Part shown: piece by piece, positions 1-46,498 of the stretch
Position numbering within the stretch: position 1 is the first letter of the stretch
Layout of the letters: each line of letters opens with the position of its first letter
Notes under the pieces: model-generated
The model's database searches: none
What the model was told of the DNA's origin: nothing
Seen by the model: the letters and a program-made list of their open reading frames with translations, nothing else
NCBI RefSeq assembly: GCF_018918095.1
Contig: NZ_JAHLPV010000020.1
Location: 1 to 46,498, forward strand
Reading direction: 5' to 3'
Source: Acetivibrio sp. MSJd-27
GTDB taxonomy: Bacteria > Bacillota > Clostridia > UMGS1840 > HGM11507
DNA length: 46,498 nucleotides
Translations under genes and position numbers: made by a program

Positions 1-74
1 GCTGGCCATGTGGAAGTGGCGGGATGGGAACCATGGCACGCTGCATCGGATACTCATGTTTTTATTCCCAATAG
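1..74 (+). CDS. possible 3' end of an upstream gene (partial)
   Basis: The reading frame starting at base 3 is open from the left edge and stops with TAG at 72-74, six bases before a good intrinsic terminator. That position is the only reason to prefer it; the other two forward frames are also open here but run into the terminator stem. The visible tail of about 23 residues is rich in Gly, Cys and Ser and I do not recognise it. The call is weak and needs the sequence to the left. Confidence 0.2.
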   Translation, partial: WPCGSGGMGTMARCIGYSCFYSQ

Positions 75-79
75 ACACA

Positions 80-118
80 AAAACGCGTGGATTCGCTTGA
101 TGGAATCCATGCGTTTTT
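80..118 (+). terminator. intrinsic terminator at left edge
   Basis: A 14-bp stem (81-94 with 103-116, one G-T wobble) and an 8-base loop are followed by TTTTT. It ends whatever gene lies to the left and insulates the restriction-modification pair. Confidence 0.8.
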
Positions 119-120
119 CG

Positions 121-166
121 ACAGGCTGAAGGGGCGGAAAATAAAATTTTCCGCCCCTTCGTCTGT
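121..166. repeat. perfect 14-bp hairpin with outer stem
   Basis: Arms 129-142 and 146-159 are perfectly complementary (AAGGGGCGGAAAAT and its complement) around a 3-base loop. The stem is extended by GACAG/CTGTC at 120-124 and 162-166. No T-run follows on the plus strand, so it is not a textbook terminator. It sits about 120 bp upstream of the methyltransferase gene and could be a second terminator, a processing hairpin or a leader structure. Confidence 0.6.
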
Positions 167-282
167 CAGAAAAGCATGACATACAATCTGCCTTGTGCAA
201 AAAAATGAAAAAAATCTAGGAAAACAAACGGTTTTGTGATAAGATATGAACTGACACAGAAAAAAGAAAGTGGTGCCAGAAC

Positions 283-1119
283 ATGAAAAAAGACAAACTT
301 GTCGCGCCGGTTGTAAAATGGGTGGGAGGAAAACGCCAGCTCCTGAATGATTTGACCCCTCTGATCCCCAAACGGATGACAACTTACTGCGAGCCCTTCG
401 TGGGCGGCGGCGCCCTGTTTTTTTATTTACAGCCCTCCAAGGCGATTGTCAATGACATCAATCAGGAGCTCATCCATCTTTACGAGGTGATCCGGGATGA
501 TGTGGAAGAGCTTATCGCAGAACTGGAGCAGTATCAAAACGAGGCGGACGCATTCTACAGCGTGCGTGACTGGGACCGGAACCCCGTGTTTTATCAAACC
601 CTGTCCAAGGTGAAAAAAGCCTCACGGGTGATCTATCTGAACAAAACCTGTTACAACGGACTGTTCCGCGTCAACAGCGCCGGAGAGTTTAACACACCCT
701 TTGGAAACTATAAAAATCCTAACATTGTAAACGCTGACGTCCTGCGGGCGGTCAGTAAATATTTTAACAAGGCGGAGGTCTCCTTTTACAACCGGGACTA
801 TGCAAGCGTTTTGGAACAGCTGCCCAAAGGCGCTTTCGCCTATCTGGATCCTCCCTATGATCCGGTGTCCGAGACAGCAAGCTTCACCGGTTACAGCAAA
901 GGTGGCTTTGGCAGGCATGAACAGATTCGTCTGAGGGAATGCTGCGACGATCTAAACCGAAGGGGTGTTAAATTTATGCTGTCCAATTCTGCCACAGATT
1001 TTATCAAGGAGCAGTATGCCGCCTACCACATCAAGATTGTGAAAGCAAAACGGGCGGTGAACTCGGTGGCGAGCAAGCGCGGCCAGATTGACGAAGTGGT
1101 GATACGGAACTATGAGTAG
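283..1119 (+). CDS. Dam-family N6-adenine DNA methyltransferase
   Basis: A class alpha (D12/Dam/DpnM-type) N6-adenine methyltransferase of 278 residues, a normal length for the family. Visible motifs are KWVGGKRQLL (residues 12-21), the AdoMet-binding CEPFVGGG (36-43), the family signature NKTCYNGLFRVNSAGEF (about 120-136) and the catalytic DPPY (189-192). Relatives with this signature often methylate GATC, so GATC is the likely target, but specificity cannot be read from sequence. The stop overlaps the start of the downstream nuclease gene by 8 bases, so the two are translated together and form a type II restriction-modification pair. The Shine-Dalgarno site is weak (GAAAG). The methyltransferase comes first, as expected if the host must be protected before the nuclease accumulates. 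Confidence 0.93.
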   Translation: MKKDKLVAPVVKWVGGKRQLLNDLTPLIPKRMTTYCEPFVGGGALFFYLQPSKAIVNDINQELIHLYEVIRDDVEELIAELEQYQNEADAFYSVRDWDRNPVFYQTLSKVKKASRVIYLNKTCYNGLFRVNSAGEFNTPFGNYKNPNIVNADVLRAVSKYFNKAEVSFYNRDYASVLEQLPKGAFAYLDPPYDPVSETASFTGYSKGGFGRHEQIRLRECCDDLNRRGVKFMLSNSATDFIKEQYAAYHIKIVKAKRAVNSVASKRGQIDEVVIRNYE

Positions 1120-2407
1120 CGGACAAAAGGGAAAAAATGATGTGGCGTGGGAAGCGCTGTTTGAAAAATATGATATTCTAAGCCGAATTGACGAGACCGG
1201 AGCTTTTGCGATTTCAGCTGACCAGATAAGGGAATTTCGGGAGCCGCGCCTGATGGCTAAATTTGACCACAAAATCAATCTGCCGCGGATTTTCACAGCC
1301 AACGGGCTGTCCATACTTCCCGTGTCCCGGGGAGACTATGTGATCTCCCATTTCCAGGCCTACCATCCCTTTGAACCGTCCGAAAAAAAGGTGGAGAAGG
1401 CTTCCCTGCCGCCTCATCTGCAAAGCCTGAACCCCAACCGCATTCCCAGTGAAGCCATCGCCCTGAACTGCGCGCTGGCCTCCGGCATCCTTGCGGATTT
1501 TCTGGAGGAGAAATCCCTTTATTCCACTGTTTCCGGACGAATGGGATCCGAAACCTTCTCTTTCGATATCTTTCACACCAGAAAACAGGAAAACATCAAT
1601 CTTACGGTGAAAAACGCACAGATTGAGATTGACGCTGCCGTGGAAGGCTTGGAAAGCCTTGCGCTGATCGAGGCAAAGAGGGATATTTCAGAGGACTTTC
1701 TGGTCCGCCAGCTATACTATCCCTACCGTGCCTGGAGAGAGCGCATTTCAAAACGGATCCGGCCTGTTTTCCTGGTTTATTCCAACGGAATTTTCAGCCT
1801 GTATGAGTACCAATTTTATCATCCGCTGGAGTATCATTCCCTCCGGCTGATCCGCCAAAAAAATTATACCATCGAGGACACGCTTATCCGGCGTGAGGAT
1901 CTTGTCTCCCTTGTCATGCATACGGTTCCGGAACCGGAACCCGAGATTGCCTTTCCCCAGGCGGACAGCCTGGAGCGGGTAATCAATCTTTGCGAATTGC
2001 TGTCCGATCGTCCTATGAGCCGTGAGGAGGTAACACAGGAATATGCCTTCGACATCCGCCAGACCAACTACTATACCGACGCGGGCCGCTATCTGGGCTT
2101 CATCGAAAAAGACTACGGACAGGGACACAAGCCCTACTACCAGCTGACTGCTGCCGGCGCAGGTCTGATGAAGCTTCCCTACTGCCAGCGGCAGCTTGGA
2201 ATCGTGCAGGCACTTCTCCGCCACAAGGTATTCCGCGACGGGATGCGAATCTGGCTGCAGTGCGGCGAACTGCCCGGCCGCAAAAGGGTGATCGAGCTGA
2301 TGAAACGTGCGGATCTTTACCATGTAGAAAGCGAGAGCACCTTTTACAGACGTGCTTCCACAGTCACCAGTTGGCTTCAGTGGACAGCGGGATTGTTGGA
2401 AAACTGA
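1112..2407 (+). CDS. probable type II restriction endonuclease, PD-(D/E)XK
   Basis: A 431-residue protein whose start overlaps the last 8 bases of the methyltransferase gene, with no strong ribosome site of its own, so it is probably read by re-initiation. A PD-(D/E)XK nuclease core is visible as IEIDAAVEG (Asp174), LALIEAK (Glu187, Lys189) and then QLYYPYR (200-206), which resembles the helix after the core in many restriction enzymes. The C-terminal third (about 290-431) looks alpha-helical and winged-helix-like and may bind DNA. The assignment rests on the motif and on coupling to a Dam-type methyltransferase; the target site is not visible. Alternatives are a nicking or methyl-dependent nuclease. 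I cannot name a close characterised relative. Confidence 0.75.
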   Translation: MSSGQKGKNDVAWEALFEKYDILSRIDETGAFAISADQIREFREPRLMAKFDHKINLPRIFTANGLSILPVSRGDYVISHFQAYHPFEPSEKKVEKASLPPHLQSLNPNRIPSEAIALNCALASGILADFLEEKSLYSTVSGRMGSETFSFDIFHTRKQENINLTVKNAQIEIDAAVEGLESLALIEAKRDISEDFLVRQLYYPYRAWRERISKRIRPVFLVYSNGIFSLYEYQFYHPLEYHSLRLIRQKNYTIEDTLIRREDLVSLVMHTVPEPEPEIAFPQADSLERVINLCELLSDRPMSREEVTQEYAFDIRQTNYYTDAGRYLGFIEKDYGQGHKPYYQLTAAGAGLMKLPYCQRQLGIVQALLRHKVFRDGMRIWLQCGELPGRKRVIELMKRADLYHVESESTFYRRASTVTSWLQWTAGLLEN

Positions 2408-2468
2408 AAAGATCGAAATGCATCTTTTCCTCCGCTCTTTGAAGGGAAAAACGCAAAAAATCCAAAAA

Positions 2469-2517
2469 GGCGTGCTGCATTACTTTTGTTTTGCAGTACG
2501 CCCTTTTTTCTTTTTTT
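2469..2517 (+). terminator. bidirectional intrinsic terminator
   Basis: An 11-bp stem (2469-2479 with 2492-2502, one wobble) is followed by a 14-base T-rich tract at 2504-2517. A-rich sequence on the other side gives a T-run on the minus strand too. It therefore serves both the restriction gene and the convergent SLOG-like gene. Confidence 0.9.
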
Positions 2518-2529
2518 GTATAAAAACAG

Positions 2530-3081
2530 TCATTCCTGTTTGGAATAGGCTTTCACCTGCAGTGTTTTCTCATTAATCTTAATGATATTCTTATTCTGCC
2601 GTTTGGCATATTCCAGTATATCTCTGAGTTCTCCTTCTATCTCCTCTTCTTCCCCCGGCAGAACCATGAGAATATGGTCGGAACGATCCACCATCCGCTT
2701 TTCACAGGGCGGTAGGCTTTTCAGTCCCACAGGCGGATCGAAAAAAGGAAATAACTCTTTTTCTATGTTCTTTCGGTCCTGTCCGTACCGGATTCCCTGT
2801 ATCTCTGATTCTCCCACAAGATAAAGACTGATGTCCTGATATTTCTCAAGCGTTTTGTTCATCAGGCGAATGATATCATGGCTGGAATCCGGCGGAAGAT
2901 TGACAGCGATGTGATACATTCCAAATTTTTTTATTAAATTGTGCAAAAGCCGTTCCAGCTTCTGCATCAATCTGCGGTTTGCAAACTGTCCGGAATCCAT
3001 TTTACGCAGTTCTTCCGGCAGTATCATGCAACAGGTATTCTCTATAAGCTGCAGCTTTGCGCCGCATTCCTTTTCCTTCAT
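2530..3081 (-). CDS. SLOG/DUF1273-like (YpsA-type) protein
   Basis: A 183-residue cytosolic protein. The C-terminal half contains MVDRSDHILMVLPG followed by an acidic stretch and DILEYAKRQNKNIIKIN. This is the pattern of YpsA/DUF1273 and other SLOG-superfamily nucleotide-binding proteins (a 'D.SD.li....GG.. t..yAkk..k.vi' strand-helix-strand), although the usual GG is replaced here by glutamates. An internal DIIRLMNKTLEKYQDI helix precedes it. I chose the ATG at 3081, six bases after GAGGTG, over a GTG three codons upstream. A strong promoter lies at 3127-3155. SLOG proteins sense or produce nucleotide-derived ligands; no specific role can be given. It is divergent from the next XRE gene. Confidence 0.55.
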   Translation of the reverse strand: MKEKECGAKLQLIENTCCMILPEELRKMDSGQFANRRLMQKLERLLHNLIKKFGMYHIAVNLPPDSSHDIIRLMNKTLEKYQDISLYLVGESEIQGIRYGQDRKNIEKELFPFFDPPVGLKSLPPCEKRMVDRSDHILMVLPGEEEEIEGELRDILEYAKRQNKNIIKINEKTLQVKAYSKQE

Positions 3082-3126
3082 CCAATTCACCTCATCCTTA
3101 ATTTCACATATTATAATATCATTTCC

Positions 3127-3155
3127 ATTATAAACGAAAAAAACCAGTTAGTCAA
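3127..3155 (-). promoter_or_regulatory. promoter of the SLOG-like gene
   Basis: On the minus strand TTGACT (3150-3155), a 17-bp spacer and TATAAT (3127-3132) form a near-consensus sigma-A promoter about 45 bp upstream of the start codon. Confidence 0.75.
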
Positions 3156-3239
3156 TTATAAATATATATTTTGTATATAATATACATTATAAACTTACTT
3201 AAAACTTTTAAACTATTGTTAGAAAGGAAGTGATCCGAT

Positions 3240-3536
3240 ATGGTTTATGACTTTGGCAGGCAATTAAAGGAACTGCGCGAAAAAAACAATCTCACCCAGG
3301 AACAGGTAGCAAAAAAACTGCAGACGACAAAATCCAGCATCAGCAGTTATGAAAACAATATCAATACGCCTCCTGTCAGCGTAATCACAAAGCTTGCTTA
3401 TCTGTACGGCGTCACAACCGATTATCTTCTGGGCGTAGACACAAAACGCCGGCTTTTGATCGATGGCCTCACAGAGGAGCAGGAACATATTCTTGCCACT
3501 CTCGTTGAAAACTTCCGAAAAGCAAATCAAGTTTAA
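3240..3536 (+). CDS. XRE-family transcriptional regulator
   Basis: A 98-residue regulator. Residues 5-62 form a Cro/C1-type helix-turn-helix: LKELREKNNLTQEQVAKKLQ, then TTKSSISSYENN, ending in LAYLYGVTTDYLLG, the usual close of an HTH_3 domain. The 30-residue tail (LTEEQEHILATLVENFRK) is typical of small solitary XRE repressors. A strong AAGGAAGTGA site precedes the ATG. The AT-rich 150-bp divergent region upstream is shared with the SLOG-like gene and contains two CATTATAAAC copies, possible operator half-sites. Target genes are unknown. Confidence 0.9.
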   Translation: MVYDFGRQLKELREKNNLTQEQVAKKLQTTKSSISSYENNINTPPVSVITKLAYLYGVTTDYLLGVDTKRRLLIDGLTEEQEHILATLVENFRKANQV

Positions 3537-3568
3537 ATAGCGGTACCGCAGCGGAACCGCTATTTTTT
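3535..3568 (+). terminator. intrinsic terminator after XRE gene
   Basis: A perfect 10-bp stem (AAATAGCGGT at 3535-3544 with ACCGCTATTT at 3556-3565) runs into six Ts. The stem begins inside the stop codon of the XRE gene. Confidence 0.9.
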
Positions 3569-3588
3569 CCGCCCTTTTGTCCGGTTCT

Positions 3589-3738
3589 CTAATGCTCCAA
3601 ACAGTACTGTAAATAATCGCATTCGTCACAGCAGCATTCGATCCGATTTCCTTTTTCATCCGTATGTTCTCCGTCTCCAAGACAGTCCTTCCCGCCGTTT
3701 CCCGGCGTTAACACAATTCCTGTCACATCAATTATCAT
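3589..3738 (-). CDS. 49-residue Cys-rich small protein
   Basis: A short gene supported by a good Shine-Dalgarno site (AGGTGA, about 7 bases before the ATG at 3738). The protein begins MIIDVTGIVLTPGN, carries GKDCLGDGEH in the middle and ends with a Cys cluster, IECCCDECDYLQYCLEH. Six cysteines in a CCC-x2-C-x5-C spacing plus one upstream suggest a metal-binding (zinc or Fe-S) fold. I have an impression of similar mini-proteins in clostridial genomes, often near phage-like genes, but cannot confirm it. It is divergent from the next XRE gene. Its leader contains the TTCA-AAA-TGAA dyad also found before the XRE genes near 14.6-15.0 kb. Function unknown. Confidence 0.7.
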   Translation of the reverse strand: MIIDVTGIVLTPGNGGKDCLGDGEHTDEKGNRIECCCDECDYLQYCLEH

Positions 3739-3753
3739 ATATTTCACCTGAAT

Positions 3754-3764
3754 TTCAAAATGAA
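3754..3764. promoter_or_regulatory. candidate XRE operator TTCA-N3-TGAA
   Basis: The dyad TTCAAAATGAA lies in the divergent leader 16 bp upstream of the small Cys-rich gene. Read on the minus strand it is TTCATTTTGAA, identical to the core of the palindromes at 14593-14607 and 14912-14934. Confidence 0.45.
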
Positions 3765-3849
3765 CTCATACTAGTCCCATTATAACACACATTAACTATA
3801 TAATCAATCAAAAATGTGCTTATTTCAGTCCATAATGGGAGGAATTCGT

Positions 3850-4086
3850 ATGGAAGAACAAAAGATTAAGCAGGATACCATTCATATAGGTCAAAACATT
3901 AAAAGCATCAGGAAACTGAAAAAAATCAAGCAGGTGGAAATTGTTCGGCAAATACAATTGATGGGTGTTGATATCACAAGAGAGTCACTTGTAAAAATTG
4001 AAAGAGGTATCCAACATATTTATGCCAGCCAGCTAAAAGCACTTAAAATTGTTTTGGATACCTCTTATGAAGAACTTTTAAAATAG
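3850..4086 (+). CDS. small XRE-type helix-turn-helix protein
   Basis: A 78-residue protein. I chose the ATG at 3850 because it follows a GGAGG site; an ATG 12 codons upstream has no such site. GQNIKSIRKLKKIKQVEIVRQIQ, then VDITRESLVKIERGIQHIYASQLKALKIVL, form a Cro/C1-like helix-turn-helix with a slightly long turn. It ends in TSYEELLK, where many such proteins end. This is a recognisable family of stand-alone clostridial DNA-binding proteins that mostly occur in mobile or accessory regions. It is divergent from the 49-residue Cys-rich gene, so it may control it; that is inference. Confidence 0.8.
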   Translation: MEEQKIKQDTIHIGQNIKSIRKLKKIKQVEIVRQIQLMGVDITRESLVKIERGIQHIYASQLKALKIVLDTSYEELLK

Positions 4087-4226
4087 TGATATTAATATGG
4101 CAGAAAAAAAGTTATGCAATTGGCTTTATAAACAAATGGAATGAGCTATCAGAATTTTTTAAAACGATTCATAATGAGACAAAATCTATCAAATACGATA
4201 TTTGGGAGGTTAAGAGGACTTTATGA
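4086..4226 (+). CDS. doubtful 46-residue ORF or gene relic
   Basis: A GTG overlapping the stop of the preceding XRE gene opens a frame ending at 4226. Its product has protein-like composition (FINKWNELSEFFKTIHNE, then SIKYDIWEVKRTL) but no clear ribosome site. A second short frame begins at the ATG at 4097. The stretch may be the frameshifted remainder of a small phage or mobile-region gene. From 4227 to about 4440 I see nothing convincing. Confidence 0.25.
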   Translation: MILIWQKKSYAIGFINKWNELSEFFKTIHNETKSIKYDIWEVKRTL

Positions 4227-4453
4227 ATTCTATTTCAGAATGCACCCACGCTTCATGAAATGAATCGTCTTGCCACGTAGGGAAGGGGCTTGCTCCTTCC
4301 GAATCAACTGGAAGTCTTCCGTTCCATCTTGCAGGAGCCGGTGCCTGTATCTTTTCCCTTCCCGCCATTGACTTTTCCCTGTTTTTCCATTATACTTTTG
4401 GATAGAAAGCATTCGAGTTCTCTAATGCTCAAAATAAATACTGAGGAGAAGGT

Positions 4454-6142
4454 ATGAAAAAGAAGATTTTATGGACTCTGGTGATTCTCTGCCTTTGCGG
4501 TGCAGTTGCAGTGAGCGCTGTATATGTTCTGAACCGGGATTTTGCGAATCAGATTATCACGAAAATAACCAATAAAGTAAACCAGGCAAAACCGATTGAG
4601 GAAGAGATTATCGAGACGGCGGACGGGAAAAAGGTGCTGATGGATCATCCGAAGGGATACAGCTTGGAGTTTCCCGCTTCCATGCAGTATGACATCACAA
4701 ACAGTCCCAGCTTTATCAAGTTTTATGATGAGGATACCACCGCCATTGTCACCCGGGAATGGGCGCCCTATGAGGATGTGTCCTGGTATATCGAAGAATA
4801 TCTGAACAACTATATTTTAAATGACCGGTATATTGAGAAAAACAATATCAACATCCATGAAAACAAAGAGTTCACCATGGAAAGCGGTGCAAAGGCAAGG
4901 CTGATCTCCCTGACGAGGGAACCCGAAGAACAGCTTGTACCCCGCCAGAACTCCTACACCTATTTTTATGTTTTATCCCAAACAGGGAAACAGGCCTTTT
5001 TCCGGGTGATGTTTAAATCCAAGGATTACGAAGCCAGTAAGGACAAAATTGAGACAATCATCCAGTCCTTCCGGGAGATTACCCTGAAGGGGGAAAACAA
5101 ATATAAGACCGCTTACAAGCACCATATGCCAGACTGGAACAAAGAGACAAAAGCCCTTTACACCAGCCTGCTGGAACAGGACGAGATTAAATGGGGGCTG
5201 TTTGTGGACGGATCCTATAAGGATGAAAAGCGGTATGGATGGTTTTCGGATATCGAAAAGAAGGTGGATCATGAATTTGATTTTGCCCTGCACTATGTGA
5301 ACCTGTCACCGAATTTCCCCGCCGAAGAACTGCAAAGAATGTACGATCACGGAAAAATCACGGAATTGACCCTGCAGATATCCTATCACGCCAACGGCGA
5401 TCTGTTTGGGCTGAACCCCAACTTTGCCGTTTATGACGGTCTGGAGGATGAGACCATCCGCAGCTTTGCCCGTGGTGCGAAAGCCTTCGGTCATCCCTTC
5501 CTGTTCCGTCTGAACAATGAAATGAACAGTGACTGGGTGAACTATTCCGGCGTGGCGGCTTTGTCAGATCCGGAAATCTTTGTGGAAAACTGGCGCAGAA
5601 TTTATGATATCTTCCAGGAGGAAGGTGTGGACAACGCCATCTGGATTTTCAATCCCAATGCAGAGGACTGCCCTCCCTGCCACTGGAACTCGTTTACCGC
5701 CTATTTTCCCGGGGAGGCTTATGTCCATATGATAGGAATGACCGGTTACAACACGGGAACCTACTATGCGGATATATTCCATGAAAAATGGCGTACCTTT
5801 GACGAAATTTATAAGGAACCCTATGAAAAATACATGCAGTTTTACAGCGACTTCCCCTTTATCATCACCGAGTTTGCTTCCAGCTCTGTAGGCGGCGACA
5901 AAGCGGCATGGATTACCGATATGTTCCAGAGCATTGTAAACTATCCCAACGTGAAAATGGCTCTGTGGTGGAGCAGTGCCGACTATGATATGCGGGACGC
6001 AACCTATAAGCAAGTGGCAAGACCCTATTTTCTGGATGAAACGCCGGAGACAACGCAGGCCTTCAAGGACGGTCTGGTCTGGCTGGAGGATTATTATAAA
6101 AAGCAGAATAAGTTCCGTTTGAAAAATTTATTTGGCAATTGA
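4454..6142 (+). CDS. membrane-anchored GH26-like glycosidase
   Basis: A 562-residue exported enzyme. Residues 5-26 are a hydrophobic signal or anchor segment (Lys-rich start, no clear cleavage site). Residues about 60-210 form a beta-rich PsbP/lipoprotein-like domain. Residues 230-545 resemble the (beta/alpha)8 barrel of glycoside hydrolase family 26: FLFRLNNEMNSDW carries the expected acid/base Glu (356) and PFIITEFASSS the nucleophile Glu (473), with IWIFNPN between them, as in GH26 mannanases and related beta-glycanases. The usual His before the acid/base Glu is Asn here (NNEMN), so the substrate may differ from mannan. The site GAGGAGAAGG precedes the ATG, and a strong terminator follows. 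The gene stands alone between small regulators and a MITE-like element. Confidence 0.75.
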   Translation: MKKKILWTLVILCLCGAVAVSAVYVLNRDFANQIITKITNKVNQAKPIEEEIIETADGKKVLMDHPKGYSLEFPASMQYDITNSPSFIKFYDEDTTAIVTREWAPYEDVSWYIEEYLNNYILNDRYIEKNNINIHENKEFTMESGAKARLISLTREPEEQLVPRQNSYTYFYVLSQTGKQAFFRVMFKSKDYEASKDKIETIIQSFREITLKGENKYKTAYKHHMPDWNKETKALYTSLLEQDEIKWGLFVDGSYKDEKRYGWFSDIEKKVDHEFDFALHYVNLSPNFPAEELQRMYDHGKITELTLQISYHANGDLFGLNPNFAVYDGLEDETIRSFARGAKAFGHPFLFRLNNEMNSDWVNYSGVAALSDPEIFVENWRRIYDIFQEEGVDNAIWIFNPNAEDCPPCHWNSFTAYFPGEAYVHMIGMTGYNTGTYYADIFHEKWRTFDEIYKEPYEKYMQFYSDFPFIITEFASSSVGGDKAAWITDMFQSIVNYPNVKMALWWSSADYDMRDATYKQVARPYFLDETPETTQAFKDGLVWLEDYYKKQNKFRLKNLFGN

Positions 6143-6153
6143 AGAAAAAGAAA

Positions 6154-6210
6154 GGCAATGGATTCCTGAACCGCACAAATTGGTGCAGTTCACTTCCATT
6201 GCCTTTTTTC
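6154..6210 (+). terminator. long intrinsic terminator after glycosidase gene
   Basis: Outer stem GGCAATGGA (6154-6162) pairs with TCCATTGCC (6195-6203), followed by six Ts. An inner stem of GAACCGCAC and GTGCAGTTC has one mismatch. Confidence 0.9.
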
Positions 6211-6232
6211 TGTTCTCATAAAAACGGCAGGC

Positions 6233-6518
6233 TTAAGCATTAGGGAGTCGAACCCTATATGCCCTGCACTTGTTAAACTTTCGCCTTTTCGGATTGTCGG
6301 TCTTGCAAGGCGTCAGCCTTGCTGCACCCTTACGCACCAAAAAAACGAATTGCTCGAAAGATTCCTGCATGCAGGGTCGCAGAGTTTCCACAGAGCAAAT
6401 TTTTTGTAAGACAAGGAAAAAGCGCAGATAATCCTGACGGATTGACGAGCATTTTGACACAGGATTGCGGAAAATTTGCCTGTGGAAACCATATTGTGTT
6501 CGACTCCCTACTGCTTAA
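6233..6518. mobile_element. 285-bp MITE-like element, no ORF
   Basis: Terminal inverted repeats of 21 bp match at 20 positions: 6233-6253 (TTAAGCATTAGGGAGTCGAA, then C) against the complement of 6498-6518. The similarity continues about 8 bp inward with two mismatches. Both ends start with TTAA, which may be a target duplication or part of the repeat. Inside is a second inverted repeat: GTTTCCACAG-A-GCAAATTTT near 6389-6409 against the complement of about 6470-6489. No convincing gene lies inside. Size, nested inverted repeats and lack of coding suggest a non-autonomous transposon or a large bacterial interspersed repeat. The rest of this gap (6211-6232 and 6519-6550) holds nothing I recognise. 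Confidence 0.65.
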
Positions 6519-6550
6519 CTCTCCCGCTCTGAAAGTCTCAAAGGATAGGG

Positions 6551-7579
6551 CTACCTGTCCATCTCACTCTGAACGCCTTCCGCGGTGTGCGCCTTGATGA
6601 TTCCCTCAATTTCGCCGATACTACTTGCACACATATCCCCGTTCACTGTGTTTTTCACCGCCGCCATGGCATTTCCGATCTGTACCGCCCGGCGGACATC
6701 CGAATGCTGGATGAGCCCGTACAGCATTCCTGCAACATAAGCGTCACCGCTTCCAATCCGATCCACAACCTCAATATTCTCATAGGGCTTTTCCTCATAG
6801 AACTGCCCGTCATAATACACTTTTGAAGAAAAATTATGTCTGGTGGGGCTTTTGACAACACGCTGTGTCGTGGCCACCAGCTTACAGCCGAATTCATCAC
6901 AATAGCTTTTCATGATCTCTTCCAGTGTTCCGGTTTTCTGGAACATCCTTCTGGAGGTTTCCTCCGAAACGAACAGGATATCCACATAAGGAAGCACCGA
7001 TTCGATGGTTTTTCTAGCTTCCTCCTCGCTCCAGAGGGAAGCCCTGTAGTTTACGTCAAAGGAAATGGCAACCCCCTTCGCATGAAAATTTTTGATCAGA
7101 GAAACGGCTGTTTCCCGAAGTTTTTTGTTCAGCGCCAAAGAGATGCTGCTGATGTGAAAAACACCCGTCTTGTCATAGATATCCGGCTCGATTTCCTTCA
7201 GCGAAAGGGTGGTCATGGAAGAGGCTGCACGGTCGTATATCACCGAAGATTTCCGCGGGTAAGCGCCGCTTTCATAATAATAAATCCCAAGCCGTTTTTC
7301 CTCCGACGTGTCATAGACCACATAGTCGTCGCTGACATTTCCATAGCGGATTTTGTTGCGGATAAAGTGCCCGATCTTGCTTTCCGGCAGTTTTGTGATA
7401 ATGGCCGAGCGCACGCCAAGCACAGCCGCCCCGGATACCACGTTTAGCTCGGAACCGCCCGCGTTTTTCTCAAACACTTCGCTTTGCGATATCTTCTCTT
7501 TATTCTGCGGAGACAGACGCAGCATAACCTCGCCGAATCCCACCAGATCAAATTCTTTGCCTTTCTTGATAAAGTCCAT
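6551..7579 (-). CDS. kdgK: PfkB-family sugar kinase, KDG kinase-like
   Basis: A 342-residue ribokinase/PfkB-type kinase. FDLVGFGEVMLRLSP near residue 10 and NAGGSELNVVSGAAVLG (39-55) form the N-terminal PfkB signature. DRIGSGDAYVAG (273-284) is the C-terminal signature with catalytic Asp279. The DRIGSGDA form and the GGSELNV substrate loop are typical of 2-keto-3-deoxygluconate kinases, which phosphorylate the keto-deoxy sugar from uronate-polysaccharide breakdown. Other PfkB substrates remain possible. I chose the ATG at 7579 because AGGAG precedes it by 8 bases; an upstream start has no such site. A role in processing products of the lyase at 26-30 kb is inferred, as the two are 20 kb apart. 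Confidence 0.8.
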   Translation of the reverse strand: MDFIKKGKEFDLVGFGEVMLRLSPQNKEKISQSEVFEKNAGGSELNVVSGAAVLGVRSAIITKLPESKIGHFIRNKIRYGNVSDDYVVYDTSEEKRLGIYYYESGAYPRKSSVIYDRAASSMTTLSLKEIEPDIYDKTGVFHISSISLALNKKLRETAVSLIKNFHAKGVAISFDVNYRASLWSEEEARKTIESVLPYVDILFVSEETSRRMFQKTGTLEEIMKSYCDEFGCKLVATTQRVVKSPTRHNFSSKVYYDGQFYEEKPYENIEVVDRIGSGDAYVAGMLYGLIQHSDVRRAVQIGNAMAAVKNTVNGDMCASSIGEIEGIIKAHTAEGVQSEMDR

Positions 7580-7658
7580 TCTCTTACTCCTCACTTCTAA
7601 AACGATGTTTCTCGGCAATCCCCATTTGCCTGTTTCAGTATAAGGCTTTCCCGCCGGA

Positions 7659-7904
7659 ATGTCAATGGACGTTATCCATAAAAATCAGCCCAACGTGGAT
7701 ATTCTAAAAAAATTAGCTTCTTATTTCGGAACCTCCGTTGATTATATTATAGAACATACGGATATCAAGCAGCCTTTGAACAAGTTGCTGGACACCACTT
7801 TAACCTCCAGAGAAGGCGAATTGCTCAATCTTTTCCGTGATCTTACAGAGGAAAAAAAGAAGCTGATTGCAATTGGCGTTCTCATGGGACTGAAGCAAAG
7901 ATGA
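7659..7904 (+). pseudogene. 5'-truncated XRE regulator remnant
   Basis: The frame encodes only the back half of a Cro/C1 regulator: QPNVDILKKLASYFGTSVDYIIEHTD, the last helix of an HTH_3 domain, then the C-terminal tail LTEEKKKLIAIGVLMGLKQ. The recognition helices that should precede QPNVD are absent. The frame is closed 15 bases upstream of the first ATG and no ribosome site is present. The break lies at about 7675-7685, 80-100 bp upstream of the start of the divergent sugar kinase gene. A deletion or insertion has probably removed the front of the gene. Confidence 0.7.
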
Positions 7905-7943
7905 TACACTAATAAAAATAAGGTTTCTTTCTTTTTTGATTTT

Positions 7944-8037
7944 CTATAAAAAAGTTTTTTTCCGAAAAATACAAGTTCACTTCGCGTTCTGTTTTTTAAA
8001 TATGGAACTGTGTACGATTTCTTATGTTATCAAAAAA
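7944..8037 (+). repeat. interspersed ~100-bp repeat, copy 1
   Basis: It begins CTATAAAAAAGTTTTT and ends CTTATGTTATCAAAAAA. It aligns over its length with copies at 11747-11854, 34704-34814 and (inverted) 39998-40116, with conserved blocks AAAAAGTTTTT, CTTCGCG, TGTTTTTT and TATGTTATCAAAAAA. It is the most degenerate copy. Its terminal A-run supplies the T-tract of the next terminator on the minus strand. Confidence 0.75.
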
Positions 8038-8081
8038 TCCCCCTGTTCAGCATTCTATTTTGAATGCTGAACAGGGGGATT
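8036..8081 (-). terminator. perfect 20-bp hairpin terminator
   Basis: Arms 8036-8055 and 8062-8081 (AATCCCCCTGTTCAGCATTC and its complement) are perfect, with a 6-base loop. On the minus strand the stem is followed by six Ts that come from the end of repeat copy 1. It terminates the PspC gene. Confidence 0.9.
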
Positions 8082-8094
8082 TCATTATTTCCGA

Positions 8095-8304
8095 TTACTT
8101 TTGGTCATCGTCAAAATGCATTTCACTTTTGTTCGGCAATACAAATGCACAAATGATATAGGCGATAATCCCTGCGCCCCAGAAGACAGACGCCACTGCC
8201 CAGATCACCCGGATAACTGACGGATCCATATTGAAATATTCCGCAATGCCGCCGCATACGCCGCACAGCTTACGCCCTTCTTCCACACGGTAAAGTCTTT
8301 TCAT
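8095..8304 (-). CDS. PspC-domain membrane protein
   Basis: A 69-residue protein that is essentially one PspC domain: MKRLYRVEEGRKLCGVCGGIAEYFN, then DPSVIRVIW and a hydrophobic segment AVASVFWGAGIIAYIICAFVLP (about 33-54). PspC proteins sit in the cytoplasmic membrane and in other bacteria take part in envelope-stress responses. Small stand-alone versions are common in Firmicutes, mostly of unproven role. I chose the ATG at 8304 because AGGAGG lies 7 bases before it. It is a single-gene unit with its own terminator. Confidence 0.9.
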   Translation of the reverse strand: MKRLYRVEEGRKLCGVCGGIAEYFNMDPSVIRVIWAVASVFWGAGIIAYIICAFVLPNKSEMHFDDDQK

Positions 8305-8361
8305 GGAAAAACCTCCTTCTCTCCACTTATTATACACTTTTTTCAGTATTTTTCAATACAG

Positions 8362-9981
8362 TTAAAACGAAAATAGACGGATGTTTTCGCCATTGATTAC
8401 AATCTGATATGCCGTTCCGTCATCCGTTACCGCAAGACCGAAGTTCAATCCGCCTTCAACCTGTTTGACGGAAGTCATCAGCTTCTGCTTCTTCCCGGAA
8501 GAAAGAAATTCCGCCCACAAGTCACCGTTCTCTTCCACATAAAGCCGCGTATGATAATTGACAGAATATCCTGTCTGCGCCGACACAAAAGCACATTCTC
8601 TTTCAGAGGTTTCTATCCGTCTTTTTTCAACCTGAATTTCATCCTCCCCTATGTGGGAAAGCAACGCATATTTTTCGCCGTTCTTCTTTATATAATACAA
8701 AACGGAAGGATATTTTTCCCACATATCTTGCGGTATATTCCTTGGACCCGCTCCATAGAGAGCCGCAACCTCCTCGTCCAGATTTTCATAATAATTTTTC
8801 GTGATATCGGAATAGGAAAGACTGCCGTCTTTTTTTAGTACAAAAACGCAAAGTCCTCCGTCTGTCTTTACCTGAACTGCGTCAAAAGCGGCAAAAGTAG
8901 CACCCATAGTCAGCGGATCCCCGCCGAACATTTTGCTTTTAAGACGATACAGCACATTGTCGGTGTCGATCACAAAGCTGTCATAGCCGGTATTGCAGAA
9001 ATCCAGAACATGTTCTCGCAGCAGATATGGCTTCACGCTCAGCTGTTGCCCCTGTTTTTCTGCTAAAATATCCTGATAGCTGGTAAAATACCAAAGCTCA
9101 TTGTTTTGCGTCAGATAAAAATATGCTTCCCGTCCGCTCCAGCATTTGACGACATTCTGCGCAATCTGTTTGGGATAGAGTTCAAAGCCGCTCCGATATC
9201 CAAGCCCCAGTTCATTTTCTCCGTTGATACCCCAGCCCCACAAAGTACCGTTCTCGTCCAAAAGGAGCACGGCGTTTTCATTCAGCCTGCAGGCCTGTTT
9301 TACCGAAATATTCCCCGGATTCTTCTGCTGCGCACTGCGTTTTTCGGGTTCAAAAAATGTGAGATTCAAATAGTGACATGCTTCTCCGACTGTAACCGGA
9401 CGATTGGGATAAATATTTCCCTTTTCATCCGTCTCAAAAATTCCTTTGTTCCAGGCGGTACAAAGAAAATTCCGCTCCGCCTCCGATGCCTCTGAAATAT
9501 CCCTGATCTTCTCCGCATCCTTTTCGGGAACACTTCCAGCCGGTTCCTTTACGGCACACAACAGAATCTGCGCTGCCTGTCCCCTGCGAAGCGGAGCACC
9601 GTAAACCTCCATCGACTGTTCCAACAGTTTCGAATCAATCTGCCGGTATTTGCCGTACGCAACCCTACAGATATCAGGATAGCTGCGGCTGTCCAGAATA
9701 TCATGTTCAAAGCCGAAACGGATTGCCCCGGCATGAAAAAAGCTATCGATTCCCGCAATCAGCTTTTCCTCTGTCAGGATTTTTTCCAAACAGCTGAGGA
9801 ATTCGCCCACCGTGATAGTTTCCTGCGAATCGAAGTCGGAGCGGTTTTTGTTTATCACGCCCTCCTCATGCATCCGCAGGACATCCGTTCCATATTCCGT
9901 CACCCCGGATGCACTTCCGGCAGAGCAGCACGCTGAAAAAACAAGGAATAGTGCGCTAAGAAGGCAAACCATACGTTTCAT
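8362..9981 (-). CDS. secreted SLH-like / RCC1-like repeat protein A
   Basis: A 539-residue exported protein. The N-terminus is a signal peptide ending FSACCSAG; Cys18 may be lipidated. Residues about 25-230 look like degenerate S-layer homology units (for example LRMHEEGVINKN with TITVGEFLSCLEKIL, and WNKGIFETDEKGNIYPNRPVT). After about residue 230 there are RCC1-like beta-propeller blades, clearest in LLLDENGTLWGWGINGENELG, with further blades such as FVIDTDNVLYRL and FVLKKDGSLSY. Its start overlaps the stop of the upstream paralogue by 4 bases (ATGA), so the two are translationally coupled. A wall-associated ligand-binding or scaffolding role is likely; the ligand is unknown. Confidence 0.7.
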   Translation of the reverse strand: MKRMVCLLSALFLVFSACCSAGSASGVTEYGTDVLRMHEEGVINKNRSDFDSQETITVGEFLSCLEKILTEEKLIAGIDSFFHAGAIRFGFEHDILDSRSYPDICRVAYGKYRQIDSKLLEQSMEVYGAPLRRGQAAQILLCAVKEPAGSVPEKDAEKIRDISEASEAERNFLCTAWNKGIFETDEKGNIYPNRPVTVGEACHYLNLTFFEPEKRSAQQKNPGNISVKQACRLNENAVLLLDENGTLWGWGINGENELGLGYRSGFELYPKQIAQNVVKCWSGREAYFYLTQNNELWYFTSYQDILAEKQGQQLSVKPYLLREHVLDFCNTGYDSFVIDTDNVLYRLKSKMFGGDPLTMGATFAAFDAVQVKTDGGLCVFVLKKDGSLSYSDITKNYYENLDEEVAALYGAGPRNIPQDMWEKYPSVLYYIKKNGEKYALLSHIGEDEIQVEKRRIETSERECAFVSAQTGYSVNYHTRLYVEENGDLWAEFLSSGKKQKLMTSVKQVEGGLNFGLAVTDDGTAYQIVINGENIRLFSF

Positions 9982-11597
9982 TGTACACCCTCCGTTTCCT
10001 TAATATAGATCTTGTGCAGCAGTTTTTTGTTATTGCTCCCTGAACGATAATTTCCTCCCAAATTTCCGTACAGAAAAGCTTCTCCCTGCCGGTTGATAAA
10101 CACCAGATTTCCCTTCCCCATCTTGATATCTGCGGCGTGATCTGCCAGCTTTTCAAATTCGGCAAACTCCTTTCCCGGAACAAAATTGCAAAACAGCTGA
10201 TCCTTGTCATCAATGTAACAGCCTATGCCCTGCCGGTCAACGCTGGCTTTTCTGATATGGGAGGGAATCGGTATGGTATAGAAGCTTGTGTCGATACAGT
10301 ACTTGGTCCCGTCCTCTTTTTCCACCCAAACCGTCTCTCCGCCTGTGATATCGGATACGCAGGTATCACATAAAACCGGAGCGCCGTCCGGTATTTGGGT
10401 ATCCAAGTGGAAAAGCTCCCCCGTCTTTGTCAGAGCGTAAACCTCATCGGTTTCGGAAAAGGTGTCGTTTCGCACCAGATCCGCAAGCTTTTTGACGCCT
10501 TCCATCACTTTGCAAAAATCGACACCCTTTTCCTGACCTGAAAAATAGTGATACAGATTTCCCTGCATATCAAGTGCGAAATATTCTCCGCCCGCAACTC
10601 CTCCGCCCACGGCGACAGACTGAACCCCCTCCAGCACCCGGATAGCATATTCTCTCGGCACATAGGATACGCCTTTCCCCGGATAGTTGACAACGTTTCC
10701 TTTTAAGCCATACAGATCGTGATTCCACGCAACCGCCAAATTCTGATTCAAAAACAGGATCTGCTCCATCACTTTTTCCGGGTAAGAGGCATGTGTCTCT
10801 TCTTCGCTTAAATAATATACACTTTTGTTCTCATCCATCAAAAACAGAGCCGTTCCGTAGGTTCTGTAAAATTCTGCCTGTATGATCTTCGGGCATTGAT
10901 CATACAGCCCTGCGGGTGCCGGAAGCCTGCGCTCCAAATTCAGTTTTCCCCGGTTGAGCAGTGCACATGCTTCCGCTCTGGTGAGCAGTTTATCCGGCAA
11001 AAGATTGCCATTGCCGTCCCCGCCGACAATTCCTTTGGAATAAGCGGTCAATATATATTTGGAAGATTCCATATCCCCGATATCCAATGTCTGTTCTTTC
11101 AGCCGTTCCAAATCACAGGATAACGGCTCATAGATCATCTGAATCAGATATCTGCACGCACGCTTGCGATCGACGGGCTGTTCAAAATAATCCATCAGCG
11201 CCTGAAGCTGCTGGGGTGTATAGTCATCAAATATTATATGCGGCATACCGTTTTCATCTTTGGGACGTATCAGAGAAGCCTCCTCCTCATTCCACATCCA
11301 AAATAAAGCCGTTCTTTCCAAATAATCCACAGCCCAATACTGCTTACTCCGCGGTGAAATATAAGCGTCAGCCGTTCTGGCAAGAGCGCAGACAAATTCC
11401 GCGCATGTCATCACCTCATAAGGGCGAAAGGTTCCGTCCTCATAGCCGTTTAACACGCCTGCATCTCTTAACTCCATCACATCCTCATAAAACCAATCGG
11501 AAACCGAAACATCCGAAAAGGCACTCTTCTCCGCTTTTCCATAAGCCGGAGCAGCAAAAAGAAAAATGATTATCAGTAACCATGCCGTTTGTTTCAT
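9978..11597 (-). CDS. secreted SLH / RCC1-like repeat protein B
   Basis: A 539-residue protein, the same length as its downstream paralogue. A signal peptide (1-20, ending APAYG) is followed by a good SLH unit, FSDVSVSDWFYEDVMELRDA with GVLNGYEDGTFRP (27-60). A weaker unit follows near GIVGGDGNGNLLPDKLLTRA. The second half carries RCC1-like short strands in a repeating pattern (ALFLMDENKSVYYL, YFALDMQGNLYHYF, VYALTKTGELFHL, VWVEKEDGTKY), giving about six or seven propeller blades. GGGGGGAT precedes the ATG and a strong promoter with a dyad lies just upstream. SLH anchoring to wall polymers with an outward propeller is the likely arrangement. Confidence 0.75.
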   Translation of the reverse strand: MKQTAWLLIIIFLFAAPAYGKAEKSAFSDVSVSDWFYEDVMELRDAGVLNGYEDGTFRPYEVMTCAEFVCALARTADAYISPRSKQYWAVDYLERTALFWMWNEEEASLIRPKDENGMPHIIFDDYTPQQLQALMDYFEQPVDRKRACRYLIQMIYEPLSCDLERLKEQTLDIGDMESSKYILTAYSKGIVGGDGNGNLLPDKLLTRAEACALLNRGKLNLERRLPAPAGLYDQCPKIIQAEFYRTYGTALFLMDENKSVYYLSEEETHASYPEKVMEQILFLNQNLAVAWNHDLYGLKGNVVNYPGKGVSYVPREYAIRVLEGVQSVAVGGGVAGGEYFALDMQGNLYHYFSGQEKGVDFCKVMEGVKKLADLVRNDTFSETDEVYALTKTGELFHLDTQIPDGAPVLCDTCVSDITGGETVWVEKEDGTKYCIDTSFYTIPIPSHIRKASVDRQGIGCYIDDKDQLFCNFVPGKEFAEFEKLADHAADIKMGKGNLVFINRQGEAFLYGNLGGNYRSGSNNKKLLHKIYIKETEGVQ

Positions 11598-11607
11598 CAG
11601 TATCCCC

Positions 11608-11647
11608 CCTATGGGCTGATTTTACCATAGGAACAAAAAAATATCAA
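11608..11647 (-). promoter_or_regulatory. promoter and operator-like dyad of the SLH/RCC1 operon
   Basis: On the minus strand TTGATA (11642-11647), a 17-bp spacer and TAAAAT (11619-11624) form a promoter. A perfect 7-bp inverted repeat, CCTATGG (11608-11614) and CCATAGG (11625-11631), straddles the -10 box, where a repressor would act. Confidence 0.65.
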
Positions 11648-11746
11648 TTCTTTCCATGAAAATGACTGAGGTTATATTTTATATCTCTTACTAATTTTCT
11701 TCCTTTCCAAAACAATCGGGAACAGTTCTTTTAAAAAGGGAATATC

Positions 11747-11854
11747 CTTTATAAAAAGTTTTTCATTCGAAAAAATACAAGCCCGCTTTGCGCGCCGTTT
11801 TTCGAAACATAGAACTGCCCATGATTCCAAATAGTTTCCTATATATCAAAAAAA
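11747..11854 (+). repeat. interspersed ~100-bp repeat, copy 2
   Basis: It starts CTTTATAAAAAGTTTTT and ends TCCTATATATCAAAAAAA. It shares GCGCGC, GTTTTTCGAAACAT and GATTCC blocks with copies 3 and 4. It ends 3 bp before the -35 box of the blaI-like promoter. The rest of the gap back to 11647 holds only AT-rich sequence. Confidence 0.75.
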
Positions 11855-11857
11855 TAT

Positions 11858-11886
11858 TTGACTTTCGTTTCTACAAGTTGTATAAT
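11858..11886 (+). promoter_or_regulatory. promoter with BlaI-type operator
   Basis: TTGACT (11858-11863), a 17-bp spacer and TATAAT (11881-11886). The palindrome TACAAGTTGTA (11872-11882) lies in the spacer and touches the -10 box. It has the TACA-N-TGTA form bound by BlaI/MecI repressors, so the operon is probably autorepressed. Confidence 0.75.
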
Positions 11887-11920
11887 AAAAAACAAGAAGT
11901 AGAACCGAAAGGATGATTTG

Positions 11921-12292
11921 ATGAAACCGCTTAATATCACAGCTGCGGAAATGGAGATTATGCAGGTGGTCTGGAATTCCGAAGGAACGGTGACTTCCAG
12001 CGAGATCATGGCAGCTCTGCCGGGCAAAAAGCTGACCACCATTGTGACTCTGGCCGGACGGCTGATCGAAAAGGGGGTACTCGCCTCCGAGAAGGTCGGA
12101 CGGAGCCATGCTCATCAGTATTCCGCACTCATCAGCGAAAAAGAATACAAAAAAATTCAGACCAGAAACTTTTTGAGCACGGTTCATAAAGGCTCTGCGA
12201 AAAGTCTGCTAAGCGCCTTGTTCGACGGCGACGGATTAACCGCCGCCGATCTGAAAGAATTGAAAGACTATATGAAAAAGAAGGGGGAATAA
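11921..12292 (+). CDS. BlaI/MecI-family transcriptional repressor
   Basis: A 123-residue winged-helix repressor of the BlaI/MecI/CopY family. LNITAAEMEIMQVVWNSEG at the start is the family signature. TSSEIMAALPGKKLTTIVTLAGRLIEKG forms the recognition helix and VGRSHAHQYSALISEKEY the wing. The C-terminal helices (FLSTVHKGSAKSLLSALF onward) are the dimerisation part. BlaI proteins are inactivated by proteolysis triggered by a BlaR1 partner, and the next gene encodes one, 3 bp downstream. GAAAGGATG precedes the ATG at 11921. No beta-lactamase or PBP gene is adjacent, so the induced function is not visible unless it is the sensor operon itself or a distant target. Confidence 0.92.
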   Translation: MKPLNITAAEMEIMQVVWNSEGTVTSSEIMAALPGKKLTTIVTLAGRLIEKGVLASEKVGRSHAHQYSALISEKEYKKIQTRNFLSTVHKGSAKSLLSALFDGDGLTAADLKELKDYMKKKGE

Positions 12293-12294
12293 CC

Positions 12295-14217
12295 GTGTTT
12301 GACCGTTTTTTTCAAACATTGCTCTTTCTCACCTTTTCCGGCAGTATGGCCTGTGTGCTTCTTCTGCTTGGAAAAAAAGTGATTCTGAAATACTGCGGAG
12401 GGCGAAAAAGCTATTATATCTGGCTCATTCCCCTGCTGATGTTCCTGATTCCGCTCAAGCTGGATATGGCGCCGATGGTACGCCGTATGGAAGCGTTCAC
12501 CGCCGCTCCCCCAGCAAATGAGATACAGCTGACAACGGACGGACAACAAGCCGCTTCTCCTGCAGCCGGACAGGCGCTTGCGGAACAGACGCTGCAGAAA
12601 ACTTCGGAGAAAATGCCCTCTACCAAGCTGCCGGATGACAACAGTGCATATCTTTTCGGAATCTGGGCAGCGGGAGCGCTCCTTCTTCTTTTTCGCTATC
12701 TGGGCGCTTATCACCGCTATCAGTATCAGCTGACACATCTGGGCTGCCTTCCGGTCAGCGGCACCGCAAAAGATATCCTTGAAAAGACAAAAGAGGAGAT
12801 GGGGATCCACCGGTCTGTCATCTTGATTTCCTCCATACACACGGACTCCCCTTTGATGACCGGCTTTTTTCAACCAAAAATCATTTTGCCGTGCCAGGAG
12901 CTGACGGAACAGGAGATGGTTCTGATCTTCCGTCACGAACTGACGCACTACAAGCACGGCGATATCTGGTATAAATTTTTCGCCGCCATAGTCAATGCAG
13001 TTCAGTGGTTCAACCCGCTCTCTTACCTGATGGTGCGCAACATCAATGAGAGCTGTGAATACGCCTGCGATGAATCCGTGACGCGTTCTATGGACGCCGG
13101 ACAACGCGGCCTGTACAGCGAAATGATTTTAAAGATGCTGAGCTTTCACGCTCTTGCTCCCGTTTTTGTGAGCCATCTTTCCAAAAACAAAAATATTCTG
13201 AAAAGGAGGTTTTCCTTCATTATGGAAACAAAAAAACACAAAAAGCTGATTGCAGGAATCACCGCCTGCCTTCTGTTATGCACTTCTGTCCTGCTGCCGT
13301 CCGCCGCACTGGGAGAGGAGGAGAAAGAATTCGGTGTATCCACTTACTATCACGCGTACAAAAGCTTGGAATGGAACATTAATAGCACTCTTCAGTTACC
13401 TGTCAGTAATGAGGAAGGGGTAGCAATGAGCGTAAGGGAAAACGGCATCTATATTGATAAAGACGGTTTCGCCACCGTATATCACAATTATGAAAACCGA
13501 AATACGCCCGTCCTTTGCGTAACCGGCAGATGGACTGCAAAGGAATCTGCCAAACCAGAGGGAGCTGTCACAAAGCAATATACTGTTGAAGAAAATGAAT
13601 TAACCGTTCTTTTTGCAAAGGAAGCCGCCGGTTATGCAGACCATCCGGCTGTTGAAAAAATGATTCAAAACCGTTTTTCCTATGAACTGCACTATAAAGA
13701 CCCTCTTGGCCAAAGATTACCGGAGTGGGATTATGACCATCCCGCCTTTATCCGGGAACTGATGAGACGCGGCGTGTACATCATCACCGCGGTTCAGGAA
13801 CCGACAGAGTTTCAGCCGATGTTCCGGACTCCTACAGCGGACGGCGGAACCTTGTCTTACGAGGTCTTGAGCGAGGGAAACAAAATTGATGTTGCTTACC
13901 GGTTCTGGGAGGAGAAGGTTTCATTAAATCAAAATATAGACGGCAATCAGGGCAAACAATTTGCAGAAAGCTTTGTTATTCCCGCGGGGAAAACCCTTGC
14001 CTTCAATATTGAGGAAACTTCGGAGAGTATGCCGACTATGAATGTCGCTATCATCGATCTTTCCACTGGGAAAACGGTAGACTGGATTCCGTCAATGGCA
14101 GTAGGTATGCGCCTTTCCTATACACCTAGTGAAAATGCGGGACATATCTTCAAAATAATGTTCAGCACGGATGAGCCTTATGGCGGCGAGGCGAAGCTTT
14201 CCGCTTATCTGTATTAA
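12295..14217 (+). CDS. BlaR1-type M56 metalloprotease sensor
   Basis: A 640-residue membrane protease/sensor. Transmembrane segments lie near 8-26, 40-56 and 119-134, with a fourth near 318-338. Between the third and fourth is the M56 zinc-protease domain: FRHELTHYKHGD (HExxH at 214-218) and ESCEYACDESV (252-262, third zinc ligand region). The extracellular C-terminal part (about 340-640) would sense the inducer. In classical BlaR1 it is a penicillin-binding transpeptidase fold with SxxK, but I see no such motif here; it looks like beta-rich, unrelated domains. The start is GTG, 3 bp after the repressor stop. The expected role is to cleave, or trigger cleavage of, the BlaI-type partner on an unknown extracellular signal. 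Confidence 0.88.
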   Translation: MFDRFFQTLLFLTFSGSMACVLLLLGKKVILKYCGGRKSYYIWLIPLLMFLIPLKLDMAPMVRRMEAFTAAPPANEIQLTTDGQQAASPAAGQALAEQTLQKTSEKMPSTKLPDDNSAYLFGIWAAGALLLLFRYLGAYHRYQYQLTHLGCLPVSGTAKDILEKTKEEMGIHRSVILISSIHTDSPLMTGFFQPKIILPCQELTEQEMVLIFRHELTHYKHGDIWYKFFAAIVNAVQWFNPLSYLMVRNINESCEYACDESVTRSMDAGQRGLYSEMILKMLSFHALAPVFVSHLSKNKNILKRRFSFIMETKKHKKLIAGITACLLLCTSVLLPSAALGEEEKEFGVSTYYHAYKSLEWNINSTLQLPVSNEEGVAMSVRENGIYIDKDGFATVYHNYENRNTPVLCVTGRWTAKESAKPEGAVTKQYTVEENELTVLFAKEAAGYADHPAVEKMIQNRFSYELHYKDPLGQRLPEWDYDHPAFIRELMRRGVYIITAVQEPTEFQPMFRTPTADGGTLSYEVLSEGNKIDVAYRFWEEKVSLNQNIDGNQGKQFAESFVIPAGKTLAFNIEETSESMPTMNVAIIDLSTGKTVDWIPSMAVGMRLSYTPSENAGHIFKIMFSTDEPYGGEAKLSAYLY

Positions 14218-14222
14218 AAACC

Positions 14223-14254
14223 GCAGGGGGCGATGTAAAGGCATCGTCCCCTGC
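14223..14254 (-). terminator. hairpin between convergent genes
   Basis: A 13-bp stem (14223-14235 with 14242-14254, one wobble) and a 6-base loop. On the minus strand it is followed by GGTTTTTAA, so it mainly ends the XRE gene at 14297. On the plus strand only a weak T-poor tail follows. Confidence 0.75.
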
Positions 14255-14296
14255 AAAATATTATTAAGCAATTGCAACCAACTCTTAAATAATCTG

Positions 14297-14554
14297 CTAC
14301 TCTTTTTTCAAATCCTTTCGAAATAGTTCGTTTGCATTGACATGAAAATAGTCACAAACATGTTTGATGTGATAGTCGCACAGCAGCCTCGTCTTTTTGC
14401 AGTCTTCCACTGCTTTCAGCCTCCCTATGCTGATTTTCATGATATCAGCCATTTGCTCAATCGTCAGTCCGTTTTTCAGCCTTAAATACTTCACGTTTTT
14501 GTATAATCGGAAAACTGTCTCTTGCACACAAGCTAATTCTTTGTTTTTTTCCAT
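14297..14554 (-). CDS. helix-turn-helix regulator, XRE-like
   Basis: An 85-residue protein. FRLYKNVKYLRLKNGLTIEQMADIMKISIGRLKAVEDCKKT is a Cro/C1 HTH in which helix 3 is GRLKAVE. CDYFHVNANELFRKDL closes the domain. I chose the ATG at 14554, about 11 bases after AAGGAG, rather than an ATG ten codons upstream with no site. It is divergent from two tandem XRE genes, and the intergenic palindrome at 14593-14607 lies between the two starts, so one of these regulators probably controls both directions. Confidence 0.8.
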   Translation of the reverse strand: MEKNKELACVQETVFRLYKNVKYLRLKNGLTIEQMADIMKISIGRLKAVEDCKKTRLLCDYHIKHVCDYFHVNANELFRKDLKKE

Positions 14555-14592
14555 AAGATAAGTATCTCCTTTTTCTATTTTCATTTTATTTC

Positions 14593-14607
14593 AATTCATT
14601 TTGAATT
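14593..14607. promoter_or_regulatory. palindromic operator AATTCA-TTT-TGAATT
   Basis: A perfect 6-bp dyad with a 3-base centre in the divergent region between the XRE genes at 14297 and 14662. The same core occurs at 14912-14934 and 3754-3764. Confidence 0.6.
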
Positions 14608-14661
14608 AAAATCAACAATTCAATATCTTTTTATGTAAAATAGATATTGAGGTGATTCTGA

Positions 14662-14874
14662 ATGGATTATATGAAGAAATTTAAAACCTTAAGAACGGAT
14701 AATGACTATAGTCAAGAACAGATAGCAAAAATTCTAGGCGTCGCACAAACTACTTATTCCCAATATGAACGTGGTGTACGGGCTCTTCCGATTGAACATT
14801 TTATTACACTATGTCGCTTTTACCATATCTCGTCTAATTCTATCTTGGGATTGCAAGAAAATAAAGATTACTAA
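14662..14874 (+). CDS. XRE-family regulator, tandem paralogue 1
   Basis: A 70-residue protein that is little more than one HTH_3 domain: FKTLRTDNDYSQEQIAKILGVAQTTYSQYERGVRALPIEHFITLCRFYHISSNSILG. It aligns without gaps to the next gene's product over about 60 residues, so the two arose by tandem duplication. GAGGTGA precedes the start and a palindromic operator lies about 55 bp upstream. Stand-alone HTH proteins of this type are usually autorepressors in mobile or accessory regions. Confidence 0.85.
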   Translation: MDYMKKFKTLRTDNDYSQEQIAKILGVAQTTYSQYERGVRALPIEHFITLCRFYHISSNSILGLQENKDY

Positions 14875-14911
14875 ATTCATCTGTAAGTACTATGGTATAT
14901 TATTGATTTAA

Positions 14912-14934
14912 TTTTAATTCATTTTGAATTAAAA
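14912..14934. promoter_or_regulatory. palindromic operator, perfect 10-bp arms
   Basis: TTTTAATTCA (14912-14921), TTT, TGAATTAAAA (14925-14934). A second short palindrome, AATTCGAATT, lies at about 14946-14955, closer to the start of the next gene. Both fit an autoregulated XRE promoter. Confidence 0.65.
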
Positions 14935-14985
14935 GTCAATACTTCAATTCGAATTAATATATAATCATATTTGAGGTGAATGTAT

Positions 14986-15186
14986 ATGACTTATTTAGAA
15001 AAATTAAAGGCACTGAGAGAAGATAATGATTATTCTCAAAAACAAATTGCAGATATCTTAGGAATTGCCCAATCAACCTATTCTCAATATGAACGCGGCA
15101 CACGCGCCCTTCCGATTGAATCATTAATAATGTTGTGCAATTTTTATCATGTATCCCCTAATTACCTTTTGGATTGGGGCAAATAA
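14986..15186 (+). CDS. XRE-family regulator, tandem paralogue 2
   Basis: A 66-residue HTH protein (LEKLKALREDNDYSQKQIAD, then ILGIAQSTYSQYERGTRALPIE). The recognition helix AQSTYSQYERG is nearly identical to that of the preceding paralogue (AQTTYSQYERG), so both probably bind the same palindrome. I preferred the ATG at 14986 because GAGGTG is 7 bases before it; an ATG two codons earlier is too close to that site. The stop codon abuts a palindromic mobile element. Confidence 0.85.
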   Translation: MTYLEKLKALREDNDYSQKQIADILGIAQSTYSQYERGTRALPIESLIMLCNFYHVSPNYLLDWGK

Positions 15187-15308
15187 AAAGCCTCCCCTGT
15201 GTAAGGGGAGGTTGGCAACAAAGTTGCTCGGAGGGGTTGTAAAAATGTTTTTTGACAATCCCTCAGTCAGCTGCCGCTGACAGCTCCCTTTGCACAAGAG
15301 GGACTTTT
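15186..15308. mobile_element. 123-bp palindromic MITE-like element
   Basis: The left half (15186-15245, starting AAAAGCCTCCCCTGTGTAAG) and the complement of the right half (15247-15308, starting AAAAGTCCCTCTTGTGCAAA) align over about 60 bp. The whole is an imperfect palindrome with GGAGGGGTTGT and ACAATCCCTC near the centre. Elements with these CCTCCC/GGAGGG termini and small inner hairpins are common as dispersed repeats in gut Clostridia genomes (from memory, not checked). It separates the XRE gene from the superoxide dismutase gene by a few bases on each side and may act as a terminator for both. Confidence 0.65.
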
Positions 15309-15320
15309 CTCCCCCGTACA

Positions 15321-15950
15321 CTACTTCTCTGTATTTTCAAAGCGCTTGTTTACCATATCCCAATTCATCACATGAAACCAATTATCAATATAATCCGCGC
15401 GCCGGTTCTGATACTTTAAGTAATAGGCGTGCTCCCATACGTCCAGATTGAGAAGCGGAATCAGGTTACCGGGAAGCGGTGTATCCTGATTGGGGGTTGT
15501 CACAATCATCAGACGCCCGCTTTGAGGATTTTTGACAAGCCATGCCCAGCCGGATCCGAAAACAGAAAGAGCCGCTTCCTTCATCTTATCCTGAAAAGCC
15601 TTCAGCGATCCAAACTGACTTTCTATCTCTTTGATGATTTTTCCTTCCGGCTTGCTCTGGGAAGAGGGCGCCATCCCCTCAAAGAAAAAATTGTGGTTGT
15701 ACACGCCGCCGCCATTGTTGCGCACGGCAGTCTGAATCTCTTTGGGAAGGTATTGTATGTTGTATAATAAACGCTCCAATGGGAACTGATATAAAACCGG
15801 ATATTGATCCAACGCCTTGTTTAGATTGTCCACATAGGTTCCCAAATGCTTATCGTGATGAATGCGCATGGTACGCTCGTCGATAAAAGGTTCCAGCGCA
15901 TCATAGGCATAAGGGAGCGGACGCAGTGTATATTTTTTTCGCTGTTCCAA
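15321..15950 (-). CDS. sodA: superoxide dismutase, Fe/Mn type
   Basis: About 209 residues, the usual length for Fe/Mn superoxide dismutase, which converts superoxide to oxygen and hydrogen peroxide in the cytosol. The N-terminal helical hairpin carries RTMRIHHDKHLGTYVDNLN with the first His ligand. NNGGGVYNHNFFFEGMAP holds the second. DVWEHAYYLKYQNRRADYI contains the Asp and third His ligands and the dimer-interface Glu-His. I placed the start at the TTG at 15950, 8 bases after AGGAGG; a GTG three codons upstream lies directly on the ribosome site and is unlikely. GGGVYNH replaces the more common GGGHxNH, a variant seen in some anaerobe enzymes. Its presence suggests an anaerobe that tolerates occasional oxygen. 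Confidence 0.93.
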   Translation of the reverse strand: MEQRKKYTLRPLPYAYDALEPFIDERTMRIHHDKHLGTYVDNLNKALDQYPVLYQFPLERLLYNIQYLPKEIQTAVRNNGGGVYNHNFFFEGMAPSSQSKPEGKIIKEIESQFGSLKAFQDKMKEAALSVFGSGWAWLVKNPQSGRLMIVTTPNQDTPLPGNLIPLLNLDVWEHAYYLKYQNRRADYIDNWFHVMNWDMVNKRFENTEK

Positions 15951-16066
15951 ACAGCTCACCTCCTGCTTTCATTGTATTCCCTCTTTTCTTTTATGTGTCA
16001 TCAAAGGGAAGGAAGAAATTGCAGGAAGCGGAACCGAAACATGGATCACAGGATGCGCTTCCTTAT

Positions 16067-16324
16067 TTATTCTGCCCCGTCCTTCCAATACCACCATTTA
16101 CATTTTTCCGGATCCGGATATTTTGTCTCTGCAAAATATACAGCACAGCGGTAGACATACAGCTGGCAGCGATCAATGATAAAACCGCGGCGGGCACAAT
16201 CCCGCTGATAGATCTCCTCGGGATTCTGCCCCTTTAACGAATCAATGGTAGTATAGCCCAGTGCAATGAGATCTTCTTCCGTTTTTCTTCCCACACCAGG
16301 GATATTCTGCAAATCGGTTTTCAT
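16067..16324 (-). CDS. Cdd1-like helix-hairpin-helix protein
   Basis: An 85-residue protein of the 'pathogenicity locus Cdd1' family. DLQNIPGVGRKTEEDLIALGYTTIDSL is a helix-hairpin-helix DNA-binding-like motif. RDCARRGFIIDRCQLYVYRCAVYFA carries the family's conserved cysteines, and the end, KWWYWKDG, is characteristic. The ATG at 16324 follows AGGAGG by 8 bases; the open frame extends upstream but without a site. The family is widespread in anaerobes. The name comes from its first description and does not imply virulence. The molecular role is unknown. Confidence 0.85.
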   Translation of the reverse strand: MKTDLQNIPGVGRKTEEDLIALGYTTIDSLKGQNPEEIYQRDCARRGFIIDRCQLYVYRCAVYFAETKYPDPEKCKWWYWKDGAE

Positions 16325-16420
16325 AAGATCAACCTCCTTTCTGCCTCTATCATAATAAATAATCAAAAGGAAAGCAACGATTTTTGAGACTTCTATGAAA
16401 AAGTTTGATAAAATTATCCC

Positions 16421-16468
16421 TTGACAAACGGGCATATGCACATTATACTAATAATAGTGTGCATATGC
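16421..16468 (+). promoter_or_regulatory. promoter with double GCATATGC operator
   Basis: TTGACA (16421-16426), a 17-bp spacer and TATACT (16444-16449). A perfect 11-bp inverted repeat, GCATATGCACA (16432-16442) and TGTGCATATGC (16458-16468), flanks the -10 box. Each arm also holds the palindrome GCATATGC. It probably binds the DUF134 protein or another dimeric regulator. Confidence 0.8.
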
Positions 16469-16524
16469 TCATTTATGTCATGCGGGCAATGTGCTCGAAA
16501 GCGGAAACGTTCAGGAGGTGGAAC

Positions 16525-16875
16525 ATGCCAAGGAACATCAAATGCCGGCGGGTATGCAGGGAACCGGAAAACCGCATATTTTCCCCTGAAAATGGCTGTG
16601 CTGATTATATTACCCTCAGCGTGGAGGAGCTGGAAGCCATCCGGCTTTGTGATATGGAAAACCTTGAACAGGATTCCGCCGCAGAACGGATGGGTGTGTC
16701 CCGCGGTACCTTCCAGAGGATTCTCTATGCGGCAAGAAAGAAGTCCGCAGCCGCCCTTTGCGGGGGCAAGGGGATCAAGATAGAAGGCGGCAATTACGAG
16801 CTCGCCAAGGGCTTCTGTGAATGCCGGAAACAATGTAAAAAATGTACTTTCAAAGGAGATAACGATCATGAGTGA
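16525..16875 (+). CDS. DUF134-family DNA-binding protein
   Basis: A 116-residue protein of the DUF134 (UPF0251) family. MPRNIKCRRVCREPENRIFSP is the family start. LSVEELEAIRLCDMENLEQDSAAERMGVSRGTFQRILYAARKK (31-73) is a sigma-70-region-4-like helix-turn-helix. The tail has a Cys cluster, GFCECRKQCKKC, that may hold iron or an Fe-S cluster. DUF134 genes are very often next to NifX/NifB-type or Mrp genes, as here. The ATG at 16525 follows AGGAGG. Its end overlaps the Mrp gene by 8 bases. It is the natural candidate to bind the GCATATGC dyad in its own promoter and to respond to iron-sulfur or metal state; that is inference. Confidence 0.9.
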   Translation: MPRNIKCRRVCREPENRIFSPENGCADYITLSVEELEAIRLCDMENLEQDSAAERMGVSRGTFQRILYAARKKSAAALCGGKGIKIEGGNYELAKGFCECRKQCKKCTFKGDNDHE

Positions 16876-18118
16876 AAATTGTTCCCATGAATGCGGCAGC
16901 TGCAGTGCAGACTGCAGTTCCCGCCAGACAAATCCGGCTGATTTTATTGAGCCGTTAAACAGCATGAGCAGCGTAAAAAAAGTAATTGGCGTAGTCAGCG
17001 GCAAAGGCGGCGTCGGTAAATCCATGGTTACCGCTTCCCTGGCCGTGCTGATGAACCGGAAAGGATATCACAGTGCCGTTTTGGATGCGGATATCACCGG
17101 TCCTTCCATTCCAAAAGTGTTTGGAATGACTGAAAAAGCCGAGGCGCATGATTTCGGCTTACTCCCTGTAAAATCCGAAAAAGGAATTGACGTAATGTCC
17201 ATCAACCTTCTCCTGGAAAACGACAGTGCCCCTGTGGTATGGAGAGGCCCGATTATCGCCGGGACGGTCAAGCAGTTCTGGAGCGATACAGTATGGGAGG
17301 ATGTAGACTTTATGTTCGTAGATATGCCCCCCGGAACCGGAGATGTGCCGCTTACCGTATTTCAGTCCATTCCACTGGACGGAATTATCATCGTCACCTC
17401 TCCGCAGGAATTGGTTTCCATGATCGTGGCCAAAGCGGCCAATATGGCAAAACTGATGAATATACCCATTCTGGGAATCATAGAGAACTACAGCTATTTG
17501 GAATGTCCGGACTGCGGCAAGAAAATCAATGTATTCGGCGAGAGCCACATTGACGAGATTGCCGGAGAATTTGAAATGGATGTCCTGGCCAAGCTGCCGA
17601 TTAATCCGGCGGTTGCCCAGCTCTGCGACGCAGGCCGGGTAGAGGAAATCGATTGTGATTTGCTGACAGACACTGCAAATAAAATAGAAGCTTTATTGGA
17701 TGAAAAAAAAGAAGGGAGCGGTAAAACTGTGAAAAGAATTGCTGTTACAACCGAAGGTTCCGAAATTTTTCAGCATTTCGGAAAATGTAAATCCTTTACC
17801 CTCTTCGATGTAAAGGAAAATGAAATCATCTCTAAGGATCGGATGGATACTGAGGGTAACGGGCATTCCGCACTGGCAGGCATGCTGCATGACAATCAGG
17901 TGGACGTGTTAATCTGCGGCGGTATCGGTCAGGGTGCGAAGGACGCACTCGCCTCCCTCGGTGTAGAACTGGTAGCAGGCGCTTCCGGCAGCGTTGAGGA
18001 CGCGGTCAAAAATTATCTTCAGGGCACGTTGAAGCATGACGCCGATTTCACCTGCAATCATCACGATCATGAACACGGCGGAGAGGACTGTGGACATACC
18101 TGCGGGAACCATTGTTAA
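16868..18118 (+). CDS. Mrp/NBP35 ATPase fused to a NifX-like domain
   Basis: A 416-residue fusion. The N-terminus has CSHECGSCSADC (Cys5, 9, 12, 16), like the N-terminal 4Fe-4S motif of NBP35. Residues 37-280 are a Mrp/ApbC P-loop ATPase with GVVSGKGGVGKS (41-52), switch regions DADITGPS and DMPPGTGD, and a CPDC pair (213-216) that would carry the transferable Fe-S cluster at the dimer interface. Residues 288-385 are a NifX/NifB C-terminal domain (RIAVTTEGSEIFQHFGKCKSF), known from Fe-Mo cofactor and related proteins. The last 25 residues are a His/Cys-rich metal-binding tail. It probably assembles or carries Fe-S or metal clusters for an anaerobic enzyme. AAGGAG precedes the ATG at 16868, and the gene is coupled to the DUF134 gene. 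Confidence 0.92.
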   Translation: MSENCSHECGSCSADCSSRQTNPADFIEPLNSMSSVKKVIGVVSGKGGVGKSMVTASLAVLMNRKGYHSAVLDADITGPSIPKVFGMTEKAEAHDFGLLPVKSEKGIDVMSINLLLENDSAPVVWRGPIIAGTVKQFWSDTVWEDVDFMFVDMPPGTGDVPLTVFQSIPLDGIIIVTSPQELVSMIVAKAANMAKLMNIPILGIIENYSYLECPDCGKKINVFGESHIDEIAGEFEMDVLAKLPINPAVAQLCDAGRVEEIDCDLLTDTANKIEALLDEKKEGSGKTVKRIAVTTEGSEIFQHFGKCKSFTLFDVKENEIISKDRMDTEGNGHSALAGMLHDNQVDVLICGGIGQGAKDALASLGVELVAGASGSVEDAVKNYLQGTLKHDADFTCNHHDHEHGGEDCGHTCGNHC

Positions 18119-18129
18119 AAAAATATAGA

Positions 18130-18158
18130 TTGACAAAACCTGCAAAATAGATTACTAT
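18130..18158 (+). promoter_or_regulatory. strong promoter of a short transcript
   Basis: TTGACA (18130-18135), a 17-bp spacer and TACTAT (18153-18158), beginning 12 bp after the Mrp stop. Transcription would begin near 18165. Confidence 0.8.
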
Positions 18159-18164
18159 GTATAT

Positions 18165-18325
18165 AGTTGGAGAAAGGAGCCCGCTCTTTTTTCGGTGAAG
18201 GATTCCTTTTTCCATGTATCAATCTATTTCGTAAAGCGACGGTGTGATGATGGACGCAGACCCTCATTTATGCAATTTCATAAAAGGATCCGAAAAGGAC
18301 AGACCGGATTGGTCTGCCCTTTTTG
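18165..18325 (+). ncRNA. candidate structured leader RNA or small RNA, ~160 nt
   Basis: A non-coding unit bounded by a near-consensus promoter and an intrinsic terminator (stem 18293-18305 with 18311-18323, one mismatch, then TTTTT). The first stem pairs GGAGAAAGGA (18169-18178) with TCCTTTTTCC (18204-18213), ten pairs with one G-U. ATCCG (18288-18292) can pair with CGGAT (18305-18309), which would compete with the terminator stem, as expected of a riboswitch. I compared it by eye with the consensus of cobalamin, M-box, yybP-ykoY, T-box, TPP, FMN and SAM leaders and found no match. Downstream are a Cys-rich 38-residue ORF and a CorC/HlyC-type transporter, so metal or ion sensing is a reasonable guess. 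A free small RNA is the alternative. Confidence 0.55.
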
Positions 18326-18388
18326 TGCTTCTTAAGCATAGATAGTCTCCGCTTACACTAAATTGTTTTTGAATAAGAGGTAATAAAA

Positions 18389-18505
18389 ATGGATGATGAG
18401 AGCCATTGTTGCTGCTGTGGAAATGATTTTTCCTGCTGGTTAAACCGACATATCTTTTGGGAATGTCATAACTACTTTCTATGGTTTGTCAAATTATTGC
18501 GGTAA
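18389..18505 (+). CDS. 38-residue Cys-rich small ORF
   Basis: A short frame with a moderate ribosome site (AGAGGT, 8 bases before the ATG). The product starts MDDESHCCCCGNDFSCW and ends ECHNYFLWFVKLLR. Six cysteines, four of them consecutive, plus three histidines would suit metal binding, and the aromatic, hydrophobic second half may associate with the membrane. It lies between a terminator-bearing leader and the HlyC/CorC transporter gene 54 bp downstream, so it may be co-transcribed with the latter. I do not recognise the family, and it may not be translated. Confidence 0.45.
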   Translation: MDDESHCCCCGNDFSCWLNRHIFWECHNYFLWFVKLLR

Positions 18506-18559
18506 GCCCGAATTGTTTTTTCAAAAATAAAGATGAAATAGATACTAGGAGGAACAATT

Positions 18560-19870
18560 TTGGATAGTCCGATTTTATGGCAAATCCTTTTACAAATTAT
18601 TTTAATTGCACTCAATGCGGTTTTCGCCTGTGCAGAAATCGCAGTTATTTCAATGAATGATACAAGATTGGCTCAGCTGAAAGAGCAGGGAGACCGAAGG
18701 GCCTTAAGGCTTGGTCGTCTCACAAGCCAGCCGGCACGTTTTCTGGCAACCATACAGGTCGCAATCACCCTCTCTGGTTTTTTGGGAAGCGCCTTTGCCG
18801 CGGATAACTTTTCCGACAAGCTGGTCGATTGGCTGATGGAGATCGGAGTACCGATCTCTGCCGCCACATTAGATACCGTATCCGTTATCCTGATAACGCT
18901 GCTCCTGTCTTATTTTACGTTGGTATTCGGTGAACTTGTCCCCAAACGGATTGCGATGAAAAAAGCGGAAAAGCTGGCACTTGGCATGTCGGCGATGATC
19001 TCTTTCATATCAAAGCTGTTTGCTCCCATCGTATGGATTCTGACCATCTCGACCAACTGCATTTTGCGGCTCTTCGGAATCGACCCGAATGCGGAGGAAG
19101 ACGAGGTAAGCGAAGAGGAAATCCGCATGATGGTAAACCTGGGAGGTCAAAAAGGAGTTATTGATACCGAAGAGCAGGAATTTATACAGAATGTATTTGA
19201 ATTTGACGATAAACCGGTGGGAGAATTCGCAACACACAGAACCGATATCTCTCTTTTGTGGATGGATGAAACCGATGAGAAATGGGATGCAACCATCCGC
19301 GAGAGCCGTCATACCCTATACCCAATCTGCGATGAAACCATTGACCGGATTGTCGGTATTCTAAATGAAAAAGACTATTTTCGTCTTTCGGATAAAAGCC
19401 GTGAAAATGTTATGAAATCAGCGGTTTGTGCCCCTTTCTTCGTGCCGGAAAGCATCTGCGGCGATGTTTTATTTAGACAGATGAAGCAGTCTCACAACCA
19501 CTTCGCCGTGGTGCTGGATGAATATGGAGGAACCGTGGGAATCGTCACAATGAATGATCTGTTGGAGCAGCTGGTAGGCGACTTGGAAGATACCGTACCT
19601 GTTCTTCCGGAAATCAAAGAAATAGAACCGCTGGATTCCGAGACATGGAAAGTTCATGGGAGTATTTCTCTTGAAAAAGTTGCAGAAAAATTGAAAGTTC
19701 CTCTGCCCACCGATGATTACGAAACGTTCGGCGGCTTTGTTTTCGGATGCTATGGCAGTATTCCCGACGACGGAAGCCAGTTTGAGATAGACGCTTATTC
19801 TTTACATATCAAAGTCACGGAAATCAAGGACCACCGCGTTGAAAAAGCCATTATCTGCCTGGCAGAATAA
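18560..19870 (+). CDS. HlyC/CorC (CNNM)-family membrane transporter
   Basis: A 436-residue integral membrane protein. Residues 1-190 are a DUF21/CNNM domain with about four hydrophobic segments and the family motif NAVFACAEIAVISMNDTRL near residue 20. Residues 205-325 hold two CBS modules (for example FAVVLDEYGGTVGIVTMNDLLEQLVGDLED). The last 90 residues are a CorC/HlyC domain (WKVHGSISLEKVAEKLKVPL). Family members export magnesium, or respond to magnesium or cobalt, in bacteria and archaea; older annotation calls them hemolysins. The start is a TTG after AGGAGG. It stands downstream of a candidate riboswitch-like RNA, which would fit metal regulation. Confidence 0.92.
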   Translation: MDSPILWQILLQIILIALNAVFACAEIAVISMNDTRLAQLKEQGDRRALRLGRLTSQPARFLATIQVAITLSGFLGSAFAADNFSDKLVDWLMEIGVPISAATLDTVSVILITLLLSYFTLVFGELVPKRIAMKKAEKLALGMSAMISFISKLFAPIVWILTISTNCILRLFGIDPNAEEDEVSEEEIRMMVNLGGQKGVIDTEEQEFIQNVFEFDDKPVGEFATHRTDISLLWMDETDEKWDATIRESRHTLYPICDETIDRIVGILNEKDYFRLSDKSRENVMKSAVCAPFFVPESICGDVLFRQMKQSHNHFAVVLDEYGGTVGIVTMNDLLEQLVGDLEDTVPVLPEIKEIEPLDSETWKVHGSISLEKVAEKLKVPLPTDDYETFGGFVFGCYGSIPDDGSQFEIDAYSLHIKVTEIKDHRVEKAIICLAE

Positions 19871-19994
19871 GAAAAACGAACTGTTAAATTTATGCTGCCT
19901 TTCCGTACCTCCGAATGCAGGCTTTTTTTCAGCCTTGCTTCATCTATAATTCAGAGATACAAGCGGTATCATCCGGCGAAGCTTCTTACATAAG

Positions 19995-20030
19995 AAAAGA
20001 CAGTGCACGGTTAAAAGCACTGTCTTTTTT
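19995..20030 (+). terminator. intrinsic terminator, 12-bp perfect stem
   Basis: AAAAGACAGTGC (19995-20006) pairs with GCACTGTCTTTT (20017-20028) and runs into a T-tract. It ends the CorC/HlyC gene and also serves the convergent epimerase gene. The region 19871-19994 holds nothing else I can name. Confidence 0.9.
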
Positions 20031-20070
20031 CTTTCTTCCAGAATTTCATTTCTGAAAGATTTTGAGGCTG

Positions 20071-21111
20071 CTATCTCCTTTTCTTGAAAGCCATGGCATT
20101 TCGCTGGACATACTTTCCCTTAATTCTTCCCTGTTCCGCCAGCCATTCTGCAGTATCTTTCAATGTCTGTGCCATGGGTCTGACTTGATAAGACAATTCC
20201 CTGTCAGCCTTTTCATGTGTAAAGTTTCCGTTGCTCAACAGGGTATAAAGGGAATAGGAGGTATACAAAGGCGGCTGATGAAGCAGCTTGTAATAAGCTT
20301 CCGCCATAGGAGCAGCGGCCTTTGCAAACCACATGGGCAGTTTGGTATGAATTTCCCTGCGCCCTGTTATCTGATGAAGACAGTCCAGCAGTTCTTTGAC
20401 TGTGCAGTAACGATTGGTCAGCAGATAACACTCACCGCTCCGCCCTTTTTGCAGACAGGAAAGGATTCCGTCCGCAACATCCCGCACGTCCACGAAATCA
20501 TATCCCCCATTCACATAAGCGGTCAATCTCCCATTGAGATAGTCCTGAATCATCTGCGTTAAATGTGCATGCCCGAAATCTTCTGGGCCAATCAGGCCGG
20601 AAGGATGAACGACGCAGGCATTCAATCCGTTTTGACAGTTGTCCAAAACCAGCTGGCTGGCCTCGGCCTTCGTTTTGGCATAAAGTCCCTCAACCCATTC
20701 CGGAGAAAACACAGAAACCTCCCGCATCACTTTTCCGCCCTCCTGCTCGGGAATCGCATGGGAGGAGCTTACATAAATCAGCTTCTTTACATGATTTACC
20801 AGACAGAGATCAATGATATTCTTCGTTCCTCTCACATTAACGTCATACACCTTCTGCTGAAATTTTGACACAATGCTCACAATGCCGGCGCAGTGTATGA
20901 CATATATATCCTGCCGGTTTGGATTGTCAAACAGAGGCTCTAAGCTGTTGTAATCCCTCACGTCTCCGTAATACATTCTTGCCCGCTGAAAGGATATTGT
21001 TCTGCCGCCGGACAAATCCAGCCCTCTTATCTCATGTTCCGTTCTCTCCAGTTTTCTGACAAGCACATTACCCAAATGTCCTATAGCGCCTGTAACAATA
21101 ATGATAGCCAT
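20071..21111 (-). CDS. NAD-dependent epimerase/dehydratase (extended SDR)
   Basis: A 346-residue extended short-chain dehydrogenase. IIIVTGAIGHLGNVLVRKL gives the GxxGxxG nucleotide site, with the acidic residue of GLDLSGG at the second strand favouring NAD. YYGDVRD (48-53) and HCAGIVS follow. The catalytic YxxxK is Tyr144/Lys148 (LYAKTKAE). HPSGLIGPEDFG is typical of the dihydroflavonol-reductase/3-beta-HSD-like branch. The substrate-binding C-terminal third is unassigned, so the substrate could be a sugar nucleotide or another small ketone or alcohol. GGGAGG precedes the ATG. It is a single-gene unit, convergent with the transporter gene. Confidence 0.9.
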   Translation of the reverse strand: MAIIIVTGAIGHLGNVLVRKLERTEHEIRGLDLSGGRTISFQRARMYYGDVRDYNSLEPLFDNPNRQDIYVIHCAGIVSIVSKFQQKVYDVNVRGTKNIIDLCLVNHVKKLIYVSSSHAIPEQEGGKVMREVSVFSPEWVEGLYAKTKAEASQLVLDNCQNGLNACVVHPSGLIGPEDFGHAHLTQMIQDYLNGRLTAYVNGGYDFVDVRDVADGILSCLQKGRSGECYLLTNRYCTVKELLDCLHQITGRREIHTKLPMWFAKAAAPMAEAYYKLLHQPPLYTSYSLYTLLSNGNFTHEKADRELSYQVRPMAQTLKDTAEWLAEQGRIKGKYVQRNAMAFKKRR

Positions 21112-21286
21112 AACACAGCCTCCCTTCCGGCAAATAAAATGTTATTTCTCTACCTTTATTGTAGCATGAAAATCCGCTTTTTCAAGTGAACTTTCTGTGA
21201 ATTATGTAAACTTCTCGAAAACAGTATTTTCTGTCGTTTGACTTTTTGTCAGATTTCATGGATAATAAAGAAAAGGAGATGATTTT

Positions 21287-21682
21287 ATGTTACGTCAGTT
21301 TCATTTACAGACCCACAGGGAAAATTTCTACAACATCACTGCAAAGGCGGCATATACCGTGCAACAGAGCGGTATTTCCGATGGCATCTGCATCGTGTTC
21401 TGTCCCCACACCACCGCCGGTATTACCATCAATGAAAATGCGGATCCTGATGTGGTGACAGATATGCTGAACGGTCTTTCCAAAGCTTTTCCCGATCGGC
21501 CTGAATTCCGGCATATGGAGGGAAACAGCGCGGCACACCTGAAAGCCAGCAGCGTGGGCAGCAATGCTACTGTTTTGGTGAAAGACGGCCGTCTGCTTCT
21601 GGGTACCTGGCAGGGAATTTATTTTTGTGAATTTGACGGTCCCAGAAACCGGACATTTTATGTCAAGGTGATGGAAGGATAG
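21287..21682 (+). CDS. YjbQ/UPF0047 family protein
   Basis: A 131-residue protein of the UPF0047 (YjbQ, 'secondary thiamine-phosphate synthase') family. Signature segments are CIVFCPHTTAGITINENADPDV with the conserved HTT and NE, a later His-containing AHLKASSVGSNATVLV, and GTWQGIYFCEFDGPRNR. The family forms trimers with a metal-like site. Some members complement thiamine-phosphate synthase mutants, but the physiological reaction is not settled. An AAAAGGAG site precedes the ATG. The gene stands alone. Confidence 0.93.
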   Translation: MLRQFHLQTHRENFYNITAKAAYTVQQSGISDGICIVFCPHTTAGITINENADPDVVTDMLNGLSKAFPDRPEFRHMEGNSAAHLKASSVGSNATVLVKDGRLLLGTWQGIYFCEFDGPRNRTFYVKVMEG

Positions 21683-21790
21683 AAAAAGATGTCGTATTCT
21701 TTTATTTCCCGGGAAATAGAAGCTTCCATAAGGACCATACCCTCTCTTACAGCGCTTTAACTTTGGCTTTCTTTTCATTACAGATGTAAA

Positions 21791-21819
21791 ACAGGCTCGG
21801 ACATACTGTCCGGGCCTGT
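21791..21819 (-). terminator. hairpin ending the surface-protein operon
   Basis: A 13-bp stem (21791-21803 with 21807-21819, one wobble) with a 3-base loop. On the minus strand it is followed by TTTT. It lies just past the last gene of the 21.8-32.6 kb operon. Confidence 0.8.
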
Positions 21820-21827
21820 CTTTGGTA

Positions 21828-22841
21828 TTATGATGATAACCCGTTCCAATTGGTGACGATCACATCACCGTAAACCGTCTTTTCCCCGCCGCCGGAAACC
21901 GTGTAAACCGCATAAGGTCTGGTGTAATACAACTCGCCCAGCGACACGATAGTTCCTTTTATTTCGATACCGAACTGTCCTTTTGCATTGATCTTCTTTC
22001 CCTGCAGAGCGATACAGGAGGCTTTATTCCGTTCCGGCAGACTGACTGTTCTAGAGTACACAACCCCATATTCTTTCAATGTGTAAACATCCCCGGCCGG
22101 CTGAACCAATTTTGCAAAGGAGACACTTCCCGTGTCCGATGTAAAAGTTTTGGTATAGCTGCTTGTCTGGGGAACCGTTTCATCTGCCTTAAAGGTGATT
22201 TTCAGAGTTGCATCCGCTGTAATGGCAGGCGTTGTGTAGCTACCGTCCCCTGTTGCTACCGCGGGTGCGCCGTTATACAGAATCTGATCGACAACATATC
22301 CATCATTGGGGACAATCTGGAACGCCGCTGTTTTGCCGTCCGCAACGCCGACGGATGCTGTGCCCGGCAGGTATTCAAGCGCATCTTTCACAATCTTACC
22401 ATGGCTGCCAACATCCAGTGTCAGCGTATGGTCAACCGGGAAAGAAGTTTCCCCTTTTGCCGCCAGAGGCGCCGCACCGGAAAACACATACAGATAGTCC
22501 GAAATCGTGTTCATTTCACCCGGAATAGCCACTTTGAAAGAGAAGGTGATCTCTCCGGTTACGGAATCGCTGACGCCCTCGTCAATATAATAGACATAGC
22601 CGTTTTTGGCCGCTCCGCCATATTGGAAGGCAGTCTGCGGCGATATGCCGTTTGATTTTTCTCCCATTACAAGAAGGGTGACCATCTGAGACGGATCGGT
22701 TGTTACTTTCACTCTGACCGCATAGGTTCCGTCGTCCTGCTGCTGGCAGGACAAAACTTCCACGTTTACCGTCCTCTGTGCGCATACTGACATCTGGCAG
22801 AATAATATCAATGCGAGAATAAGACACCCGATTTTTTTCAT
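21828..22841 (-). CDS. exported beta-rich protein of the surface operon
   Basis: A 337-residue protein with a signal peptide (MKKIGCLILALILFCQMSVC, cut near residue 21). The mature part is made of beta-sandwich-like segments: VNVEVLSCQQQDDGTYAVRV near the start and an InlB-like or bacterial-repeat segment around HTLTLDVGSHGKIVKDALEY and DGYVVDQILYNG. The C-terminus resembles the end of other proteins in the operon (YTRPYAVYTV). No SLH unit is visible. I chose the ATG at 22841 after AAAGGAG. It is the last gene of the operon, 15 bp after the preceding stop, and probably acts at the cell surface with its neighbours. I cannot name a family. Confidence 0.65.
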   Translation of the reverse strand: MKKIGCLILALILFCQMSVCAQRTVNVEVLSCQQQDDGTYAVRVKVTTDPSQMVTLLVMGEKSNGISPQTAFQYGGAAKNGYVYYIDEGVSDSVTGEITFSFKVAIPGEMNTISDYLYVFSGAAPLAAKGETSFPVDHTLTLDVGSHGKIVKDALEYLPGTASVGVADGKTAAFQIVPNDGYVVDQILYNGAPAVATGDGSYTTPAITADATLKITFKADETVPQTSSYTKTFTSDTGSVSFAKLVQPAGDVYTLKEYGVVYSRTVSLPERNKASCIALQGKKINAKGQFGIEIKGTIVSLGELYYTRPYAVYTVSGGGEKTVYGDVIVTNWNGLSS

Positions 22842-22856
22842 ACCTATCAACTCCTT

Positions 22857-24629
22857 TTATTGAATCAAAGAGAGGATTGAAAACAGTATCTGCGCTGCCT
22901 CGGCACGGGTTGCATACCGACTTGGCGCAAAAGAGCCGTCCTCCATCCCGTTTATTATCTTTGCCTGCTGCAATTTTGTGACAGCTGTCTTTGCATAGTC
23001 TGCAATCTGCCCGTCATCCGTAAATTTCTGCGGTGAAGTCAACACAGGTAATTCTTTTCCCGTTATCTCAGCTGTCTTTAACAGAAGTACGGCCATATCC
23101 TGCCTGGTAATTTCCTGTCCCGCACCGAAGCTGCCGTCCGCATAGCCTTTTACCAAGCCCAGCTCGCTTGCTTTCTCCACATAGCCGGAAAACCAATCGC
23201 TTTTTTGTACATCCGAAAATCTTGTCTCCTTTGGTTCCGCCTCCTCCCCTATGGAACGAAGCAGAATCGTTACGAACTCTTCCCGGGTGATTTGCTCCTC
23301 CGGCATAAACTTTCCTTCCTCTTTTCCTTTCATCAACCCCTGCTTTGCCAAGCTGTCAATCACTTTTGCCGCCCAGTGATCCTCCGTAACATCGTCAAAA
23401 TGGATTTCCGGTGCACCGGTTGGGAGAGCGGTAGGAGTTGACGTCGGTGTGGGAGCAGGCGTAACACTGCTCACGGGCAGTGACGGAAATCCGCCGCCAC
23501 CGCCGCTTCCGGAAGGACGATTGGTTGGCTTCGTGACAGGATGCAGTGGAACCAGCTTTTGGAAGCGTTCTGTGATCTCCTGTATCGTTTGAAATCCTTC
23601 TCTTTCCTGAAACAGAATGTGATAAATCGCATCATAATCCGTCCCCGGATTTTTCAGATCGATTCCAAGATAATCCTTTTGCTCCGTGATCAGACGTTTG
23701 ACATCTCCCCATTTATTCGCATGGTTCATTTGATAAAGTACAACAACCTCATCAATACACACCTGAATGGTCTCCGCTGATTTGATTTCCGTCAGCTTCG
23801 CTATCCGGTTGTATACATGACTTTTATTCTCCTTGCTGACACCGTCCAGACGGAGGCCCAGCTGCTTTGCATAGGATGTGATCAGTTGCTCCAGCTTTTC
23901 CTCATCCTCCTGGATTTCTATGCTTTGAAAAAGTACCGCATCTGTAAAATTTTTGCGGAACCGGCTGAGGGAATCATTGATTGCTTCCTCAGTTTCCTCA
24001 TACGTTCCTCTTTCTTTGAGCAGAATAAAAAATCCCGGCTGACTCTTTACTTTCTCAAACATTTCCGAAAGTTGCATATCACCGGAGAAAAGAGAAAGCT
24101 CCCGGTAATAGGTTTCCATCGCAGTCTCAAAATCGGCTGCGGAGCCGCTGTTCAAAGAGGCATTGAGCGCTTTTACCGCTTTTATCTTTTCCTGTATCGG
24201 GATATATTCGATATTCTGTTCGATGGTTCCCTCGATACTTCCGCCGGTTTCGGCGCGAAAAGGAGAACCGCCGATAAACGCAATGTAATCTCCGCTGGTG
24301 CAGCTCTCATCCATCACAAAGCGGAATACAAAGTTGCCTTCCGGATCGCTTGCCGTTTCATCCAGATAACAGACAAGAGAAAGAACAGCTGTGTAAAGGG
24401 CAGCTTCATCCTGAAGCCGGAGCGCTTCCCTGAGATCCTCGGCTGTTTTGCCTTTTCTCAGCACGAGAAGTGTGACCGGAACGCCCTCTGCCGCTTCCCC
24501 GATATTGCCTTTTATCACGATTTTTCTGTCCGTACTGACAGGCGGTTCCACTGTGGCAGCCAAAGCACTGTTGGAGACACAAAAAAGAACCAGACTCAGC
24601 AGCGCGGCAATAATGCGGTTTCTTCCCAT
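22857..24629 (-). CDS. S-layer homology (SLH) surface protein
   Basis: 590 residues. A signal peptide at the start ends SNSALAA. Residues 35-140 form a beta-sandwich with VVIKGN-like strands. Residues about 145-370 are predominantly helical (KIKAVKALNASLNSGSAADFE and later heptad-like stretches). A Gly-rich and Pro/Thr-rich linker (SGSGGGGGFPSLP, TPAPTPTSTPTALPT) leads to three SLH units at the C-terminus: FDDVTEDHWAAKVIDSLAKQ, FSDVQKSDWFSGYVEKASEL with GLVKGYADGSFG, and FTDDGQIADYAKTAVTKLQQ with INGMEDGSFAPSRYATRAEA. Three SLH units normally bind pyruvylated secondary wall polymers, so this is probably the anchor or scaffold of the operon. The ATG at 24629 follows GGAG by 8 bases, and the gap to the upstream gene is 16 bp. 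Confidence 0.9.
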   Translation of the reverse strand: MGRNRIIAALLSLVLFCVSNSALAATVEPPVSTDRKIVIKGNIGEAAEGVPVTLLVLRKGKTAEDLREALRLQDEAALYTAVLSLVCYLDETASDPEGNFVFRFVMDESCTSGDYIAFIGGSPFRAETGGSIEGTIEQNIEYIPIQEKIKAVKALNASLNSGSAADFETAMETYYRELSLFSGDMQLSEMFEKVKSQPGFFILLKERGTYEETEEAINDSLSRFRKNFTDAVLFQSIEIQEDEEKLEQLITSYAKQLGLRLDGVSKENKSHVYNRIAKLTEIKSAETIQVCIDEVVVLYQMNHANKWGDVKRLITEQKDYLGIDLKNPGTDYDAIYHILFQEREGFQTIQEITERFQKLVPLHPVTKPTNRPSGSGGGGGFPSLPVSSVTPAPTPTSTPTALPTGAPEIHFDDVTEDHWAAKVIDSLAKQGLMKGKEEGKFMPEEQITREEFVTILLRSIGEEAEPKETRFSDVQKSDWFSGYVEKASELGLVKGYADGSFGAGQEITRQDMAVLLLKTAEITGKELPVLTSPQKFTDDGQIADYAKTAVTKLQQAKIINGMEDGSFAPSRYATRAEAAQILFSILSLIQ

Positions 24630-24645
24630 TGTTTTCACTCCATTT

Positions 24646-25821
24646 CTACTTTGCTGTCAGCTGTAAAAATCCATTGTAAGGCAATAATTGATCAAAGGCA
24701 TCCCAGGTAAATACCTTCACAAAGCGTTCCGCTGTTCCCTCTCCTTTTTCCAGATTAAAGCCGGGAGTGAACACTTGGCTTATGCCGGCCGGTAAAACAG
24801 TGTTCTGCAGTTTTACATCCAAAAGACGGCTGAAGCCTTCCGCATCCTTCTCATAGGTTGCAACCGCAATGCACAGCGGTTTCTCCGCACCGGAGCGGTT
24901 GATAAAATCCAGTCCCAGCCTTGTTCTTCCGTTCGCATCGCGTATGCTTTCCACCAGTGTAAGTTCTTCGTCCGTCCCTGTATAAGGAAGTGGCGCGCAG
25001 AAGCAATCCGGTGTCGGGTAAGCTTCCACTTCCGTGTCTTGATAACTATATATCTGCAGATTATCAAAATAATAAATACTTGGACTGGTCACACTTGTCG
25101 CAGGGAAGTCTTTTTCTCCCTCGCTCTCTTGAATCCCATCCATAATCAGCGTCATATAATAGCCACCCTTCGACCAGTCAACATTCTGATTCAACTGGCC
25201 ATCAGCGATTACCAATTCGCCGTTGAAGTAGTAATCATATGTTTTATTCGCCATATTGAAAATAACTTTTATAGTGAAAAACTCGCCCGGTGTCCAATAT
25301 CTTTGATAGTCAAGATGCCCATTCCAGGATGAACCGTTAACCGGCTGAACTTTATTTTCCTTCACGACCCCTCTCAGAACGCTGGTCGATTTTGAGCCGT
25401 CACTGTTTTTCATACTGAACGACCACTGATCGCCAGATTTCGGAATCATCATGCGCCAAGAGATGGACCAGAAGCCAGCTGTTTTGCTCAATAGCTGATT
25501 GCCCGGAAAAATATAGATTATATTTCTTTTGCCGCTTGTATGGGCGGCGACGTTCATTGTGGACTTCAATGCCATATTCTCGGTGGAGGGAACCTTATCA
25601 ATAGTGACAGTTCCCAGATTATCATCGGTTCCCCCGTTAGTGACATATGATAAAACATTAGTAGTCCCAAATTTCAGAATCTCAGCTTTCTGTCCTGCCG
25701 TATAGCCTGTATCAAAATTCTCATCGATAATTTTCTCTCTTGCACCCGCCACGCAAAAGAGAGAAAGAAGGAATAGCTGCGCTGTCACCAGCATGGAAAT
25801 CACATTTTTTGCTCTTTTCAT
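24646..25821 (-). CDS. secreted lectin-like (jelly-roll) protein
   Basis: 391 residues. I chose the ATG at 25821, 9 bases after AGGAG; other in-frame ATGs lie upstream. A signal peptide (about 1-28) is followed by a concanavalin-A-like beta-sandwich (IIDENFDTGYTAGQKAEILKF to SIYYFDNLQIYS, about 30-260). This closely resembles the N-terminal module of the lyase encoded next upstream, which has LLDENFNSYETGEQTVAY and WYFDDVRFYS. A second small beta domain (about 280-391) resembles fibronectin-like modules. It may be a carbohydrate-binding partner, or a duplicated binding module of the lyase. It has no catalytic motif I can identify. Confidence 0.75.
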   Translation of the reverse strand: MKRAKNVISMLVTAQLFLLSLFCVAGAREKIIDENFDTGYTAGQKAEILKFGTTNVLSYVTNGGTDDNLGTVTIDKVPSTENMALKSTMNVAAHTSGKRNIIYIFPGNQLLSKTAGFWSISWRMMIPKSGDQWSFSMKNSDGSKSTSVLRGVVKENKVQPVNGSSWNGHLDYQRYWTPGEFFTIKVIFNMANKTYDYYFNGELVIADGQLNQNVDWSKGGYYMTLIMDGIQESEGEKDFPATSVTSPSIYYFDNLQIYSYQDTEVEAYPTPDCFCAPLPYTGTDEELTLVESIRDANGRTRLGLDFINRSGAEKPLCIAVATYEKDAEGFSRLLDVKLQNTVLPAGISQVFTPGFNLEKGEGTAERFVKVFTWDAFDQLLPYNGFLQLTAK

Positions 25822-26060
25822 TTTCATACGCTCCTTTTTCATTCTTTCGGAATCCATTACAAATAACGAACGGAACGGATCCTCCGCAAAGTCAGGCGGC
25901 AGTTGGATGTTTGTATGCCGCCAAACTCAAAACAGTATTTGGTTATTGTTTTTTCTGTTTTTTATTATAATTTATTCTTTTTCCTGTTGAAAGATGGAAA
26001 CTCTTCCCCATCGGTTGCTCATAAATTGATGTCCGGCCGCTTTCAAAAGCGAGGGCGCAA

Positions 26061-29000
26061 TTATCTCGGCCACACGCTGGAATCAAAGGTTGATTCATAG
26101 ATAGGACTTGTATAGATATAAACGGTCTGAGTCGTCTCATGCCAACCAATTCTTGCGCTGAAGCCATCGCAAACCGGACGGACAGGAACATAAAGCACTC
26201 CGCTGATTCGCTGCGCCGTCTCCGCCATTTGCACCTCTGTACCGTTAACCAGTACAGAGCTGCTTCCCTCTGAGATTTCGATTGCCGTATCCCCTTTTGT
26301 CAATAGAACTTTATTTCCGTTATCAGCCGCCTGTGCGCCGAGACTCTCCCCGAATAACAATGCAGGAGCGAGCACCGTTCCATTTATCATAACAGGAGGG
26401 CTTTCAAGACAGAGCGGTGTTCCCTCAACCCGGATACTCAGCTCTGTTGGCTTAATAACAGGTGTTCCGTTAAGATACAGATTGTAATCTCCGTTCTCAA
26501 AAGCAATGTGGAGTTTTTCTCCGGAAGCCGCCCACTTCAGCGGCATGGTTTTCACATCGTACTCCGGGCTGTTTTCCGGTTGCATGACAAATCCTTTTTC
26601 GTCAGCAATACTGCTGACCGAAACGGGAAGACTTAATCTCAGTTCGTTTGAATCCCCTTGCGCACGGTATCCCAGAGTCATATCCAAAGTATTGTCCTCC
26701 ACCGCAGATAAGTGCAGTCTGCCTTCCTCATATAAAACAGAGGATAGTTTCTCTGTCTTCGCCAGAACTATACCGTCTTTTATAAGACTGGTCCCATTTT
26801 GCAAAAGAAAGGTATTGTTGCCGAAGGCGCATAGCGTTCCGTCAAAGGTTACATTGTCGTAAGTTACCGCGCCCTCCTGCTTCAGTCGGACATAAACTGT
26901 CTGATCCCCGCCGATAGTAATCTTCATGCATTCTCCATTTTTCTCCGTCCGGATCTCTTTTTGTCCTTCCTCCGTTTTGTGGATGTCAAGAATGGATACC
27001 ATAACGGTTTCTTCCACTTTTTCAGTGTTGAAGTTAATAAAATACTGGTTCGGTTTTCCCGTAAGCTTTGAGCCCGGCAGGACCTCCTCCCGTGTTTCCG
27101 CTGTGATATATTTATCAAAACTTTCGATAGTGACATTTTCAGGATAAGCCATGGTTGCTACCAGCTCCGCTTTCCCCTGTCGGATCACCACCTGATTTTT
27201 TGACGCGTCAGTCTCAATAGGACTCATCGCGTGCAGATTATATGCAAAACTGGTCTGTTCCCCTTCCTTTGCCTTGAGCTCGTCAACCATAACAATAGCC
27301 GGAGCATTTTTCAAAAACACTGCACTCCTCACGGTTTTGCCAAGATTTCCTGCATACGCCCGGGTTGCATCCCCCGTCACACCGTCGAACACATTTCCGG
27401 TTACAAAACTTCCCATTTTCCCCTTTGCCAGTATATTTTCCTCCCCATTTAAAGGATTCAAATACTGTCCTAGAAGTCCGTTGTATGTGATTGCATTATG
27501 GGCGTGGGTTCTCTTGGTGTACCCCTTGTCATGAGCGCTGTAATAGTAATCATACCAACCGCTGTCGATTGCCAGCGGTTCCCCGTATGCATTGATGATA
27601 AAGCTGTTCTGATCCGCATGGGAATGGTTGTAGCTCCCGTACGGACTGGATTTGAACAGGAAAGATACCCTTTGCGGATCCACCAGATCGGTGTGCATCC
27701 CTGCCCAGCCTATGTCACGGAAAATACGGCCTGTTGGATAATCCAAAGGCGGAATTGCCGGCACCTCATCCTCAAAGTGGGCATAGTAGCTGATTTCCCC
27801 GTCGTAAGGTTTTACCCCTCGGGTCTGCGCGCCCCACTTCGCCACGGGATTTTTAAAAATGTGCGCCGCGGACAGATAATAGGTCACACAGGTGCTGTCC
27901 CTCCAGGAAACGATGTTGCCTTCATCGCCGAATGCTCCCGTGGGCGCACCGTTTGGAGTCATATACAGAGGAAACAGATATTCGTTGCGCGCGGCTGCTC
28001 TCTCGTATGTCTGAAATCCGGTTGCACTGTACAGCGCGTCCAGTGCCACGGCGCTAAAAGGACTGCTGGCGTAACTCCAGTATGCCGTGCCGTTGGCGAA
28101 ACCGCCGTCTTCTCCGCCCCATACCGGATAAATATTGATATATGCGGGATAAATGTTGCGGAACCACTCCTCTGCCTCGGGAATCTCATCCATCATAGCA
28201 AGCGAAATGATTCCCATAAAACCCGCTGCAGACCATCCGTGGGAATCAAAGGGGAGAATGTAAAGCGGAAATCCTCTCAAAAGCAGATTGTACATGATTT
28301 CAGTGCGCTCCTTCACCATTGCACGAACCGCTTCCTTCTGCTTGCTGTTCAGCAAATCATACACCCAGTCATAGGCAATGGCAGTCTTATAAGCAATTGC
28401 GCGGTGGACCTGATCCTGTACATGATAGTTGGTGTCACCGTAAACATCCCAGGCTGCAATACTCTCCATGAATTTTACAGCCTTTTCCCCGTATTGTTTA
28501 TCTCCGGTTACCAGATAAACAAAGGCCGCTTCAAACATTTCATTGACCTTGCCGTCACTGTAAGTACGCAGATTCCCCTGAGCGGTGACATATCCCGCTT
28601 CTCCGGGTTTGGACCCCTCCGGCGGGCTGAATACTGGTTCATCAGGAATCGGATTGTTCAGATTATCGTCCACTCTCTTCTTGATCGCCTGATAGAAATC
28701 CTTGGAGGGTCCGTCTGCAAGAGCACGGAATTCTGCAAGCTCATCGTTGTTTGTCCAGATTCTCGGATGATCCTTGCGCACTCTGCGGATCAATTCATCG
28801 GTTTCCGGCACAACAAAGGGCGTAGCGTCCTTTGAGATCCGGAAACGGCGGATCTTCGACCAATCCGACTGCCCGTTGATGCTTCTTCCGCGCACCCTCC
28901 AATACCAAATGCCGGTTCCCAGTGTTTCCGACATACTGTAATAGTTGTAAGGAATATCTTTAATTTCTTTTTCGATGACCGCCATATCCTTGTCCCTGGA

Positions 29001-29858
29001 CAGCTGCAAATCATAACTTTCTCCCAACGTGATGGCTGTCCAGCGGAAAAAAGGAGGATCCTGAAGAGTTGTCACCTTGTCCCGGGGAGAGAACCACAGG
29101 TTGAGTCCCCCGTTGTCCTCCTCAATTACCGGCGGTTCCAGCATACTGTCTGGCGTGCCGCTGTAAAACCGGACATCGTCAAAATACCAGACCGAGTTAA
29201 TATTGGTGCCGCTGCGCTGGATGACAACATCGCTGAATCCATCCTTCCATGCATCTTCTCCTAAAGGCATGTCTAAATTACTTGCCACCGGTCTGTCATT
29301 AAAATAGAAATCATATTTGCTGGTTTGCAGGTTCATCACAAACCGCAGTTTTAACCAGGTGTTGGTGTCATAGGGCTGGGCGAACTCCCGTGCTTCGGAA
29401 TCTCCTTGAACAGGAATCACAAAGCCCTCCTTCGTGATGGTAGCCAGCGCCGGCCATTTGCTGGTTACAGGCTGCCGCGGTCCTATTTTGAAATTTCCGT
29501 TCATGCTGGTGGCATAGATGGATATCTCAAAGGTGAGTATCTTAAAATTCGGGATCTGTTGCAGATACAGATTTGCAACCGAGCTGGTGCCCGCTCCAAC
29601 ATTGTTGATTGTAGCCTTTAAACTTTTGTTGGACGAGGAGGGGAAATCAGCTATCTCAAAGGTGGAGCCTATACCATTCACAGCTGTCCGGAATTCGGTG
29701 TAAGCAACTGTCTGTTCCCCTGTTTCATAAGAATTAAAATTTTCATCCAGCAAAATATATTTCCCATATACCTGGCTTATCAATCCGCCTGCAGGATATA
29801 TATTAAGCAGCATCATAGCGGCCAGAACATAAAAAAGGATTCTCTTGTACGGCTTCAT
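26061..29858 (-). CDS. heparinase II/III-family polysaccharide lyase
   Basis: A 1265-residue exported enzyme. Order: signal peptide (1-32), jelly-roll carbohydrate-binding-like domain (about 35-235), fibronectin-like domain (about 255-345), DUF4962-type alpha/alpha toroid (about 350-640) and heparinase II/III beta domain (about 705-900) with YNHSHADQNSF (743-753) and KRTHAHNAITYNG, the His/Tyr-rich catalytic region. After that come beta-rich stretches and a C-terminal copper-amine-oxidase-N-like domain (about 1150-1250, ending GVLYVPVRPVCDGFSARIGW). Relatives cleave uronate-containing polysaccharides such as alginate, heparin or bacterial exopolysaccharide by beta-elimination; the substrate here is not readable. 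The copper-oxidase-like module is often found in clostridial surface proteins. The ATG at 29858 follows AAAGGAG. It is central in the AraC-linked operon. Confidence 0.85.
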   Translation of the reverse strand: MKPYKRILFYVLAAMMLLNIYPAGGLISQVYGKYILLDENFNSYETGEQTVAYTEFRTAVNGIGSTFEIADFPSSSNKSLKATINNVGAGTSSVANLYLQQIPNFKILTFEISIYATSMNGNFKIGPRQPVTSKWPALATITKEGFVIPVQGDSEAREFAQPYDTNTWLKLRFVMNLQTSKYDFYFNDRPVASNLDMPLGEDAWKDGFSDVVIQRSGTNINSVWYFDDVRFYSGTPDSMLEPPVIEEDNGGLNLWFSPRDKVTTLQDPPFFRWTAITLGESYDLQLSRDKDMAVIEKEIKDIPYNYYSMSETLGTGIWYWRVRGRSINGQSDWSKIRRFRISKDATPFVVPETDELIRRVRKDHPRIWTNNDELAEFRALADGPSKDFYQAIKKRVDDNLNNPIPDEPVFSPPEGSKPGEAGYVTAQGNLRTYSDGKVNEMFEAAFVYLVTGDKQYGEKAVKFMESIAAWDVYGDTNYHVQDQVHRAIAYKTAIAYDWVYDLLNSKQKEAVRAMVKERTEIMYNLLLRGFPLYILPFDSHGWSAAGFMGIISLAMMDEIPEAEEWFRNIYPAYINIYPVWGGEDGGFANGTAYWSYASSPFSAVALDALYSATGFQTYERAAARNEYLFPLYMTPNGAPTGAFGDEGNIVSWRDSTCVTYYLSAAHIFKNPVAKWGAQTRGVKPYDGEISYYAHFEDEVPAIPPLDYPTGRIFRDIGWAGMHTDLVDPQRVSFLFKSSPYGSYNHSHADQNSFIINAYGEPLAIDSGWYDYYYSAHDKGYTKRTHAHNAITYNGLLGQYLNPLNGEENILAKGKMGSFVTGNVFDGVTGDATRAYAGNLGKTVRSAVFLKNAPAIVMVDELKAKEGEQTSFAYNLHAMSPIETDASKNQVVIRQGKAELVATMAYPENVTIESFDKYITAETREEVLPGSKLTGKPNQYFINFNTEKVEETVMVSILDIHKTEEGQKEIRTEKNGECMKITIGGDQTVYVRLKQEGAVTYDNVTFDGTLCAFGNNTFLLQNGTSLIKDGIVLAKTEKLSSVLYEEGRLHLSAVEDNTLDMTLGYRAQGDSNELRLSLPVSVSSIADEKGFVMQPENSPEYDVKTMPLKWAASGEKLHIAFENGDYNLYLNGTPVIKPTELSIRVEGTPLCLESPPVMINGTVLAPALLFGESLGAQAADNGNKVLLTKGDTAIEISEGSSSVLVNGTEVQMAETAQRISGVLYVPVRPVCDGFSARIGWHETTQTVYIYTSPIYESTFDSSVWPR

Positions 29859-29873
29859 ATACATTCTCCTTTC

Positions 29874-32558
29874 CTATTCATATAAAATGATATTTTGCAG
29901 AATCGAATAACTCCCCTGGATAAATACTCTGTCCCCTGGCTTCAAATCATTGATGGTGATTCTGCTCACCCTTCCGCTAGACTGATTGACTCTATAGAAA
30001 TATGGGGTGTTTTCAAGGCCATACGTTCTGTCCCATTGGGGATCGTTTAAGTCGTGGGCGTTTACCACAAGAGAAGCATTTGATTTATAGATCACTTCCC
30101 CGTATGCCGCATGGATTCCTCCTTGTATATAGTGGAGACCTGCATTGGCGCCGCTGACGGTTTCCCATAAATCCTTTCCGGAATCTCTGTTAAATACAAC
30201 TCGCAGCTCGTCAGTCAGTCCAAAAGAATTGACGCTGACCTGAATCACGTCTCCAGGCTTCAGATCCTTAAAGAAAACGCCGTTCCCCCAAACCTCGTCC
30301 AGATCTGCCAGCTCCCCGCTATATGCCGTCAGCTCGATTTTTTCCCCATTCTGATATCCATACAGCTTATAGGTTAGTTCTTCATTTACAAAACACTGCG
30401 CCACTTTTTCCACGATCGTCACCGGATCAGAGTAAATAATGTTGGAAGCTGCTGAATCGGAGGAAGATTTCATCAGCATAACCCTGCTGATATTGTCTCT
30501 GGTCAGACTGAAAAACTCTAGATTCTTATACTGTCTGTTGTTACTCAAATAGCCAATGTTATGGACGGAGTATTTTCTCTCATCACTGCTGTACGCTTCT
30601 GGAACTTTAAAAATAATGGTGCCTGCATTCACCCTGTATTTAGCACCAAAAATCCTGGCGTTCCCCGCCCTGTAATATAATCCGGCCTCCGGTGTTCTGT
30701 AATCCAAGGTAAATTCTTTTTCGTCGTCCTCGTTTTTTCTTCTTGTCTCATTGGATTTGTCTTCATAGGTATTCAGCTTTGTCAGCTGATTTTTCTGGTT
30801 GACTTCAAAGGTTATCAATTGCTGTACGGTTTTCTTATCCCCATCCATCAAACCGTTCTTCAAAAGAATGGGATCCTGCACCGCTTCCACCGACGGTCTC
30901 TGTGCCCCGCCGTTTAATGATATTTTCTCCGGTGCCTCGAAAATTTTCATTCCCTCCTGGGTCAATATTTTGAAGGAAATACTCTCGTCCAATCCTTCTC
31001 CGATACGGATTCCCATTAAAAAGCCATATTGCGGTCTATCTGACAATTTCTCATCTCGGCCTACAACTCTGCCTTGATAATCCAGGAAAAAAGGGCCTTT
31101 GTCGCCTACCTGGGGTACATAGGACAGCCCGCCGGTTACTTGATAGCGGGCTTCCCCCACCGTTATCCAGGTGAAACGTTCCTCCTCGACCTGATCAATA
31201 CTGCCTTCCAGAATTTCATTGCTGACATAGATAGTATATAAGGTTTTCTCTTTATTTTCCGCAACCGTCAAAACATCATTTTCCCGCAAGTCCTCCAATG
31301 ATATGGATACGCCGTCTCTCTGCAATCTGTATTCCACTTCCCATCCTTCCGGCTCCAAATCTAAGGCGTAATCACATTTTTTCAAATGAATCACGCTTTT
31401 GACACTGCTGACCGAATCCACCACAAAATTGACAAAGGAATGAACTAGAACCACTTCATAAGTCCCGTCCGTATCATTGTCTATAAACGTGACGCCGCCG
31501 ATTTCCGGCATCAAATCCGCATCGGTATAATACGGATATAATGTTCCATTATAGATCACCTCGATCTCGCCGGAATATTTTATTTCATAAATCTTATCCC
31601 GAACAGCGGCGTCTTTGACGTACCGGAAAACATTCTGCTGCACGCTTTCAATATCCTGCGCGTTCACCGAAACCGTCCGGTTATATTTTTCATCGGCATA
31701 AACATAGACAAGCTCTGGATCCCCGTCATTGTCCCGATAAAAGTAAGTAACCCGGTAACCGAGATAACCGTCGCCTTCCGTCTCACCGCAGGCATAACGG
31801 CTTCCGTCAATGCTGACATAGCCCTCCGATACCGAAGTTTGCTGACTGTGCAGACCGGTGTACTGATTTTCTTCCACTATCCCGCGTCCGGTATAGACAT
31901 CAAATATCATGGAGAGAAAATTGCTACCCTTTTCCAGCGAAATACTGCCGCCGCCAAAAGAATTTTGGGAAACAATCTCCACCTGCAAGGCATTAAACAG
32001 CAATAAAACCATATCCTCCCCGGTAACCTTGCTGCCAGAGCGCAGGTTCACCCCTTTTAAAAGTCCGCTGTCCTTTGCCGCAACCAGATACCCTGTAGGA
32101 TATCCTCCATCCCGCTGTGCATAGATATCGTATCCGAGAAGCTTCATCAAAGCTGCTGTGGCTTCCTCAAATAAAATCGGCTCATCCGGACGAAATGTGC
32201 CATCCCCATAGCCGCTTAGAATATGTAAGCGATACAGTGTATTGACAGCGTAAAAATCATCCCTGCCGCTTTCCATATCCATAAATACTGTATTTTTATC
32301 CGTCTGCCCCGTATTTTCCATGCCGCAAATACGGATAGCATATTTGCAAAACTGGCCTCTTGTCACTGTTTTCGCAGTATCGAAAGGCTGATTCTGAGAA
32401 TCTGTGACGATTCCCAGCTGCTTTAGCAATCCGAATTCATGGATAAAAGCCATCTCCGTTCCCCCCGGCTCTTGTTCTGCCAAAACCGGGGTGAAAGAAA
32501 CTGCAACGCTCAAACAGAGCAAAAGGATGATCCCTAATGCCCGCTTCCCCTTATTCAT
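29874..32558 (-). CDS. large SLH surface protein, first gene of the lyase operon
   Basis: 894 residues. A signal peptide (1-27, ending PVLAEQ) is followed by two or three SLH units near the N-terminus: FGLLKQLGIVTDSQNQPFDTAKTVTRGQF and FYAVNTLYRLHILSGYGDGTFRPDEP. A weaker third lies near GYLVAAKDSGLLKGVNL. From about 220 to the end there are many beta-strand motifs of the type DNDGDPELVYVYAD, FIDNDTDGTYEVVLVHSF and NDVLTVAENKEKTLYTIYV. This alternation reads as a long repeat-rich beta structure extending outward. AGAGGAGG precedes the ATG at 32558, and the next gene follows after 15 bp. It is the first gene of the operon, divergent from AraC. Its ligand or partner is unknown. Confidence 0.82.
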   Translation of the reverse strand: MNKGKRALGIILLLCLSVAVSFTPVLAEQEPGGTEMAFIHEFGLLKQLGIVTDSQNQPFDTAKTVTRGQFCKYAIRICGMENTGQTDKNTVFMDMESGRDDFYAVNTLYRLHILSGYGDGTFRPDEPILFEEATAALMKLLGYDIYAQRDGGYPTGYLVAAKDSGLLKGVNLRSGSKVTGEDMVLLLFNALQVEIVSQNSFGGGSISLEKGSNFLSMIFDVYTGRGIVEENQYTGLHSQQTSVSEGYVSIDGSRYACGETEGDGYLGYRVTYFYRDNDGDPELVYVYADEKYNRTVSVNAQDIESVQQNVFRYVKDAAVRDKIYEIKYSGEIEVIYNGTLYPYYTDADLMPEIGGVTFIDNDTDGTYEVVLVHSFVNFVVDSVSSVKSVIHLKKCDYALDLEPEGWEVEYRLQRDGVSISLEDLRENDVLTVAENKEKTLYTIYVSNEILEGSIDQVEEERFTWITVGEARYQVTGGLSYVPQVGDKGPFFLDYQGRVVGRDEKLSDRPQYGFLMGIRIGEGLDESISFKILTQEGMKIFEAPEKISLNGGAQRPSVEAVQDPILLKNGLMDGDKKTVQQLITFEVNQKNQLTKLNTYEDKSNETRRKNEDDEKEFTLDYRTPEAGLYYRAGNARIFGAKYRVNAGTIIFKVPEAYSSDERKYSVHNIGYLSNNRQYKNLEFFSLTRDNISRVMLMKSSSDSAASNIIYSDPVTIVEKVAQCFVNEELTYKLYGYQNGEKIELTAYSGELADLDEVWGNGVFFKDLKPGDVIQVSVNSFGLTDELRVVFNRDSGKDLWETVSGANAGLHYIQGGIHAAYGEVIYKSNASLVVNAHDLNDPQWDRTYGLENTPYFYRVNQSSGRVSRITINDLKPGDRVFIQGSYSILQNIILYE

Positions 32559-32695
32559 GTTGATTCCTCCTCTAAAAGTGTAACTTTCGGCTGTTTTTCT
32601 GTCTGTTTTCATTATAATTCTGAAAAGAATATTAGTAAATAGAGAAACCGAATTCTTTTATGTGATTTCTCAACATTTTTCCATTTCTGATTCAT

Positions 32696-32724
32696 TTGAC
32701 ATTTTTCATAAAATTTGATAAATT
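32696..32724 (+). promoter_or_regulatory. promoter of the AraC-type gene
   Basis: TTGACA (32696-32701), a 17-bp spacer and TAAATT (32719-32724), in a 200-bp divergent region with the lyase operon. The minus-strand promoter is less clear; TATAAT at about 32613-32620 may be its -10. Confidence 0.7.
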
Positions 32725-32760
32725 AAAAGGAAAGATATCATATAAGGAGTCTAAAATTTC

Positions 32761-33567
32761 ATGAAAAACCTTTCTAAAATAACAAAATATGGTGATTTTG
32801 ATATCGATATTACTGAGATTGCATCTGTGTGTAATGAACATATAATAAAGCCCTGGACGCACCATCTGAAAAACAATCTAAGCCATCGGATTCTGTTTGT
32901 TTATGAGGGAGAATTCCACGCTGTCATTGACGGTGTGGAATACACTGTTCAAAAAAACAATATGCTTTATGTACCAATCGAAGCGACCTATTCTTCTTAC
33001 TGCGGAACGCTTCCCTTTGGCTACTCCAGCATTTTCTTCCACATGAATCCTTTAACAGGTTCCCAGTTCCCGTTTCAGACCTGCTGTGTCCCCGAAGTGC
33101 CTGAAAAATACCGCAAATTTTTCAAAACGGTGGATGAGGAATGGATCTCCAAAAATTTTGGATATAAGCTTCGCATCAAATCTCTGTTATATGAAATTTT
33201 CCGAAATCTGCTGATTGAGCAGCTGACATTGAACATTGCCTTAAAAGGGTATCATGTGATCAAAGACGCGGTAAACTATATCGAACAGAACTATTATAAA
33301 GAAATCATCGACGTGAATAAACTGGCGCGGATGTCCGGTATCACACCCACTCACTTTATCCGCCTGTTTAAAGAAATTTACTCCACCACACCAAAACAAT
33401 ACATCAATAACCTCCGGATTGAACGCGCCATTGAGCTTTTGGAATTTTCCACCGCGTCCATCGATGAAATTTCAAATCAGCTGGGTTATTCCGACGCATC
33501 CTATTTCAGCAAGGCTTTCAAAAACGCCATGGGAAAAAGCCCGCTTCAATTCCGGACACACATCTGA
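32761..33567 (+). CDS. AraC-family transcriptional regulator
   Basis: 268 residues. The N-terminal 130 residues are a cupin-like effector domain (HRILFVYEGEFHAVIDGVEYTVQKNNMLYVP). The C-terminal 100 residues hold two HTH motifs: DVNKLARMSGITPTHFIRLFKEIYSTTPKQYINNLRIERA and SIDEISNQLGYSDASYFSKAFKNAMGKSPLQFR. The cupin part would bind a sugar or small ligand. AAGGAGTC precedes the ATG. It is divergent from the operon encoding the lyase and SLH proteins, so it is the natural activator of that operon in response to a breakdown product; direct evidence is lacking. A strong terminator follows. Confidence 0.93.
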   Translation: MKNLSKITKYGDFDIDITEIASVCNEHIIKPWTHHLKNNLSHRILFVYEGEFHAVIDGVEYTVQKNNMLYVPIEATYSSYCGTLPFGYSSIFFHMNPLTGSQFPFQTCCVPEVPEKYRKFFKTVDEEWISKNFGYKLRIKSLLYEIFRNLLIEQLTLNIALKGYHVIKDAVNYIEQNYYKEIIDVNKLARMSGITPTHFIRLFKEIYSTTPKQYINNLRIERAIELLEFSTASIDEISNQLGYSDASYFSKAFKNAMGKSPLQFRTHI

Positions 33568-33610
33568 CGTCCACCTTATCATGTGAAGTGAAAAACTGTT
33601 TCAGGCATTC

Positions 33611-33655
33611 AAAAAGAGCCGCAGCAAACTTCGTATATTGCCGCGGCTCTTTTTT
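33611..33655 (+). terminator. intrinsic terminator after AraC gene
   Basis: AAAAAGAGCCGC (33611-33622) pairs with GCGGCTCTTTTT (33643-33654), a perfect 12-bp stem running into the T-tract. It also serves the convergent radical SAM gene. Confidence 0.92.
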
Positions 33656-33707
33656 CATAAGAAATGGTACCCTTGTTATACAATGCCTTCAGCGAGGGCA
33701 GTACCCT

Positions 33708-34610
33708 CTAGATTCCCTCCCCGTCAAAAGGGGGAACAAAGCTTTCCTCCGCCGTTCCGCCCTCCTGAATAAATCCGTTTTCAATGCCCAGTTCCACCGC
33801 AAAATCAATGAGTTCCTCATATTCCTTCGAAGAAATGGTGCGGTTCAGTTCGGGGTACCGCTCCAGCCCCGCAAGAGGGGTGAACTGGTTCATAATGCTG
33901 TAGTAAATCTGATTGCCGTAAGTGTCAAACAGATAGCTTAAAATGTTCTTGGAATCGTCAAGCTGTCCCGGCAGTACCAAATGACGGACGATGAGTCCCC
34001 TTGTCATTCTTCTGTCCGCATCGAATGCGGGAAGTCCCGTCTGGCGGAACATCTCGGCTATTGCAGTTTTCACGACAGAGGGATAATCCGGCGCAGAGGA
34101 ATACTTCCGTGCCGTCCCGGCAGAGAAATATTTAAAATCCGGCAGATAAATGTCCACAAGCCCTTCCAGCATCCGAAGGGTTTCCACCCGCTCATAGCCG
34201 CTGCAGTTATAGACGATCGGCAGCTTTAACCCCTGTTCTTTCGCCAGAATAAGGGCTTCCCGAATAGGAGGAACAAAGTGTGACGGCGTGACGAGGTTGA
34301 TATTCTGCGCGCCCTTCTCTTTCAGTTCAAAAAAAATCTCCGCCAGCCGGTCGATACTGATTTCTTCTCCTGCTCTCCCTCTGGAGATCGCACGGTTCTG
34401 ACAGTATACACATCCCAGGTTACAGCCCGAGAAAAATATGGCGCCTGAGCCATTTTCTCCTGAGATACAAGGCTCTTCCCAAAAGTGCAGGGCTGCTCTT
34501 GCTGCCGTCAGCCTGCTTCCGGATTTGCAATATCCTTTCTGCCCTGCCTCCCGGTTCGCATGGCACATCCGGGGGCAGAGGGTACAGTCTTCCATCCAAT
34601 TTTTCTGCAT
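33708..34610 (-). CDS. PflX-like radical SAM protein
   Basis: 300 residues. FSGCNLGCVYCQNRAIS carries the radical SAM CxxxCxxC (Cys63, 67, 70). The N-terminus has a second Cys set, CTLCPRMCHANREAGQKGYC (9, 12, 16, 28), typical of the PflX/COG1313 group. The group resembles pyruvate-formate-lyase activating enzymes, but its substrate is unknown. NLVTPSHFVPPIREAL and YLPDFKYF are further family segments. I chose the ATG at 34610 although its ribosome site is modest (CAGG); the frame extends upstream to a TTG without support. It lies next to the kinase/PqqD cassette, separated from it by repeat copy 3, and may or may not belong to it. Confidence 0.82.
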   Translation of the reverse strand: MQKNWMEDCTLCPRMCHANREAGQKGYCKSGSRLTAARAALHFWEEPCISGENGSGAIFFSGCNLGCVYCQNRAISRGRAGEEISIDRLAEIFFELKEKGAQNINLVTPSHFVPPIREALILAKEQGLKLPIVYNCSGYERVETLRMLEGLVDIYLPDFKYFSAGTARKYSSAPDYPSVVKTAIAEMFRQTGLPAFDADRRMTRGLIVRHLVLPGQLDDSKNILSYLFDTYGNQIYYSIMNQFTPLAGLERYPELNRTISSKEYEELIDFAVELGIENGFIQEGGTAEESFVPPFDGEGI

Positions 34611-34703
34611 TTCCGATACCTGCCTGTTTTTATTTTGACAAAATGAAAAGGCTTTCGCAAAGCAAAAGCCGCCTAAAAAGTGCAAAACCCAGTGTGCAAT
34701 TCC

Positions 34704-34814
34704 CTAATGCATAATAAAAAGTTCTTCGTTTCAAAACGCAGACGCGCTCCGCATGCTGTTTTTTGAAACATGCAATTGCGCAGGATTCCGCGTAATTTCC
34801 TATGTTATGAAAAA
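34704..34814 (+). repeat. interspersed ~100-bp repeat, copy 3
   Basis: It begins CTAATGCATAATAAAAAG and ends TATGTTATGAAAAACC. It matches copy 4 closely in the middle (TTTTTTGAAACATGCAATTG) and retains a degraded form of the GCAATTGCGC hairpin. It lies between the radical SAM gene and the ABC exporter gene, both on the minus strand. Confidence 0.8.
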
Positions 34815-34821
34815 CCGTTTC

Positions 34822-36495
34822 TCAGGCATCCGTTCCATTCTCTTTTTTTATCTCCGCTTTGCCTTTTTCTAAATGAATCACATGATTACAAATCTCCAGA
34901 GCGGACGGCCGGTGAGAAACAATAAACAACGTTTTTGTTTTCCACTCTTTGATATGGTTTAAGATAGCTCGCTCCGTCTTCTCGTCCAGCGATGAGGTGG
35001 CCTCATCCAGAAGCAGAATGGGCGCGTCATGCAAAACAGCCCTTGCAATGGCAAGCCTCTGTACTTGCCCTTCGCTCAGTCCCAGTCCCTTTTCCCCCAA
35101 AACAGTATCAAATTTTTGGGGCAGCTGCATGATAAAATCATATATTTCAGCGGCTTTTGCCGCACGGATAATCTCCTCTTCCTTTGCCTCCTGATGAAAG
35201 AACACAATGTTCTCCCGAATGGTGCCGGAAAGAATCAAGTTTCCCTGCGGCACATAGGCAAACAGGGCTCTCGTCTCCCATCCGGCCTCCTGCGTTCCGG
35301 CATCGGACGTAAGCAAAACTTTCCCTTCCACAGGTTTCAGAACCCCTAGCAAAAGCTTCAAAAGAGTGCTCTTTCCAATGCCGGAAATACCTGTGATTGC
35401 AGTAAAATCTCCCTGTTTTACTGTCAGGTTTAAATCCTGCAGAACAGGTTCTTCTCCATAAGAGAAACTTAAATTTTCAAACCGGATCTCTTCCAATGCA
35501 TGGTATGTCCGATAGGATGCCTTTGCAGGGGCGTCCTGATTCAATTCCTCTAATTCGAGAAGCCGTTCCGCCGAAGCCAGAGCGGAATAGTACTGGGGAA
35601 GCAAAGCGGACATTCCGCGAAAAGGCGTTTGAATCTGGTTGACCAATTGAAGCATGAAAACCAGCGTACCATAAGACATTGCCCCCGCAAAAAGCTGGAA
35701 TGCTCCCCAGATCATTGCAAAATAGTAGCCTGCTGTAAACGCAAGGGAAGTGAATATATTAGCAATAATGCTTATAGTATTGCGCTTCATTTTCAGCCTG
35801 AAATTCTTTTCCTGAAGGTCGGAGGAATAATTTGTGACTTCACTCTCGTTACGGAAAGCTTTCACCGCCAGGATATTCTGAAGAGCCTCCTGCATAAAAG
35901 AGCGGGTTTTCCCTTCACTCTCCTGGCACATCTTATGTAATCTTTTCATTCGCTTGCTGTATATTCTTGTAAATCCCATAAAAAGAAGCCCGAAAACCAG
36001 ATAAAACGCCAGAAACAGGGGCTGTTCCCACAGCAGCAGAGCGGCCGCGGCTCCCAGCCTTGTGACGAAGGACAGCAGAGTGGGGAGAATCCCCACCACC
36101 GCACTTGTGATAATCGAAATATCCGATGTAAGGCGGTTCATCAAATCCCCGGAATGCATTGCGGTGACCTGTGTCAGATCCTTGCACAGCAAGCTGCTGA
36201 AGACAGTTTTCCTCAGCTTTATTTCCAGTTTTCCCGAAACACGCACATTCAGATAGCTGTAGGAAACCTGCAAGAGCAACAGGGTTCCCACCAAAGCAGC
36301 CACCGAAACAGCTTTCGCGGCAAGACTGCCGCTCAGCTGCCCCACAGCCGTATCAATCAGCTCCCTGGACAAAACCGCAAAAGAAACGGAACACATGGAC
36401 ATGGCAAAACTGATAGCGCATAAAAGGATCAGCGGAAAAAGAATAAATTTGGAATGGATACAAATCCAGCGGAAGGCGTTTTTGTTTCTTTTCAC
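34822..36495 (-). CDS. ABC exporter, fused permease and ATPase
   Basis: A 557-residue half transporter. Residues about 15-300 are a six-helix ABC membrane domain. The ATPase has Walker A GISGIGKST (369-377), signature LSEGQ (473-477), Walker B ILLLDE (493-498) and the H-loop His (528). There is no peptidase C39 domain at the start, so leader cleavage must be done by another protein if the cargo is a peptide. The start is GTG at 36495, after GAGGAG, and overlaps the stop of the protease gene by 4 bases (GTGA). Last gene of the kinase/PqqD/protease cassette; exporting the product of that cassette is the obvious role. Confidence 0.93.
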   Translation of the reverse strand: MKRNKNAFRWICIHSKFILFPLILLCAISFAMSMCSVSFAVLSRELIDTAVGQLSGSLAAKAVSVAALVGTLLLLQVSYSYLNVRVSGKLEIKLRKTVFSSLLCKDLTQVTAMHSGDLMNRLTSDISIITSAVVGILPTLLSFVTRLGAAAALLLWEQPLFLAFYLVFGLLFMGFTRIYSKRMKRLHKMCQESEGKTRSFMQEALQNILAVKAFRNESEVTNYSSDLQEKNFRLKMKRNTISIIANIFTSLAFTAGYYFAMIWGAFQLFAGAMSYGTLVFMLQLVNQIQTPFRGMSALLPQYYSALASAERLLELEELNQDAPAKASYRTYHALEEIRFENLSFSYGEEPVLQDLNLTVKQGDFTAITGISGIGKSTLLKLLLGVLKPVEGKVLLTSDAGTQEAGWETRALFAYVPQGNLILSGTIRENIVFFHQEAKEEEIIRAAKAAEIYDFIMQLPQKFDTVLGEKGLGLSEGQVQRLAIARAVLHDAPILLLDEATSSLDEKTERAILNHIKEWKTKTLFIVSHRPSALEICNHVIHLEKGKAEIKKENGTDA

Positions 36496-36950
36496 TTTAT
36501 TATTCTCCTCAGTTTGAGCGCGGCGGACAGCAGTGCGGGGCGAAGCGGACGCACCGCACACCACAAAACAGTATACAGACGGTATGAAAGACTCTTGATG
36601 GAACACATTTTCCCTTTTCGCTGAAACGCTTCTACTGCTCCCAGTATCTGCCCGGGATAAACCGGGTATTCCAGCCTTGTCTGATTATCGCCGCACAGAA
36701 AAAAGGCACCGTCCCTGCCAGCGACGATCCGGTGCAGAATACAGGCGCCGTTTTCCCTTCTGTAAAATATAATGTCGTATTTGCGATAGGATTCTTTTTT
36801 AGACAGAACAACACTGTCCCGCTTGCTGGAAAAAAGGGGAAACATACTGTTTCCCACCACAGTAAGGCGAACCTTTTTCCCGGAACGCAGACATTCCTCC
36901 ATGATGGGACTGAGTTCTGTGATATGTTTCAGCAGAAATTCGTTTTTCAT
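36492..36950 (-). CDS. Ser/His signal-peptidase-like (S24/S26) protein
   Basis: 152 residues. VVGNSMFPLF (31-40) is the Ser-containing box of S24/S26 peptidases, with Ser35 as nucleophile. DIIFYRRENGACILHRIV (59-76) supplies His73 where SipW/ER-type signal peptidases have His in place of the Lys of classical bacterial enzymes. CGDNQTR (86-92) matches the later GD box. A weakly hydrophobic segment follows at about 120-145. SipW-type enzymes process exported substrates. In a RiPP-like setting it could remove a leader peptide, which is inference. Its start and stop overlap the neighbours by 4 bases each, so all four genes of the cassette are coupled. Confidence 0.8.
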   Translation of the reverse strand: MKNEFLLKHITELSPIMEECLRSGKKVRLTVVGNSMFPLFSSKRDSVVLSKKESYRKYDIIFYRRENGACILHRIVAGRDGAFFLCGDNQTRLEYPVYPGQILGAVEAFQRKGKMCSIKSLSYRLYTVLWCAVRPLRPALLSAALKLRRIIK

Positions 36951-37213
36951 TCTTCCAGTGCTTTGATCGCCCGGATTTCATCCAAAAACGCCGTGATATC
37001 CTCGCGGGCAGTCTTCTCATCTACATCGTATTCCTTTTGGAGCTCTGCCAGCAGTTCTTCAAAGGTTCTGTCCTCCTCCAGCAGCCGCCAGAGAAAAACG
37101 CCGGTTTCATTCAAGGTAATCATCCCATCAAAATCCACCAAAATAGAACTGACTGGAATTACCACAAAACTGCCTGCAATTTCTTTTAACAAAAATTCCT
37201 GGTTGACTCTCAT
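36947..37213 (-). CDS. PqqD-like RiPP recognition element protein
   Basis: An 88-residue stand-alone PqqD-family protein. After an N-terminal beta part (VVIPVSSILVDFDGMITLNETGVFLWRLL) comes the helical half with RTFEELLAELQKEYDVDEKTAREDITAFLDEI. LNETG-x2-LW and EYDVD are strong family features. PqqD domains bind the leader peptide of ribosomally made, modified peptides (PQQ, lasso peptides, sactipeptides and others) and hand it to the modifying enzyme. It lies between the kinase gene upstream and the protease gene, overlapping each by 4 bases (ATGA), which suggests that the three act together. No precursor peptide gene is evident nearby. Confidence 0.92.
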   Translation of the reverse strand: MRVNQEFLLKEIAGSFVVIPVSSILVDFDGMITLNETGVFLWRLLEEDRTFEELLAELQKEYDVDEKTAREDITAFLDEIRAIKALEE

Positions 37214-38088
37214 TTCTTTTCTCCTATCCGCAACGTATTTTTTACCATCTGCACGGCTTCCTCATCCGGCCTGCATCCCAGCAAATAGCAGGGAACCTGC
37301 TTAAGAAGCCCGTCGGCCGTATCAAGAGCAATATCTGCCATATCGCGGTATGGATATACCGCAATCTCCCGCAGCAACCGGAATACAGCCTCCTGCGGCT
37401 TCAATTCACTGATCCGGTTCTCCTTCGCCTGCTCCAGAAAAACGACAGCACGCAAAGGTACATGTATATTTTCATTGATCTCTGTCTTCCCGCTCCAAGG
37501 CGTTCCACAGATATGTGGTCTCCCATCTACAAAGGTAACCGCCGGAGAATCGTCGTTGACAACGGTAACCCTATCACCAAAACACTTCTTCCACAGTCTG
37601 GTATGGGTCGATTTTCCGGTTCCGGACGGAGCAGAGAACAGAATTCCATCCCCGCCAAAAGCAATGGAGGAGGAATGCACCACCAACCCTCCGTGTAACG
37701 TCAGCGCCATTCTAAAAATTTCTCCTGTCATATTAAAACAGCGAACATCAACCGGGGCCCCGCCCAGCATTTCCACATCCCGTATCACCGCCTGTACCTC
37801 ACGAAACCCCGGATCTGCCGTCATAAGCGCCGTACGGTTTTCGGTATTCTCCAGCCGGTCGAAATTGACATATCCGCCCTCTTTTGTCAAAAGATAAGTG
37901 CGATACCCCATTCTCTGCCCAATTAAATCTCCTTCCGGTTCAAAAATTTCCTCCTGTTCGGAGAAGGAAATCTTCAAATCTGGCACTACAGCCTCTTTTA
38001 CACGGTATTGTTCCATCCTTCTCAGAAAAAAGGGGTAATTTATATTTTCAACCCAGACAGAAAGCCCGGCAATACAGTAGTTCGGCAT
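37210..38088 (-). CDS. HPr kinase-like (lasso-kinase-type) protein
   Basis: 292 residues. The second half resembles HPr kinase/phosphorylase and the related kinases of lasso-peptide clusters: GGLVVHSSSIAFGGDGILFS, P-loop APSGTGKSTH (153-162), DD at 179-180 in VVNDDSPAV, and CGTPWSGK (194-201). The first 120 residues are poorly conserved and may bind the substrate. It lacks the N-terminal domain of true HprK, and no HPr-system gene is near, so it is not the catabolite-control enzyme. Paeninodin-type lasso kinases phosphorylate the precursor C-terminus; the same may hold here. It is the first gene of the cassette, with AAAGGAG before the ATG and a clear promoter. Confidence 0.88.
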   Translation of the reverse strand: MPNYCIAGLSVWVENINYPFFLRRMEQYRVKEAVVPDLKISFSEQEEIFEPEGDLIGQRMGYRTYLLTKEGGYVNFDRLENTENRTALMTADPGFREVQAVIRDVEMLGGAPVDVRCFNMTGEIFRMALTLHGGLVVHSSSIAFGGDGILFSAPSGTGKSTHTRLWKKCFGDRVTVVNDDSPAVTFVDGRPHICGTPWSGKTEINENIHVPLRAVVFLEQAKENRISELKPQEAVFRLLREIAVYPYRDMADIALDTADGLLKQVPCYLLGCRPDEEAVQMVKNTLRIGEKK

Positions 38089-38120
38089 TCTGAAACTCCT
38101 TTGTCCGTAATAGTAATATC

Positions 38121-38149
38121 ATTATAACAAGATTAAAACACTTTTGCAA
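38121..38149 (-). promoter_or_regulatory. main promoter of the kinase/PqqD cassette
   Basis: On the minus strand TTGCAA (38144-38149), a 17-bp spacer and TATAAT (38121-38126), about 35 bp upstream of the kinase start. The -35 sits inside a small hairpin (ACTTTTGC-CTT-GCAAAAGT) that could attenuate transcription arriving from further upstream. Confidence 0.75.
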
Positions 38150-38246
38150 GGCAAAAGTCACCTTTTTACGTTTCAACCCCGCGAAATGGGGGCTATCTTT
38201 CCGCTGCCTGCTCACAAACGAAATCTGCCGCTTTTAGCTGAGCGGG

Positions 38247-38275
38247 GTTATAATATACACCAAATGTTTTGTCAA
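38247..38275 (-). promoter_or_regulatory. possible second, upstream promoter
   Basis: TTGACA (38270-38275), a 17-bp spacer and TATAAC (38247-38252) on the minus strand. A transcript from here would run through two GC-rich hairpins (around 38180-38245) and the attenuator-like hairpin before the kinase gene. A small leader RNA is possible. I found no ORF with a ribosome site in this leader. Confidence 0.5.
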
Positions 38276-38307
38276 ACAAGTTTTTGTGGATATCACACAG
38301 AAGCAGG

Positions 38308-38336
38308 TTGCAATCAGCGACGCAATATGTTAAAAT
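38308..38336 (+). promoter_or_regulatory. promoter of the SLH gene at 38398
   Basis: TTGCAA (38308-38313), a 17-bp spacer and TAAAAT (38331-38336), 60 bp upstream of the start codon. Confidence 0.65.
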
Positions 38337-38397
38337 CAACTTAAGTCAAACACTATATAACGAATGCTTAATAATAAGAATAGGGGGTTCTCTTCAT

Positions 38398-40005
38398 ATG
38401 TTAAAAAAGGCAATATCCTACATACTCAGCATCGGCATTTTACTCACTGCCGTTTCCATTCCTGCTGCAGCAGAGATAAGTTTTTCTGACTTGGGCAGCA
38501 GCCACTGGTCCTATGAATCCGTCTCAAAGCTGGTGAACGACGGAACCATCAGCGGTTATGAGGACGGCACTTTCCGCCCGGACAACACTGTCACAAGAGC
38601 GGAATTTGTCAAAATGATCGGAAAAGGTCCTGACAAACGGGAAACCGATTTTTCCGATGTGCCGAAAGACCATTGGGGATATGAATATATCATGTATTCC
38701 GGACTCAAAGGCAGCGGCAACAATTTTGAGCCGGACAGGCCTATCACCCGCGGTGAGACAGCAGAGCTTCTCTGGAGCCGTGCCGGCGAGAAAAAAGGCG
38801 AGATTGCGCCTTCTATTATCACCGAACAGTCTGCGAACCAGGATGCTGCCGCATGGCTTTACAACAACAGCATTATGATTGGAAACGACGGAGTGGACCT
38901 TCGGCTTGGAGACACCCTTTCCCGCGCGGAAGCCGCCGCTCTGATCATCCGTTCCAGAGAGACGGACGGTTCCTCCAGAACAAGCTTCAGCCAAGCCATT
39001 TCCGATGAGGTTGCCAAAACGGTATTCACCAGCATGAAGCTGTTCGACAATAAAGAATACAATCCGGACAAAACCGTGACAAACGGCGAGTTGGCCAGAG
39101 CGGCACTTCGACTGGCCAGTGAAGAATACAACCTGACATACAGCGCTTTTCCGATCGCTTCTCAGCTGGAGCATACCTATGGAAGAGACATCACCATTAT
39201 CGGCAAGGAGTGCCTTGGGGAGGACAAGATTACAGCCGCCTTTGCGGATCAGACAGCCAACAAAAAAGACGCTGTCTGCGCTCTGGTATACGGCATGATC
39301 AAAAAATCTCACGCTACCGTAAGTCTTGGAAATATTGACAACTACTATAAAGATCTGTCCGGCATCGGAAAGGACAAAACCAATGTTATCCTGACCTATG
39401 CCTACACCAACGGAATTCAGCTGTTTGACGGCGGAAATATCAAGGGGGAGGAAGCAGTCACCCTGAAAGAAATCAGTGCTATTCTGATTCAGCTGGAAAA
39501 CATCTGCGGTTCCCAGACAATCTACTCCACCGAGAAGAATGACAGAAACCGCTATATTGCCAAGGACAGCAAAATTTCTTACGACCTTGCCTCCTATCCA
39601 TCGTCAAAGGATAAATACCAATATATTTTGAAGGATGTTCCGAATGCCGTGTACAATGCGCCAATCGCTTTCACGGGCAGTGCTGAAAAATTTGGATTGC
39701 CCCGGCTGAACTTTGACTTCGCAAGAGAATTCTCCGATATGTTCCTCGCTCAGCTGGATAAAATTGTCGCTGCCGGACAGGACAAGTTCGGGGTTACCCT
39801 GCGCTTTGAATATTACCCCAGCCTCGTCTTTGACAACGGACAGGGCTTCACTATCCGCACAAAATGCATTGTGCTGGACAATCCGAAAAACGTCAGTTAT
39901 CAGGATCTATTCGGCGATCAGAAACTGACGGACGATATTCCCGCCGTACCGGCCAGCGGCTCAGAATTTTTCGTGGATATTAAGACCAGCTATGTTCTTT
40001 TTTGA
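38398..40005 (+). CDS. SLH surface protein
   Basis: 535 residues. A signal peptide (1-25, ending PAAAE) is followed by three SLH units: FSDLGSSHWSYESVSKLVND with GTISGYEDGTFRPDN, FSDVPKDHWGYEYIMYSGLK, and a third ending GNDGVDLRLGDTLSRAEAAALI. A weaker repeat follows at about 205-250 (DNKEYNPDKTVTNGELARAAL). The C-terminal part (about 380-535) is an unrecognised globular domain. The ATG at 38398 follows a GGGGG site; the frame is open upstream but unsupported. Its stop codon lies inside repeat copy 4. Confidence 0.88.
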   Translation: MLKKAISYILSIGILLTAVSIPAAAEISFSDLGSSHWSYESVSKLVNDGTISGYEDGTFRPDNTVTRAEFVKMIGKGPDKRETDFSDVPKDHWGYEYIMYSGLKGSGNNFEPDRPITRGETAELLWSRAGEKKGEIAPSIITEQSANQDAAAWLYNNSIMIGNDGVDLRLGDTLSRAEAAALIIRSRETDGSSRTSFSQAISDEVAKTVFTSMKLFDNKEYNPDKTVTNGELARAALRLASEEYNLTYSAFPIASQLEHTYGRDITIIGKECLGEDKITAAFADQTANKKDAVCALVYGMIKKSHATVSLGNIDNYYKDLSGIGKDKTNVILTYAYTNGIQLFDGGNIKGEEAVTLKEISAILIQLENICGSQTIYSTEKNDRNRYIAKDSKISYDLASYPSSKDKYQYILKDVPNAVYNAPIAFTGSAEKFGLPRLNFDFAREFSDMFLAQLDKIVAAGQDKFGVTLRFEYYPSLVFDNGQGFTIRTKCIVLDNPKNVSYQDLFGDQKLTDDIPAVPASGSEFFVDIKTSYVLF

Positions 40006-40116
40006 TAACATAGGCAATTGCGCGGAATCTTGCGCAATTGCATGTTTCAAAAAACAACGCGCGAAGCGCAGCTGCGTTTTTCGGAAAGAAAAACTTTTTT
40101 ATAGGAGTAATGCATC
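39998..40116 (-). repeat. interspersed ~100-bp repeat, copy 4
   Basis: Inverted relative to the other three copies and the best preserved. It contains a perfect 10-bp hairpin, GCAATTGCGC (40014-40023) and GCGCAATTGC (40032-40041), then a GC-rich hairpin around GCGCGAAGCGC and an A/T stem near GTTTTTCGGAAAGAAAAAC. It contains the stop codon of the SLH gene and provides the ribosome site (AGGAG) and leader of the next gene. Confidence 0.85.
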
Positions 40117-40692
40117 ATGAATTCAAGACACCATACCGGCTTTGGAATCCTGGGAACCTGTATTCGAATCATTTCCATTCTGATATTGATTCTGGCAAAC
40201 AAGCATCTTGGGGGCATGAAATACAATTTTTATTGGCATGTCGCTGTTCCCGTGGCTGTCTCTCAATTGCTCGCCGCCCTGTACGCCTTTAATTATGCCA
40301 AACACGGGCGATACGGGAAAACCCTTAATATGTTCGCCAAGCAGTTTTGTGTGATCTCCCTACTGGTCACCCTGATTGTGTTTTTGGACAGGGATATGCA
40401 GATTTTTGCGATTACCCAGTGTATTTATGCTCTTCTTTACACTGCTCTTATTTGGTATATTTCCAGCTATGTGTTTGAGAATGTGCAGAAACGAGGAAAA
40501 ATCAATATCACAAAAAGCTTTTTGATTTTATCCATCCCAGTGTTTCTGCTAGCCCCTGTCGTATATTACTTTGGCCAGAAGGAATGGATGCAGCTCTGCT
40601 TTTCTCTGGGGTATTGCTTTCTGTTTATCAGTCTTTCCACTCTGTTCAGTTTGGTCAGATACCGGAGGAAATCGGGTAAAAAGAAAAGTTAA
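40117..40692 (+). CDS. integral membrane protein, unrecognised
   Basis: 191 residues with about six hydrophobic segments (around 10-28, 42-60, 74-90, 98-120, 132-150 and 156-178) and a basic C-terminus. AGGAG, supplied by repeat copy 4, lies 10 bases before the ATG. I do not recognise the family. The composition is like that of small membrane proteins of unknown function in Clostridia. It follows the SLH gene in the same direction and may be co-transcribed through the repeat. Confidence 0.7.
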   Translation: MNSRHHTGFGILGTCIRIISILILILANKHLGGMKYNFYWHVAVPVAVSQLLAALYAFNYAKHGRYGKTLNMFAKQFCVISLLVTLIVFLDRDMQIFAITQCIYALLYTALIWYISSYVFENVQKRGKINITKSFLILSIPVFLLAPVVYYFGQKEWMQLCFSLGYCFLFISLSTLFSLVRYRRKSGKKKS

Positions 40693-40749
40693 GTGTTTTT
40701 GATGAGGTGCAATTCTGCTGCGATTGTTTTATAACTGCGGGCAAGATGT

Positions 40750-40865
40750 CCCCCCGCCTCTTAAGGCGGCGGGTTCCATATCCGCGATCAGCGGAAGTGC
40801 AATCTCTCGCTGATCGCGGCACTGCATAGCAGTGCCCTTGTCCTCGTTGAATGACGGGGCAAGCC
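40750..40865. other. cluster of four adjacent hairpins, no ORF
   Basis: In 115 bp: CCGCC/GGCGG (40754-40769); a perfect 12-bp pair CCGCGATCAGCG (40782-40793) and CGCTGATCGCGG (40808-40819); an 8-bp pair GGCACTGC/GCAGTGCC (40818-40836); and a bulged stem starting CTTG at 40837 and ending CAAG at 40863. GGGCAAG occurs at both edges of the cluster. It may be a transposon end (IS200/IS605 ends carry hairpins), an RNA, or a terminator array. I see no gene between 40693 and 41071. Confidence 0.6.
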
Positions 40866-40975
40866 TTTATTGAACTTGCATCGTATCAATATGAGCAATT
40901 GAAATAACTGTATAAAATCAGCATTGCTGCCCCATAAGAGACAGTTCAAAAGTATCATAGTGGGTGGACTTCAAC

Positions 40976-41015
40976 AAAAGAGGATACCGTTTGGTTAAAC
41001 GGTATCCTCTTTTTT
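40976..41015 (+). terminator. bidirectional terminator, 17-bp perfect stem
   Basis: Arms 40976-40992 and 40997-41013 are fully complementary with a 4-base loop (GGTT), flanked by A-run and T-run. It separates the plus-strand genes from the convergent GLUG/SLH gene. Confidence 0.93.
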
Positions 41016-41071
41016 ATCCTTTATAAAGGAACTTTTCTCTTTTGTGTATGGCTTTTTCCTTATATATCAAT

Positions 41072-44000
41072 CTATTCAAAATCTCCGTTTCTGTGTTCCA
41101 ATGTAGCAATAACAATTTCATAGTATGCCCAATGGGAAGGAGATATGTCTTTGAGTGGAAGTGAATAGTTCCCAATATTCTTATCGATCTTTTCTTTATC
41201 CGGCACTCTGCCGCTCAGCAGATTGATCACCTTAACCGCTTCCGCGCGGGTGATTGTCCCGTCCGGGCGGAAGGTTCCGTCTTCATAGCCTCTTACATAC
41301 CCAGCACTGCTTAACGCTGTGATATATCCGTTTGCCCAATGCCCTTTGCTGTCGGAAAACGCACTGCCGTTTTCTGTGTTATCCAGCTTCAGATATTTGG
41401 CTATCAGCGCTGCAAACTCCGCTCTGCTCATCTGGTTGTCCGGGCGGAAGGTTCCGTCTTCGTAGCCGGAGATAAACTGGTTCTGTGCGGCAAAGCCCAC
41501 ATATTTTTCATACCAGCAGCCGCCCGGCACATCGGAAAAACCGTTGGCATAATACTGGCTTATCTGGAATTTTTCCGATATCTTTGCCAGCAGCGCAGTG
41601 ACCTCCGCACGGGTAACCGCATTGTCGGGACGGAAGGTTCCATCCTCATAGCCATTGATATAGGCTGCCTTTCTCGAACCGCCGTTATTTCCGTTCACCA
41701 CCGTACCTGTTGAAGAATCCGTATTACTGCCGGACGGCTTCTTTTCCTTAAGGATGGTTATAGTATATTCCACTGGTTCAAACAGAGCACTTTGCGGGAT
41801 GACGGTCACCTTAACTACGTTGTTCCCCGTTTTCACACTGCTTAGTGAATAGACGCCGTCACCGCGGACGGAATCGCCATTCCAAAGCACTTCAATCGAG
41901 GCGTTTGCATCATTTGCAGAAGCGATCAGCTTCAGTTTTTCGACGGTGTAGGGAACCGTTACGCGGTATGCGTTTTCGCCGCTTGCCGCTTTCTTTGTGT
42001 ATCCCTGGATTTCCAGCGTTTTTAAGGTGTTTGCCGTATTGCTCTCCTCCGGCCAGGGAGCGATTGTTACCCCAAACATTTCTTCTATCTTCTCAGCCGC
42101 TTCCGTATAAGTCAAAGCGACTTCCGGATATTCCAGTTCAATATCATTTCCGATGGCTTTTATCTCGGTTCCATCCAGCGTATCCGTGTTGCCGAAACAG
42201 TTTCTGCTCTGTCCGTATCCCTCTCCAAAGATACCATCAAAGGTACCGCAGAAACCGCCGTTCCAGCTCCATCCCGGCGACAGGATTCCTGTGCTGATAC
42301 AATCCTGCATAACGGCAGAGGAAGCGCCGGCGAAGCCGCCGAAGTAGTTTCCGCCTTTTTTATCTGTTGCAATCACGTTGCCGGTGGAATAGCAGCTTGT
42401 AATGGTCGAATAAACCGTGCTGGATCCCACAAAGCCTCCAGTGGAATACGCACCGTTCACCTCACCGGTAGCATAGGAATTGGTGATCTGTTCAAAGTTG
42501 CTTCCAACCAGACCGCCTGTGGTGTTCTCCCCGGTCACCTTTCCGTCCGCATGAGAGAGGTTGATAATGCCGCGGTTGAAACCGACCAAACCACCCACAT
42601 GACCAGTGCTTCCATTCACTGTCACATTTGCGGAACAATTTTCAATCACGCCATAAATATAGCTGCTGTAATCGGTTCCCGGAATGGTGTTGTTGCCGTC
42701 ATTAAAGCCAACCAAGCCTCCGGCACGGGTTGCTTTGATGATCGGTTCCCCTATCCCGGTCACTTTACCGGAAACGTGACAGTTTGCAATCAAAGAGCCT
42801 TCCTTTGCATAACCGCAAAGAACACCAACCTGTCCCCCTGCGGTAATATCCGCATCTTTTATCGTCACATTCAGGATTTTTGCCCTGTCAATCACGCCAA
42901 ACAAGCCGATGTTGTATTCTTCCGTCTCCATTCTTAATCCGGAAATCGTCTTGCCGTTTCCGTCAAACGTTCCAGCAAAGGGAGTATCCTGTGTTCCGAT
43001 TGGGGTATCCTGTGTTCCTTTTAAAGCAATGTCGTTCTCCAGACGGAATGCCGCAGAGGGATGCTGTATCACATTGGTCAAATCCTCCGCCGTCTTAATC
43101 AGATATGGATCGGAAGATATACCAGTTCCCTCGAAATATTCGCTTTCCGCCCCAATTTCTGTACCGTTCAATTCTGCCCAGGACGGTCCCTGATAGTTGT
43201 TCGCGGAAGTTCCGTAGAACCAGATTACCTGATCCCCGGCTTTAATGGTAGTGCTGTCAGCACTGCTGCTGGGGCTGATCCCATTGACCATAAACATCCA
43301 GCCGTCATTGCCGCCAGCCGCCTTTCCATTGATGGATTTGACATAAACACCGTAGCTGCTGGGCTCGGCCTCATAGGGAATTCCAGCGCTGTCCAGGGCT
43401 CCCAGCACGGATAAACCAAATTCACTCTGGTCGGAGACGGTCAATTCATCAAACAGATTCATCTTCACAAAACGATAGCTTTGATAGTCCGCCACCGCCA
43501 TCTTCAATTGGACGGTTTGCTCCGGAGGAGCGGCAACAGCCGGTTCATTGGAGACGAGATAAGGATATTTGCTGTTCAAATTATTCCTCCGCGCCCAAAC
43601 ATCCGCCTCTGTATTCAAGAGCGCAGTGAAAGCATCCGATTGCATCTCATCTGTTGTTTTCACAGTGATCCCATCCGATGCACCGTTTCCAACCGCAGCG
43701 GAAAATGTAGATTGATTATAATATGTATTCCGGATATCGCCGCCCAGCCGGTTTCCGATGAATCCGCCGGCATTTTCTCCAGTACAGGTGAGGTTTCCAG
43801 TGCTGAAACAATTCTCCAGGCTGCCGCCGGCCATTCTTCCGATAAAGCCGCCGGCTTCCTTCAGGGCTTTTACATCCCCTAAGCTGTAACAGTTTTTTAT
43901 CGCGCTTCCTTCTATGTCCTCCATCGCACCGGCAAATCCACCGATCCGCCCAGCGAAAGGTTTTTCCGGGACAACATTCACCTTTGCGGTGGAAAAACTG

Positions 44001-44665
44001 GATTCAATCAGCCCCGGTGAACTCACATATCCGTTCACGCCTACAAAACCGCCGTAATTGGTGGAGGTGGTTTCCGGCAAGCTTACCATGCTGTTTTCAC
44101 CGTCCACAAAACAGTTGCGCACGGTACCCATATTTTTACCGATTAAGCCTCCGATACAGGAGCCTTTTCCGGATACCGTGGTGTTTATTACGCCGCTGTC
44201 CGTCACCGTACCTCCATCGTTCACCCCAATTAGAGTGCCGACGCTTCCATCTGTGCCGGAAACAGAGGCTTCTGTCAGCGTGACGCCGGTTACCGTTCCT
44301 CCCAGAATATAGCCAAACATGCCCGAGAACTCTGTGCTGACAGCTATCTTCAGATTGGAGATCGTCTTGCCGTTTCCGTCAAAAGCTCCCGTGAAAGGAG
44401 CCCTTGCGGAACCGCTTTTGGTCTTACTGTTGCCAATTGGTTTTAACATCTTTCCAGCAGATGCGTCCGTCGTCTGCGTCATGTCAATGTCGCTGCCCAG
44501 AATGAAACTTCCACCCCATCTGCTTGGATCATTGGAAAGCAGGATGAGCTCATCCGCTGTGCAGATGATTTCCGGCATCTCTGCAGAGACAAAATTTACG
44601 CTCAGACCAAACACCATTGTTAGCGCAATCAAAAGGCTCAGCAGCTTTTTCCCATTTGTTTTCAT
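41072..44665 (-). CDS. GLUG / DUF4430 / SLH surface protein
   Basis: 1197 residues. Order: signal peptide (1-28); GLUG-type beta-helix repeats (about 85-330, for example GGFIGRMAGGSLENCFSTGN); a DUF4430 or transcobalamin-like domain (about 385-485, VYVKSINGKAAGGNDGWMFM, then VNGISPSS); a second GLUG block (about 525-800); a cadherin-like beta-sandwich (about 905-985); and three SLH units, each with GYEDGTFRPD. DUF4430 resembles the C-terminal beta domain of eukaryotic transcobalamin. Because a cobalamin riboswitch lies in the leader, the protein probably binds or displays corrinoid at the wall; that is inference. AGAAGGAGG precedes the ATG at 44665; the frame extends upstream into the riboswitch and is not translated there. 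Confidence 0.9.
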   Translation of the reverse strand: MKTNGKKLLSLLIALTMVFGLSVNFVSAEMPEIICTADELILLSNDPSRWGGSFILGSDIDMTQTTDASAGKMLKPIGNSKTKSGSARAPFTGAFDGNGKTISNLKIAVSTEFSGMFGYILGGTVTGVTLTEASVSGTDGSVGTLIGVNDGGTVTDSGVINTTVSGKGSCIGGLIGKNMGTVRNCFVDGENSMVSLPETTSTNYGGFVGVNGYVSSPGLIESSFSTAKVNVVPEKPFAGRIGGFAGAMEDIEGSAIKNCYSLGDVKALKEAGGFIGRMAGGSLENCFSTGNLTCTGENAGGFIGNRLGGDIRNTYYNQSTFSAAVGNGASDGITVKTTDEMQSDAFTALLNTEADVWARRNNLNSKYPYLVSNEPAVAAPPEQTVQLKMAVADYQSYRFVKMNLFDELTVSDQSEFGLSVLGALDSAGIPYEAEPSSYGVYVKSINGKAAGGNDGWMFMVNGISPSSSADSTTIKAGDQVIWFYGTSANNYQGPSWAELNGTEIGAESEYFEGTGISSDPYLIKTAEDLTNVIQHPSAAFRLENDIALKGTQDTPIGTQDTPFAGTFDGNGKTISGLRMETEEYNIGLFGVIDRAKILNVTIKDADITAGGQVGVLCGYAKEGSLIANCHVSGKVTGIGEPIIKATRAGGLVGFNDGNNTIPGTDYSSYIYGVIENCSANVTVNGSTGHVGGLVGFNRGIINLSHADGKVTGENTTGGLVGSNFEQITNSYATGEVNGAYSTGGFVGSSTVYSTITSCYSTGNVIATDKKGGNYFGGFAGASSAVMQDCISTGILSPGWSWNGGFCGTFDGIFGEGYGQSRNCFGNTDTLDGTEIKAIGNDIELEYPEVALTYTEAAEKIEEMFGVTIAPWPEESNTANTLKTLEIQGYTKKAASGENAYRVTVPYTVEKLKLIASANDANASIEVLWNGDSVRGDGVYSLSSVKTGNNVVKVTVIPQSALFEPVEYTITILKEKKPSGSNTDSSTGTVVNGNNGGSRKAAYINGYEDGTFRPDNAVTRAEVTALLAKISEKFQISQYYANGFSDVPGGCWYEKYVGFAAQNQFISGYEDGTFRPDNQMSRAEFAALIAKYLKLDNTENGSAFSDSKGHWANGYITALSSAGYVRGYEDGTFRPDGTITRAEAVKVINLLSGRVPDKEKIDKNIGNYSLPLKDISPSHWAYYEIVIATLEHRNGDFE

Positions 44666-44693
44666 AAGTATCCTCCTTCTTCTTTTCAAACAG

Positions 44694-44731
44694 CAAATAA
44701 AAAGAGCCCTGACTTTACAGACAGAGCTCTT
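44694..44731 (-). terminator. riboswitch-linked terminator
   Basis: On the minus strand, AAGAGCTCTG (44722-44731) pairs with CAGGGCTCTT (44702-44711) with one wobble, followed by TTTTTATTT. It lies between the cobalamin aptamer and the start codon and is the likely expression platform. Confidence 0.85.
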
Positions 44732-44839
44732 GATCTCAACAAATGGAATAACAGAAAACATCCTGTTTTTTCGCTGAAAACCGTAAACTACACCCTTCAT
44801 ACACTGTGAAGCCATAGCATCCCGAAACGCATCGAACCC

Positions 44840-45000
44840 ATTTCAGGAAATGCTGGCAGGTATTCCGACTCAGACGTCATCGCAAGCTTTCACCTTCCCA
44901 AACGAAACCGTTCAGTGGTCTGCTTTTCGCACAGAAAGCCGCTCTGTCAACACGGCAGCAGGACTGTTCAGGATTTTAACCTGATTCCCTATTATGCAAT
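44840..45000 (-). promoter_or_regulatory. cobalamin (B12) riboswitch
   Basis: On the minus strand the aptamer has the conserved blocks of the cobalamin family: GGGAATCAGGTTAAAATCCT with CAGTCCTGC (about 44955-44993), ACCACTGAACGG, GGGAAGG, and the B12-box-like TGAGTCGGAATACCTGCC (44855-44872). Spacing and order are right. A Rho-independent terminator follows downstream, so cobalamin should turn the GLUG/DUF4430/SLH gene off. The exact ends are approximate. Confidence 0.92.
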
Positions 45001-45043
45001 ATCTCTATTGCCACCAACATCCATTTTATTTACTTTTATAATT

Positions 45044-45072
45044 ATCTTATCACAAAACCACAGGATTGTCTA
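45044..45072 (-). promoter_or_regulatory. probable promoter of the riboswitch transcript
   Basis: TAGACA (45067-45072), a 17-bp spacer and TAAGAT (45044-45049) on the minus strand, about 50 bp before the conserved GGGAA block of the riboswitch. Confidence 0.6.
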
Positions 45073-45095
45073 TGATTAATTTACACAAAAAAAGA

Positions 45096-46498
45096 TTACA
45101 GTAAGTCATAAATACGTTTCAGAAGCACAGCGGTCTCCGCCCGGGTAGCAAACGCTTTGGGCTGTATTTTTCCCCCATCGCCCCGCAGCAGTGCATTTCT
45201 CACCATTGTGCCGAGCGCCTCCTGTGAATAGAGGGAAATTTCATCTCTGTCTTCAAACTTCTCCAGCTCCTCCGTGCCTTCTCCTTTCTCCAAAACAGAT
45301 GTCTCCGTCAAAATCCGATACAGCAAAACAGATTGATCTTCCCGTGTGATGAACGCTTCCGGCGAGAATGTGCCGTCCTCGGCTCCCTTTGCAATTCCCA
45401 TCGCCTTTGCGGTCATGATCGCATCATGATAGTAGCTGTCCCTCGGTACATCCGAAAATTCTGTCACGCCCTCCGCCTGTTTTAAATCAAACAGTCTTGC
45501 CATCAGCAGGATAAAATCCCCCCGTTTAATATTTTCTTGAGGGGAGAAAGTGCGTTCTCCAGTTCCCGCTATAATTCCCTTTTGTGCCAAAAGTTCAATG
45601 GATTCTTTTGCCCAGCCGTATGCTTCTCCCACATCATCAAACCTGGTTTCCGAAGGCGAGCCGCTGGGCTCTGCCGTTGGCGCCGGAGTGGGTGTGGGGC
45701 TCGGTGTCACAGTAGGCTTCGGCGTTGCAGGCGTTCCGCCGCCCCCACCGCCGCCTCCGCCTCCACCGGTAGTCGACGTGGTTTTCGTGATGGTAACTGG
45801 AAAACTTCCTATTACAGTAGCTGTTTTCCCTGTTCGTTTTTCTCTGCAGGTTACTGTGACCGTTAGTTCGACATTTCCCTGCTCCATTCCCTTCATTGCC
45901 CTTTCGCTTGTTATAGCCTGCAATTTTCCGCTGTCCGAAGAAAGGAGTTCTGCTTCTTCCACCTCAAATCGATCGGAATCCATTGTTATATTCAGTGACT
46001 TTACCTCTTTCACCTTTATGCTGGAGGGAATGTTATCGGATATCTTGGGTTCTTTTTTATAAGAAACCTTCAGCCGATTTTGCACTTCTGTCCGAAGTCC
46101 ATCCGCCTCCACGCCCAGATATATTGTTCCGCTCTCAGCTTTCAATATGCCTGCAGGAATCTCAAGAAGAACAGTTTCTTCCTCTGAAGGCTGATAAGCA
46201 ATACTTGCCTTCGCTTGTGTCTCCGCTTGCCCTGTATACAATTCAATCTTCCGGTTTTCCAGCACGGAATCGGATTTTATCAGCATATAGTCTTTGGAGC
46301 TTCCGGGCATATTTATCAGTTCCGCCTCCGTGATTTCGGGCAGCTCAACCTCAGAAGCAATTTTTGTCTTCAAAAGGGAAGTCCCCAACCCGTCAAAATA
46401 GTACAGGTTTCCCTCAGAGGACAAGGCCAGCGCCCCGACGCTGAAATTCCGGATCTGTTTGACCTCCCCGGTCTCCCAGTCCACCGCGGAAAGCTCAC
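45096..46498 (-). CDS. SLH surface protein, 5' end outside window
   Basis: 467 codons are visible; the frame stays open to the right edge (ELSAVDWETGEVKQI), so the gene starts beyond it. The first visible residues look like a beta-propeller or YVTN-like blade (ALALSSEGNLYYFDG). Then come beta-rich domains (about 60-240), an 11-Gly run and a Pro/Thr-rich linker (TPATPKPTVTPSPTPTPAPT). Three SLH units close it: FDDVGEAYGWAKESIELLAQ, FSDVPRDSYYHDAIMTAKAM with GIAKGAEDGTFSP, and FEDRDEISLYSQEALGTMVR. The linker and SLH arrangement matches the SLH protein at 22857. It is upstream of the B12-controlled gene but has its own transcript end. Confidence 0.9.
   Translation of the reverse strand, partial: ELSAVDWETGEVKQIRNFSVGALALSSEGNLYYFDGLGTSLLKTKIASEVELPEITEAELINMPGSSKDYMLIKSDSVLENRKIELYTGQAETQAKASIAYQPSEEETVLLEIPAGILKAESGTIYLGVEADGLRTEVQNRLKVSYKKEPKISDNIPSSIKVKEVKSLNITMDSDRFEVEEAELLSSDSGKLQAITSERAMKGMEQGNVELTVTVTCREKRTGKTATVIGSFPVTITKTTSTTGGGGGGGGGGGTPATPKPTVTPSPTPTPAPTAEPSGSPSETRFDDVGEAYGWAKESIELLAQKGIIAGTGERTFSPQENIKRGDFILLMARLFDLKQAEGVTEFSDVPRDSYYHDAIMTAKAMGIAKGAEDGTFSPEAFITREDQSVLLYRILTETSVLEKGEGTEELEKFEDRDEISLYSQEALGTMVRNALLRGDGGKIQPKAFATRAETAVLLKRIYDLL

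Follow-up and report, generated by a model that had tools for sequence, protein, structure and literature searches.

A four-gene cassette of Acetivibrio sp. MSJd-27 that probably matures and exports peptides encoded elsewhere in the genome

Results

A kinase, RRE, peptidase and exporter cassette

The window, i.e. the whole stretch of 46,498 nucleotides analysed here, corresponds to contig C20 of a 3.05 Mb genome in 104 contigs; its named relatives are Clostridia MAGs. Four genes on its minus strand overlap by 4 bases at each of their three junctions (37210-37213, 36947-36950 and 36492-36495): an LppK-like kinase with an HprK/PEPCK fold (37210-38088, 292 aa), a discrete LppB-like RRE with a PqqD fold (36947-37213, 88 aa), an LppS-like peptidase with a SipW/LexA fold (36492-36950, 152 aa) and an LppD-like ABC exporter of the MsbA/MDR type (34822-36495, 557 aa). 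The exporter is counted from a GTG codon overlapping the peptidase stop, the listed 594-aa open reading frame being an extension upstream. The coordinates confirm the first-pass annotation, which had described the four genes as coupled. The kinase-PqqD-peptidase-ABC order was kept in all four genomes of the window's family and variants of it were found across Clostridia, so the arrangement is not due to chance. Upstream of the kinase gene, a sigma-70-type promoter-like site (38121-38149, minus strand; TTGCAA-17-TATAAT with extended TG) was recognized by consensus match only.

The enzyme architecture, initially proposed as possibly new, is that of a published set. LppK, LppB, LppS and LppD belong to the linear polyphosphorylated peptide (LPP) class of RiPPs described in Bacilli by Popov et al. 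(Nat Commun, May 2026; PMC13381572). In the lpp locus of Paenibacillus alginolyticus DSM5050, this kinase, RRE, SipW-like peptidase and exporter are accompanied by an NTP transferase, LppN, and a precursor, LppA, with the motif YxxPxVLxHQxIxFETxxS / Px9Fx[T/A]; LppK polyphosphorylates core Ser3, LppS requires LppB to cleave after Thr-1, and LppB N33 and D70 fix leader Pro-13 and Tyr-16 (PMC13381572).

The kinase of the window contains a P-loop (SAPSGTGKST) and an NDD motif, and among the 33 kinases of related loci the G and K of the former and the N and last D of the latter were conserved without exception. It had no match in Pfam, and its nearest NCBIfam models, ScmC and HprK_rel_A, were both below cut-off. 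SynChlorMet (ScmC/ScmD) and HprK_rel_A/B likewise comprise HprK-like and PqqD-like proteins, but ScmC scored 43.7 bits (cut-off 125), ScmD 25 bits (cut-off 100) and all window scores for HprK_rel_A/B were below cut-off; unlike SynChlorMet, the window has a SipW-like peptidase and no linked radical-SAM pair. The RRE matched Pfam PqqD (E = 3e-19), and its profile matched the LppB crystal structure (PDB 9x8z, E = 1e-6) as well as PbaB1 (PDB 9x90), TbiB1 and TfuB1. Its N35 and D72 correspond in position to LppB N33 and D70, and the Asn was kept in 38 and the Asp in 37 of 41 cassette RREs. In line with the SipW-like Ser/His protease noted earlier, the third protein has a Ser-His-Asp triad (S35/H73/D88) corresponding to LppS S29/H68/D93, and the triad together with GxSMxP was present in all 44 cassette peptidases. 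Pfam matches of this protein were weak (S24/SPase I), and among PDB sequences neither its profile nor that of the kinase found a match; its AlphaFold2 model (pLDDT 74.5) resembles LexA, SipA and SpsB. Judged from sequence and model it is a soluble, predicted cytosolic leader peptidase, with no TM segment. The exporter combines Pfam ABC_membrane and ABC_tran and lacks a peptidase domain. A radical-SAM gene downstream of the cassette (33708-34685) was rejected as a modifying enzyme: its product is PflA/NrdG-like and it is not kept beside the cassettes of relatives.

Neighbours of the cassette

The kinase was single-copy and intact in 9/9 genomes of the order. Its most constant neighbour, adjoining it in all nine, encodes an SLH-domain surface protein, which in the window lies divergently on the plus strand (38398-40005, about 535 aa from the ATG at 38398; the longest open reading frame starts at 38269). 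The C-terminal part of this partner is conserved end to end in the window's family and the sister family, and a profile specific for the domain marked the SLH partner at 21 of 33 kinase loci from several families. The domain, modelled by AlphaFold2 with a pLDDT of 88.8, belonged to no Pfam family and had no PDB match at E ≤ 0.001; weaker PDB matches were SLH-like only, and one portion resembles additional SLH repeats. It was found in 39 of 391 Clostridia genomes, with strong matches in 36. The searched publications yielded nothing on RREs with SLH proteins. Behind the SLH gene, a multi-TM membrane protein is encoded (40117-40692, plus strand), for which apparent homologues, recognized by eye, lie beside the SLH/kinase genes of the other three family genomes, only two loci clustering by BLAST.

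In the sister family, the kinase is found at one locus and the RRE-peptidase-ABC set at another, the latter beside genes for Wzz, a BY-kinase-like ATPase and CpsB; within the order, five genomes have the set flanked by these genes. Wzz-like proteins also adjoin the SLH gene at two loci (L011 and L068), and at many loci secreted X proteins are encoded between ABC and kinase. A consistent HPr or carbohydrate partner of the kinase had been named as a finding that would speak against a peptide system; neither HPr nor a partner from sugar catabolism turned up, and what recurred in relatives were the polysaccharide genes just described. The own genome has one copy of an LppN-type NTP transferase gene (PF14907), which is situated in a polysaccharide locus (G000:C11) and is not linked to the cassette.

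A family of candidate precursor peptides

The cassette had been reported to lack a visible precursor. This holds for the window, where no precursor-like open reading frame was found anywhere; it does not hold for the genome. A scan of 50 cassette loci for the canonical LppA motif (FETxxS) gave one chance match only, and an all-against-all comparison of the small open reading frames beside the same number of loci revealed a conserved family of 31-65 aa peptides (YxKP peptides), often encoded directly before the kinase, with a gene for a secreted protein on the other side. The recurrence of related cassettes with one conserved small open reading frame, proposed earlier as a check, was thereby borne out. 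The family follows the pattern MK-x-Y-x-K-P-x-[I/L/V]-E-[V/I]-x-x-[F/L/I]-x3-[E/D]-x-I-[A/T], the invariance of Y and P arising partly by construction since seeds with a Y..P pattern were chosen. When aligned on Pro, the leaders share Y, P, a hydrophobic residue at P+2, equivalent to LppA V-11, and an acidic residue at P+11, equivalent to LppA E-2, whereas core Ser3 is not conserved (S/T in 22% at P+15). The peptide profiles are short, and comparison of the family with Pfam and NCBIfam gave nothing significant.

Two YxKP copies are present in the own genome, on contigs C7 (C7:50652-50816, 54 aa, MKKYVKPELEMKKFVSNETIAAG...; E = 1.4e-5 with a profile not trained on C7) and C24 (C24:16140-16289, 49 aa, MKYERPVIGIRPFYSEEPIAAG...; E = 2.2e-5 with a profile not trained on C24), both unlinked to the cassette, of which they are the putative substrates. 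The C7 gene is preceded by TTGACA/TATAAT and AAAGGAGG and followed by a terminator-like hairpin, and does not adjoin a gene for a secreted protein; the C24 copy is followed, after 41 nt, by a gene for a 979-aa secreted protein.

Among the 391 Clostridia genomes, 88 were peptidase-positive (E < 1e-20) and 56 contained a YxKP peptide; 53 of these 56 also had the peptidase (Fisher p = 6e-38, shared ancestry ignored). With the genomes of the training peptides removed, the peptidase was present in 25 of 28 peptide-positive genomes versus 34 of 334 others (p = 3e-19, ancestry again ignored). The peptide-positive genomes span 22 families, and the three without peptidase include a genome that is 65% complete. 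No peptide was detected in 35 of the 88 peptidase-positive genomes, one of them (G001) from the window's family. The C-terminal domain of the SLH partner also coincided with the peptide, in 32 of its 36 strong-level genomes (p = 2e-27 in a test blind to shared ancestry).

Peptide genes beside genes for secreted proteins

Some genomes harbour numerous peptide copies: 17 in G002, which belongs to the window's family, nine in G025 and seven in G216. Among 46 copies examined, 36 lay 3' of a gene on the same strand at a distance of -30 to +60 nt, usually 10-25 nt. Using a crude heuristic for partner and background genes alike, a signal peptide was called in 25 of 28 partner proteins with complete N-termini, whereas the background set of 152 genes had 37 (p = 8e-11). 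At least four of the 46 copies (L176, L205, L208 and L212) are near an SLH/kinase locus; most peptide copies are unlinked, not all. A YGI...RPYAVY...YG domain forms the C-terminus of many of the G002 partners and is also present in the C24 neighbour in the own genome. That proteins with the YGI...RPYAVY domain are always paired with a peptide was ruled out by the window itself, in which one such protein (21828-22850) has no peptide.

Discussion

From the genes present, the catalytic and reader residues they encode, the co-occurrence across genomes and the adjacency of precursor and secreted-protein genes, all observed here, we consider it likely that the cassette is a RiPP maturation and export set of the LPP kind, acting in trans on precursors encoded elsewhere. 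The PqqD-like RRE would bind the YxxP motif of the 49-54 aa precursors from C7 and C24, the HprK-like kinase would phosphorylate a core Ser or Thr, the cytosolic peptidase with its Ser-His-Asp triad would receive the leader from the RRE for a predicted cut near E-x-I-A, and the ABC exporter would carry the linear phosphopeptide out of the cell. The first-pass proposal of a peptide that is phosphorylated, cleaved and exported thus agrees with the LPP class in Paenibacillus; for the proteins of the window we infer RRE binding and these three steps from homology, which supports them well. Direct demonstrations of phosphorylation, of cleavage that depends on the RRE and of the structure of RRE with leader are those for the Bacilli homologue only (PMC13381572). 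The product probably works at the cell surface, as suggested by the SLH partner, the secreted partners and the polysaccharide neighbours, and could be a surface component together with the SLH protein, the secreted proteins adjoining the precursors and possibly an envelope polysaccharide.

As in LPP loci, the cassette comprises an HprK-like kinase, a discrete RRE of the YxxP-reading type, a SipW-like peptidase predicted to act RRE-dependently on leaders and an MsbA-like exporter (assigned from sequence and models, with predicted activities), and has no cyclase; an NTP transferase is present in the genome, relatives show an association with capsule loci, and the short candidate precursor has a leader with Y(-16)xxP(-13), a hydrophobic residue at -11 and an acidic one at -2. 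In contrast to LPP loci, LppN is not in the cluster, no canonical precursor is in or near it, the leader lacks HQxIxFET and the core a conserved Ser3. The precursors are dispersed, number as many as 17 in one genome and mostly adjoin genes for secreted proteins, a constant SLH partner stands beside the kinase, and the system occurs in 9/9 genomes of a Clostridia order while LPPs are patchy in Bacilli. Because a linked canonical precursor and a linked LppN are both missing, we regard the system as an LPP variant. The enzyme set is of a known, very recent kind; the trans layout, the divergent leader and the SLH and secreted-protein partners appear to be new, and no description of a trans-acting layout with surface-protein pairing was found in the searched literature.

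Two other explanations start from the cell envelope. The SipW-like peptidase and the exporter could serve for the processing and secretion of a fibre protein of the cell surface, comparable to SipW and TasA/CalY, with the RRE and kinase in a regulatory role and the peptides as bystanders; the SipW/LexA-like fold with its Ser-His-Asp residues, the secreted X proteins between ABC and kinase at many loci and the SLH protein adjoining the kinase fit this idea. We consider it unlikely, since the peptidase, unlike SipW, has no membrane segment and is associated with an RRE, its predicted substrate is a small leader peptide, its relative LppS is an RRE-dependent leader peptidase, and the peptides track it over 22 families and bear a YxxP motif of the RRE type, for which the RRE retains the reading residues. 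Alternatively, in an envelope-polysaccharide module, the kinase would have a sugar or a lipid carrier as its substrate, a glycolipid would be flipped by the ABC protein, and the RRE would be a vestigial scaffold. The Wzz, BY-kinase and CpsB genes around the RRE-peptidase-ABC set in five genomes, the Wzz-like proteins beside the SLH gene at L011 and L068 and the LppN-like gene inside a polysaccharide locus are in keeping with such a module, which nevertheless seems quite improbable: an intact leader-reading RRE and a leader-peptidase fold would make little sense without a peptide, and published LPP sets act on peptides even though they, too, occur in capsule loci (PMC13381572).

A degenerate paeninodin-like lasso locus that has lost its cyclase and leader protease is very improbable and was rejected. 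The kinase, PqqD and ABC proteins of paeninodin loci resemble those of the window's cassette, and an NTP transferase is a further common element. Of the lasso likeness with missing parts that had been pointed out, the missing parts were confirmed, the transglutaminase-like B2 protease (PF13471) being absent from the whole own genome and no asparagine-synthetase-like cyclase being found among the Pfam-scanned neighbours of the cassette. A lasso origin was not supported: each of the nine genomes of the order has one intact kinase gene, no LPP core component is missing from the set, the candidate peptides contain YxxP and not WxxP, and the RRE has Asn35 at the discriminating position, which is Gly in the paeninodin type and N33 in LppB (PMC13381572). 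Kinase, PqqD and ABC genes are common to LPP and paeninodin loci (PMC13381572).

For the trans-acting LPP-type reading, the copy numbers and neighbours of the peptides suggest a single machine that is shared by many partners among the surface proteins. More tentatively, and with less than even likelihood, one genome-wide cassette might serve dispersed peptides that each belong to their own secreted or surface protein, the phosphopeptide being a mature part of that protein or a tether between it and the SLH-anchored envelope or its polysaccharide; if true, the system would represent peptide-based surface display or wall attachment and not an antibiotic pathway. Among RiPPs it would be unusual for a single modification system to handle as many as 17 dispersed substrates. 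The pairings of peptide with secreted protein and of kinase with SLH protein provide the testable idea that the peptides may serve the cell surface. Precursors that are divergent, unlinked and often numerous would be overlooked by neighbourhood-based genome mining. The 2026 description of LPPs was confined to compact clusters of Bacilli, and the same machinery is widespread here in Clostridia; in a phylum-wide sample, matches to the peptide outside Clostridia came from two genomes only.

Candidate precursor genes and variant cassette layouts

In a genome of the window's own family, one locus (L139, G002:C8:1-16500) contained three units, each consisting of a gene for a very large, GLUG-like secreted protein followed 18 nt later by one for a 47-aa putative precursor peptide. 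The 47-aa peptides of the three units were nearly identical, suggesting that the secreted protein and the precursor duplicate as one pair. In larger genomes (loci L069, L074, L075 and L085), very short acidic candidate precursors (31-40 aa) were encoded upstream of the kinase-RRE-peptidase-ABC set, which was followed by an NTP_transf_5 gene resembling that for LppN, the NTP transferase of published LPP clusters. At another locus (L083), two nearly identical 39-aa putative precursors preceded the kinase, and a 184-aa membrane-anchored, Thr/Pro-rich protein (6613-7167) was inserted between the RRE and the peptidase. The cassette was split in the sister family (L070, L076, L077, L079 and L082): the RRE-peptidase-ABC set followed Wzz, BY-kinase-like and CpsB genes, and the kinase and the SLH gene lay at a separate locus together with genes for an acyltransferase-like protein, a PHP-domain protein and YebC.

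Genes surrounding the cassette in the window

Directly downstream of the exporter, a radical-SAM protein of the PflA/NrdG type is encoded (33708-34685, minus strand), whose gene was not conserved in the loci of relatives. A 340-aa secreted protein with a YGI...YYTRPYAVY C-terminal domain (21828-22850, minus strand) was similar to the secreted proteins adjoining the cassettes of relatives; no precursor peptide was found adjoining its gene. The run of large secreted proteins at 22857-32612 (minus strand), adjoining the cassette, is an envelope/polysaccharide-degradation island. Its members are one SLH protein, a secreted protein of no assigned family, a heparinase II/III-like protein (DUF4962) that also has a Cu_amine_oxidN1 domain, and a second SLH protein. 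A 1247-aa SLH protein containing GLUG repeats, DUF4430 and a cadherin-like domain is encoded at 41072-44815 (minus strand).
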